A stretch of 64,000 nt of DNA, from assembly GCA_036874045.1 (NCBI GenBank), contig JAZBRI010000009.1, positions 3,410,001 through 3,474,000 of the forward strand. The letters run 5' to 3'. How positions within the stretch are numbered: position 1 is the first letter of the stretch; every line of letters begins with the position of its first letter. A model generated the notes under the pieces. That model was given only the letters and a program-made list of their open reading frames with translations. It did not search any database and was not told the origin of the DNA. A program made the translations under genes and the position numbers. Below are positions 1 to 64,000 of this stretch, in pieces. This DNA is from Cymodocea nodosa. Its lineage: Eukaryota; Streptophyta; Magnoliopsida; Alismatales; Cymodoceaceae.

Positions 1-276
1 TATGGTGAAGATGATGAGAAATTATTTTCTATCATCTCTACCTATACAAGCATAAGAAATAATTTTCCACTATTTTCTTTTCAACCATTTCCATGGACAC
101 AAACCCCTATTTAATATTTCAAATAAGGATTTTCATAAGTAACAAAAGAGAGAAAAACCTCTTGGAAAGAAAGAAGGAAAAGGTTAATTGGTTTTGAAGT
201 CTTCGTGGAGATTTAGAAATTCATCTTCAAGATCTATCCCAAAGATTTTTCTAAGATCATTAAGGGTACTTTTCCT
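1..276. other. Unassigned AT-rich flank
   Basis: No coding pattern, splice-site series or repeat that I recognise. It lies outside the probable end of the Copia LTR that follows and may be older host DNA or more of that LTR. Confidence 0.4.
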
Positions 277-867
277 GTTATTTTGCACTTGAACAATTTT
301 GACTCTATTGGAAAATTCTAAAAAGCCTTTATAAAAAGGTAAAATTGAGAATGTTAATATTCATAGTAAAAATATAGTTAACATCCTCCTTAATGGAAGG
401 TTAGGGTTTAATCACATCCCTCATCTATACCCATCCTTAGTGTGATTCAAACTGAGAAAGGTTTAAAGAATGCCTAATATTATATTTGGAATGGAAGTAT
501 GGATGTAGTTTCTTTCTTGGATATATTCTATTACCATGCATTTCTTTTTTTTTTAAACTACCTTATCAGTTAAAGAATGACAAATTGCATTATTTACCAA
601 AAGAATTGATCGAAAGTGGGCACACACATAGGGAGAAGAAATCCCAAAAGTTTTCAGAACACACTTTTATCTTTCTCCTTCATTTTATATATCATTTCAT
701 TAAACACCATGCATATATATAGCAAATACAACTCAAATAACCGTCTACCATTACCACAACAATACAACTAGCTCATAAACCATAACCACACACTAAACTC
801 CACATCATTACATGACCAATAATGTTCATACATTCACAGACTAAATTAAAACATTCCTTTTCCAACA
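277..867 (-). mobile_element. Probable 3' LTR of the Copia fossil
   Basis: On the minus strand the block begins TGTTGGAAAAGG at 867, directly after a purine-rich tract (868-880, read TTAAGGGGGTGTT) that fits a polypurine tract. A TATATATATGCATG promoter-like word lies near 706-720. The far end is placed at 277 because the minus strand there reads GTGCAAAATAACA, giving TGTT...AACA termini. That end is a guess because no partner LTR survives in the window. Confidence 0.5.
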
Positions 868-959
868 AACACCCCCTTAATTTAGGCTAGTCTTACAATA
901 TACACCCAACAACTCCCTAAATTTCACAAATGTATCAAACTTAAGGGGCTTTGTCATGA

Positions 960-3900
960 TATAAGCCACTTGGTCCTCAGACTACAAAAATCAAGCACAA
1001 TCTCATTTTTCTACACTTGATCTTGAAGGAAATGAAACTTGGTCTCAATGTGTTTGGTTTAGCCATGAGCCACTAGATTCTTAGCTAGATTAATAATCAA
1101 TTTGTTATCTTCAAAGGACCAGCTATAAACATGCCCAATTATCACAACAAATTTTTGATCCAAAGACCTTAACAAGCACCAGTCGCTACTACTATAAACT
1201 CTACCTCACAAGTAGATAATGCAACAATAGATTGCTTCCTAGACATCCAAGAAAAAGTTGCTCCATACCCAAAAACATATCCAAATGTGCTACATCGATC
1301 ATCAACATCATTGCCCCATTCGCTATTTGTGTAACCAACCAAACCTTTTGAACTACTAGCTCTATAAAAGAGACCAAAATTCTAGGTCCCCTTGACATAT
1401 CACACAATGTGCTTGACAACCTACAAGTTCACCTTTTGAGGATTCTCTATGAACTTGCTTACTAGATCAACCCCATACATTATGTTCGAACAAGTGTATG
1501 TTAGATATCTTAATGTTCCAACCAACTATTTGAAGAAGGTAGGATCAACTGAGGAACCTTCTTCAAATTTGGATAATTTGGTTCCCACTTCAACTAATGT
1601 CTTCCATGGATTTAAGTCTTGCATCTGGAACTTCTCGAGAAAATCTTTCACATAGCTTTCTTGACTAATGAAGATCCCATCTTACCTTTATTTTACTTCC
1701 AAACCAAGGAAATTAGAAAGTTCCCCAAGGTTGGACATTTCAAACTTTTGTATCAAAAGTTGTTTGAAATCAAGAATTAAAGTTCCTTCAGTACCTGTAA
1801 GGACCAAATCATCTACATATAAGCCCACAAAGAGAACTTTGCCATTAACTAATTTCACATGCATAACACTATCTGATATGTACTTCTTAAAATCATTTTC
1901 AATAAAGAAATGATCGATACACTTGTTCCATACACGAGGAGCCTGCTTAAGGCCATATAGGGCCTTCTTTAGCAAAAACATTTTATCTTCATGATTGAGT
2001 TTGATGAAACCTAAAGGTTATTAGATGTAAACTTCCTCCTATAATGAACCATTCAAAAAACCAAATTTTACATTGTTTGTTTTTTCCCAGCACTACACCA
2101 GAAAAACTTAGATTTGTTACTTCTGTTTTACTTAGTTAATTTATCTTTATGCCTATTCTATCTTTTAGAAGTAAACAAACAACCTTTAATACAATTTAGA
2201 TATTAATTCTAATTTGTACTTTAACTGCAAGTGCACAATGTCTATTGTATCAGTGTGCAAGTACAGGTTGATCCCACAGGGAATTGCTGAAAAGTTTAGA
2301 ACTGTCAGTTTTTTAACAATCAAATTTATATATTCAATAAGCTCTCCGTTGAATTACAGTTAACTCAACAAACAAAGTTCATTGAGTTATAACTAACTCA
2401 ACGGACTAACCTTGTGGACTTAAGTTACCTCTATGAGCCTGTCTTTTCTTTTTAATACTGTTATTTACAGAGGAATTCGGCCAACCATTGGGCGATTCCA
2501 CAAATTGTAAATAACATCAATTAAGTTCTTTAATGTTAGTAAACATTGGATTTATCATTAAGCAATACTAACATTTAGATAATTTAACAGTAACCATTAA
2601 AATCTTTAAATCTTTTGAACGAACCAATTTAAGTAAACTGTAAAACTAAAACAAACATAAAACAATCACAACACTAACAAAGATAACATTAATCACGATA
2701 CAACACAAACAATACAACACTCAAATACAACATACAAACATAGATAAATTATTTTTGGTATTTTTGTTTTAATATGAACATGGAAACGGGTGAAAGGTAA
2801 AATGTAAAGTAATCTCACTCGATAGTAAATACTTCCGACACTACTTGCAATGCGATTACACCACTGAAAATTAAACCACTTACAATTCTGTCTCTTCTCC
2901 CTATAGAATCGCGAGTCTAGAATTGCAAGATAATCTTCTCTTTAGCATATAGGCATCAACCCGAAGCCAAGGCTAAAAGCTATACGATCTCTTGAAATAT
3001 GAGTCGACGCTTGGTGAAAATGGCTTCCCTTCCCGCGACGCGATCACTCCTCACAGTGGTTTTTAGGCACTGTGTTTGGCTCGGAATCGACCCGACATCA
3101 AGAAAGTATTCTCAAAGACCTCCAATGGTTGGTGATTATGGTGGATATGGTGGTGGTAACGATGGTTGGTGTGATACTTCAGAGAATCGCCGATACTATC
3201 TATAGAAAACTCGGTGCTCCTCCTCTATATACACTGGTCGTCCATCGATCACACACACACTTTTTTTTCTTCTTTTCTTTTATATTTCTTCAGTAGTAAC
3301 TACTTCTGCTTGAATGATCGGTTGGATTTCCTTCATTCATATCAACGGTGATGATTTCTTCTCCCTGCGCAATACATGCAATCGTGGTTTTTCTTCCAAC
3401 TATCTTGTTTCTACAACCGCTACAGTGTCATATTAGAAAATAAATAGTCCGTGGAGTTACAGATAACTCAACAAACTTTCTTCGTTGATTTAACTATAAA
3501 ACACGTGCAAAAATTTAACTATCCGATGCTCAGGTGCATTTCGGATACTTATAAACTTAACTATCCGATATTTAGATGCATTTCAGATACTTATAGCTAA
3601 CTCACCGATATATAACTTAAGTAAATCTACCAAATCTCGACACATGTCAACAGTAGTTTAATAATAAAATACCCATTTCGGAGAGTTACAAGTCTAACTA
3701 TCCGATGCTTAGATGCATTTCGAATAGTTACAGCTAACTCACCGAAAATCCACTTAAGTCACTTTACCAGAACATGAAATGTGTCCATAGCTATTTTATA
3801 AATAAAAAGAGATTTCGGAGGGTTACACATACAACTGTTCGATGCCTAGTTGCAATTTCGGATAGTTAGAGATAACTCATCGAAAGTTCACTTAAGTCAT

Positions 3901-4560
3901 GCATTATGGTTTCGATATGTGTACTTCTGGAAATAATAAAATATTCTTTCAAAACATAACTATTCGACAATATAAACATAACTATCTGACATATTCGGTA
4001 TGTTAAACATAACTGTCTGAAATATGTTCGGTATGTTAAACATAACTGTCTGAAATATCAGAAAATTCGGATACTTAAGAATTTCATAACCTGTAACTTA
4101 CTGACAGTTCAGAAATGTACTAAATTGACATTAATTCCCCAAAATTAAGTAGATTCTTCAATTAAAGCATATAACAGTGCAATTATAACATAATGACTTA
4201 ATTCTCATATGATAAGCTAAATATTATGCAATTAACCATCATTTAACTGTTAATAATATGCACTTTTTCATTCTAAACATACATCCATGTGAAAGAGTCG
4301 CCAATTGTGTTGTGCAACTAAAATGAAAAGGAGACGAATGGTCTTAATACGAGCAAGAGTGTATACTTCCACGTAATCTCTCCCAAATTCTTATTCATAT
4401 CCTTTCGCCACTAGTCGAGCTTTGTATTTAACAATAGCTCCATCAAGCCCTTTCTTAATCTTGAAGACCCACTTCATATCCAATGCCTTTTATTTGGATG
4501 GAAGTGCAATTAATTCCTATGTGTTGTTTTTCTCTATTGCCATCAACTCCTCCTTCATAG
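960..4560 (-). pseudogene. Copia reverse transcriptase / RNase H region
   Basis: The RT core with the YVDD box lies at 1688-1981 and ALYGLKQAPRVWNK precedes it. RNase H-like words ending before the polypurine tract extend down to about 960. The first part of RT lies beyond the inserted solo LTR, at about 4285-4560, where words like YKARLVAKGY can be read. Fossil coding DNA with multiple breaks. Confidence 0.85.
2074..4279 (-). mobile_element. Solo LTR, Athila-like family (2206 bp)
   Basis: The plus strand begins TGTTTGTTTTTTCCCAGC and ends CATTCTAAACA, so it has TG...CA ends. A perfect 5-bp target duplication TACAT flanks it (2069-2073 and 4280-4284) inside the Copia RT. It is the same family as the LTR at 28755-30945, which abuts a primer-binding site, so the LTR runs on the minus strand. 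A TATATAGAGGA promoter word lies at 3221-3231. The U3 side (about 3440-4085) is packed with dyads of the form TTCGGATAGTTA...TAACTCACCGAA. No internal region, hence a solo LTR left by recombination (inference). Confidence 0.93.
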
Positions 4561-5113
4561 CTATCAACCAATTTCTATCCTTCAATGCATCATTTGTGGA
4601 GATATCTTCCATTTCAACATAAAGCACATAGTGTAGTAACACATTTTTCTCAGTTGAGGTATTTCCAATAGACACTTCATAGTCCTTCAACTATGGTGGC
4701 ATTTGTTGTTGATGTTGTGGGTCGGGTTCAATGCCATTTGATTGTATTTGACTTTGCTATTTTGATGCATCAACATTATCTTGAGAAGTAGAAGCTCCGC
4801 TATCTTTCACTAGCTCCATATTTGGAGTATCATTTAGTTCAAATGGATCTTCACTTCGATTTGCTTGTGAAATGGTGCTAAAAGGAATGCCGGAATCTCA
4901 TTTCCACCCATCTAACTCATCAAAAACCAAATCCCTACTCACAATTATTTTTTGAGTCACAAGGTTAAGGAGTTTGTACCCTCCATTCATGTAGCTGACC
5001 AAAATACATTCTTGGCCTTGATCATCCAACTTCGTCCAAACTTGAGAAGGTATGTGTACATTAGCTATTAAGCCAAAAATTCTTAAGTGCTTGACACTAG
5101 GTTTGTGTCCACT

Positions 5114-5838
5114 CTAAGCCTCCACAAGCATCATATCAATTAAAACTATAGTGGGAGATCTATTTATAAGATAGGCCAAACACACTATTGCATTTCCCCA
5201 AAACTTGTGTGGCATACCTTTGGTTTTCATCATGCTCCGAGCCATATTCATGATCGTTCGATTCTTTCTTTCTATAATGATGTTGTGTTGAGGGGAGTAG
5301 GGGCATGTAAATTCATGCTTAATCCCTTCTTTAGCACAAAAATCCTTGAAAATGTTGGAGATATATTCTCCACCATCATTAAACCTCAACATCTTCAAAT
5401 AATAGCCACTCTACTTCTTGACTAGGGCCTTGAATTCTTTAAAGCAAGCACCTCCAATTTCTATTGCAAAAAATATACCTAGGTTTTCTTAGAATAATCA
5501 TCTATAAAGGTCAAGAAATACTTATTTTCTCCACAAGAAACCACATTCATTGATCTACAGACTTTCGAGTGCACAAGCTCCAATTGATGAGTTGTACTTT
5601 GAACATTCGTAGATGCAAAAGGTAGATGACTTTGTTTGCCTAGAGTGCATCCCTCACATGGCTGATCTAAATGGTGTATTAGTGGTAGACCACACACAAT
5701 CTGCTTTTGTGAGAGAAATTTCAAACCTTTGAAGTCTAGGTGGTCATACCTTATCTTCGATCTACTTTTGTGCCATCTCCAATCTTCATTATCTATGACA
5801 ATCTCAAAACACACATATGCACCATGTGTGGTGTCCAT
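5114..5838 (-). pseudogene. Copia GAG-pre-integrase and integrase region
   Basis: 5479-5838 encodes the pre-integrase segment (CEGCTLGKQSHLPFAST, then FLTFIDDYSKKT). 5114-5398 encodes the integrase core end (FCAKEGIKHEFTCPYSPQHN, IERKNRTIMNMARS, AYLINRSPT). DNA down to about 4700 still reads as the connector to RT. Broken. Confidence 0.88.
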
Positions 5839-5853
5839 CTGAAAGGTGCAATT

Positions 5854-6291
5854 TTACTTCTTTTCTACCTTCAATAACATTGAATCAGAGGTATTCAAGA
5901 TCACTAAGTGATTGTCCGCATATTTTAGGTCATAACCCTTCTCCAATAATTGACTTAAACTCAATAAATTGTTCTTCATAGTCAGGACATAGAGTACATT
6001 GAAGATGTATCTTTGGTCACTAGTCCTCATCTTAAACAAAATTTTCCCTTGTCTTTGAGCTTCAATAAAATGATCATTTGCAAATTTCACCTAGTTTATA
6101 ACAAAACTATCAAGGTCAACAAACAAGGCTTGTTCTTCACAGATATGGTTGCTACAACCGAAATTAAGCTGCCACAGATGACTTCTTACTTGCTCTTGAT
6201 CGATAGTGGCCATCAATAGTGAATAGTTTTCTTCAACTTTAGCATCATCCTGTTCTTTATCACCCAATTGCTCCCTTGGTTTACTCCAACA
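5854..6291 (-). pseudogene. Copia protease region
   Basis: Minus-strand words CSNHICEEQALFVDLD and LYVLTMKNNLLSLSQLLEKG match the Copia aspartic protease and its following linker. The block ends where the solo LTR at 6292 begins; the gag zinc-knuckle region resumes on the other side of that insertion. Broken. Confidence 0.75.
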
Positions 6292-8112
6292 TGTTAGGAT
6301 CGGTAGGCTCACTAGAGGGGGGGTGAATGGTGAAAGTGTGTAGTTTTTAAAATTCTTTTGATGTTGAATCAAATGATTCAACAGAAATGTAATGAGATGA
6401 AATTAAACAAATGCAAATCAAAGAGAAAAGAAACACACAGCAAATTTTTAGGTGGTTCATCAACTTGGCTAGTCCACCCCCAAAATTCACTTGGGCTTTA
6501 CTAAGTGTTTCAACACTTACACACTTGCTTTTAGGTCAAAGCAAAAACCAACTACACAGAAGTTTTCAGGTATAAACTTCAGTAAACTAACCTCTAGAGT
6601 TTTCAGGTCGAAACTCAAACCAACACTGAATGTAGCTTTCAGGTTGAAGCCATGAACCAACAGCTTGAATCTTTCAATTAGAGTTTTGGCGCACAGAACT
6701 TTTTCTGTAGTAGGTCTTTAGAATATTCTTCACTGTTTGCAGACTTGAGTGTAATTGGAATTGGAGTGTAGCTCACTGTATGTGGTATATTCGTTATCTC
6801 TGTATTTTCCTTTCTTAAACTCCTCATATTTATACCAAAGGTATAACGATCATATTTCTCTGTCAATAGATGTATTCTACTGTACTTGATTAGACACCAG
6901 TCAAATATGGTAAGCTACCGTTCAGAAAGTTATTTCAAGATGTCTTACCGATTTTCCTAACCTTTCGGATAGTTAGCTGTGTAACTCTCCGAAGAAAATC
7001 TGTAACTCACCGAAAGATCACTTAAACCTTTCTACTAGGTAGGATTCTAGAATATTTACTGTGAGGTGTCATTCAGTCGAATACTTATAACTGTAACTCA
7101 CCAAATAGTTATATAGTTGTCGGATAGTTGGCTATAGTAACCCTCTGTTAACTTTCCGATTGCTTCAATTCAGCACGTGCATAAAAGGCTGACTTAAGTT
7201 TCGGATGGTTATCCTTGTAACTCACCGAAACGCTTCAGGATTTCGGATAGTTATCTTTCTAACTCTCCAAAAACTTATTTGAGCTTCTCTTTGGAATTCT
7301 ACACGTGGGAAATTCAATGACTTAAGTTTTGGATGGTTATCCTTGTAACTCACTGAAACGCTTCAGGATTTTGGATAGTTATCTTTCTAACTCTCTGAAA
7401 ACTTATTTGAGCTTCTTTCTGAAATTCTGCTCGTGGGAAATTCAATGACTTAAGTTTTGGATAGTTAAACTGTAACTTACCGAAACTCTCTTTGAAATTT
7501 CGGATAGTTATCTAACTCTCCGATTTTCCCTTTTAAGCTTTCAACTGCCGACTTCTCCATTTTGCACGTATGTAATAAAATGACTTAAGTTCCGAAAAGT
7601 TATACATGTAACTTACTGAAAAACTCGAATAGTTATCTAACTCTCCGAAAAGAAAACTCGGATAGTTATCTAACTCTCCGACAATTCCTTTAAGCTTCTG
7701 TTCTGTATTTCTGCACGTGATTTATTGATTGACTTAAGTTTCGGATAGTTAGCCTTTTTAACTTTCTGATTTTCCTTTTTCTTTCGGATAGTTAACTCCT
7801 TAACTCTTCGATCATTCAACCAACTTAACTATCCGATTATTTAACTCTCTGAAGGCTTTGAAAAATTCGGATAGTTATCCTTCTAACTGTCTGATAGTCT
7901 TGCAACTGTTTTACTCTTCGGATACTTGGACCTGTAACTGTTCGATTTTCCTGTAACTTTAAGGTAGTATCTTCTAGAACTTCCTCCATCTATTCGTCTG
8001 TTTGGAATTTGTTCTATCTGCCTTCTGATCTAATGTTGCTCTGACTTAACTGTGAAATACAATATGTTTCCTCACATAGGTTTTGCATTATCAAAATACT
8101 CGGGTTCTAACA
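6292..8112 (-). mobile_element. Solo LTR, Copia type (1821 bp)
   Basis: Ends are TGTTAGGATCGG (6292) and GGTTCTAACA (8112), flanked by the perfect 5-bp duplication CAACA (6287-6291 and 8113-8117). On the minus strand it ends CACCCCCCTCTAG...GATCCTAACA, a U5 end well known in plant Copia elements. A clear TATA box (TATAAATATGAGGA) lies on the minus strand at 6821-6834. About 1 kb upstream of it (6960-7960) is an array of TTCGGATAGTTA...TAACTC-CCGAA dyads within tandem units of about 127-150 bp. It is inserted in the Copia gag zinc-knuckle region. Confidence 0.92.
6960..7960. repeat. U3 tandem array with dyads in the Copia-type LTR
   Basis: GACTTAAGT begins recurring units at 7192, 7319, 7447, 7582 and 7731 (spacing 127, 128, 135 and 149 bp). 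Each unit holds one to three dyads whose half-sites are TTCGGATAGTTA and TAACTC(A/T)CCGAA with a short centre. Most units also carry a CACGTG or CACGT word. The array sits upstream of the LTR TATA box, where enhancers of LTRs usually lie. Confidence 0.85.
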
Positions 8113-8381
8113 CAACATTCACTTACATAATGGCCATATTTGTGGTAGTTATAACACTCCACATTAGCACATCCCCTACCTCTTTTGCTATCGTGTCTAC
8201 TTCCTCTAGTTCGATTGTTCGAACTTTTTTGTTAGCTATCTTGTTGATGTAAAGAATTATCAATGTTCCCTTGACCACATCCACAACTTCTACCATTGTT
8301 ATAATGGCCTCTACTACAGCCACACCCTTTACCACAACCCTCATGACCTCCATATTAAGGTGATTTCCCGCAATCATTATC
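8113..8381 (-). pseudogene. Copia gag zinc-knuckle and Gly/Arg-rich region
   Basis: The minus strand encodes a Gly/Cys/Arg-rich stretch followed by CANVECYNYHKYGH, a retroviral-type CCHC knuckle. The reading is in pieces. It is cut at the upstream side by LTR debris from about 8382 and at the downstream side by the solo LTR ending at 8112. Confidence 0.7.
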
Positions 8382-9333
8382 TTGTTTATTTAAGTGTATT
8401 TTTTTATAAGTAATAAGTAATTTTCACGAACAAGATATTAAATCCAATCTGTTAAACTAGCTGCAAGTGCATAGCATCTATTGTATAAATGTGCAAGTAT
8501 AGGTCAATCCCATAGAGAACTACCAAAATCACTTTGCTTAATTAATTTTCATAGCCAAGATATAATGTATATTCATAACATGCTCACTCCATTGATTTAC
8601 AGTTAACTCAATGGACTTATCTCGTTGAGTTATGTTCACTCAACGAGCTCTCAAGTACTTTAAATTAAAATTGTAGTTTGCAATAGAATACTGTCATTCA
8701 TTGGGCGATTCTATATATTACAAATAACATCAATTAAGCTCTTGAATGCTAATTCATTCTACATCTACCATTTATTGATTCTAGTGTTCAATAAATCCGA
8801 ACAATAGATTCTTAAATCAAGATTTCAGATATTTGTACTACAATACGATATAATTGAAATTTAATAAATATAAAACATTAAACAACATTTACAATACAAA
8901 CACAAATGATATAACAATGATTTACTAAGCATAAAACACAAATAATGAGTTTTGTTTTTGTTTTGTTTCTATTCCTTAAGGGGAGTGAATGGTGAAAGGT
9001 AAAATTCTCTATTAACAGTAAGAAAAACTTCCAACTCTATATGTGACACGATTACACCACTGAAAACTTAATCACTTACTGTCAAGTGCTCTTCTCCCTA
9101 TTAGATTGCGAACCTAGACTTTTATAAGTTGATCTCCTCTTTAGCATAGTGGCATTAACCTGAAACCAAGGTTAGAAGTTTTACTGTCTCCTAAGAGATG
9201 AACCAGTGCTTGGTGAAAATGATTTTCCTTCCTATGACACGATCACTCCTGACAGTGATTGTTAGTCACTATGTTTGGCTTAAAATCGACTTGACATTTG
9301 GAAAGTATCCTCATAGACCTCCACGAACTACAC
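8382..9333 (-). mobile_element. Diverged Athila-like LTR fragment
   Basis: Homologous to the U5 and promoter-proximal part of the LTR at 2074-4279. Shared landmarks are GCAAGTGCA...GTGCAAGTA, the CGATTACACCACTGAAAA word, the GCTTGGTGAAAATG word and the GACCTCCA word at which it stops. It is more diverged than the other copies and lacks the U3 part. The boundary at 8382 (TGTTTATTT) is approximate. Confidence 0.75.
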
Positions 9334-9734
9334 AAGATTGTAATTTTAGAAAAGGTAATTAAGTAGCGTACCTTATATTTTTGTACCTTCATTGTTGACT
9401 TTCAACTTTTGCTTCTGATAAATCTTTCATTCCCCAAGTAAAAGTAAAAATATAACAATATAAAAATTAAAAGTAAAACACATAGTTTTATATATACGCA
9501 TTATGTGGAACTCAGTCTCCTACACCTTTGGTGGCTTACAAGCAAGTTAGTTGGTTTCTCAAAACAGATACTAACAAATTGGATTGATGAGAAAAGTTTT
9601 CTTTCAATTTTTATTTTTTTTTGTAAAATTATTAAAACAAAATATAAATGAAAAATAACAATGAGCTATACTAAAAAAAGTTTCTTCATAAATGCCATAA
9701 TAAATGCATCATATAGGAATACAGTTTAAAAACA
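9334..9734. other. Unassigned stretch between LTR debris and F-box-like copy 1
   Basis: AT-rich, no coding pattern. Its right end begins to resemble the DNA just below the second F-box-like copy (the word AACATGATTGAAAAGTAG occurs in both), so part of it is probably the tail of the same duplicated module. Confidence 0.35.
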
Positions 9735-10852
9735 TGATTGAAAAGTAGTGATAAATGAGATAAACGTGTCAATCCATGTAAAACCTTTAGGCATTTCTCA
9801 TCTAACTTATAATTCTACTTCTATGGTATTTGCATGTTTCTTTAACTGATAAACATGTAAAATGTTATCCACACCAAAAATCAAAGTGTTTCATTAATGA
9901 AATTAAAAGTGGATATTGCTCCTTTTTCTGTCCATAAAGATATAGATGCTTCTATTTCCACAAATAATTCAATGTACTCATCTCTCCATTTCCATTCATA
10001 TAGGTCTTCTAGTATCTAGATTTGAAATTTCAAAAGGTCATTCCACCATCGTACCAAACATAAAGTAGGAAAATCAATTTCATCATATCATAATCCCAAT
10101 TGAATTCTATCATAGTCAGTAGATTATGGTTTAGCTATAATTTGAGGTATAGGTAAAATCTCTACTATTTCATCATAACTGTCAATATTTACTATATACA
10201 GATTTGACTTAAATGCAACTAATATATCAAGTACGAGATACATATAATCATCAAGTATTACATGAGTTTTGTTCAATAATGTTCTATCTCCCATATATTC
10301 TATAGTGTTTTCACGTCAAAATTTATCCTTAAAATTGTAAATGTTTAAGCATAACACTTCATCCCAATTTCATGTTAGTCTCCAATAAAATAATTTAGAT
10401 AGTATACTTGAATTTCAATCTACAAATGTTAATGCAACTCTTGAATTTTCAATGGGAACTTCAAAAGTACGAGGTTTCCCAATACTAAATTCCTCTTTAG
10501 TGACAAGATTTCTAATAAAAATATCTAATAAAAGTATATGACATCTTGACTTAATTCTTTAAATTATTAATCCTTCATCATTTCCCATAATAAAATTTAT
10601 TCCTCCTAGTAAATGAGGTAGAATTCTAGTAGTTTCTTCTATATTCAAATATTCATAACTTACTGTACTATGACGAAATAATTTCCATAAGAATCTGTCA
10701 CTTATATTGGTCTTTTTAGAGGCTTATAATCCATGGAAATACCTTTCTATTACAAAATCCTTAATCTACTTTGATATACATCGTAATCTGCACAAATCTT
10801 TGGTTGACAAATAACTTAATACCTCTCTTAATGCATCCAATGGCAAATCCAT
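9735..10852 (-). pseudogene. F-box/FBA-like gene, copy 1 (broken, retroelement-associated)
   Basis: The minus strand from 10852 begins with an F-box: LPLDALREVLSYLSTKDLC, then LRCISK. The rest follows the second copy (13185-14323) block by block, including GLII, TFEVPIEN, KTHVILDDYMYLV, LYIVNIDSYDE, FPTLCLVRWWNDLLKFQI and YEWKWRDEYIELF. The last blocks look like the F-box-associated (FBA) domain of plant F-box proteins. It has about ten breaks and is surely dead. Upstream on the same strand is a gag tail (11090-11470), the same arrangement as copy 2, so gene and gag fragment duplicated together. Treated here as part of a retroelement fossil. Confidence 0.75.
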
Positions 10853-11089
10853 AATTCCCAAACACTGTGATTCAATATTCAATAATATAAAAACAAAAAT
10901 TAATATTAGGAATTAATTTACTCACACAATCATGGGATTAAGTGGTAACTCAACAGACTAAGTTCATTGAGTTAAGTAATAACTCCACGACTCTACGAAC
11001 AATAATAAAAACTATTTTTGTTTTAAAGGTTTCTATTTATTTTGATTTTTTTTAAATATATATATATTAGTTATAATAATTACTTACTT

Positions 11090-11470
11090 CATCCTTCTTC
11101 CCTCCTATAAGAGGTATCGATTTCATTTATATTTCTATTTAAAGGGTTTGGTACTAATTGACTTGGTAATCCTCCTACAAGTCTAATTTCCATTGGTTCT
11201 TTCAATTTAAGTGCATTTCAATTCATATTTTGATTCTAATTTGCAAAATTCTCAAATACTTGATCTAAAGGATTATTCATGCATTGAATTACTTTTTCCA
11301 ATTTATTTATTCTAGTTCATTGTTCTATTAATGCTTCATAATTTTAATTCTTATCATTAATGTTTTCTCCTCCTTGAAAATTGTTATTTTTCTAAGATAA
11401 ATTTGGATGATTTCTCCAATTAGAATTATAAGAATTACCAAAATTATTTCTTAAGTTTCTAGCATGTTGT
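11090..11470 (-). pseudogene. gag C-terminal fragment, copy 1
   Basis: Minus-strand words NNPNWRNHPNLS, NNNFQGGENI and MEIRLVGGLPSQLVPNPLNR match the gag tail of the second module (14520-14890) and the NPxWRNHPNxSW signature of Athila-type gag. It ends at about 11470, where similarity to copy 2 stops. Broken. Confidence 0.7.
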
Positions 11471-11689
11471 TTGTGCACATTAGGAATTGATAGAAAATAA
11501 CATGAAAGCTAAGATATTTGTACATATCAGGAAATGATAAGAAACAACAAGAAAAAAATTTTAAATTTACTTTTATAAAATATTAAAATATATATTAAGA
11601 ATTTTTTAAAATTTTTGGTGTATTAACTTAAAATAACTATACAAAATGCACATATGAAATAACTTTTTCATCAAAAGTAAAATTCATTA
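11471..11689. other. Unassigned AT-rich stretch
   Basis: No coding or repeat signal recognised. It separates the gag tail from the Harbinger remnant and may be more of the transposon's non-coding end. Confidence 0.3.
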
Positions 11690-11985
11690 GAACTACATTA
11701 AATACATTTTTTTACATATTATCTTTCTCCCACATGGAATACATAATTCTTTCCCACATTACATCAACTACTATTTTCCTTCATTCCATGCTTAGATAAG
11801 CATAACAATGTACATTATCTTCTTCAATGTTCTTAACAGATTCCTTATTCAATACAACATTTTCTTCAAGTAATTCATCTACTAGATTTTGAAGTAAGTC
11901 TTCTCAATCTACTCTTCTAATGAAATTATGAACAAGAAAACAGGCTAAAACAATTTTAACTTATGTTTCAAATGGATATGGCATG
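11690..11985 (-). pseudogene. PIF/Harbinger transposase C-terminal remnant
   Basis: The minus strand from 11985 reads YPFET, a stop, then VKIVLACFLVHNFIRRVD, a stop, then EDLLQNLVDELLEENVVLN and later VMWERIMYSMW. This is the C-terminal end of the HARBI1/DDE_4 nuclease found in PIF/Harbinger transposons (KI-LACFLVHNFIR and the W-E-IW--MW tail). There are three internal stops (after YPFET, after RRVD, after LSME). The N-terminal catalytic part is absent; the LTR fragment starting at 11986 cuts the gene at this point. Terminal repeats were not found. Confidence 0.75.
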
Positions 11986-13143
11986 TGTTTGGATTTTCCC
12001 AGCACTACACCAGAAAAACTTAGATTTGTTACTTCTATTTTTATTTAGTTAATTTATCTTTATGCCTTTTTTTTTTCTTTTAGAAGTAAACAAACAACCT
12101 TTAATACAATTTAGATATTAATTCCAATTTGTACTTTAACTGCAAGTGAACAATGTCTATTGTATCAGTGTGCAAGTACAGGTCGATCCCACAGGGAAAT
12201 GCTTAAGAACTGAAAACTGTTTGTTTGTTAACAATCAAATTTATATATTCAATAAGCTCTCCGTTGAACTACAGTTAACTCAACGGACAAAGTTCGTTGA
12301 GTTATGGCTAACTCAATGGACTAACCTCGTGGACTTAAGTTAACTCCACGAGTCTGTCTTTTCTTTTTAATATTGCTATTTACAGAGGAATTTGGCCAAC
12401 CATTAGGCGATTCCACAGATTGTAAATAACATCAATTAAGCTCTTTAATGTTAGTAAACACAGATTTATCATTAAGCAATACTAACATTCAGATAATTCA
12501 CACAGTAACAAATTGGAGTAACCATTAAAATTTTTAAGTCTCTTGATCGAACCAATTTCAGTAAACTGTAAAACTAAAACTAACATAAAACAATCATAAC
12601 ACTAATAAAGATAACATTAATCACGATACAATACAAACAATACAACACTCAAATACAACATACAAACACAGATAAATTATTTTTGGTATTTTTGTTTTAA
12701 TATGAACATGGAAATGGGTGAAAGGTGAAATGTAAAGTAATCTCAATCGTAAGTGGTTTAATTTTCAGTGGTGTAATCGCGTCGCATGTAGTGACAGAAG
12801 TATTTACTATCGATTGAGATTACTTTGCATTTCACCTTTCGCCCATTTCCATATTCATATTAAAACAAAAATACCAAAAACAATTTATCTATGTTTGTAT
12901 TTTGTATTTGAGTGTTGTATTGTTTGTGTTGTATCGTGATTAATGTTATTTTTATCAGTGTTGTGATTGTTTTATCTTAGTTTTACAGTTTATTGGCATT
13001 GGTTCGATCAAAAGACTTAAAAATTTTAATGGTTACTATTTGAATTATCTGAATGTTAGTATGCTTAATGATAAATCTGTGTTTACTAACATTAAAAAGC
13101 TTAATTGATGTTATTTACAATTTGTGGAATCGCCCAATGGTTG
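11986..13143. mobile_element. Fold-back of two opposed Athila-like LTR pieces
   Basis: 11986-12749 is the U5 side of an LTR in minus orientation, beginning TGTTTGGATTTTCCCAGC. 12750-13143 is an LTR piece in plus orientation. Arms 12397-12749 and 12811-13143 are reverse complements apart from small differences (about 20 bp extra in the left arm), with a 61-bp centre (12750-12810). No target duplication is seen. It could form by a break-induced inversion or by insertion of one LTR into another followed by deletion. Confidence 0.85.
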
Positions 13144-13184
13144 ACGTAGAATACACACAACATTAAACACACAAAATTACAGCT

Positions 13185-14323
13185 TAAGAACATGATTGAA
13201 AAGTAGGAACAAATGGAATAAATGTATCAGTCCAAGAAAACTTTTTAAGCATAATTCTTCTTGCTATTAATTCTGTTTTCATGCAGTTCTTGTTTCTTCT
13301 TAATTTGTAAACGTGTACTATATTATAAATTCCAAATACAAGTGTATTACCATTAATGATATGAAATGTATAAAGGGATCCTTTTTGGTTCCAGGGTAAT
13401 GTAGCAGTTTCTATTTCTACATCAATTTCAATATACTCCTATTCCCACTTCCATTCATTTATGTCTTCCATAATCCATATTTGAAATTTCATCAGTTCAT
13501 CCCACCATCGTAACAGACATAAAGTAGGATCATCTTCTTCATTATACCACATTCCTATTTGAATTTTATTAAATTCTGCAGATGGCAGTTTAGCTATATC
13601 ACTCGGTATAGGTAAAATTTCTATATATTCATCATAACTGTCTATGCTCACTATGTATAAATCAGATTCAAATGCAATTGAAATATCTGTGACAAGATAT
13701 ATATATCCATCAAGTATGACATGTGTTTGCTTAATTAATGATTTCTGTCCTAGATATATCATAATATTTTCATTCCAAGATCTATTCAGAAAATTATACA
13801 TACTTAAGCGTAAATCTTCACCCCAATTTCCTGTAGGTCTCCAATGATATAATTTTTCAGGAATTGCAGAATTTTTATCAAAAAATATTAAAGCTAACCC
13901 ACAATTTACAGTTGGTATTTCAAATCTATTAGGTCTTCCTATATTCCATTCTTCTCCTATTATAGGATTTCTTATCAAAATATTAGGTAATAATAAACTT
14001 GTATACCTTGGTCTCGTCTTGTATATGATTAATCCTTCATCTATCCCCATAATATGATTTATTCCTTCTAATGCATTGGGTGGAATTCCAGTAGTTTCTT
14101 TCATAGCCAGATATTCATGAGTATTTGAACTACGATTAAATGACCTCCATATGAATCCATCTCTAATCATAGTCAATTTTGCAGCTTGTAGTCCTTGAAA
14201 ATATTTTTCTTCAATACAGTTTTTAATTTCCTTTAATACACAACACAGCTTGCACAAATCTTTGGCTGACAAGTTACTCAGTACTTCCCTTAGTGCATCC
14301 AACAGTAATTGCATCAATTCCAT
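13185..14323 (-). pseudogene. F-box/FBA-like gene, copy 2 (nearly whole, retroelement-associated)
   Basis: An open frame runs from 14323 to 13439 (294 codons). Similarity to copy 1 continues to about 13185, so it looks almost whole, with about one break. Residues 7-32 resemble an F-box (LLLDALREVLSNLSAKDLC); F-box proteins bind SKP1 in SCF ubiquitin ligases. The middle and end (HVILDGYIYLVTDI, LYIVSIDSYDEYIEI, LCLLRWWDELMKFQIWIME) resemble the FBA domain of plant F-box proteins. No intron is evident. It lies about 200 bp downstream of a gag tail on the same strand, as copy 1 does, so it was probably a host gene picked up by the retroelement. Function is not known; an endogenous domesticated protein is possible but unproven. 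Confidence 0.72.
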
Positions 14324-14379
14324 TTGTTGATTCTGTATAACACAAACAAAAATTTAGCAGAGACAAAAATTAACATAAC

Positions 14380-14470
14380 TACTGCACACCCTCGTGGAGT
14401 TAATGAATAACTCAACGGACTAAGTTCGTTGAGTTAAGGACTAACTCTACGATACTATTAACTAAAAATA
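14380..14470. repeat. Dyad motifs between gag and F-box-like copy 2
   Basis: The words GTGGAGTTAATGAATAACTC, AACTCAACGGACTA and CGTTGAGTTAAGGACTAACTC occur here. They are the same GAGTTA...TAACTC motif found in the LTRs and inter-ORF spacers. The equivalent place in copy 1 (about 10930-11000) has them too. Confidence 0.7.
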
Positions 14471-14519
14471 AAAACATATATACATACAGATAGTTGCTTC
14501 AGATATGCTGCTTCATTCA

Positions 14520-15698
14520 GCTATCCTCCCAAAAGAGGTATCAATTTCATTGAACGTTCTATTGACAGGATTAGGTATAGCTTGTATTGGCAATCCTCTA
14601 GTAGGTCTACCTTCCATTGGTTCCTTCTGTCTAAGTGGTATATTTATATTCTGATTTTGAATTGTAGCACTTCCAAATACAAAATCTAGACGATTGTTTA
14701 ATTGTTAGATTATCTTTTCTAATTTCTCTATTCTAGATCATTGTTCTAGTGATGCTTCATAACCTATATTCTTCTCATTCATATTTTCTCCTCCCTGGAA
14801 ATTGTTGTTTCTCCAAGATAAATTCGGGTGATTTCTCTAATTAGGATTATAAGAATTTCCTAAGTTATCTCTCTGGTTCCTAGCATAAATAATATCTAAA
14901 TCATTTATGTTTGCATTCTTTTCTACTAGCTTTTGATTTAATGATAACTCTTCTATTTTCTTTGTTAATTCATTTAATTTCACCTCAATCATAGTATTTG
15001 AATCTATTTCATGCATTCCTTGTGGTAATATTTTTTTATTTGCAATAGCTTCAACCGAATTTTCCCACTATGTAGTTCTTTGCAAAGTTTTTTAAATATG
15101 CCCATGCTTCTTCACTACATAACTTTAAAAATCCATTTTGACAAGTAGATTGTAATAAAGATTTCGTTGAAACATCTATGCCTTTATAAATTATACCTAT
15201 TAATTGTGCTTTACTCATTGCATGATGTGGACATTGAGTCAGTAAATCTTTAAATCTTTCAAAATATTTCCAAAATGATTCACCCTGTTTTTGGCTACAC
15301 ATTAATATTTCTTTCTTCTTTTTAATCATTTGATGTGTTGGATAATATTTTTCTAGAAAAACAAAGCAAAATTCAGTCCATGTAGAAATTGAATCAGGCA
15401 ATAGAGTATATAACCATCTCTTAGCTGTGTCTTTTAAAGAAAAAGGGATATATCTAAGTTTAATAGCATCTATACTCATGTTCGGCATTTTCATCATTTG
15501 ACAAACTTCATTAAATTCTCTAAGGAAATAATAGGCATCCTCTCTTTCTAATCCATGAAAATGTGGCAATTGACAAATATAATTAGATTTCAGTTCAAAT
15601 CTATCTCCCTCAAAGTTTAGCAATCGAATACATGAAAGTTCATCAACTAATTCCGGATACAGAATTTCTCCTAATGGTTTTTCTACTGGAACAGCCAT
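14520..15698 (-). pseudogene. Athila-like gag
   Basis: 15051-15698 is open (215 codons) and contains the plant Retrotrans_gag domain: LRYIPFSLKDTAKRWLYTLL, TWTEFCFVFLEKYYP, SFWKYFERFKDLLTQCPHH. The tail from 15050 to 14520 carries ILPQGMHEID, NPN-RNHPNLSWRNNNFQGG and GLPIQAIPNPVNRTFNEID. No CCHC knuckle was seen in this gag. It lies downstream of the third-ORF homologue (16920-18980) rather than upstream of pol. A second gag in the plus-strand element (from 32576) has the same relation. A few breaks. Confidence 0.85.
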
Positions 15699-15887
15699 CT
15701 CTACGTTCTCTTTTAAAGAAAGGTTAGCTACACCCCAAAGAATTTCGTTAAAGTTCAGTTTAGAAAATTTTTCAGTACTCTTCTACAATGAAAATTCCTG
15801 GGTAGGTGTTCTTACTAATCGCTTAGTGCTTAGAGAACGAGTCCATGTGCTCATAAATAAATAGTAGAAGATTAATTACATACCAGT

Positions 15888-16115
15888 CTAAAACTTTCCA
15901 TTCAGTAAATATTCATTGTCGGATGAAGTTGAATCAGTTGCTTCTCCTTCCAGTTCCTCCAACGCATTCTCCTTTCTTTTAAAAGTGCTGGTATCTCGTA
16001 AATAACATTCTGATTTATATATATAATGTACATCTATAAAGTGAATAAATCTCATTGCAAGAACGTGTCTTGCAACATGCATCGTGGTTCCTGTTTTTAT
16101 GGGTACGTGTACCAC
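15888..16115 (-). pseudogene. Small conserved reading frame in the ORF3-gag spacer
   Basis: 75 codons; visible words are MHVARHVLAMRFIHFID, TSTFKRKENALEELEGEA and DSTSSDNEYLLNGKF. The last two recur in the plus-strand element at about 32290-32388, so this spacer segment is shared by both elements. No known domain. It may be a leader or the N-terminal extension of gag. Confidence 0.4.
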
Positions 16116-16194
16116 TATAAATTTTAAATTTTGGTAACCACTAAACTAACGAAGTTTCGTTCGTGGTTAAAAGAATAACCGTTCTGCTTAATCC

Positions 16195-16380
16195 ACGAAC
16201 TAACCTCGTTGAGTTACAGATAACTCAACGGAACACAGTCGGTTACTATTGCTAACTCCACGGACTAACTTCGTTGAGTTACAGATAACTCAACGGAGTG
16301 ACCTTATATTATATTACTGACCTCGTGGAGTTACGGTTAACTCAACGGACTTACTTCGTTGAGTTAACACTTGGCAACTT
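16195..16380. repeat. Cluster of GTTA...TAAC dyads in the ORF3-gag spacer
   Basis: Two identical perfect dyads, 16207-16230 and 16272-16295: arms CGTTGAGTTA and TAACTCAACG around CAGA, 65 bp apart. A third, looser one follows at about 16322-16345. The plus-strand element has the matching cluster at about 31895-32070. Confidence 0.88.
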
Positions 16381-16919
16381 CTAAGTTTTACTCTCGTAAA
16401 TTCCTCTCTGTTTTTTTTCTATTTCATTTTGCTAACTGAAATAAAGTTAAATCTATGTCATTAATGCATCATTCTAATCAAAATTCATTTAAATCTGAAC
16501 ATTATATAAAGATTTAACTTGCAGGTCATTTATGTTATGTAGAATTTACATTTTACCTTGCAATATGCAGAAATTTTTAAGCATTTATCTTGTCATTCAG
16601 CAAATTGTAAATCTGTTACATATTCATTCATACAGTTCCACAAATTATATAATATTCAATAAATTCCAATCATTTCACATCCAAAACACGTATGAAAATT
16701 GCATCTGAAAAATTATATTCATTAATATGAATCAATTTACATTACAAATACATCATGCATTTTCATACAATTTTACACAAGTAGACGAACAATACACTTT
16801 AATCTCTATTTCTCAGTTCATCTACTTCCTTTTGGAGTTTTTCTAATTGAAGTTCTAATTGATTAATTCTCTCTACAGCTTTTGTAATTCCTCTAGAAGG
16901 TACAGCTATCTTTGCAGCT

Positions 16920-18980
16920 ACAAAATTTCTATATTCTTTCACTGAAATGGTTCTTCATCTGATCCTTTTTTATGTCCATTTCGTGAAATTAATACAATCC
17001 ACCATCAGCAATGGAATGAAATCTCCATAAAATAATTTTTTCTTTACTGCTTTCAGCTTGGAGATAAAAACTACAAACCAATTTATTTGAATTCTATTTA
17101 CAACTGCATACGTGGCCCATTTGACAAATTGACTTAGTTCTATGTCATGGCCCTGTCGTTGATAAACATTTTTAATCAGAATGTTAGCTACCATGTGTGC
17201 CTTACCACTTAAATGCTTCAATCTGTTTAATAAAGGTACACCAGGATTGATAGCTAGACAATCTTTGATTTCTAGCTCAATCCACTTGTTAGTAGTTGTA
17301 TCTTCCAAAATTTTTATTCCTTCATTCTTTAATCCAAAAATGTTGTGGAGAAGCTCTGGTGTTATCTGTACATCAGCTTCCTCCACGTTTGAAATTAATC
17401 CTCCTTCTCTTTCTCTTAAATTTGCATAGAAACAGGGTACTAAATTTTCATATGCTGCATGCCCTCTCTCTTGAGAAATGAATTGCAGTAGACCTTGGAA
17501 TTCAAATAAATCTTTGATTTCTTGCATTCCATCCCAATTTACTAGTCTACTGTAAATAATATCGTAACCACTTATTTCTTGATATTTGGTATAAGCTTCT
17601 TGATTACAAAAATGTACTTCATTCAAAATTGTTGTTTCAGTCGGGTCAGGAAGGTGACTTTGTTGTTTTAGAGAGGTTTGTTATTGCTCTTCCTCTTCTA
17701 TAGGCTGCATTTGAACATTCTCTACAGATTCCTGCATTTTTACTTTTTCTTCTGTCTGTGGTGGTGAGCCGGCAACTCTCCACTCTATCTTGAATTCTTT
17801 CCATATATTGTTGAAGAGTTTCTTGCTCTTCAGTGGAATCTGTGAAATTATTTTTGTCCAAATGGCTTCCTTCATTCTCTTCATTTTCTACTCTTTCTTC
17901 TTCCTCCTGACTACCAATCTATTCTGTTACTGTTCTTTCTGATTCTGTAACAGATTGGGATGGAGTCACAGGCAATTCAGTTTCTGCCCTAATTTCTGTT
18001 TCTTCTTGTATAGGTTGCAAACTAATTTCAGCCTGATTTTCTTCTTTTCTTTGCTCCTGCTCCTCCTCAGAATCGAATAGCAGGTTGATAAAAATTTGCT
18101 CCACAAGCCTTGTAAAAATTGGTACTTTAGATTTAATTTCCTCATTTTCAGGCATTTTTTCTTTCCCTTTCTTTTTTCTGATTAGTTGTGCCTGTTCTTC
18201 CTCTTCATCTTCTGAAATTAAATCTACAAAAGTTGGCTCTGTAAGCCCTCGAGCCATAGGTACTGGCTCTTCCTATTTAACTTTTTCTATAATTACTGGT
18301 CTCGAAGGACCAACTTCATCTCCTTCTACAGCAGGTTTGGCAGTAGTTGCTGCTTGATACTGTTCAACTTTTATTTTGTGTTGGGCCCTTATCATTTCTT
18401 CGACCCTTTTTCTCTTAATGGCATCATATATAATATGTGCCTTAGCTGTAGCTATTTCTTGAGTATCACCTTGGTCTCTTGCTGTTTTGACCAAGCTAGT
18501 AAATTCTTTCTCTTCTTCTTTAGTTCTCGGCCAAACAAATGCTAATCGTGGTAAAGGTTTTGTTGGCTGAACTGGAGGTCTTGACTGTTGTTCCTCAGGA
18601 ACAGGTCTTTCAACAGTCGATTCTTCTAGTTCTCTTGCTCGTTGCTGCTCCCATATTGCCCAGCTTCCTCGACCAACAATGCATTTCTTAAACCACAATC
18701 TAGCTTTACGTTGAATTAGCTCTAGGGCTACTTCATTGTTTGGCTGGATTTTTCTTTCTTTGCTAACTACAATTTCAGTTGCCACTCTAATTTGTGTCTC
18801 CATTATCTGTGGTATTTGTATTTCTAACTCAACTAAAACTTTCCTCAAGTTAAAGAGTTCTGATTCTACCTTTTGTAGTGCTTTCTCTCTTGTTGTATTC
18901 TAGATCTTTTGTCGCGTGTGCCATTCTTCAGATTCCTTCAAAAACTGTGCGGTGTCCACTACATCTTCCTAGAATTCAGG
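16920..18980 (-). pseudogene. Athila-type third ORF (putative plant transposon protein domain)
   Basis: The C-terminal part, 16970-17626 (218 codons open), matches the plant retrotransposon ORF domain often called 'putative plant transposon protein' in Athila-like elements. Landmarks: GYDIIYSRLVNWDGM, LVPCFYANLRE, ITPELLHNIFGLKNEG, GKAHMVANILIKNVYQRQGH. Upstream pieces (17646-18848) are rich in Glu, Gln, Pro and Lys and low in complexity, as is usual for the N-terminal half. Its place after integrase fits the third ORF, sometimes compared to an envelope position. A handful of breaks. The domain repeats in the plus-strand element at 30946. Confidence 0.85.
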
Positions 18981-19178
18981 CGTCATTTTCCTCATTGTAG
19001 AGTTACACAACAGTACAGAATCGCTTTGATTTCTACTGTTCTAGATTCTAAATGATTTGCCGGATAATGCCCCTAAAACCCTAGGTTTTAGATAAATAAG
19101 TCCTAAGTTTAGGCGGGTAATCGAGTCATTTCCTGAACTAACTATTACTATTTTATCCACAATCTTAGCTACAGTACT

Positions 19179-19269
19179 CCGTTGAGTTATAGTTAACTCA
19201 ACGGAATAAGCTCGTTGACTAACTCAAGACTCAACGAAGTAAGCTCGTTGAGTTAAGCGTAACTCAACG
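19179..19269. repeat. Dyads in the integrase-ORF3 spacer
   Basis: Dyad 19179-19204 has arms CCGTTGAGTTA and TAACTCAACGG around TAGT. Dyad 19246-19269 has arms CGTTGAGTTA and TAACTCAACG around AGCG. Arms are conserved while the 4-nt centre differs from the CAGA seen at 16207. Confidence 0.88.
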
Positions 19270-19539
19270 GACCCTCGTACAAACAAATATAATAATAAAA
19301 ATACTACAGATAATAGTTTTTCTGATTAACTCTTTTTTTTTCTCTTGGTTTAACCGATACTATGTTTCAGTTAGACCTAATTTTTTTCAAAAATTAATAT
19401 ACATATTTTTTTTATGTTCCGGTCATACCAATGGATCCGGTTGGTTGAACCGTAACGATTTTTATATTTTATATATATATTTTTTATGTTTTTTTTTTAT
19501 ATATAAACATAAAAACTGATTTCTAACTAAGTAAAGCTC

Positions 19540-20700
19540 GAGTAATCCTCTACTCTGACTTCTTCTATAATTCAAAAGGAGTTTTTTCGTGTTTTCAGAA
19601 TAGGTCTAAGTCTTTGTCCATTTACTTTAAATATATTCTAATTTTTAGGATTTTCAATTTCAATAGCTCCATAAGGATAAATATTTTGAACTATGTAAGG
19701 TCCTCCCCATCTAGATCTTAATTTTCCTGGATGGTTATGGAGTCTAGCCATATAAAGATATATTTCTTGTTCTATTTCAAAGCTTTTTGGAATAATTTTT
19801 CTATCATGCTAGAATTTAATTTTCTCTTTTTCTCTTACAGTCTTCGAATAAGCTTCATTTCTAAATTCTTCTAATTCAATTAGTTGCATTTTTCTATTTT
19901 TAGCAGCTTGATTTAAATTAGTATTCAGAGTTTTTAATGCCCAATAAGCTTTATGTTCAATTTCAACAGGTAAATGACAAGTTTTTCCATATACTAGGCT
20001 AAAAGGTGACATACCTAAACTTCTTTTATACGCAGTTTTATAAGCCCAAAGTGCATCTATCAATCTATTAGCTCAATCTGTTCTAGTAGGATTTACTACT
20101 TTTTCTAAGATTAACTTAATTTGTTTGTTTGCACTTTCTACTTGTCCGCTTGTTTGCGGATGATATGATGTTGCAATTTTGTGGTTTACTTCATATTTCT
20201 TCATTAAGGCTTCAAAACTTCTATTACAGAAATGAGTTCCTCTGATAATAGCTTTAGGTATTCCAAATGTGGAAAATATATTTGTTCTTATAAATTGTAT
20301 TACCACTTTGTTATCATTAGTTTTTGTAGGAATAACTTCTATCCATTTAGATACATAATCCACCCCCAACAATATGTAATTAAATTGATTAGACATAGGA
20401 AATGGACCCATAAAATCTATTCCCCACACATCAAAGATTTCAACCTTAACAATAGGATTAAGAGGCATCATATTCCTCTTTGATATTCTTCCTATTTGTT
20501 GACATCTTAAACAACTTAAGCAATATTTATGAGCATCTTTGAATAGTGTTGGCCAATAAAACCCACATTGTAGAATTTTTGCAGTAATTTTTCCTGAACC
20601 AAAATGCCCTCCACAAGCTTGGTCATGATAGAAATACAATATGCTCGGATATTCAGTTTCTGGAATACACCTCCTTAAAACCAGATCAGGACATTTCTTA
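19540..20700 (-). pseudogene. Gypsy integrase region (with C-terminal part)
   Basis: Zinc-binding start (HDQACGGHFGSGKTA-type word at 20600, then CLSCLRCQQIG), core (FDVWGIDFMGPFP, YVSKWIEVIPT, SYHPQTSGQVESANKQIK) and the plant tail ([40 protein letters not shown]). Downstream words near 19560-19800 continue the C-terminal region. Broken. Confidence 0.88.
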
Positions 20701-20759
20701 AATAAGTATGGGTCTTCCCAATAGTAATATTTTACTCTTGAGAAAAATAATTTCTTAAC

Positions 20760-22200
20760 CTATCTATTCCAATCCTTAGGTGTTAAACTAGTAACTAAGT
20801 AATTAACTATGTCTATATACCAAGGCATTGTGTTGATGGTCATTAATTGTTCATCAGGAAAATTATCTTTAATTTCAATATTTGATTTTTCTATCTGTAA
20901 CCTTAATAAATGATCTACTACTACATTCTCACAAACTTTTTTATTTTTAATTTCTAGATCAAATTCTTGTAATAATAATATCCATCAGATCAATCTAGGT
21001 TTAGTCTCTTTTTTCTTTATTAGATGTTTTAAAGCTGAATGATCCGTGTATACTATCACTTTAGCTACAATCAGATATGATCTAAACTTTTCTAAGGCAA
21101 ACAAAATAGCTAATAATTCTTTTTCTATAGTTGTGTAATTAACTTGAGCATCATTTAAGGTTTTGCTTGCATAATGAATCACTCTAGGAGATTTTTCTAT
21201 TTTCTATCCTAACACTGCTCCTACAGCAAAATCAGAAGCATCACACATTAATTCAAATGGATGGTTCCAATCAGGTGCTTGAATTATAGGAGTTGAAATT
21301 AAGCTAGTCTTAAGTTTGAAAAATTCTTCCTTGTAATTTTTATCAAAGTTAAATGGGACATCTTTTAATAGATTAGTTAAAGGTCTAGCTATCTTGCTAA
21401 AGTCTTTAATGAATCTTCTATAAAAACCAGCATGCCCTAGAAATGATCTAATATCTTTTACTGATTTAGGTTCTAGTAGATTAGAAATTACTTCTATTTT
21501 AGCTTTATCTACTTCCAACCCTTTCTTAGAAACAACATGCCCTAAGACTATTCCTTGTTTAACCATGAAGTGACATTTTTCCCAATTTAAAACCAGATTT
21601 TTTTCCACACAGCGTTTTAATATTTGGTCTAAATTGCTTAAACAAACTTCATATGAGTTGCCATATACAGTAAAATCATCCATAAATATTTCTAAGAAAT
21701 CTTCAGTCATTCTAGTAAATATGCCCTACATACACCTTTGAAAGGTAGCTGATGCATTGCATAATCCGAATGGCATTCTCTTAAAAGCATAAGTTCCATT
21801 AGGACAGGTGAACGTTGTTTTCTCTTGATCCTCTAATGCTACTGGAATTTGATTATAACCTGAATACCCATCTAGGAAACAAAAATATTCTTGCCTTGCT
21901 AATCTTTCCAGCATTTAATCTATAAAAAGTAAGGGAAAATGATCTTTCCTAGTCACAGCATTCAACTTTCTATAGTCTATAAATACTCTCCAGCCTGATT
22001 GAATTCTAGTAGGGATCAAGTCTTGACTTTCATTCCTAATAACTGTTAATCCTGATTTCTTAGGAACTACATGGATTCGGCTAACCCACGAGCTATCAGA
22101 AATCAGATAAATTATGTCATTATCTAACCATTTCACTATTTCTTTCTTGACTACTTCTTTAAGGTTTGGATTTAATCTCCTCTCAGGTATTCTAACAGGT
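20760..22200 (-). pseudogene. Gypsy reverse transcriptase and RNase H region
   Basis: RT words are VFIDYRKLNAVTRKDHFP (about 21930-21990), FCFLDGYSGYNQIPVA, FAFKRMPFGLCNA-type word, and EIFMDDFTVYG (active-site box). Then FLGHAGFYRRFIKDFSKIA and the RNase H words CDASDFAVGAVLG and [21 protein letters not shown]. Typical Ty3/gypsy order and spacing. Broken into several frames. Confidence 0.9.
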
Positions 22201-23960
22201 TTAGCATTCTCTTCTAAATATATGTGGTGACAGCATAAAGTTGAACTTAATCCTTTTATATCAGTCATAGTCCATCCTGTTGCTTCTTTATAACTTTTTA
22301 CTACATCTTTTAATTTAACTATTTGATCCTGTTTTAAATCTGAAGCAATAATGATTAGACAGGTTCGTTTATCTTCCAGAAATATATAGGTTAATTCAGG
22401 AGGTAAAGGTTTTAATTCTAAATGTTGCCCATCAGAAACTAGAGCTCCTAATTGAACATCATCATTTTCTAAATTAATTTCTTCTAGATCTCCTTCTATA
22501 TTTATGCTTTCACTTTCCTCTAAAGTTTTAGAATTGATTTGCCTATTTAATTCTTCTTGAATCACATCATTTAACATATCTCCTTCATCCTCTAAAAATT
22601 CTATGGTATGTAAGGACATTTCTAACTCCTCAAACATTTCTGGTTTGTAAATATTTAATTGAGTATCATCATTACCAAATGCTAGCTTCATTACTCCAGT
22701 TTTACAATTTATAACAACCCCTGATGTTGCTAAAAATGGCCTTCCCAAAATTAAAGATGTATCACTATTTTTATGCTTAATTTGTTGGGAATCCAAAATT
22801 ACAATATCAATAGGACATATAAAGTTTTTGATTTTAATTAGGACATCCTCTATTTTTCCTCTAGGGTATCTTATACTTCTATTAACTAATTGAATAACCG
22901 TACTAGTAGGAGTTAAGCCTTCTAATCCTAAGGATGCCAATATATCACTTGGCATAACATTTATACCTACACCTAAGTCTATTAAGGTTCTTTCTAAAAT
23001 GGTATTTCCTATAGTGCATGATATAACAGGGATTCCAGGATCAGATAACTTTTTAGGAATTTGTGGCAAAAATAGGGAACTACTTTGCTCAGCTAAAAAG
23101 ACATTTCTAAGAACTTTTCGCTCTCTTTTCTTAGTACACCAACCTTCAAAAATTTAGCACAAGGTGGCATTTTCTGCAATAGATCTAACAAATGAATGTT
23201 AACTTGTACTTTTTCGAAAATTTCTCTGATTTTTTCTTATTTTTCAGGTATTGTTTGTTGTAATCTTTCAGGATAGGGTGCTAAAGATTTTGATTTCAAA
23301 GATTCTTTTTCTTTCAATTGATTTGTTTGATCATTTTTAGCTTCATTAGCAAATTCAGATTGTTCTTCAATGATTTCTAGATTTTCAGCTATTACATTTT
23401 CCTTATCATTTTGATTTTTACTCTTATCCACCTTCATATCATTTTCATTTTGAGTTCTTGGTGGTATATCAGTTCCAGATCTTAATGTTACACATACATC
23501 TTCTAGATTTTCATTACTCTTATGATGTCTTTGCATATCATTTCTGTAATTATGATCTTCAATTGTTTTTAGTTTTAAAGTACATTCTTTAAATTCTCTT
23601 GCATTAATATTTTCTTTTGGCTGTGTATTTTGCAAATTATGTAGGTTTATAATATTATAATTTTCATTGTCCTGTTGCATAACTTGTATTTTCATTGTAT
23701 ATTGGTCTAATGCTTTTAGTTTTCTTTCTAGAACATCTAATTTCATTGCACTCAATTTTTGATCAATTTTCATTATGGTTTTTTCAGTTTCGTAAATTAT
23801 ATCCTTTTTAGGTTCTGAATATGCTTCCTTATAATTTAATTGGTTGACTTCTTGTTGCTGACACATAAAGTATTCCAGTTTGTCAAGGTTTTGCTCTATA
23901 CTACGCTCCAGTCTGTCATACCTATCCCAAACTTCCGTGTCTCTCAACATATTACACATT
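22200..23960 (-). pseudogene. Gypsy gag tail and protease, duplicate copy B
   Basis: The protease part near 22690-23069 shows ERTLIDLGVGINVMPSDI and LILGRPFLATSGVVINCKTG. Upstream, 23237-23959 encodes the gag-protease linker with EDVCVTLRSG, the usual 'VTLRSG' word of Athila/Tat gag-pol. The segment 21562-23972 is a direct tandem repeat of copy A. Confidence 0.85.
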
Positions 23961-23988
23961 TTATGCTGACCATCAATAAAATCAGATT

Positions 23989-26900
23989 TTTAACCATGAA
24001 GTGACATTTTTTTCAATTTAAAATCAGATTTTTTTCCACACAGCATTCTAATATTTGGTCTAAATTGCTTAAACACACTTCATATGAGTTTCCATATACA
24101 GTAAAATCATCCATAAATATTTCTAAAAAATCTTCAGTCATTCTAGTAAATATGCCCTACACACATCTTTGAAAGGTAGCTTGCGCATTGCATAATTCGA
24201 ATGGCATTCTTTTAAAAGCATAAGTTCCATTAGTACAGGTGAAAGTTGTTTTCTCTTGATCCTCTAATGCTATTGGAATTTAATTATACCCTGAATACCC
24301 ATCTAGGAAACAAAAATATTCTTGCCCTGCTAATCTTTCCAGCATTTGATCTATAAAAGGTAAGGGAAAATGATCTTTCCTAATCACAGCATTCAACTTT
24401 CTATAGTCTATACATACTATCCAACCTGATTGAATTCTAGTAGGTATCAAGTCTTGACTTTCATTCTTAATAACTGTTAATCCTGATTTCTTGGGAACTA
24501 CATGGATTGGACTAACCCATGAGCTATTAGAAACCGGATAAATTATATCATTATCTAACCATTTAACTATTTCATTCCTGACTACTTCTTTAAGGTTTGG
24601 ATTTAATCTCCTCTCAGGAATTCTAACAGGTTTAGCATTCTCTTCTAAATATATGTGGTGACAGCATAAAGTTGAACTTAACCCTTTTATATCAGTCATA
24701 GTCCATCATATTGCTTCTTTATAACTTTTTACTACATCTTTTAATTTAGTTATTTGATCCTCTTTTAAATTTGAAGCAATAATGATTGGACAGGTTCGTT
24801 TATCTTCCAGAAATATATAGGTTAATTCAGGAGGTAAAGGTTTTAATTCTAAATGCTACCCATCAGAAGCTAGAGCTCCTAATTGAACATCATCATTTTC
24901 TAAATTAATTTCTTCCCGATCTCCTTCTATATTTATGCTTTCACTTCCTTCTAAAGTTTCAGAATTGATTTGCCTATTTAATTCTTCTTGAATCACATCA
25001 TCTAACATATCTCCTTCATCCTTTAAAAAGTCTATGGTATGTAAGGACATTTCTAACTCCTCAAACCTTTCTAGTTTGAAAATATTTAATTGAGTATCCT
25101 CATTACCATATGCTAGCTTCATTACTCAAGTTTTACAATTTATAACAGCCCTTGATGTTGCTAAAAATGGCCTTCCCAAAATTAAAGATGTATCACTATT
25201 TTTTTGCTTAATTTGTTGGGAATCCAAAATTACAATATCAATAGGATATATAAAATTTTTGATTTTAATTAAGACATCCTCTATTTTTCCTCTAGGGTAT
25301 CTTATACTTCTATCAACTAATTGAATGACTGTACTAGTAGGAGTTAAGCCTTCTAATCCTAAGGATGCAAATATATCACTTGGCATAACATTTGTACCTG
25401 CACCTAGGTCTATTAATGTTCTTTCTAAATGGTATTTCCTATGGTGCATGATATAACAGGGATTCCAGGATCAGATAACTTTTTAGGAATTTGTGGTAGA
25501 AATAGAGAACTACTTTGCTCAGCTAAAAAGACATTTCTAAGAACTTTTCGCTCTCTTTTCTTAGTACGCCAATCCTTAAGAAATTTAGCACAATGTGTCA
25601 TTTTCTGCAATAGATCTAACAAAGGAATGTTAACTTGTACTTTTTCAAAAATTTCTCTGATTTTTTCTTATTTTTCAGGAATTGTTTGTTGTAATCTTTC
25701 AGGATAGGGTGCTAAAGATTTTGATTTCAAAGACTCTTCTTCTTTTAGTTGATTTGTTTGATCATTTTTAGCTTCATTCGTAGATTAAGATTGTTCTTTA
25801 ATGATTTCTAGATTTTCAGCTATTACATTTCCATTATCATTTTGCTTTTTACCCTTATCCACCTTCATATCATTTTCATTTTGAGTTCTTTGTGGTATAT
25901 CAGTTCCAGATCTTAATGTTACACATACATCTTCTAGATTTTCGTTACTTTCATGATGCTTTTGCATATCATTTTTGTGATTATGATCTTTGTTTAGAAT
26001 GAAAAAGTGCATATTATTAACGGTTAAATGATGGTTAATTGCATAATAGTTAGCTTATCATATAAGAATTAAGCCATTATGTTTTAATTGCACTATTATA
26101 TGCTTTAATTGAAGAATTTGCTTAATTTGAGGGAATTAATGTTAATTTAGTACATTTATGAACTGTCGGTAAGTTGCAGGTTGTGAAATTCTTAACTATC
26201 CGAATATTCTGATATTTCGGATAGTTATGTTTAGCATACCGACAAATTTGAACAGTTATATTTAACAGACCGAATATGTATCGGATAGTTATGTTTAAAT
26301 TGCCGAACAGTTATGTTTTGAGAGAATATTTTATTATTTCCTAAAGTACATGTGTCGAAACCTTAATGAATGGCTTAAGTGAACTTTCGGTGAGTTATCT
26401 ATAACTATCCGAAATTACAGCTGGGCATCAGATAGTTAGACCTATAACTCTCCGAAATATCATTTTATGATTAAACTGCTGCTGACACGTGTTGAGATCT
26501 AGTAGATTTACTTAAGTTATATATCGGTGAGTTAGTTGTAACTATCCGAAATGCATCTGAGCATCAGATAGTTAAGTTTGTATGTATCTGAAATGCATCT
26601 AAGAATCGGATAGTTAAATTTATGCACGTGTTTTATAGTTAAATCAACGAAGAAAGTCTGTTGAGTTATCTGTAACTCCACGGACTATATATTTTCTAAT
26701 ATGCCACTATAGCGATTGCAAGAACAGACAGTTGAAAGAGAAAAACCACGTTTGCACGTATCGTGCAGGGAAAGAAATCATCAACGTTAATAAGAATGAA
26801 GGAAATCCAACCGACCATTCAAGCAGAAGCAGTTACTATTGAAGAAATATAAAAGAAAAGAAGAAAAAAAGAGAAGTGTGTGATCGATGGGCGGACAGTG

Positions 26901-28443
26901 TATGTAGAGGAGGATTAGCGACACAATTCTCTGAAGTACCACACCAACCATCATCATCACCACCATAATCACCAACTATCGGAGGTCTGTGAGGATACTT
27001 GCCTGATGTCTGGTCGATTTCGAGCCAAACACAGTGCCTAACAACCATTGTGAGGGGTGATCGCGTCGTGGGAAGGGAAGCCATTTTCACCAAGCGCCGA
27101 CTCATATTTCAGGAGATCGTAAAGCTTTTAGCCTTGGCTTCGGGTTGATGCCTGTATGCTGAAGAGGAGATTATCTTGCAATTCTGGACTTGCGATTCTA
27201 TAGGGAGAGGAGACAGAATTGTAAGTGATTTAATTTTCAGTGGTATAATCACGTTGCAAGTAGTGTCAGAAGTATTTACTGTCAAGTGAGATTACTTTAC
27301 ATTTCACCTATCGCCCATTGCCATGTTCATATTAAAACAAAAATACCAAAAACAATTTATCTATGTTTGTATGTTGTATTTGAGTGTTGTATTGTTTGTG
27401 TTGTATCGTGATTAATGTTATCTATGTCAGTGTTGTGATTGTTTTATGTTTACTTTAGTTTTACAGTTTACTGAAATTGGTTCGTTCAAAAGACTTAAAG
27501 ATTTTAATGGTTACTGTTTGAATTATCTGAATGTTAGTATTGCTCAATGATAAATCCAATGTTAACTAACATTAAAGAGCTTAATTGATGTTATTTACAA
27601 TCTGTGGAATCGCCCAATGGTTGGCTGAATTCCTCTCTAAATAGCAGTATTAAAAAGAAAAGTCAGGCTCGTGGAGTTAACTTAAGTCCACGAGGTTAGT
27701 CCGTTGAGTTAGCCATAACTCAATAAACTTAGTCCGTTGAGTTAGCTGTAATTCAATAGAGAGCTTATTGAATATATAAATTTGATTTTTAACAAACGAA
27801 TAGTTCTCAAGTTCGTCAGCAATTCCCTATGGGATCGACCTGTACTTGCACACTGATACAATAGACATTGTGCACTTGCAGTTAAAGTACAAATTGGAAT
27901 TAATATCTAAATTGTATTAAAGGTTGTTTGTTTACTTCTAAAAGAGAGAATATGCATAAAGATAAATTAACTAAGTAAAATCAGAAGTAGCAAATCCAAG
28001 TTTTTCTAATGTAGTGCTGGGAAAACCCAAATAATCTTCAATTGTTTTTAGTTTTAAAGTGCATTCTTTAAATTCTCTTGCATTAGTATTTTCTGTTTGC
28101 TATATATTTTGCAAATTATGCAAGTTTATAATATTATAATTTTCACTGTCTTGTTGCATAACTTGTATTTTCATTGCATTTCCGTCCAATGCTTTTAATT
28201 TTGTTTCCTAATCATCTAATTCCATTGCATTCACTTGTTGATCATCTTTCTTTATGGTTTTTTCAGTTTCGTAAATTATATCCTTTTTAGGTTCTGAATA
28301 TGCCTCCTTATAGTTTAATTGGTTGACTTCTTATTGTTGACACACAAAGTATTCTAGTTTGTCCAGATTTTGCTCTATACTATGCTCCAGTCTGTCATAC
28401 CTATCCCAAACTTCAATGTCTCTCATCATATTACACATTCTAT
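23989..28443 (-). repeat. Tandem duplicate copy A (gag tail, protease, RT start)
   Basis: Apart from the solo LTR at 25991-28033 and its target duplication, this is about 2.4 kb that matches 21562-23972 nearly throughout. It carries the same landmarks (WDRYDRLEHSIEQNLDKLEY, EDVCVTLRSG, TLIDLGAGTNVMPSDIFASL, YRKLNAVIRKDHFP). The copy junction lies at 23973-23988. The solo LTR is in copy A only, so it most likely came in after the duplication. Several breaks in each copy. Confidence 0.88.
25991..28033 (+). mobile_element. Solo LTR, Athila-like family, plus orientation (2043 bp)
   Basis: Begins TGTTTAGAATGAAAAAGTGC and ends CTGGGAAAACCCAAATA, with target duplication ATCTT at 25986-25990 and 28034-28038. 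It is the reverse orientation of the surrounding element. The U3 dyad array lies at about 26160-26700. Same family as 2074-4279 and 28755-30945. Confidence 0.92.
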
Positions 28444-28729
28444 ACTGACCATCAGTTAGGTAAACTATAGGATTCTCATATTCGGCTCTATTATATTGAG
28501 GATAATTCATTTGTTGTTCGTGGGATCTAACCATCTATAAACGTCTCAATTTCAAATAGTTAGAAATGTCGTGTCCTTTAGAATTGCAGAATTCACATAT
28601 GCTAATTACAGGTTTCAGAAATCTTTGAGCATAAGCATATGCCATATTCTCAATTACAGAAGAAAACACACAACTCTGGCTATTAAAACGAAACAGCTCT
28701 AACAGTTGCTTATATCAATTCAATTCAAT
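28331..28729 (-). pseudogene. gag remnant just inside the primer site
   Basis: Minus-strand words YAYAQRFLKPV and ICEFCNSKGHDISN (a CCHC-type knuckle) are followed by MVRSHEQQMNYPQYNRAEYE. The large Retrotrans_gag domain expected between primer site and knuckle is absent here. It is instead found separately at 15051-15698. Confidence 0.6.
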
Positions 28730-28747
28730 TCCCCAGCAACGGCGCCA
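28730..28747 (-). other. Primer-binding site complementary to tRNA-Asp
   Basis: The minus strand reads TGGCGCCGTTGCTGGGGA, which pairs with the 3' end of plant tRNA-Asp (TCCCCGGCAACGGCGCCA) with one mismatch. It lies 7 nt inside the LTR end at 28755. tRNA-Asp priming is typical of Athila-type elements. It fixes the strand and the 5' end of the large element. Confidence 0.9.
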
Positions 28748-28754
28748 TAAAACT

Positions 28755-30945
28755 TGTTTGGGTTTTCCCAGCACTACACTAGAAAAACTTGGAATTGTTA
28801 CTTCTATTTTTACTTAGTTAATTTATCTTTATGCCTATTCTCTCTTTTAGAAGTAAACAAACAACCTTTAATACAATTTAGATATTAATTCCAATTTGTA
28901 CTTTAACTGCAAGTGCACAGTGTCTATTATATCAGTGTGCAAGTACAAGTCGATCCCACAGGAAATTACTAACGAACTTGAGAAATGTTCGTATGTTAAA
29001 AATCAAATTTATATATTCAATAAGCTCTCCGTTGATTTATAGTTAACTCAACAAACTAAGTTCGTTGATTTATGACTAACTCAACGGACTAACCTCGTGG
29101 ACTTAATTTAACTTCACGAGCCTGTCTTTTCAATTTAATATTGCTATTTACAGAAGAATTCGGCCAACCATTGGGCGATTCCACAGATTGTAAATAACCT
29201 CAATTAAGCTCTTTAATGTTAGTTAACATTGGATTTATCATTGAGCAATACTAACATTCAGATAATTCAAACAGTAACCATTAAAATCTTTAAGTCTTTT
29301 GAACGAACCAATTTCAGTAAACTGTAAAACTAAAGTAAACATAAAACAATCACAACACTGACATAGATAACATTAATCACGATACAACACAAACAATACA
29401 ACACTCAAATACAACATACAAACATAGATAAATTGTTTTTGGTATTTTGTTTTAATATGAACATGGAAATAGGTGACAGGTGAAATGTAAAGTAATCTCA
29501 CTTGATAGTAAATACTTCCGACACTACTTGCAACGCGATTACACCACTGAAAATTAAACCACTTACAATCCTGTCTCCTCTCCCTATAGAATCACGAGTC
29601 CAGAATTACAAGATGATCTCCTCTTCAGCATACAGACATCAACCTGAAGCCAAAGCTAAAAGTTTTACGATTTCCTGAAATTTGAGTTGGCGCTTGGTGA
29701 AAATGGCTTCCCTTCCTACGACGCGATCACTCCTCATAGTGGTTGTCAAGCACTGTATTTGGCTCAGAATCGACCCGACATCAAGCAAGTATCCTCATTG
29801 ACCTCCAATGGTTGGTGATTATGGTGTGGTGATGATGGTGATGATGATGGTTGGTGTGGTACTTCAGAGAATTGTGACGCCGATCCTCCTCTGCACATAC
29901 TGTCCGCCCATCGATCACACACCTTCTTTTTTTTCTTCTTTTCTTTTATATTTCTTCAGTAGTAACTGCTTCTGCTTGAATGGTCGGTTGGATTTCCTTC
30001 ATTCATATCAACGGTGATGATTTCTTTCCCTGCGCGATACGTGCAAACGTGGTTTTTCTCTTCTAACTATCTGTTCTTGCAACCGCTATAGTGGCATATT
30101 AGAAAATATATAGTCTGTGGAGTTACAGATAACCCAATGGACTTTCTTCGTTGATTTAACTATAAAACACGTGCATAAATTTAACTATCCAATGCTTAGA
30201 TGCATTTCGGATACTTATAAACTTAACTATCTGATGCTTAGATGCATTTCGGATAGTTACAAATAACTCACTGATATATAACTTAAGTTAATCTACCAGA
30301 TCTCAACATATGTCAGCAGCAGTTTTAATCATAAAATAACATTTCGGAGAGTTACAGGTCTAACTATCCGATGCTTAGATGCATTTCGGATAGTTACAGC
30401 TAACTCACCGAAAATCCACTTAAGTCACTTTCCTAGAACATGACACATGTCCTCAGCTATTTTCTAAATAAAAGAGATTTCAAAGAGTTACAGGGATAAC
30501 TATCTGATGCCCAGCTGCAATTTCGGATAGTTATAGATAACTCACTGAAAGTTCACTTAAGTCATTCATTATGGTTTCGACATGTGTACTTCAGGAAATA
30601 ATAAAATATTCTCTCAAAACAAAACTGTTCGGCAATTTAAACATAACTATCTGATACATGTTCGGTCTGTTATACATAACTGTCCGAATATGTTCGGTAT
30701 GTTAAACATAACTATCCGAAATATCAGAAAATTCAGATACTTAAGAATTTCACAGCTTACAACTTACCGACAATTCATAAATGTACTAAATTAACATTAA
30801 TTCCCCCAAATTAAGCAGATTCTTCAATTAAAGCATATAACAGTGCAATTATAACATAATGGCTTAATTCTTATATGATAAGCTACATATTATGCAATTA
30901 ATCATCATTAAACCGTTAATAATATGCACTTTTTCATTCTAAACA
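28755..30945 (-). mobile_element. 5' LTR of the Athila-like element (2191 bp)
   Basis: Minus-strand ends are TGTTTAGAATG (30945) and GGGAAAACCCAAACA (28755), followed by the primer site. The U3 dyad array is at about 30110-30780. On the upstream side it abuts plus-strand third-ORF coding sequence at 30946 (LLHNIF...), so the element landed in a relative. No second LTR with the same flank was found, so no age from LTR divergence. Confidence 0.92.
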
Positions 30946-31500
30946 CTTCTCCACAACATTTTTAGATTAAATAATGAGGGACTAAAAATTTTGGAAGACA
31001 CAACTGTAGTTGAGTGGATAGAACAGGAAATCAAGGACAGTTTGGCTATCAATCCTAGTGTGCCTTTATTAAACAGATTGAAGCATTTAAATGGTAAAGC
31101 ACACATGGTAGCTAACATTCTGATTAAGAATGTCTATCAACGACAAGGCCATGACATAGAATTAAATCAATTTGTCAAATGAGCCACGTTTGCAGTTGTA
31201 AACAGGATTCAAATAAATTGGTCTGTAGTTTTTATCTCCAAGCTGACAATAGTAAAGAAAAAATTGTTTTATAGAGATTTGATTCCACTACTGATGGTGG
31301 ATTGTATTGATTTCACTAAATGGGCATCAAAAAGGATCAGATTTAGAACTATTTCAGTGAAAGAATACAGAAATTTTGTAGTTGCGGAGCTAGCTATATC
31401 TTCTGGAGGAATTACAGGAGCTGTAGAAAGAATTAATCAATTAGAACTTCAGTTAGAAAAACTCTAGAAGGAAGTAGATGAACTTAGGAATAGAGATTAA
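30946..31500 (+). pseudogene. Third-ORF fragment of a plus-strand Athila-like element
   Basis: The frame starts inside the domain at LLHNIFRLNNEG. It runs through KDSLAINPSVPLLNRLKHLN, GKAHMVANILIKNVYQRQGH, PLLMVDCIDFTKWASKRI and VERINQLELQLEKL, matching 16920-17350 on the other strand. The beginning is cut off by the LTR ending at 30945. Few breaks. Confidence 0.85.
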
Positions 31501-32575
31501 ATTGTATTGTTCGTCTACTTGTATAAAATTGTATGAAATTGTATGATGTACATGTATTGTAAATTGATTCATATTAATGAACATAAATTTTTCAGATGCA
31601 ATTTTCATACGTGTTTTGAAAGTGAAATGAATGGAATGTATTGAATGTTTAACAGATTTACAATTTGCTGAATGACAGGATAAATGCTTAAAAATTTCTA
31701 CATGTTGCAAGGTAAAATGTAAATTCTGCATAACATAAAATGACCTGCAAGTTAAATCTTTATATAATGTTCAGATTTAAACAAATTTTGATTAGAATGA
31801 TGCATTAATGACATAGATTTAACTTTATTTCAGTTAGCAGAATGAAAAAGAAAAAAAGTAGAGAGAAACTTACGAGGAGTAAAACTTAGAGGTTGCCAAG
31901 TGTTAACTCAACGAAGTAAGTTAGTTCATTGAGTTAACTGTAACTCCACGAGGTTAGTTATATAATATAAGGTCACTCCATTGAGTTATCTATAACTCAA
32001 CGAAGTTAGTCTGTGGAGTTAGCAACAGTAATCGACTATATTCTGTTGAGTTATCTATAACCCAACGAGGTTAGTTAGTGGATTAAGCAGAACGGTTATT
32101 CTTTTAACCACGAACGAAACTTCGTCGGTTTAGCGGTTACCAAAATTTGAAATTAGTAGTGGTACACATACTCATAAAAACAGGAACCACGATGCACGTT
32201 GCAAGACACGTTCTTGCAACGAGATTTATTCACTTTATGGATGTGTAGTATATATATAAAATAGAATGTTATTTACGAGTTACCAGCACTTTTAAAAGAA
32301 AGGAGAATGCGTTGGAGGAACTGGAAGGAGAAGCAGCTGATTCGACATCATCCGACAATAAATATTTATTGAATGGAAAGCTTTAAACTAGTATGTAATT
32401 AATCTTCTGCTATTTATTTATGAGCACATGGACCCGTTTTCTAAGCACTAAACGATTAGTAAGAACACCTACCCAGGAATTTTCATTGTAGAGGAGTACT
32501 GAAAAATTTTCTGAACTGAACTTTAGCGGAAGTCTTTGGGGTGTAGCTAACCATTCTTTAAAAGAGAACGTAGAG
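31501..32575 (+). repeat. ORF3-gag spacer of the plus-strand element, with dyads
   Basis: This is homologous in order and content to 15699-16920 on the minus strand. Near 31895-32070 it carries GAGTTA...TAACTC dyads, and near 32290-32388 the small frame ending DSTSSDNKYLLNGKL. The shared spacer shows that both elements inherited the same ORF3-then-gag order. Confidence 0.8.
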
Positions 32576-35075
32576 ATGGCTGCTCCAATAGAAAAACCAT
32601 TAAGAGAAATTCTGTATCCTGAATTAGTTGATGAACATTCATGTATTCGATTGCCAAACTTTGAGGGAAATAGATTTGAACTGAAATCTAATTATATTAG
32701 TCAATTGCCACATTTTCATGGATTAGAAAGAGAGGATGCCTATTATTTCCTTAGAGAATTTAATGAAGTTTGTCAAATGATGAAAATGCCAAACATGAGT
32801 ATAGATGTGTTTGTGTTTTCCCAACACTACACCAAAAAAACTTGGATTTGTTACTTCTATTTTTACTTAGTTAATTTATCTTTATGCCTATTATTTCTTT
32901 TAGAAGTAAACAAACAACCTTTAATACAATTTAGATATTAATTCTAATTTGTACTTTAATTGCAAGTGCACAGTGTCTATTGTATCAATGTGCAAGTACA
33001 GGTCAATCCCACAGGGAATTGCTTAAGAACTAAGAACTATTCGTTTGTTAACAATCAAATTTGTATCTTCAATAAGCCCTTCATTGAATTATAGTTAACT
33101 CAACAGACAAAGTTCGTTGAGTTATGGCTAACTCAATGGACTAACCTCATGGACTTAAGTTAACTCCACGAGCCTATCTTTTCTTTTTAAATACTGCTAT
33201 TTATAGAGGAATTCGGCCAACCATTGGGCGATTCCATAGATTGTAAATAACATCAATTAAGCTCTTTAATGTTAGTGAACATTGGATTTATCATTAAGCA
33301 ATACTAAAATTCAGATAATTCAAACATTAACCATTAAAATCTTTAAGTCTTTTGAACGAACCAATTTCAATAAACTATAAAACTAAAACAAACATAAAAC
33401 AATCACAACACTGACAAAGATAACATTAATCATGATACATCACAAACAATACAACACTCAAATTCAATATACAAACACAGATAAATTATTTTTGGTATTT
33501 TTGTTTTAATATGAACATGGAAATGGGTGAAAGGTGAAATGTAAAGTAATCTCACTTGACAGTAAATACTTCTGCACTACTTGCAACGCGATTACACCAC
33601 TGAAAATTAAACCACTTACAATTCTATCTCCTCTCCCTATAGAATCGCGAGTCCAGAATTGCAAGATGATCTCCTCTTCAGCATACTAGCATCAACCTGA
33701 AGCCAAGGCTAGAAGCTTTACGATCTCCTGAAATATGAGTCGACGCTTGGTGAAAATGGCTTCCCTTCCCGCGACGTGATCACTCCTCACAGTAGTTGTC
33801 AGGCACTGTGTTTGGCTTGGAATCAACCCAACATCAAGAAAGTATTCTCACAGACCTCTGATGGTTGGTGATTATGGTGGTGGTAACTATGGTTGGTGTG
33901 GTACTTTGGAGAATTACCGATACTGTTTATAGAAAGCTCTGTGCTCCTCCTCTGTATACACTGGTCATCCATCAATCACACACCTCTTCTTTTTTTCTTA
34001 TTTTCTTTTATATTTCTTCAGTAGTAACTACTTCTGCTTGAATGGTCGGTTGGATTTCCTTCATTCGTATCAACGGCGATGATTTCTTCTCCCTGCATGC
34101 TATGTGCAAACGTGATTTTTTTCTCTTCCAACTGTCTATTCCTGCAACCGCTACAGTGGCATATTAGAAAATAAATAGTCCATGGAGTTACAGATAACTC
34201 AACGGACTTTTTTCATTGATTTAACTATAAAACACATGCATAAATTTAACTATCTAATGCTCAAGTGCATTTCGGATACTTATAAACTTAACTATCTGAT
34301 GCCTAGATGCATTTCGGATAGTTATAGATAACTCACCGATATATAACTTAAGTAAATCTACCAGATCTCGACACGTGTCAACAGTAGTTTAATAATAAAA
34401 TAAACATTTCGGAGAGTTACAAGGCTAACTATTCAATGCTCAGATGCATTTCGGATAGTTAGAGATAACTCACCGAAAATCCACTTAAGTCACTTTCCCA
34501 GAACATGACACATGTCCTCAGCTATTTTATAAATAAAAAGAGATTTCAGAGAGTTATACATATAATTGTCCGATTCCCAGCTGCAATTTCGGATAGTTAT
34601 AGATAACTCACCGAAAGTTCACTTAAGTCATGCATTATGGTTTTGACACGTGTACTTCAGGAAATAATAAAATATTCTTTCAAAACATAACTATTCGAAA
34701 TATGTTCGATATGTTAAACATAACTGTTTGAAATATCAGAAAATTTGGATACTTAAGAATTTCACAGCCTACAACTTACCGACAGTTCAGAAATGTACTA
34801 AATTAACATTAATTCCCCAAAATTAAGTAGTAATTCTTATTAAAGCATATAACAGTGCAATTATAACATAATGGCTTAATTCTCATATGATAAGCTAAAT
34901 ATTATGCAATTAACCATCATTTAACCATTAATAATATGCACTTTTTCATTCTAAACAAGATGCTATTAAACTTAGATATATCCCTTTTTCTTTAAAAGAC
35001 ACATCTAAGAGATGGTTATATACTTTGTTGCCTGATTCAATTTCTACATGGACTGAATTTTACTCTGTTTTTGAA
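32576..35075 (+). pseudogene. gag of the plus-strand element, interrupted by a solo LTR
   Basis: 32576 onward encodes PIEKPLREILYPELVDEHSC, RFELKSNYISQLPHFHG and YFLREFNEVCQMMKMPNMS, close to the gag starting at 15698. After the solo LTR (32808-34957) gag sequence resumes from 34963 (KLRYIPFSLKDTS-type word, SISTWTEF) and stops at about 35075, where the rest is missing. Confidence 0.85.
32808..34957 (-). mobile_element. Solo LTR, Athila-like family (2150 bp)
   Basis: The plus strand begins TGTTTGTGTTTTCCCAACAC and ends CATTCTAAACA. The perfect 5-bp target duplication AGATG lies at 32803-32807 and 34958-34962 inside gag. U3 dyad array at about 34170-34790. Confidence 0.93.
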
Positions 35076-35440
35076 GTTTAATAGAGATACAATTCTTTAT
35101 TCTACTTGTCTTAATCATATTGAATTGGATTGTACTTTGATTCGTATATTATTGAAATTTCTTCTAGAAATTTTATTGGAAAATTCACGATGGTAAATGA
35201 TGAAAAGAAGAACAAACGATAATATAATTAACACCTATGTGATGATGATATACTTTGTATGTAATTTACATATATTCTAAGTATATTTGCAAGTTGATTA
35301 GTGAAACATACATAATATATATTCTTATGCTGAACAGAAGAAAAAAGAAAAAAGAAGAATTAGTTCTAGCACTTTTAGAAAGACCAATTAATTAGATCTT
35401 AGTTTGCTAAGGGACTAGCAAAATTTAGGTATGGGGGAAG
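35076..35440 (+). other. 3' untranslated internal region and polypurine tract
   Basis: Non-coding remnant after truncated gag. It ends in GGGACTAGCAAAATTTAGG followed by TATGGGGGAAG (polypurine tract, about 35428-35440), directly before the TG of an LTR. The GACTAGCAA...TATGGGGGAA wording is a familiar 3' end of plant gypsy elements. This shows the plus-strand element ends here. Confidence 0.8.
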
Positions 35441-36506
35441 TGTTTAAAATGAAAAAGTGCATATTATTAACGGTTAAATGATGGTTAATTGCATAATATT
35501 TAGCTTATCATATGAGAATTAAGCCATTATGTTATAATTACACTGTTATAAGCTTTAATTAAAGAATCTGCTTAATTTTGGGGAATTAATGTTAATTTAG
35601 TACATTTCTGAACTGCCGGTAAGTTGCAGGCTGTGAAATTCTTAAGTATCCGAATTTTCTGATATTTCGGACAATTATGTTTAACATACCGAACATATTT
35701 CAGACAGTTATGTTTAACAGACCGAACATGTCAGATAGTTATGTTTAAATTGTAGAGTAGCTATGTTTTGAAAGAATATTTTATTATTTCCTAAAGTACA
35801 CGTGTCAAAACCATAATGCATGACTTAAGTGAACTTTCGATGAGTTATCTATAACTATCCAAAATTGCAGCTGGGCATCAGACAATTATATGTGTAACTC
35901 TCTGAAATATCTTTTTATTTATAAAATAATTGTGGACACGTGTCATGTTCTGGTAAAGTGACTTAAGTGGATTTTCAGTGAGTTATCTCTAACTATCTGA
36001 AATGCATCTGAGCATCGGATAGTTAGACCTGTAACTCTCCGAAATGTTTATTTTATTATTAAACTACTGTTGACACATGTCGAGATCTGGTAGATTTACT
36101 TAAGTTATATATTAGTGAGTTATCTGTAACTATCCGAAATGCATCTGAGCATCGGATAGTTAAGTTTGTAAGTATCTGAAATGCACCTAAGCATTGGATA
36201 GTTAAATTTATGCACGTGTTTTATAGTTAAATCAACGAAGAAAGTACGTTGAGTTATCTGTAACTCCACAGACTATTTATTTTCTAATATGCCACTGTAG
36301 CGGTTGCAGGAACATGACAGTTGAAAGAAAAACCACGATTGCATGTATCACGTAGGGAGAAGAAAGCATTGCCGTTGATATGAATGAAGGAAATTGAACC
36401 GACCATTCAAGCAAAAACAGTTACTATTGAAGAAATATAAAAGAAAAAAAGAAAAAGAAGAAAAGTGTGTGATCGATGGACGGTCAGTGTGTACAGAGGA
36501 GGAGCA
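35441..36506 (+). mobile_element. Truncated 3' LTR (U3 only) of the plus-strand element
   Basis: Begins TGTTTAAAATGAAAAAGTGC after the polypurine tract and follows the family through the dyad array (about 35610-36290). It stops at about 36506 beside the promoter word (GTGTACAGAGGAGGAGCA). Everything downstream of the promoter is missing. Confidence 0.88.
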
Positions 36507-39500
36507 TTGTACATGGCTTTCCCCAGCATGCTTTACATTCTAGATGTTGCCATAAGAAATAAATGAAGAAAATGGCTTATTATATGAAAGTTCAAAGAAA
36601 TAAATGAATGCCACCAAATAAAATATTTCACCAACACAAATTCACCTCAAATTTCTTTGGGAATGTCAATATGTCCATAGATGTAGTCTCACCCCCATTC
36701 ACTTTGTTTGGAAATCTTTATATAATTTTTATATATTGTCCTCCATATTTTTATTCTACTTTCTACATGTTTTTTCTCAACATTGACATTAGTTTTATCA
36801 TTAAATTTGGTAATCACTTTTTGCCATGTCTTAGCTCTAATCTTCCCATCATGTGCTTTAGCATTTCCTTCTCTTATTTATAATGCTAAGATATCTAAAA
36901 AATTTCATCTTATCTGATACTCTAATTCATGTATTTCTTTCTCTTAGAAGTTATATTCTTGTATTATGTTCATTAACAAAGTTAGAAATGAGAAAATAAA
37001 AATTTTATGAGACAAATTTTCAAATGAGAAATTATATTTTGTAGTTATCAAAAAAAATAACATGATGATAAAAGACTATCATATCTTCTTGTTGTCATGC
37101 ACAAATAACATTATGATTTATGGAAGATTCTCCTACATTGAATTCATTAACCAAGACCCAATCAACTTCCAATGGAATGTTATCAGGAACCTAACAATCA
37201 TACAGAAGAATTGGGAACTAAACTACTAGACCACGTGCTTGTGTTTCTAAACTAGCTGGAACAAGTATGGGAACTAAATTTTTCCTTTTGCAAATGTATT
37301 CAATCATGTAAATAAATTAAGAACGTCTAAGTATAAAATCATAGTAGAGAAAAGAATTCACTGTAGACTCAAAATAGAGAAGAAGGTTAGATAAAAACCA
37401 AGTCGATTGGGAGAAAGACAAGTCCAAGCATGAGATGGAACAAAGCACAAAACAAAAGAAATCAATACAATGGCTGAAATCATAATAATTGAAATCAAAT
37501 GGTACCATCATGCTAATTCAAAACTTGAGTTTCATAACAAAAAACATCTAAAACAAAACATAATACATGCAACAACATAAAAATGAGTAACTAACTAAAA
37601 ATGAGTAATCCATTTTCATAAACCTAAGGGACTATAAATGAGTAAATCAACTTGAAAACTAGGAGCTAAAAAGGACAATCAATGGTATCATGGGAATCAA
37701 AGTGGCATTTCTCACATCTATAAAAACTAGGAGCTACCTTGAATCATTCCCCATTTGATACTAATAATTATCCATTAAGACTTGTCTTCTTGTTATATTA
37801 CTTCATCACTTAGAGATATTACTTAAATCTAACCAACCCTTAATTTAATCTAGAAAAATTAAATCTCTATGCCAAATCCCCTATAACAATGCAAAAAATT
37901 TGTTTGTAATTTTCTTAAATTTAAGTTTTAAATTTATAATAGACTACAAGCATACAACATAGTTGTAGTTTCCACTGGTAAGAAAAAGACGCAAATGCTC
38001 TTCAAGCTATTCTCAATTAACATGCATGCAACATTTAAACTACAATAGATAAATCATTTTTCATGAATGATCACACTCAAAGCATAAATAACATGCATTA
38101 AATCTTCTCAACTAAAAAAAAATTACCCTTAGATTTGAAATTATATAATTCCCAAATTACCACTCAAAAATTCACACAAATATATTCTAGAGAAAGTTGA
38201 TGAAATCTTCTATTTGGTACTTTAATTCCACAAATTAAGGGTCTATTTGATATCAATAGTCACAAAACACTGCTGACTTCAAATAATTTCCTAGAAAAGT
38301 AGAAAAATCATATCAATGTGTGCAAATACTCGATAGAAAGATAATTTGATGCTCTTTCTAGAAAAATCATAAAACTTTGCAATCATGACTTGAGTAGATG
38401 CAATAACAAAGACAGAACAGTAACTTCTCTAGAAATTTCTGCAAACAACCTTGTTTTCAAATACTTCTATAAATCGAGGGTCAAGCGAGAGCGTTGATGG
38501 TCAATTTTCCCAAGCTTACCTGAGGTTACGGAGGAGGGAGGTTGAAAAATGATGTCCAGTAACAGTTTTTATATACGGGTAATTTTAAAAAATGATTTCT
38601 CAATATTACTTATGTGCACAAACAAGGACAACCTTGGAAATCCTTTTTCTCTTATTTCTTTTCCCAAAGTTTCCCAAATGCACAAACCCCTCCCCCTTAA
38701 ATATAAGAAGTAAAGGAATTCATAGCATACTACCCAATTGGCCTCAACATATGCTCCATGTAGATTGCTGGACATAAAGTTGACTTTCTTGTACTGGTCG
38801 TCATGTCATCAACTATACAAATTAAGAGGTTTTACCTAAAATTGATAATAAAATTTAAATTTTAGAGTTCCATGTGACCGGCGATTGATATGTTCTTAAT
38901 TCTCATCTATTATGTCAAACGGAGATTTCTCTGGACCTGACAAAACAGGCCGACCCCTTTGTGAATGATCCAAAAACTTTATTGACCTTCACCACCAATC
39001 AAAATTATATATTTATACATGTATGTATAAGTCATATAGAAGGCAAGCGCACAAGAATAGGATAAAGAGTAAAAACATGTTAATTGACGGTATGTACGAG
39101 TAATAAAAAGATGTATCTTACGGAAAAAAACAACGAAATAGAAAAGTAGAAAATAGAAGTAAAAATGAAGATAAAGTTGACCAAACGATTTCGTCTTGTT
39201 TTCATTTAACGGGGAAAATTAGGACTCGGTAATTTTTAAAATATATTCTTTTTATTGTCAACGAAAATAGCATGTCAATTATGTGGTAGAGAAAAAATTG
39301 AGTTGAATTTCACCACATGATTTTCCAGAAATGTTTTCTGAGTGAATGATGTAAAAGTTATGTGTCAGACAAAATATAAAACGAGTGAAAAACCTACGTG
39401 TGTGATAGGATAGGATGTGAAATTTTTGATTAAGGATTTACATTTTGATCGTAGGATTAAATAAGGAAAAATTACATCAATTATTAAAAATGGATTTTGT

Positions 39501-41750
39501 GAAATTGTAAAACTGGAAGTGCAAGCCTGAAGTCCTCACCCTTGTGAGATTATTTTACATACCCTTTAATAGCATAACATAAAAGTCAGGCATAGCAATG
39601 GTGGTGCATACTCTTCATGGTTTGTTTCACTGCAAGGATATGGAACATAACAATGATTTTTAAGTAAGTTTTTAAAGGCATATAAGCAAACATCATATTT
39701 ATCAACTTACTTTTCTAAAGATATGGAAGTAAAAGTCCTTTAAAATAAAATATTTGTATTCTCGACTGACAGTAAGATAATTTAGATGAATATTTAATTT
39801 GCTATCGCCGCCTGTCACATCATTAAAAACCAAATTTTCCTTCGTACATGAGGTGTCAAATTTTAATTTTAAATACGTATGCATTGTTTTTGAATTCCAC
39901 TAATTTGAGCTGCTGTTCTAAAAAAGAAAGAAGTTCAATCAAAGACTGTCACGTTCTTTTTAAAATGACCATTATCGTAATATTAAAAAGAAAATTAGAA
40001 CCCCTTCTTTCTTTCTTTTTCTTTTTTTTTTAACTAAAAATATCCGTTTAAAAGTCAGAGCATGTGAACGGTAAGATTTAACTTCTCGAACCCATTTAAA
40101 ATAATGAATGGGTTCGAGAGACTTGAGATATCTACAGGCTACTTGCGAGAAAAGATAAAACCATCTCCATCGTTAATATTTTTGAAAAAGAAAAAGAAAG
40201 AAAAGGCATAATATAAATGAATGAAATAAAAAAGAAATGAATCGTTAATTTTTGAAACAAACACAAACATTAAAAGGCAGAAAAAAATTTCATTTTCTTT
40301 TATTTTTCATTTACGTGAATTTCTTTTGATTCCTGATTTTTCTTTCCTTTACTAAACCCGCAACATTAAATAGATGTTTGTTTGATAGATTCTGAGAGAG
40401 AAAGAAAGGAAAGATTAATTTCATAAAATACAAAAAAATTATTATATCGAAAAGAGATATTATTTCGGTTTGGTTGTTTGTTTGACTGGAGACTCGACCG
40501 ATCCGAGTACATAATTAATCTCTGATCCCTGTCCAAATCACAAGTTCAAAAAATTCAAAATTTTATTATATTCACGTGATCTAAAGGGTCCAAGGTCAGA
40601 GCTTTCATTTTCATTTTCCATCTGGTTAATCGCCGCCCACAACAAATATGTCGGATCTTTTTTTAAAACGTTCATCAAAAGTTAAATCATTTTCTCCACC
40701 AATTTCCAGTTAGCCGATAAGATTTTTCTCTTAAGTTTTCTTGGATTTCAACCCAAAAATTGTTTTCTTATGATAAAGTCATCCATCGCTGGCTGTCCAA
40801 GGATTAATCAATTATGACTTTGAGATATGCTGTGGTATGCTTGTATTCTAAACCTTTTTTAGTTATCTCTTGACCTTGAATTCTTGACTTAGGCTGCGGA
40901 AGTGGATCAGAAGCAAACAGCTTGTGCTTCAAGTTTTTTTTTTTTTTTTTTAATATTGTTTCCATCGAAGATCCAAATCCAAGATTAATTTCTTGGTATC
41001 GAAGAATGAAGATGGCTTAATAGTGTCCTTCTCTCTCTTTTTAACTACTTATAGACTTTATAAAAATGAAAAAGAGAGAGAAACTTTTAGTATTTATGAT
41101 CAACTTAAAATCTGTCGATAAAAAAAATTATATCTGAAATAAATATTTAAAAATGAGAGAAAATCATCCGTTCGTTTTAGACGCAAATTTAATTATCGAT
41201 GGATTTTATGTCGATACACTTAAATCAAGCCAGATTTTATGTTAATGTAGTTATGGAATGAAGATATATAATAATATTTTCAATTGTTAGTAATTACGAC
41301 AACAACGTTAAATTTTCATAAAAATAATAATAATATTTTTTTATTCTAGATCCATCGGAAAGATTGACCGGGTCCAACGTAGAAAAATACGCGCAAACGC
41401 GGAAGTTCATTTTTTTTTTATAATTAAGTAGAAACGCGGAAGTTCGTGTCGTGAACTACTCGAAGCGGAAATAAACCCACCCATCGTTGAAATTTGTGTC
41501 ATGATGACGAGCCTATCGTGCCACGTCAGATGGTAAATATTAAATTTATAAACGAAAATCACACGAGTTGTGTATCTTTTTTCATTACCAAAGAAGATGT
41601 ATATTTTTTCCATGGCTTTTTTTTGTTTATTATTATTATTATTATTATTATTTATCGTAAGTAGTAACCGGCGTACGAACCAAAAGGCGAGGCAAACCGG
41701 AGGAAGACGGGAGAGGTGGGAGTGGGGATTTTGTTCCTGAAACAACGAAA
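36507..41750. other. Intergenic stretch, no gene recognised
   Basis: AT-rich DNA with short open frames that show no family signature on either strand. A GC-richer patch near 38460-38560 and a few (T)n/(A)n runs are present, but no splice-site series or conserved domain. A TTA microsatellite (about 41627-41652) lies near the CID promoter. Words such as CCACGTCAG (41521) could be bZIP sites, though nothing confirms this. Confidence 0.5.
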
Positions 41751-42192
41751 CCCAAGAAATCCGATGGAATCTTCACAGTAGGCTCCGCCACCCAACAACC
41801 CTCTCCTCCGTCACCACCAGATCACCTCCTCTTTCGTTCTTCATCAAAATCTACCATTCCTCTCTTCTCCCTCCTCCTTAGTCCTTACCCAGAAGAAGAG
41901 GAGATGGAACAGTAGTAGTGAAAACAAATCGTCCAAGCTTCGGGTGTATCTCAATTGCGATTTTTCTTCACCCTTGATCATTTCGAGGCCTACCCATTAG
42001 TGATTTCTAGATTGCCACTCGGAGAAACGACGAAAGGTGCCGCCTTTACGCGTCGGTGATTCCTTGAACGTGTGAAAAATTCCTATCTATCTTCTTCTTC
42101 TTTTGTGGGTTTTCCCCCCTTTTGTGTGTGTGTCTGTGTGTGTGTCTGTGTGCGCGCGCGCGCGTGTGTGTAGGTGCTTTCCTTCGTCGGGA
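41751..42192 (+). promoter_or_regulatory. Probable CID promoter-proximal region and 5' leader with GT repeat
   Basis: CT-rich sequence (41780-41900), typical of plant leaders, followed by a compound (GT)n/(GC)n microsatellite at about 42123-42171 that ends about 20 bp before the ATG at 42193. The open frame extends upstream through the repeat from a TTG, not an ATG, so the ATG at 42193 is preferred as start. The transcription start is not determined. Confidence 0.5.
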
Positions 42193-45100
42193 ATGGCTGC
42201 AGTTGCACATAGTGCCATGGGATCGGACGATCGTCAGTTAAATCACCACTCCGCCACAGCAGCTGATCGGAACTCCGAGTTCCGGAGAGACGTGAAACAA
42301 TTGGTGGATTTTCTGTCCAAGTTGAACCCGTCGGCAAAGGAGTTCTTCCCTTCCTCGTATTCTCCAGCTTCTGCTTCCGGTGGTCGGAGGCCCAATGGTG
42401 GTCTTTCGGCGGATGCTCCTGTTTTTGTCTCTAACTACGATCAGAGCAATAATAACAAGGATTCCAGCAGTGATGGGTCCAGTAACGGCTACCACCGGGT
42501 ATTATCTACTTCCTTGTATAAACTTGTCGTCTACTCGCCTTCCTTTTGCATTCAGTCTGTTTGTAGCGATGACGATGTCTGTTGGGATTTTGGGTTTTAT
42601 TCTATTTTGGGTTTTCATTGTGCAATTAAAATTGGGGAAATTCTCATTGCGATTATTGGATTTTATACAGAGAAAGCATAACTACAATCAGGGAAGGAGA
42701 AGGGTCAATGATAAAGTTAGAAAAGCACAGAGAGAAGATAGGATCAAACGGACCGTTTATGTTGCTGACATTGATCAACATGTAATTCAATAGAAACCAC
42801 CTTCTTTATTTTGGTTGTTTGGGGGTCATGTTCATTGATGTTTCTGTATTTCCTTTTTTGTATTGTAATTTTGTGCTGATTTTCTGTCGGTTGTGCCGGT
42901 TATAAACTTTTACTGGTGTGAAATTCAGGTTACTGAAGAAGAACTTGCTGCGTTATTTGCTACCTGTGGTCAAGTAAGTTATTTTCATGATAGAAAAATC
43001 ATCGGATGCTGTGTTTTTTATTTCGTTTCTGATAAGTATACCTACCCTATAAAATATTTTCTTACCTTTCTCTTCTTGTAACCATGTAGCTCTTCTACTT
43101 TGCTGATAAATGTATTACACTCAAAAACTGGATTACCATTCTTGGCTTTTAAGATATGTAGTTTAGTTTTCCTCTTATGGAGCTTATTGTGCTAGTATAA
43201 TATGCTGCATTGTCTGAATTTGTTTTTTTTTTGGCTTAACCTTTGTGATGATGTTTTTAATCCTGTACCAATGAACCTTGTTGTAGAATGTTTAATACAA
43301 GAAACTTGATAGAAGAATAAGAATCTGGAGAAATGAGGAACTGTTTTTGGTTTCCTAAGTTAAAGTCATGTGCAATGCAACAATTCACAAGGGAAAAGTG
43401 CTAATTTGGCACCCAGATATTATTATATCGTAAGGGATTTGTTACTGGGTATTAGTAATTTTGAACAATTTTGAAATATGCATCTATGCACAAGAACTTG
43501 TCTCTTGGTGATGTTTGGCATGATTCCAACTGCCCTTTTTTCTTGGATAGATGTTCTCTAGTGGTGCATAGTTCATCTCTTCTCCAGTTCAGCTTATGAA
43601 GATTTATGTCTAGCTTGGATATGTGTTGATTTTCTTCTTCTTTTTTATGCTGAATTCTAGATGCTTTAGTACCTCAAGCCTTTCTGTTTTCATTTCATAT
43701 GCCATTTTGATGAAGCTGTTCTTCAGATCTCTTTTTTGAAATAACGACTAGTAATTGTGAATCCTTTCAGATGCTGGTGTATAATTGACATATGAAGGCA
43801 TGCTTATCATTTTTCCAACTGAAAGAGATGATTATGTTAAATATGTAGCTTTAGGACCAGTATATCCCTGCACATCATTTTAGTACTAGTTTAACTGTCA
43901 TAGTAAATCTGAAAGCCCATACTCAGCCTCATAGAAGTATAACTGTAATGTTTACTGGGGTCATGGCTGATCCTCATGTACCTTGACATGTTCTACACAG
44001 GTAGTTAAATGGGAATTCACAATCACAACAAACATGATAATAACTTGACCCTGTGCTAGAGTTTGTAAATGTTTCTAAAGGAAATGACCAAAGCCCTTCT
44101 GGAAAAAAATGTAGTACATATGAATTCCATGAGCCTCTCAATGTGTGTAAGAGGAATGCTTGAGCATTTTATATTTTTGTTAACAATCAATAGATTAGTG
44201 TTTCATTTTTCAAATTTCCCAAATATATAGTAATTAGGAAAAGATAACGCTGATCATTTTAAACATAGTTTGGACAAAACAGGAAATTATAGAATATTTC
44301 ATATTTGCATTTATTATGATCTCAAAGTTAGTATTTCTGACAGTAAATTTTCTTAAGCAACTGAAACCTGAAAATGAAAAATATATATATTGCATGTGAA
44401 TTCCAAAACTTGTGTTATATATTTCTGATGCTTTTCTAATGCAGCTTGGCCACATTTTGTTAAAATGCAGCAAATCATTTTTAAACGCTAACATTATATA
44501 AAAATAGTGTAAGTAGAAGGGGAAAAATATGAAATAGTGTTTGTGAAAGGAAAATCGTGTTGGTAATGTCTTAAAAAAAAATGAACAATCACTAAAAATC
44601 ATCCATAAATCTCCTGTAAAATGACTTTTTAGTGACTTTTGATTGATTTTTACAAATATTTTTAAACATTATTATTATGATTTTCTTTTTTAAATACAAT
44701 AACAATAGTAATTTGAGTCATAATCTCACTACATGGGGTTGATCACATAAATCTTTTTCTTCATGTTTTTTTATCTATAATTAAATTTTTAGTTAAGTTA
44801 TACAAATTTAAATCTTTTCTCATAATTCCTAACCTTGTATTCTTTTAGTCTCTCCTAAATAATTAATTCTCTCTTAACTAGTAACCTCTTATGGATTTGA
44901 CTAAATCATTTAAATCAATTTTCTTTTATCTTCTCTTCAATTGCTGCAATTTCTATTTTATTTTTAATAAAATCATTTTTAACTCATCTCTTATAGTATT
45001 ATCATTCATCTAACATATATATTTCAACAACGTAACTTTTTGCATATGATTATACTTTATAACTCAACATTTTGGGTTATAAAATATAATTAGACAAATG

Positions 45101-48100
45101 ACAATTTTATAGACCTTTCCTTTTAATTTTAAGGATATACTCCTATCACATAACATTCTAGAAGTATTTCTTCATTTCATCTATCCTATTTTAATCCTAT
45201 GAATTGCATCTGCTATAATTTTATCTTTGCTACTTATTATAGATCTAAAGTATTTAAAAGTTATACTTTTATGAATCTCATGATAATCATTATTTGTATG
45301 CCTTTATCATTATTTGTATTTCATTGAACTTACATTTTATATGTTTAGTTTTTGACTTAAGCTAATTCCTACTTTACTTTCATTAATAAATAGCATACAT
45401 TAAAGTATTTTTTCTTGAATTTCCTTAATTATTTCATCCATAACCAAGACAAAAAAAAATGTGGACTTAAAGAGGACCCTTGACGTAAACCTATATTTTA
45501 TTGAAAATTCCCTAGTTTTTCTTCATATGGTTTTAACATTAATAATTGCTCTTTTATATATGTCCTTTATAATATCAATATGTCCTATGAGTACTCTTTT
45601 TCTTTTCTAAAATCCACCACAATTGATTTTTTAGGTACTTTATTATAAGATTTTTTTAAATTAATGAAACTTTATGGAGATCCTTTTTTTCAACTTTAAA
45701 ATTTTCTATTAATCAATGAATAACTTCCTTTGTTGATCTATCCAGCATAAATTTAAATTGATTTTTTGTGATTTTAATTATATGTTGTAGTCTTTGTTTG
45801 GTTATCCTTTCCTGTAATTTTATAGTATGACTTATAACTTAATATCATGATAATGATTACAATTTTATATATATTTTTTATTCTTAAATATGGGTATTAA
45901 AAAACTCTTTTTCTATTCATTTAGTATCTTTTTTCTCTTTAAAATTATATTAATCTTAGTTAACTACTTAATCTCTTCATCATCTATGCACTTCTATACC
46001 TTAATAGGAATACCATCTCATCCCATAGTTTTCCTACATTTTATTTTTTTAATAGTTTCTTTTTCCTCTAAATTGTTAATTTTTTTTAAAATAATTATAG
46101 TTTATATCTTTTGTATTGTTATCTAAATTTTGCATATAGGAGTTTTCTATAATAGATTCAACAAAAATTGTACCAAAATACAGACACACTTTATCTTTTA
46201 TTTTATTTTTTTACTAAAACTCTACTATCCTCGTTTTTAATATACTTAAATCTCTATATTTTCTTTCTCTAGCCTTAGTTAATTTATATGTTCTATTTTA
46301 TATATTCTCCTTATTTTGTATTCAAATTATCCTATAATTCCTTATAGGTCTGATTTTTAACTTCACTAATAATTTTCTTGGCATTCCTTTTTACGAGCAT
46401 ATACTTTTGTAAATTTTTCTCATTTTTATATTTAGGATAGGTTTAATAGTATTTCTTTTCTTCTTTTATTATCTTTTTTACATCTCCATTTTGCCATTAA
46501 CTTTCTTTACCTAGTGGTGTTACCCCATAAGACTCTCCTAAATTTCCTTAAAAATATTTTTAATACAAGTAGTCATTTCATTCCAAATTTTATTTATCTC
46601 TTAGTGTAGTTTCCATAATCTTTCTTTTATAACAAGTTACCCTAAATATCTTTTTCTTTTCACTTTTTAGATTTTACTATCTAATTCTTAAGTTCTTTTG
46701 TAGTTTAGTCTATCTTTTCCTAATCTTACACATTCTTTGATCTATTTTTTTAGTAAATAAACAACCCATTTGATTGGCATTCGAATTACTTCTTAATGTA
46801 ATTAAATACTTCTCTTTTCTTAAAATGAGTATTAGCTACTAAAAAGTCACAAGCTATGCTAAAGTCTAAAATTGAATTTCTTTTACAAAAATTAAATCCT
46901 TCATGGTTTCTTTTATATTTTATATTTTTCTCTCCAACATAAGCATTTAGATCCTCTCCAATAAAGAACTTTTCACTTGTAAGTAAACTATAAACTAAAC
47001 CATTTAAATGTTCCTAAACTTTTTGTTTGATAGTTTCCCCTAAACCTATTTGTGGAGCATATATACTAATTGTATTATCTCATTTTCTATTACAAGTTTA
47101 ATCATTATAATTTTATCTTTTATCCTTATTACCTTCGCAACTTTATCTTTTAAACTTTTATTAGCTATTATTTTAATTCTATTCCTACACTTATATTTTC
47201 CTATATACCACAATTTAAAGTCACTATCCTTAATTAACTTAGAATTTTCTTCTAACCATTTTGTTTCTTACAAGCATAGTATGTTAATTTTCCTTTTTTG
47301 TTATACTCACTAATTTCATACTCTTACTAGTCAAAGTTTCTATATTCTAGGTTGAACTCTCACATATTTTCATTTGCATCCAGGTGTTCATACAAAAAAC
47401 CTTAGTTTAAGAACATTATATCTAGGGTGTGCAATATTTTCCTTTTATATTCTTTTCATTGCACCTAAGGTCCAGCATAAAACGTCACAAAAAGACTTAT
47501 GCCTTAACAAATTATCTTTAGGATTCTTGATCATGAGGGATTGGCAAGTTTTTACAACTTATTGTTTATCTAATGTTAACCCTCCTTTATTTGGATTTGG
47601 TATTGGTTGTGAAGGAATGAACCTTCACAAACGAAGTTTTAATTTTCTTTTTAAAATATTATTTTTATATTTTTCTTTTGCTACTGATACTTTTTTTAGT
47701 ACTTGTGCTTCAAATAGGATTCATGCATTTTGTTAGAATGCAACCAGCCACATAAGAAACCTGCAGTGTACCCTGTGTATGTGTATAGGCAGCAAGCTCT
47801 ACTTCAATTGCAATAATGTCATCTAAGATCTTACCTTCTTTCAGAACTATGATTTTTAGAGCTTTATTTTTTGAGCATCTGAAGTGTAGTTTGTCCTGAA
47901 GATATTTTACTTTTTTCATGCTCTACTCATCTCAATTCCATGTGCTTGTGATTACTCTTGATAAACCTTAAAATCATTTCTCTTTTCTTTCTTCTTCTCG
48001 TTACTCAGCACAAAATAGTTGATTCAGGGTTTTTCTTTAGCTTGCTATAAAGTTATGGCTTTGTAGATCTGCACATTATAAATGTTTGCTAGCATTTAAT

Positions 48101-51100
48101 TCTACCCTTTTTTTATTCTATTGAATTGATCATATCATAGGTAGAAGATTGCCGTGCTTGTGGTGATCCCAACTCGGTTCTTCGGTTTGCATTTGTTGAG
48201 TTTGCTGACGAAAGTAAGGCATTTATTAAAGATCTTTTTCAGATGTGAAAGCTTTTGTCCCACTTTTTATATGCCAGAATATTTTATAACTAGAAATAAT
48301 TAACTTTATATCTGTTTTAAATAGAATATGCCAGAGATGCTCTTAATCTCAGTGGGACTGTATTGGGTTATTATCCTGTCAGAGTTTTACCTTCAAGAAC
48401 TGCTATCTTACCAGTGAATCCAACATATCTACCACAGGTATTACCAAAAAATCATTAGATTATATCACTTACATTTTGGCATTTGTTGGTGTTGCATGAT
48501 TTTCATACCTGCGTTCCTCTTCCTTTTTGTGGCTTATTTTGCTTTAGAATATTCACATTACTAACAGATTAGCTATTGAGTTGACAGACTGAAGTTGAAA
48601 AAGAAATGTGCACAAGAACAGTGTATTGTACAAACATTGACAAGATGGTATTCTTTTCTTATCTTGGATATTTTACCCCGTAATCTCTTCATGGAAGTTC
48701 ATCTGGGTGCTTCTGATAGCCACTTCTCGCACAATACACATTTTCTTATTCATTTTTCTACTCGGACTCATAGCTTCTTGTGTTGTGTTCTTGTGCAGAT
48801 TTCACAAGGAGAAGTTAAGGCATTTTTTGAATCAACATGTGGTGTAGTAAGCACATGTTACCTGGAACTTGGAAACTAATTTACTGCTAAAAAGAAATTT
48901 GAAAACTATTTCTTGGTTTTTTAACTGAAATTACAAGATTTCTTAGCATTGGCTTTATGGGATTCTGTAGGTTTCTCGCTTAAGACTTCTTGGGGATCAT
49001 GTGCACTCAACACTTATAGCATTTGTTGAGTTTGTCATGGTAAGAAAAAACTGTCTTTAGTTGATGTTAAGCATATCTGCATATATTTCCCTACATTTTG
49101 GCTTGGGCTCTGTGATGTAAATAATGCTACTACCTTTTTTAATTATTTTGTCTGCAGAAGATAGTGTTACAGTTTTTTAACTTAATATGATGATAATTAT
49201 TACAGTTCTATATATCCTCTTTATTCTTAAATAGAGGCATTAAAGAGTTTTTTTTCCATTCATTCAACATTTTCTTTATCTTTAAAATTGTATTAAAAAG
49301 CTTAATTAACCACTTAATTCCTACTTCACCCATGCACTTCTACATCTCAATAGGAATACTTTCTCATCTAATAGCTTTCCTACATTTTATTTTTTTAATA
49401 GTTTCTTTTACCTCTAACTTTTAATTCTTTTAAAATAATTATAGTTTATATCCTTTGTATTGTTATTCAAATTTTGCATGTAAGAACTTCTTAGAGTAGA
49501 TTTATTAAAAAGTTTATTAAACTACCTATGCCATCTATCTTTTATTTCACTTTCTTTTACTAAAATTCTACCATTCTTATCCGTAATATATTTGACTCAA
49601 ATCTCTAGATTTTCTTTTTTTATTCTTAGCCAATTTATATATTTTATTTTTCCCTTTTTGTGTTCAAATTATCATATAATTCCTTGTAAACCTGATTTTA
49701 ACTTCCTTAATAGCTTTCTTAGTGTTACTTTTTGCTAGCTTATATTTTCCTAAATTTTCCTTATTTTTACATTTATGATAAGTTTTATAGCATTCTTTTT
49801 TTTTCTTTTATTATTTTTTATACATCTTCACTCTACTACCTAACTTTCTTTACCTTTTAAGAAATAATCTTTAAATATCATTTTCTTTTTACATCACATA
49901 ATTCTTGTATTTTGATGTACTTTAGTCTTTTTCTTCCTAATCTTAACATTAACATTCAATACTAACAATCTATGATGTGTAATTTTTTCCTGGAATAACC
50001 TTATATTCTTTACACATTCTTTGATCTATTTTTTCTAATAAATAAAAAATCTATTTAACTAATATTTGAACCACCTCTAAATATAATTAAATGTTCTTTT
50101 CTTTTCCTAAATGAGTGTTAACTATAAAAGGTTGCAAACTACGTTAAGTCTAAAATTGAATTTTTCTCTTCATTTCTATTACCAAAAGCAAATTCTTTAT
50201 GATTTCTCTTATATTTTATATTTTGCTTTTCTACATGACCATTTAGATCTCTTCCAATATAAAATATTATATTATAGTATATTAATATTATTTGATTTTC
50301 TTGAAAGGTGAAGGGAAATTCCTTTTTCAGAAAAATAAGGAAATTCCAGTAACAAAGAGGTTGCAAGAGGCAGCCTCAGACCAGAAACCCACACTGAACA
50401 CCCACTAGAAAATTAAAGAGTAGCAACCCAGGAATTGAAAAAAAAAAACACAACTCTGCACAGAATTTTATCTTTTGACCCCAACTCTGTAAAATGAACC
50501 CCATTTCTGTTAAATATATTATATTGACACAATATTAAAATTTATATCATAATAGTATTTTTATAATATTTTTAATTATATTATATTTATATTAATATTA
50601 AATGTAATGGAAGTAAATAATTTATATTTAATACTATTTTTATGTATATAAATATTTCTATTGTATTATCATTTTGTATTAATAGTAATGCCCTATATAC
50701 ATGAAAATTTGACAAAATTATTAATATCAATATTTACAATGTAGTAATAATTAATTTATATCTAAGTACCAGCACAAAAAAGCATATCAGCCACTTAATT
50801 TTCGTGAATTCCTTTGAAATTTCAATGAATAGATGGAGCAAGTATATGTATTAGATTTATACATAATTGAAAAGCAAGGGAATTCACTTTTTCCTTTCAT
50901 TTTTAGACGTGTACTTATTTTGATGGTCAAAGTGTTTACTCTCTTTTTTGTCGCTTTCTTTATGCACAACCCCTTAGCCTTGAAAAGGAAGATACTAATC
51001 ATGGATTAATGGGGTGCCATCATTTCCATATGATCATTTCTTTTTTGTTTAGCTTGCTTCTAGCTAAAGGCTGGAAGCTGGGGCATTGAGCTGAGATGAG

Positions 51101-51790
51101 TCGTGTCTGATCTCCCTGGCATGTAATTGTTGATAGTTTCACATGAAAAATGCATGGATTTTGTTTTAACTTCAAATATACATGGATTTTAACTCATTAG
51201 AAAGTAAAATAGTATTTCTCCAATGCACTGATCAAAGAAAAAGAACAATAGCTCCAATAATTGATGATATGTCCCACGAGCATGATGAGCACTTTTCACA
51301 AGAATGCGGGAGGAAATGAATGTCTCCTGCAGTAATCATGATTTTGTGTTCACTGTATTTTCTTCAACTAGAGAAATACATCTTTTGCATCACCCTTCAA
51401 TTTTGATGAATGAGGCTGATAACTGCATGCATTTTCTTCTTTCTTTCTCTATAAATGTGAAAAAAAGGAAGGCCCGCTTCAACAGTCAATTTGTGATATT
51501 CTGATGTCCTTTTATGCTTTGAATGAATGGCATGCTCTGAGAATTGTCCCTAATCTATTAATTGCAGGCAGAGAGTGCCATCGAAGCACTCAACTGCAGT
51601 GGGATGTGCCTGGGAACACTCCCAATTAGGTGCATATCGATGACTGACTCAACTTTCAGTGAAGGTTTCTGAGAGTAATTTTGTATAGTTTCCTTCATCA
51701 TAATCCTTTCATCCCATGTTCTGCTTTAACAGGGTGAGTCCATCAAAGACACCAGTGAGGCCTCGCTTTCCTCGCAAGGCAAAGCAGTGA
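42193..51790 (+). CDS. CID: CID8-CID13-type poly(A)-binding-protein-interacting protein (PAM2 + two RRMs)
   Basis: Ten exons, all with GT-AG ends: 42193-42498, 42671-42781, 42929-42973, 48141-48213, 48325-48437, 48588-48647, 48799-48846, 48971-49039, 51568-51629, 51733-51790. They sum to 945 nt (314 aa) with consistent phase. PAM2 motif LSKLNPSAKEFFP (residues 41-53) binds the MLLE/CTC domain of poly(A)-binding protein. A basic stretch (about 110-129) resembles the nuclear signal of this group. RRM1 (about 130-205) has RNP2 VYVADI and RNP1 LRFAFVEF; RRM2 (about 227-302) has RNP2 VYCTNI and RNP1 LIAFVEF. The tail ends RPRFPRKAKQ. Known members of the family bind RNA and PABP; a role in mRNA regulation is inferred. 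The PAM2 wording is closest, from memory, to CID9/CID13, but the paralogue is not settled. Introns 3 (5.2 kb) and 8 (2.5 kb) hold LINE remnants. Confidence 0.95.
42974..44639. other. First part of CID intron 3
   Basis: No gene or recognisable repeat. Ordinary AT-rich intron sequence up to the 3' end of the antisense LINE. Confidence 0.5.
44640..47740 (-). mobile_element. RTE-type LINE remnant, antisense in CID intron 3
   Basis: Read on the minus strand, an endonuclease begins near 47360 (MKIC...NIETLTSKSMKLV). It continues with KQNG/ETKW-like sequence, KLVIENEI and GEDLNAYVGEKNIKYKRNHE (about 46900). The RT follows: DGIPIKV, FLIPIFKNKKYI, NHYHDIKL (about 45840-46060), then sequence matching the FGF-MPGRST and AYDRVPR region. 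The 3' end near 44700 has the ATGGGGTTGATCACAT word seen in plant RTE tails (CTACATGGGGTCGGC-type). Dozens of stops and frame changes; an old, dead copy. The 5' end is set loosely at 47740. Confidence 0.78.
47741..48140. other. Last part of CID intron 3
   Basis: Non-coding, ending in the acceptor ...CATATCATAG before exon 4. No repeat recognised. Confidence 0.45.
49180..50290 (-). mobile_element. Second RTE-type LINE fragment, antisense in CID intron 8
   Basis: The minus strand carries the end of the endonuclease (IGRDLNGHVEKQNIKYKRNH, about 50200-50250) and then the start of RT (GIKWLIKLFNTILKIKKMLN, SLMPLFKNKEDI, NCNNYHHIKL, about 49180-49400), where similarity stops abruptly. It is closely similar to 45840-46960. 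It lacks the rest of RT and the 3' tail, unlike the usual 5' truncation of LINEs, so a later deletion or a duplication of part of a LINE is likely. Many stops. Confidence 0.75.
50291..51567. other. Remainder of CID intron 8
   Basis: Very AT-rich (about 50500-50780 is nearly all A/T) with no coding signature. Ends with the acceptor TTAATTGCAG before exon 9. Confidence 0.45.
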
Positions 51791-54378
51791 CATGGCATCT
51801 TGCTAACAAATGGACCTGTTGCCATGCCATACTGCCAACCTGAAGTAAACTGTTCTTGTTTCTCCTTTTCCATGTATGATGCATCTGAACTTTGCCCTTC
51901 CAACATTCATGCTAGAGAAGCCTTATGTGGTCGATGACAGATTTTATGACTTCAGCACATTTAGCTTATTCGTCTCTTAGTTTTTGCATATATCAAACCA
52001 GAAGGTCCCAATGAGGAGGGAACATCTGGTGGATCTTTGCTTAACTTATGACTTTGAAATGGTCATATTTTATTTTCTGTATGTTTGTGAATCATTTCCT
52101 ATCTACATTTCCTGCCTCTTTTTCATGAGTGTAGCTGCAAGATGCTTAATCTCAATCCTGGTATTGTTACATGATTGATTGATTCTACCACTTTACTGGT
52201 ACATGTTGAATCCCTGGGTCACAATGATGCCAAGATTCATGGAATGTGTCTATTTTCTGCATGTCATCTATAAGTCTGTTCTGTTTTTGGTATACATGAG
52301 TGTCATGTATTTATCATATCTCATACAATCATGTTTATCATTTTTTAACATATTTTTGTATGATCTATTAAACTTATGACTAACTATTGACAATATTTCA
52401 AATTCAAACATATGAAAATATTTTACATCTAGTTTTACATTTTGTGTTTGATAGATTTATTTTGAATTCCAAATATGTGTATGGCTAGAGTGTCAAATAT
52501 GATTGGATCAGATAATAATTGCATCAAAATAAAATAATGCTCATTATATAAATATTTTAAATCTTTCAAAGAAATACCTTGGAAAATTATTGTGTTTTCA
52601 TGGGTCTGGTTTTTTGGCACTATGCATTTTATTTTCGGTTGAATGCTTATTTGTATGTTGCGGTCATTCTCCAGGGTTTCCATGCATCTGTCCTTGTGTT
52701 TGAAAAATCTTCATGTTTAAGGGCTTATGATTTGTGTTCAGTAATTTCCGGATTGCAGAAGACAAGGCGTTGCAGAAATCTGAGAGCACCAAAACCTAAA
52801 TTCATGCATACATTCTGATATCGTTCAACATCCAGTGGTGTTATATCCATTATTTATTGGTAATTTATGACATCCAGCTTAAACAAAAAGAAAAGAAAAG
52901 AAAAAAAAAATTTCATGTGCTTAAAAACATCATCATATTGGGGATTAAGGCATTTACTGTTGTTGTATATGTAAAAGTAGATCTCCCTATAAAGGTATAA
53001 AGATTCAATACTGGCCGCCGGATTCTTTGACTTTTCACACACCACAAGCCTCATATCTTGACCTCACCTGACAAGTTTGAATCCACTACAATACATAGGG
53101 TAGGATTATGCTACACCACAAACATTTCTTTAGCAAAAGAAAAAGATTGGGACAAGTGTGTCTACATTGATTTTTTTTTTTTCTCCCCTAAGGACATCCA
53201 ATATTTACCCATATTTTGGGAAATTCTATGGTAACATTATCACTTTCGTAAACTAACAACTGGCTTTTGTTAATTACAAACGTTTATCTTTTAGGCGCAA
53301 GAAGGATGGCAAAATGGGTTAATTAGCGAGGCTTCGGTCTTAAACTCATTTATACCCAACTTCAATTCGACACGTAATAATTGAATCCAAAATCTAAACC
53401 CAAACTCAACCAATTTAAATGAGTTTTGTAGTTTAAATGAATTAAACGTGTAATCCATCGTATTCAGCGAGACGTGATAAAATTGGAACCTATTTGACTT
53501 CCTTAATTCGATCAAACCATAACTAATTTAGCCTATGCTGTTCATTTAATCTATTGCATACCATAAAAACGTCATATAATTTACAAAAAGATGAATGAAT
53601 GAATTTATATGACATTTTGATGATAATATATATTCGTATACGATTCAACGAATCCTGATAGATTTCATATGCCAAATGACTACATCCAAATTCAACCCAT
53701 TTAATGGACCCACTCATTTATGTGCTAAATACATTGAACACCAACCCTAACCCATTTATTAAACAAGTTGATAGGTAAGATTTGTAGTCACAAACCTTAC
53801 AATCCACGTGTTTTAATTAACGGTAAGATGAAAGGATTTTGGCACTCATGACACCTGGATTACAGATCCCGTTTATTTTTAATAATAAAATCTAATTACA
53901 AGGTTAATTAATTATTCTATAATATAATCCATCAGGGATTAAAATCTTGACTTTCATCTAAAAAGGTAATGGTTGAAATGCTTCCAAAAATGTGTGAAAA
54001 CTTAAGGCTTGAATAAAGGACCAACAGTTGTTTAATTTAAATATAAATTATTTCCATTTCTTTTTAGATATTTAATAGAAAAATCTAGACAATCACATTT
54101 TCCCTGTCATGACCAAAATAGAAACAAAAAAATGCGCCTCCCAACACTCCGCTAGCCCGCCGCCCTTTCATGATGAGACCTAGATTCCAATAGTCATCAC
54201 TACCAGTGCTTCAAATGCGAATGTCAATCTCCAAAATAGAACCATCCAGAACACGGATGGGCTGGCGTTCTTTTACATTAATAAGTAGTGTCTGATAACT
54301 GAGTTATCAACTTCACTTCTTGTAAAATAAGGATGGATATTGAATTTAATAGCAGAGCCTTGTTCCCGGTGCAGAGTC
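51791..54378. other. 3' regions of CID and UBC13 with intergenic DNA between them
   Basis: The two genes converge here. The CID 3' UTR should lie in the first few hundred bases and the UBC13 3' UTR in the last 150 or so; no certain polyadenylation signal was picked. 53290-53830 contains words such as AACCCATTTATTAAAC that resemble a dispersed plant repeat, not identified. No other gene recognised. Confidence 0.5.
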
Positions 54379-57300
54379 TCATGCTCCACTCGCATAAATA
54401 CGGGTCCATTCCTTGGCTGCAACATTGCAACACAATCTCTTAATCCTTCTTGGTAAATCGACAATGGTAGTAAACAACAACAACAATTCAACTAACGATC
54501 GAAGAACAAGAAGTGAATCTTAATCAATAGAGTAAAAGCAAAACACGTGAAGCCCATAAACCACGCTAACCTGTTTCAACAGCTTCGGTTTCATTTGCCT
54601 TCCAATGCTTCGCAATGTTATCAGAAAGTGGATCGTCCGGATTTGGAGCACTTAAAAGTGCTTGTATACTGATCAAGCAATACAAACAAAAAACTCATCA
54701 ATCATACACGCAATGACAGGCGAGTCATGATAGACTTACCGGCTAAAAGAGAATCAGATCCCTTGCACTAGACAAATGGAAAATATTTCAAAATCCTATT
54801 TAATATAAAAGACTTTTCTAAACATGCTAACTGTCTTGCTTACATTACTAAAGAATATTCTATATTGTTATACAAGGTAGTTTGTTGCTGAAACACATCA
54901 CAATCATTTATATAAATATTTCCCCACCAAAAACTACAAGATATCATCTATATTTACATATTTTAGTATACTACTGTGCATTCCACGAAAATTTTCTAAT
55001 CATGATTTGAAAATCACCTTAGCAATACTGTTCTTATCTGGAGAGCTGGGCTCCATTTATCTTTAAGAATATCAAGGCATATCCTCCCTAGCTGCATAGG
55101 TGAAAACTCTGTTACGAGAAATGTTGTTAACATAAAAAAACAAACAGCGTACCAGCACAAGAGAAGATTTACCAACCTTGTCGATATTGGGATGGTATAT
55201 TTTGGTTAGAAAGCGAACCTGTACACGCACAGACAATGAAGAAATGACATAAAGGTGAATCACATTCTAAACTGTTCTTTTCACACGGTAATAGTGAGTC
55301 AATTAACTGACGCCAAACTGACCCAACAAAGAAATGCCTAACTTAGCCAAATACCAAAGTATCTACTTATTTCAAGGCTGTTAGGGTGGGCACCTTGGTG
55401 GTACTTAGGACCTGCCCCTGGGCACTTTAATGACCTTTATTCATTTTTTTTATTTGACTATTTCACTTATTTGGCGATGATGATGTGGATTGGGGGTGAG
55501 TTGTTTGAAAGGCCAAAAATAGAATATCGATGATGACACTTGCATGCCTCCTCTAATCCCATGCACCTCCTACTTCCTCCAACTCTCCATAATCCAACCA
55601 ACCCAACAATCAGCTTGATTCCCTTCCTCTCTATCCCCTTCTTGTCTTTAACGTAATGTCACTATTCAAGACACTAACATACCCTCCCTAAGTGTCTCTC
55701 CACATTGATGTCACGACATCCCAAGAACCTCCATATTGTGCTCCTTCCTCTACCCCCTGCATTTCTCCATAGTTTGTTCAGTCAAAGGTTGTTCCTCACA
55801 TCCCACTTCCCCCTGGAGTGCTATTGTCTGGACAGGTCACAACATCATTGTCATCCAAGCCAAATTCCTGGCTTGTTTCTCCATTGCAACTATCACTTGA
55901 AGGCTGTGTCTACTTATTTTGAATAATCTAAATATTGTTCTCACAGTTGATTGGTCGAGAAGAATATCTAATGTAGAGCAAGGTGATCTATGGTCTCCTC
56001 AGCAATATCTCATTGCATCACATAAGAAACAAAAGAATTAGATGAAACTTCATAACAATGAATGCATAAATTTTATTTTGGGGAGAAAGCCCATATGCTA
56101 AAAGTAAATGAATGTAGAGCCAATAAATATCCAATGACATCAATTTGCCATGGTTGTTGAGTGACGAAAGATGCTATAACCATTTTTTTTTTTTGATGAT
56201 GGTTGAATAATGACTTTGGGTGGTTTTGAACCTAAGTTATTTCCTTTAACATTTATGCAGTGAGGAAATACCACCCATGCTACTGCTGGTAGGAGATGCT
56301 AAAAAATGATAGCAGGTAATGATAGCCCCAACTCACCAATCAAACTCATCATCAAGAAATGCAATCTCTTTACAAAGTAGAAGCCAAAGCGATACTACAC
56401 AACCAAATATTGACGAAAAGTATTGATTTAAAAAGATAAAAGCAACCAATACATCATTTTGAGAGACTGCATTCAGCAATGAAGCAAGGGAGGACTTGAA
56501 TAGTAATTATGCAAATAGTCCACCATTACATGTCACATGAAATCCTTATATTCAAGATATTCTTGCCATAATGGGTTTCTTTCTCCTGGTTACAAAAAGG
56601 AGAGCTATACTAGAGAAAAAGGAGAGGGCCATTGTTGAAAGATCATTGCAATCGAACAAAGATACTTGGAATGACAAAGGATGTCACTGTTGGGTGGCCA
56701 AACAAACAAAACTTGCCTTCTAGATTCCATGCTTACTGAACTCTGAAAGTGGTCATTTTTAATGCAAACAGAAGTTCCAAATTGTTACATTGGCAAGGTA
56801 ACTAGCAAAAATGGGAATTAGAAATCTCATGTAAATAATCATAGACTAGGATCATGTATGCACAGAAGCAGGTCTCATGGTTGAAGTTGATATACTCATA
56901 ACTTTTCCAAACATGTGTGGTACAAACACTTAACATTGCACTTAGAATATTTGAATTTCTGGTTACCCAAACAATTCCTCTACTTGTGACATATTTTTGA
57001 AGAGTGCAAACAGTAATAAGCACTGCCTTAATCCTACTATGATGGGTCATCAATGCTAGGATCTGCTTATAAGGAGCAACCACTCTACTTATCCACTCAA
57101 AAGTATCCAATTATTTCTAGCTTCACCAAATTATTGTTGATAGGAATAATATAAATCCATGAAATCAAACAAATCAGTATCCAAACAAGTAGGATTAAAA
57201 ATCCAAATTATTTTAGCAAGTCCCAACATATTCCAATAAGATTTCTCAACATGTCAAAGAAGCATACTAGAAAGAGCCAACACCATTAGAAATGGTGGAT

Positions 57301-58584
57301 AACACTGAGAAAAAGCAAGCTACTTGTGGTCAAGACATAAGAATGATGGCAGTTTGCAACCAGAAATATAGAAGAGTAAAGCACGACACATCTTCAATTA
57401 GATCACAATGCAACTCAATTACCAATGAAGCCCAAAGAAATTATGCATATCTATCAGAACTATATTCCATTTGAAATAAGCCAGGGGAAAAATCAAGGCC
57501 TTCAAATAAAATGATCACCTAGTGTACAGATCAATTTTCAAACATTGGAATATATTGAATAAGATTCTTGGCTAAATTGTCTAGTTTTGGACTATCATAT
57601 TTCATATTGAACTTCTTGTGTAATCTTGGTTGGGTAGGAAAGTTTAGTGTGGTTTTTCGGTTACATTTTGATTTATATAAATAACCCGTCTAACAATAAA
57701 TTTGATGTGAACCTTCACACAAAAATGACCACGAAAATTTTTTCTCTTTTAAACCATTGATAGATACATTTATCATGTAAATATGACACCATGTCCATGT
57801 AAGTAGAAGACTGCAGTAGAGTTCTTTCCTTAAAAAAAAAAGGGATTTACAATAGGCTTTTGAAATACAAGTTTCACATGAAATCCATATTTATTTACCG
57901 TAATAGAGACAATAGTACCAAGCTAAGAGTGATACATCTACAAGAAAAAAACTGAAAATCATATGTACCAAGCTGCCAAAAGACACTGACTAACCTTTGG
58001 TGCAGCCATGGGATACTCCTCAGGAAGAAACAACTCAAGCTTGAAAACACCTCCTGATGGTAAGATACAGAGATCATGAGAATCACCAGCCCAGTCAAAC
58101 CACCACCCCCCACTACCTTCGCTATTCCATCACGAGATCCAAATTCCCAAATAAGGAGGAAGAACCGACCTTCGTAGGGCGACTGCGACGGGCCAAGAAT
58201 CATGACGTTGAAGTACCGCATATTGTCCTCCGACGGAGACGCGCTGATGCCCGGTGCTGCAACCACAGGTCGAGAACCCACACAAAACATACACATAATA
58301 AACATCAACTCATCAATTCCAAACCAAAAGGACAATTTTTACACCCCCCCCCCTATCCCACAATCAAAAATAACAAAACCTTACCTGGTTCGCTGAGCAG
58401 CCTCTGTGTTTCCTGCAACAACAAAAGCAAGACTCATCAAGAACTCCGGCCACCCAAAACCCTAGCATTGAATGCTGGGTTTGGAGAAAACCCTAGCATT
58501 GAATGTTGGGTTTGGAGAGGTGAGGCGAATGGGGGGAAGTGCAAGTACCTTGATGATCCTCCGAGGTAGATTGCTGCTCGCCAT
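54379..58584 (-). CDS. UBC36: Ubiquitin-conjugating enzyme E2, UBC13 type (UBC35/UBC36)
   Basis: Eight exons on the minus strand with GT-AG ends: 58584-58549, 58412-58385, 58256-58170, 58053-57995, 55218-55177, 55091-55018, 54668-54571, 54416-54379. The total is 462 nt (153 aa), the exact length of plant UBC13. It starts [20 protein letters not shown], has the HPN motif (79-81), the active cysteine C89 in GRICLDIL, Met66 in EEYPMAAPK (RING-contact site in known UBC13 structures) and ends WTRIYASGA. Family knowledge: with a UEV/MMS2 partner it builds K63-linked ubiquitin chains in DNA-damage tolerance, iron and immune signalling, in cytosol and nucleus. Intron 4 is 2.8 kb. No damage seen; UBC35 and UBC36 cannot be told apart here. 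Confidence 0.96.
55219..57994. other. Large intron 4 of UBC13
   Basis: 2776 bp without a recognised gene. The block from 55380 to about 56350 differs in composition from its surroundings (more C and G) and may be an inserted element, but I found no terminal repeats or target duplication. Confidence 0.45.
58456..58517 (+). repeat. 31-bp direct repeat with telo-box-like words in UBC13 intron 1
   Basis: Two head-to-tail 31-bp units (58456-58486, 58487-58517) that differ at one base. Each starts AAAACCCTAGC, containing AAACCCTA, the core of the plant telo-box found near the promoters and first introns of many housekeeping genes. Regulatory effect is inference. Confidence 0.7.
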
Positions 58585-58650
58585 TGTTGGGGCTTCGGAT
58601 CTCTTTCAGCTGTGGTTCTCCAAGTGTAGGAGGAGAGGGAGCGACAGATG

Positions 58651-58686
<36 letters not shown>

Positions 58687-58700
58687 GAAGAAATAAAGGG
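58585..58700 (-). promoter_or_regulatory. UBC13 5' leader with (GA)n microsatellite
   Basis: The plus strand shows an (AG)n run of about 32 bp at 58651-58682, so the sense strand has a (CT)n tract about 70 bp upstream of the ATG at 58584. CT/GA tracts of this kind are common in plant leaders. The transcription start is not determined. Confidence 0.55.
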
Positions 58701-60119
58701 AGTGGACCGCATGGTTCAGAAGTTAAAATACATTTGATTTTTTTATTACATTAATTTTCATATTCACTAAAATTTTAAATGGAGTAAAGTTTTATTTGAC
58801 GATAAGTTTAAATCTGATGATTCGAAATACGTAGAAAATATCTTAATTAAAAAAAATTAATGAAATTTTAAAATACCTTTAATTTTTGTTAATTAAACTA
58901 TTATGAGTGATTTTAATATTTTTCAAATTTTACTTTTTACAATATTAATTTTTCTTATTTTTTAAAAAAGAATAATTAAGAAAAGATACAAATTAATTTG
59001 ATTTTTAAAGTAAAGGAAGCAAAAATTTATTTACGCTTTTTTTCCTTATTCCCGGGCTACATGGTGTTTTTATTCTTAAAAAAAGGTGATTATGTTATAA
59101 TTAAATCAAACAAGAGAAAAAATCAATATAAATTTAGTGAACGATTTGTAGTTTATGGAAAAATGTCTTGTACGGAGAAAAAAGTTAATACCGTGTTAGA
59201 TTATTTTCGTACGCTAATTATTAGAAATTCACTTTGAAATAAGAATGCAGAAATTTTGTTTTCTTAATGTTTGAAAATTTTGAAGTTTTGGTTTAAGACA
59301 TGTTTTTGGTTCAGAACATGGAATGTTATTATGAGATTATAATTACAATGCAGATCAAATATCTCATTACAAGATTGTGGCCTTGATAACGAACTTCTTA
59401 GTTAAAACTGTGCCTTATAATTTATGTCAAAAAGGAACAAGACACATGTAATTGGCATGAAAATGGTGTTTTCCTGCCAATGATCTGAACCAAACGTACT
59501 ACCATGAACAGTGTAAAATAAACTTCACAAATCGTTAGGTGAGTATGATCTTTCTTAATCATGCATAATCAAGATTCTGGTGGTGATAATCAAGCTTCTT
59601 GCATAATTTATCAAGGATGTAATTTGAACAAAATGTAGTAGACACACAAATCAAACCACAATCCAGGAAATATATTTTTTTATTTTTTATTAACAAAGAA
59701 AATGACACGCCAGACACCACAAAGGTTCCATGTATGATGATCTTAAAAGAGACCGATGATCAAAAGAAAAAAGCCACAACAGAAGTTCAAAAGCAAGATT
59801 CTGGTGGCGAGTCTAAAATCTAAACAGACCGTTGCGGTCGAAAATCAGAACTCTCTTTGCCCAAGGCAAAAATCCAGAGAGAACACCGAACGGTTAAACC
59901 AAACGTGCAATATCGGCGCGGTACCGTTTAATTTTCAATTCTCACGTTCAAGTTTAAAATCATTTTTTAAAAAGAAAGCCACCATGAAAATCACCAAACC
60001 AAAATAAAAGGCAGACCAACAGTGGTCTCGTTGGGTAGGTAGGTAGTGTTGTTTCCCGGTGGGTGTAGTGGCGTTGGTTCAACGCAGATTCGCAGAGCTT
60101 TTAGCTTTTTCTCAAGATC
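58701..60119. other. Intergenic DNA between UBC13 and the SPOC gene
   Basis: AT-rich with no coding signature. It should contain the UBC13 promoter. The short frame at 59756-60007 has no family signature and is not taken as a gene. Confidence 0.5.
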
Positions 60120-60379
60120 CGTTCATGTAAATATCATCTTTAAGGAAATATAAATTAAAATAGAGGAGACATTACAGGCATTCAACACGATGGTGGAACA
60201 AAGGGGAGGTAGGTAGTGGTGCTGAACGCCTACACCGACATTACAATCTGTACGAGCTCTTTCTTTGTAGATCAAAAAGTGGTAGAAGGCTCGGACGAAA
60301 GACAAACAGCTCATACAATATAAGATGACCAAAGGCATGGGCCTATTATTACAGCGTATAGAGAATATGATAAGTCAGT
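60120..60379 (-). other. Probable 3' UTR of the SPOC gene
   Basis: Follows the stop codon (60380-60382) on the minus strand. Contains TTTAATTTATATTTCC near 60150, a possible polyadenylation region. The end is approximate. Confidence 0.4.
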
Positions 60380-60626
60380 TCACCTATGTTCGTCGCGCCT
60401 CCAATCCGACGCGTTCGGTAGGCCACCGGTGGGAAGTGGACCACCGTAACCATATGGCTGCACAACACCATTCACCACTTGCGTCGGTGGCACCCACCAC
60501 TGGCCTTGCTGCTGCCAGCCCAGATGCACGTTTGGGGCGCCAGGAACGATGCCCAGCCGTGGCTGCAAGGGCATGGAAATGGGCGGCGGAACTGGCGCCA
60601 GTTGCTGTTGGATGGCATTCACCATT

Positions 60627-60662
<36 letters not shown>

Positions 60663-62579
60663 GCTGGTTGTGGCGGCAGCGTAGCCAATCGCTTCCTTTC
60701 CGCGTTGGCTTGCTGGTGGTACACTTGAGGAGGAGGCGGTTGTGGTGGTAGGTGATGATGAGATCGGACGTCTTGAAGTGGTTGCCACTCCGGAATATCA
60801 TCATCCTCGTCCTCATTCCATGTTTTTACTCCTACCAATCCTGTGCTACTCCTGCTCTCGCTCTGCCCATATTTATGAACCAACTGCCTCATCTGATCAA
60901 CGGGGCGGGTTGGAGGATGATGAGCGTGGGATGGCGGTTTGAGCTTGGATGCCGAAATTTTTTTACTACTTTGAGCATAATCAAATTCTGGAAGGTCATC
61001 ATCCCTGGAGGCAGGAGGGCCGAAGCCAGGTGGTGCATCATCGATAGGTTCTTCATCGGCAAGTTGGTTTCCATGCATAGACACATCGACCGCTTGGGAA
61101 TTAGAGGCAACGTTAGTAGTATTCGTATTTTTCTGTTTTCTCGAAACAGACGGCTTTTTCGAGTTATGTTTGTGATGGGAGGAGGATGGTCTCGGTGAAA
61201 TTGTGGGATTTACATTTGCCCTCCTCCAAACAACTACACCTATGAAGCCAGTATCGGTCGGCACGAGAACCTCCTCGTGCTCCTCTGACAATTGCTTCAC
61301 AAGGATTTGTTTTATTTTCTCGTGAGGAGGACAGAAGTAGATTTCCACGCCAGGGGCAGGCTCTGCATATCCAACCCTCTCATCGTTGATGTATGAATCT
61401 ATAGTCTGCAGCCGGTGGAGAAGAGAAGGAAAAGCGTGGCTCAGATGAATGCGAAAATAAATTAACCAAAGTGGAAGCTTAGCATTGACCAACCTCACAT
61501 AGGCTCACACGTCCACTCTCGGGAGATCCCTCCTTCCAGCAAAACTGAATTATCTACAGCAGAATATTCGAGTCAACCAAAGAATTTCAATGTAGAGCAC
61601 AGGATGATTCCTTCAAGAAATCAAATTAGAACCCAGAAAGAATATAATTTCCAAAAAAAAATAAATGTAATTATTCAATTTAATAATCTAAAGATTTTGA
61701 TATTATTGATATTTCAGTTTTCTGAGGAAAAGGTCCAATACGCTACTTTCCAAATACCCGGCAAAGAGACACGGTGCAAAATATTTGAAGTTTAAATTAC
61801 ATAGGAATATCTGGGAACATTTTTTCACTATTTCTATATATTTGCTTGCACCTAACCATAAAGTTCTCTCCAATGTTTTTCACATGAAAGCTTATTAAGC
61901 ATGCTATGACATCAAATAGGGCAGCACTGCCATGTATTTGAGGGTACTAACTTTTTTGAAGGTAAATAGGGTGAATCTCATAAAAACAATAAAATTCCTA
62001 GTACAAAAAAGGTTGACCAAGAGATCACAGGAAAGCTACGGATCAACATTTCAACTGGAAGAAGCTTTCCCCAAGACCAAAAACCAACGCCACAGCTTTG
62101 ATATCATTTTGGAACTGTAAAATATAGCTATCATTTGTTTGCAGCCAAAAAAATGTGGGATTGACTTGTACTTTTTTAAAACACGGTTCCACTTTCACAC
62201 GTACTCTTGTACATAATACACGCATTTAAAATTATATATGCTAACGCTTTTTTCCTACTTTCACATAAACGAAAGAATTTTCAGCTTAAAAAACAAATGA
62301 TAGCAAATGAAAGAATTTTGCCTATTCTGCAAGCAACCAGTTACCAGTCATGTTAACCAATATAATACAAGATGATAATTGCACAGCTTAGTAAAAATAA
62401 ACCTCATTTATCAACAGTCACCATATCCATAATGATAGTAGAACGGAAAAGAAAATACCATTACTGCTCGGCTTCGAGATAATGGCAGCTCTTGAAGGAA
62501 CTTCTCAAAAGCATCCAACCTAACTCTTCCCTTGATCTCAAGAAGACTAGGCCAATCTTTGATAGATGTTTGTTCACCA
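60380..62579 (-). CDS. SPOC-domain, TFIIS-type transcription protein (3' part; 5' end outside window)
   Basis: Three terminal exons with GT-AG ends: 62579-62459, 61553-61494, 61405-60380, giving about 402 residues in one phase. The SPOC domain crosses the first two exons and the start of the third: LLEIKGRVRLDAFEKFLQEL, SRSRAVMIIQFCWKEGSPES, ERVGYAEPAPGVEIYFCPPH and a closing GVVVWRR. After it come a Ser/Asn/Lys linker, PIDDAPPGFGPPASRDDDLP (PPGFGP words recur in this family), a His/Pro-rich part, ten glutamines and a Pro/Gly/Trp-rich tail ending DWRRDEHR. Family knowledge: plant relatives carry a TFIIS central domain before SPOC (like Bye1/PHF3/DIDO) and SPOC binds phosphorylated peptides such as the Pol II tail. 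The TFIIS part must lie beyond 64000 or in unseen upstream exons. Confidence 0.92.
60629..60658 (-). repeat. (CAG)10 polyglutamine tract in the SPOC gene
   Basis: Ten pure CAG codons on the sense strand encode ten Gln after PPQPAE. A pure triplet run is expected to vary in length between individuals. Confidence 0.9.
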
Positions 62580-63634
62580 CTGTGGATGTCAACATTAACA
62601 GAATCCATAAATTTTAAGAGAATAAACGGGTGAATTGCCGAAAAGAACACCCCTAAGCTATTCCAAGTGCCATTTTCAAAATTCTCCACAAACATTTTCC
62701 AAAGAATGTTGTTTACATATAAATCTGCAATTTGTTTTCTGTTGCATAAAGAGTATTTATAGCACACAGTGCATGAATCTATCTTTTTCTGTAGTGCATA
62801 AATCTATTAGCTGTTATAGTGCATAAATCTGTTTATGCTTCCACAAAATATTATAGTAAACGCTGACATTATATTTTTGTAAACTTGTCCCTATACATAT
62901 TTTAGGAACTTGTTTAAATGATTTATATAATGCTGGTGGCTCAATCAAGAGGCATACGAGCATAACTTTTTACCACAATTATGTTTGAATTTACACTGCT
63001 TGATGATTTTAGTTCATGAAATTGGCCTTGCCAAAGATGTTGGGAGAGAAAAGATGGATGTATACGCCTCCGGGGCCCTTTGAATGGGACTTCCTTGGCT
63101 TGCTTGGGTTTATACCTCACTACCCTTCAAAGAGAGCGCATCCAGCTGTGCTCTGCTAGCTTTCCCTATAGACTTAGAACATCATGCTTAAAGAAAGAAG
63201 TAGATAGCTTAGGTAAGTACACGAAAGATTAAAAACCCTATTTTTATAATTTCTATGATGCACTTGGAGACTATCATTGGAAGCAAATCAAATTAGATGG
63301 TCCCCTTGGGGCTTCCATGGCAATTAGAATTAGATGGTAAGCTAAATATGTGATGTCATGCCATAGAATTTGACGTCATTTTTGCAATAAGTTATCACCT
63401 ATCAAATATGAGGATTACTGAGTGAAAGTACCATGGATCAACTTGGTGCCTCTATATAAGATACAACTGGGCAAACATCCTAAGCATATTAGAGCGCAAA
63501 TGGAAGCCAAACGCACCACACATTCTAGTTTACTCTATTTGTTTAATTATCTTGTCTATTTACCAAAATTCACAAACTTGATTGTCACACAAGAATGATT
63601 TATTAATTCTATTTTCATATGCTTCAAATGAAAG
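62580..63634. other. Intron or upstream DNA of the SPOC gene
   Basis: Directly upstream of the acceptor (...ATCCACAG) of the first visible exon. No further SPOC or TFIIS exon recognised on the minus strand, so it is most likely a large intron. The GC-richer patch at 63050-63180 has no coding match I can name. Confidence 0.5.
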
Positions 63635-63793
63635 AGGTTAAGGCTTGGCACAATGATATTGTTGCTCCATTATGACCTAGAGTTCATAGGTACGAATCTT
63701 AGGAAACCTCTCCATTTATATGAGTAAGATTGCATACAATTGAATCCTCCCAAGACCCCACATTGGCATAAGTCTTGTTCATTGGGTTTACCA
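63635..63793 (+). mobile_element. Au-like SINE (tRNA-derived)
   Basis: Starts AGAGGTTAAGGCTTGGCAC (degenerate box A), has GGTACGAATC (box B, GGTTCGAATC type), then GTAAGATTGCATACAATTGA, CCTCCCAAGACCCC and TTCATTGGGTTTACC. These follow the order of the plant Au SINE (GGTAAGGCTGCGTACA..., CTCCCCAGACCCC, GTGCACTGGGTACGCC). About 160 bp, near the usual length. Many C-to-T style differences suggest an old, methylated copy. Target duplication not seen. Confidence 0.8.
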
Positions 63794-64000
63794 CTTACAT
63801 GCTTTATAATTATACTCTTGCTTGTTTACTCATAGTAGTATCCAAGTCCTTTCATTGGATACATCTTTCAATAGCCATAAGTATGTGTTGGACTTTGAAT
63901 ATCATAGCAATCAAGTAATTTTGGAGAAATAAAATATAACTGAAGTCATTATTTATTGGAGAATACAAATTGAATAAAAATCCACAGAAGTGACTTCAAG
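63794..64000. other. Unassigned right edge
   Basis: AT-rich, no feature recognised; window ends here. Confidence 0.3.

Follow-up and report, generated by a model that had tools for sequence, protein, structure and literature searches.

In Cymodocea nodosa, an F-box/FBA gene is, as judged from a comparison of its copies, a resident gene of a high-copy, Athila-like Ty3/gypsy LTR retrotransposon. The copy described here lies in a 64,000-nt stretch of contig JAZBRI010000009.1 (assembly GCA_036874045.1, positions 3,410,001 to 3,474,000), which we refer to as the window and whose own numbering is used for all coordinates. We consider it likely that the gene is an accessory gene of the element, that the element's RNA is used in two forms, and that one of these forms encodes an F-box protein that would enter an SCF complex to the benefit of the element. 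The survival of LTR retrotransposons under plant silencing has so far been told mainly from the side of the host, and an F-box gene that is kept by an element, that evolved under purifying selection between subfamilies and that has a relative in a second lineage offers a testable candidate for a weapon or a regulator.

An F-box/FBA gene within a high-copy LTR retrotransposon

A translated search of the 375-Mb genome returned at least 133 F-box matches, the one in the window included, from 6352 first-look candidates. The other 132 matches listed share 87-92% amino acid identity with the query, and almost all of them span its whole length of 294 residues. A 30-nt splice-donor probe located 2402 sites in the same 375-Mb genome, and its control located 0. 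The locus set used for comparison (n = 25) comprised 18 fetched 10-kb F-box loci, seven 3.9-kb loci, one of which overlaps a fetched locus, and the window. Because loci were taken from the best-scoring matches with a preference for open F-box frames, the share of open frames (12 of 25) is biased upward; premature F-box stops occur in the other 13, namely the window and 12 more. The gag frame is interrupted by a stop in all 17 gag copies examined. Main-family loci have long homology in common on either side of the F-box gene, and in 21 of the 25 the F-box is preceded by gag at a distance of no more than 2 kb, the other four being exactly those that are devoid of the intron described below. Gag also adjoins the F-box at each of the four fetched loci of an intermediate subfamily and at five of eight loci, window included, of the subfamily to which a decayed second copy in the window belongs. 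At the remaining three of these eight loci no gag match was found, and the start of the F-box is unmatched as well.

The copy on contig C12 (locus L013) can be read from LTR to LTR, in the order LTR, primer-binding site (PBS), linker, protease (PR), reverse transcriptase (RT), RNase H (RH), integrase (INT), PF20167-like ORF, F-box, polypurine tract and LTR. Its 5' LTR measures 2.18 kb and is bounded by TG...CA, the PBS TGGCACCGTTGCTGGGGA follows 7 nt after the LTR, and about 1.7 kb separate the F-box from the purine tract, which is followed by the 3' LTR. The profiles RVT_1, RT_RNaseH, Integrase_H2C2 and rve match in that order, which, together with both LTRs, the PBS, the purine tract and a target duplication (AAAAC; among the long copies, checked in C12), identifies a Ty3/gypsy element. 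A match to a protease profile was seen in the C7 copy only and falls below the cut-off. The PBS reads TGGCGCCGTTGCCGGGGA in the C7 copy, with variants in C12, the window and C3 (decayed), and this sequence corresponds to the end of tRNA-Asp. The C3 copy is without about 0.77 kb of the RT region. Kimura two-parameter distances between paired LTRs are 0.055 for C12, 0.069 for C7 and 0.061 for C3, where the C7 and C3 values are based on about 1.4 kb of 3' LTR sequence. At two assumed rates, these distances would correspond to roughly 2-5 million years. Further gag and F-box units, the search for which, and for flanking LTRs, the preliminary description had proposed, are numerous, and the element has LTRs, a PBS, a purine-rich tract and a target duplication of 5 bp. 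The earlier proposal that gag and the F-box gene moved as a unit holds for the dispersed copies, but the unit is the whole retrotransposon with pol.

Within the window, the main copy occupies the minus strand. Copy alignment places its 5' LTR, of about 2.2 kb and bounded by TG...CA, at 28754-30945, and the internal 5' start, which consists of the PBS TGGCGCCGTTGCTGGGGA and a leader without a capsid region, at 28031-28753. A solo LTR on the plus strand (25991-28033) has inserted into the element with a 5-bp target duplication, ATCTT. It is followed by a second, partial pol copy (23989-25990), which is a tandem duplication of 21558-23559 at 94% identity, and by pol itself (19129-23975), in which RT, RNase H and INT were recognized by profile matches and the protease by homology in the copy alignment. 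Between INT and gag, ORFs at 16970-18803 show weak, sub-cut-off similarity to PF20167 (Transposase_32), and in the copy alignment the homologous region around them extends over 18885-15884. At the other end, a 3' LTR remnant (12745-13143, by copy alignment) abuts the end of the F-box gene through a deletion that was seen in the window copy only.

Two further copies flank this one. As the preliminary description had recognized, a decayed F-box gene (9735-10855, minus strand) with a gag tail (11090-11470, minus strand) is real; copy comparison assigns it to an older subfamily of the same element, with 69% DNA identity between 9720-11465 and 13178-14886 and with 54% amino acid identity. On the plus strand, copy alignment delimits a fragmentary second main-family copy at 30946-36506, in which gag starts at 32576 and is split by a solo LTR (32808-34957) with the target duplication AGATG. 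No F-box match was found in this fragmentary copy.

The capsid gene lies behind pol

Among the copies read, the capsid gag occurs only after pol, where it adjoins the F-box gene. In the C12, C7 and C3 copies, the LTR and PBS give way within a few hundred bases to an ORF whose start lies close to a CCHC-like knuckle, which reads CEFCNSEGHDISDC in C3; in C7 a Tyr replaces one Cys, and in C12 the open frame begins downstream of the knuckle. A tblastn search of the region 5' of pol gave no capsid match at E <= 1e-3 in any of four copies (C12, C7, C3 and C8), and none of the four has a capsid-first gag-pol in one ORF. In the available part of the source, Athila, Calypso and Diaspora are described with gag and pol joined in one ORF and, for Calypso and Diaspora, with a tRNA-Asp-type PBS a few bases after the LTR (PMC1142308). 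As far as that partial description reaches, the element resembles this lineage, some members of which carry a gene in the env position, in its long TG...CA LTRs, its tRNA-Asp-type PBS, its RT-RH-INT order and its gag core, and differs from it in having the capsid after pol and an F-box gene. The gag had initially been called Athila-type; the LTRs, PBS and gag core are Athila-like, but gag does not come first, and since the printed Athila-type elements join gag and pol in one ORF, we call the element Athila-like rather than a member of Athila. A capsid gene behind pol breaks the gag-first order that annotation assumes.

A gag-bearing intron and two predicted products

The coding part of F-box exon 2 lies on the minus strand at 13184-14323, as defined by its ORF, domain profiles and copy comparison. 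Its ATG is at 14323, and the frame end at 13184 matches intact relatives, in which the frame has 380 codons, stop included. In the window, codon 295 is a premature TAG (13439-13441), ahead of the normal TAA (13184-13186). The capsid gag (PF03732; 74.4 bits, E = 9e-21, cut-off 24.1) lies on the same strand at 14521-15698, as located from the ORF list and the profile. It is open from 15698 to 15051, where codon 216 is a stop, and the same frame runs on to about 14521, about 200 bp from the F-box ATG; the two genes are accordingly placed as first described, on one strand and about 200 bp apart. An in-frame Met (MSTWTRSL...) stands upstream of the gag ORF, soon after a splice donor. This donor opens a GT-AG intron of 1551 nt (14333-15883, minus strand; GTATGTAATT ... 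GTTATACAG), which contains gag, and exon 1, which starts with ATGGAAAGTTTTAGACTG (15884-15901, minus strand), would upon splicing place MESFRL in frame with the F-box ORF. The F-box gene had been described as intronless, which is correct for the coding part after its ATG but not for the RNA, in which the intron from 15883 to 14333 holds gag.

The same exon-1 ATG has different consequences in the two forms. In the unspliced form it opens a 9-codon upstream ORF just before gag, which reads MESFRLVCN and a stop in five of eight copies, window included, with one residue altered in two copies and no match in one. In the spliced form it opens the F-box protein, which begins MESFRLNRQMELM; in the C8 copy this ATG is mutated. 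We conclude that splicing selects between capsid and F-box protein, a choice that can itself be read from the element, whereas its use in the plant lies beyond what sequence can tell. The proposed mechanism is that genome-length RNA would be used in both forms: the unspliced form would provide the short upstream ORF MESFRLVCN and then the capsid gag, and the spliced form, with the gag-containing intron removed, would use the same AUG for an F-box/FBA protein starting with MESFRL. In a genome-length spliced RNA, over 8 kb would separate the 5' end from the F-box AUG, which would call for a further leader splice or internal initiation, and no such route was found.

Profile comparisons point to an F-box/FBA protein as the product, for which docking on SKP1 is predicted. 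In the window copy, the F-box domain PF00646 scores 19.8 bits, just below the Pfam cut-off of 20.5, and FBA_1 scores 14.5 bits against a cut-off of 21.1. PF00646 exceeds 20.5 bits in five of the seven scanned copies that retain some start region (L013 with 28.5, L019 with 28.3, L025 with 41.4, L044 and L045), the window copy and L042 (15.0 bits) being below it. TIGR01640 (F_box_assoc_1) matches all four main-family copies that were scanned at E values of 2e-7 to 5e-6, below its curated cut-off, and passes the cut-off in three of four intermediate copies (L042, L043 and L044, with L045 below it) and in L041, a locus discussed below. PF07734 passes its cut-off in L043 only. These profiles yield F-box/FBA and no env-like product. 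A protein database search found no homologue outside this genome at E <= 0.001 among 347 candidates, and a host gene of the window gave 39 matches in the same database, one of them with a plant name; plants seem thinly covered there, so the blank search is weak evidence. No relative was found in the PDB at E <= 1, and an AlphaFold prediction from five near-identical copies had a pLDDT of 36, which made the model unusable.

Once translated, the F-box protein would dock on host SKP1 through its F-box, and the resulting SCF ubiquitin ligase would remove a protein bound by the FBA tail, which would benefit the element; in this way the element may steer the protein-disposal system of its host. The likeliest targets would be a factor of host silencing, in line with the reported action of the viral F-box protein P0 on AGO1, or, as the main alternative, the Gag of the element itself, in view of the splicing switch between gag and F-box. 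Plant viruses offer a precedent: polerovirus P0 is described as a silencing suppressor that carries an F-box-like motif and acts on AGO1, and in Arabidopsis the F-box protein FBW2 is described as targeting AGO1. Within those descriptions, the element resembles P0 and the F-box proteins of plant viruses in that a mobile or infectious element encodes an F-box protein. An alternative in which the protein, instead of countering host silencing, controls how much capsid the element has or how fast this capsid is turned over, splicing being the switch, is a reasonable possibility though not one we favor: a single splice choice yields either gag or F-box, and the two are about equally diverged, but in a second lineage gag follows the F-box rather than lying in an intron before it. 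Somewhat more doubtful is the fully specified alternative, in which the spliced RNA would give an F-box protein whose SCF complex acts against a factor of RNA silencing or RNA-directed DNA methylation, the unspliced RNA would give capsid, and the gene's move behind pol would have enabled the switch, which would make the protein a retrotransposon counterpart of P0 and the destruction of host proteins a part of the life cycle of this clade.

Selection on the F-box frame between subfamilies

Between the decayed window copy and six main-family copies, that of the window included, codon positions 1, 2 and 3 differ by about 29-31, 22-24 and 37-39%, respectively. Nei-Gojobori dN/dS between four loci of the old subfamily and five main-family copies is 0.31-0.41 at a dS of 0.74-0.93, and these low values persist despite the decay of copies after insertion. 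For two of these pairs, dN/dS was 0.35 and 0.36 in the true frame, compared to 0.67-0.69 and 1.22-1.32 in the remaining forward frames and 0.56-1.37 in the antisense frames. Gag in its own frame gave 0.24-0.28, with a pS of 0.46 compared to 0.49-0.50 for the F-box (two pairs). The similar pS values suggest that the gene's residence in the element is about as old as that of gag. Among main-family copies, shared F-box variants show a weak excess at position 3 (p = 0.063 relative to singletons and 0.097 relative to 1:2), and the same test on gag gave p = 0.9 and 0.57. The comparison between copies that had been proposed at the outset thus returned a ratio well below one, which indicates that the F-box ORF evolved under purifying selection between subfamilies, together with gag.

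The weak codon-position signal inside the main family and the premature stops in 13 of 25 copies would also be expected if the ORF were a functionless passenger that was captured once, its conservation being inherited from a recent master element. We hold this to be improbable, as dN/dS is 0.31-0.41 at a dS of 0.74-0.93 between subfamilies in spite of decay, the alternative frames are higher (0.67-1.32 forward, 0.56-1.37 antisense), and the gene occurs in two lineages with different gene order.

Intron-less copies and a reverse-transcribed spliced RNA

The C12 copy lacks the 1.55-kb stretch that bears gag; this stretch would begin at GTATGTAATT after AGACTG and end with TACAG before AATC. Exact loss of the intron at this identical place was found in four of 25 loci (C8, C19, C12 and C6), and the boundaries are exact GT and AG, with a GTATGT donor and a T-rich acceptor. 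A 29-nt exon-exon junction, with up to 3 mismatches allowed, matched 194 sites in the genome, and its control matched 0. When gaps of 70-3000 bp between pairs of loci were scanned, the first 40 classes contained no deletion other than that of the intron that recurred across several loci; where another gap was common to several loci in those classes, a single locus (L016, L021 or L028) carried additional sequence. On a tree of the F-box gene and its 3' flanking sequence, beginning 15 nt ahead of the ATG, the four intron-less copies require four changes, at least three of which are forced by well-supported branches. These independent losses indicate repeated reverse transcription of spliced RNA. 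C12 and C8, the two spliced copies in which the 5' end was read, align through the LTR, the PBS region and pol, so that the spliced molecules were otherwise genome-length. Taken together, the genomic copies show that the intron was removed precisely and repeatedly and that RNA which was spliced but otherwise of genome length returned to the genome as new copies; they also place the F-box frame as a sense ORF after pol (INT) that is reached by a spliced RNA. With gag inside an intron and 194 spliced junctions, the genome itself documents the alternative splicing of a plant retroelement.

The pattern of presence and absence would by itself look identical if the 1.55-kb gag segment had inserted into an F-box-only element, the apparently spliced copies being the older, empty state. 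That reading is very unlikely, given the exact GT/AG ends with GTATGT and a T-rich acceptor, the position of the segment-less copies apart on the tree with at least three changes forced, and the presence of gag upstream in the older subfamilies (five of eight and four of four loci).

A second lineage with the opposite gene order

An FBA profile search of the genome, in which 150 of 1636 candidates were scored, gave at least 145 matches, and 38 of these exceed the cut-off. Five of the matches were retrieved, including four above the cut-off, and all five are copies of elements; no host progenitor was found, and host genes are possible among the other 140 matches. The best FBA match in the genome, L041, is 34-43% identical to the element F-box and lies in two frames as a result of a frameshift. 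Upstream it has what we take to be an integrase C-terminal motif, the T-rich, acceptor-like TTTTATTTTCAG stands right before the F-box, and capsid gag follows downstream; no pol match was found in the 1.5 kb further upstream. The order F-box and then gag was also found at a second locus of this kind (two of two examined). With L041 as the query, the 148 matches listed comprised 9 rows at seven loci of its own kind, L041 included, and 139 at 33-38% identity. No host gene was among these listed matches, from which one could have been crowded out by element copies. As read from these loci, F-box and gag have stayed neighbors in two lineages; their order is reversed between the two, and integrase sequence precedes the pair in each. 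The initial suggestion of gene capture by an LTR element is upheld insofar as the gene is a resident of the element, but the gene is old in the element rather than recently acquired, and its host progenitor was not found.

F-box/FBA genes form large, fast-evolving families in plants, and a frameshifted, less similar F-box exists in L041, yet an expansion of a host F-box family on its own, with gag fragments adjacent by chance or segmental duplication, can be given almost no credence, because very many dispersed copies lie in one LTR-bounded element, gag adjoins all 21 unspliced loci, and L041 too is flanked by INT and gag sequence. The preliminary description had named a single segmental duplication of a host locus, with gag and F-box paired nowhere else, as the outcome that would overturn its proposal; at least 133 F-box matches and 2402 donor sites were found instead, and the further gag and F-box units with LTRs, PBS and target duplication rule out such a duplication or a chance pairing.

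Relation to known elements

Residence of the gene in the element finds its closest parallels among additional ORFs of plant LTR retrotransposons. The available part of a review describes env-like sense ORFs (aORF-3S), for example in barley Bagy2, that lie between pol and the 3' LTR and are reached by splicing (PMC7264820). As in that partial description, the element has an extra sense ORF past pol with spliced access; in contrast to it, the ORF encodes an F-box/FBA rather than an env-like protein, and the capsid gene is inside the intron. Phalaenopsis Gypsy elements carry a resident AlkB m6A demethylase, according to the accessible text of PMC9289625, and are likewise a case of a cellular-type regulatory enzyme fixed in a Gypsy lineage, with a different protein and a different pathway.

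F-box is not named in the accessible text of a screen for extra domains in LTR elements of 121 angiosperm genomes (PMC9289625), in that of the review cited above, which deals with additional ORFs of such elements in plants (PMC7264820), or in that of a 2025 study of Retand (PMC11963269), and a full-text term count gave no occurrence of 'F-box' in any of the three. In the literature searched (full text, best-ranked titles and starts of abstracts, with most subscription papers outside this scope), there was no report of an F-box gene in an LTR element, and titles and starts of abstracts contained none of a capsid gene after pol or of intron-less element copies. Within that scope and the partial texts available, an F-box gene in an LTR element appears to be new. 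The F-box mentions in the available part of PMC13359793 concern host self-incompatibility genes. According to the available part of PMC3852528, a repeat library of sunflower contains 10 sequences that bear an F-box motif, and the authors read them as a redundant gene family. Counts of F-box genes in genomes such as that of C. nodosa may be inflated by element copies.

Element-borne F-box genes and genome counts

When the genome was searched with an F-box-associated profile, the best 150 of 1636 candidates were scored, which yielded 145 matches. Each of the five matches that we fetched, out of at least 145, proved to be borne by the element, so its copies may inflate the number of F-box genes counted in this genome.

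Stop codons shared among element copies

Several loci carrying copies of the element share the position of the first stop in gag, which falls at codon 25 in L016, L019 and L024, at codon 138 in L008, L014, L018, L020 and L023, and at codon 143 in L012, L015 and L026. These common stops reflect either mobilisation of gag-defective lineages in trans or mutation hot spots. The first stop in the F-box gene lies at codon 311 in five copies (L012, L014, L020, L027 and L028), one of which is spliced.

Rearrangements and neighbouring sequences

Within the F-box-bearing element of the window, 2 kb of pol is duplicated in tandem (21558-23559 and 23989-25990, 94%). The segment at 12517-12985, in which two oppositely oriented LTR pieces with arms 93% alike meet at 12745, is a rearranged 3' LTR. 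Solo LTRs belonging to the element's family occur at three places, each with a 5-bp target duplication: 2073-4279 (TACAT), 25991-28033 (ATCTT; inside the F-box-bearing element) and 32808-34957 (AGATG; inside gag of the plus-strand copy).

In L032, the fetched stretch containing the copy on contig C3, that copy is preceded by a gag-pol stretch (reverse complement, about 1828-3190) with a CCHC knuckle followed by CDACQLGKLHKTSF. This stretch, which we take to be copia-like, is apparently a separate element that adjoins or encloses the C3 copy.

Beyond the retroelement cluster, the window contains a pair of direct repeats (45832-46963 and 49175-50259, 76-78%). An ORF at 42193-42681 encodes a PAM2 motif (PF07145, E 1e-7); a host gene probably begins with this ORF.
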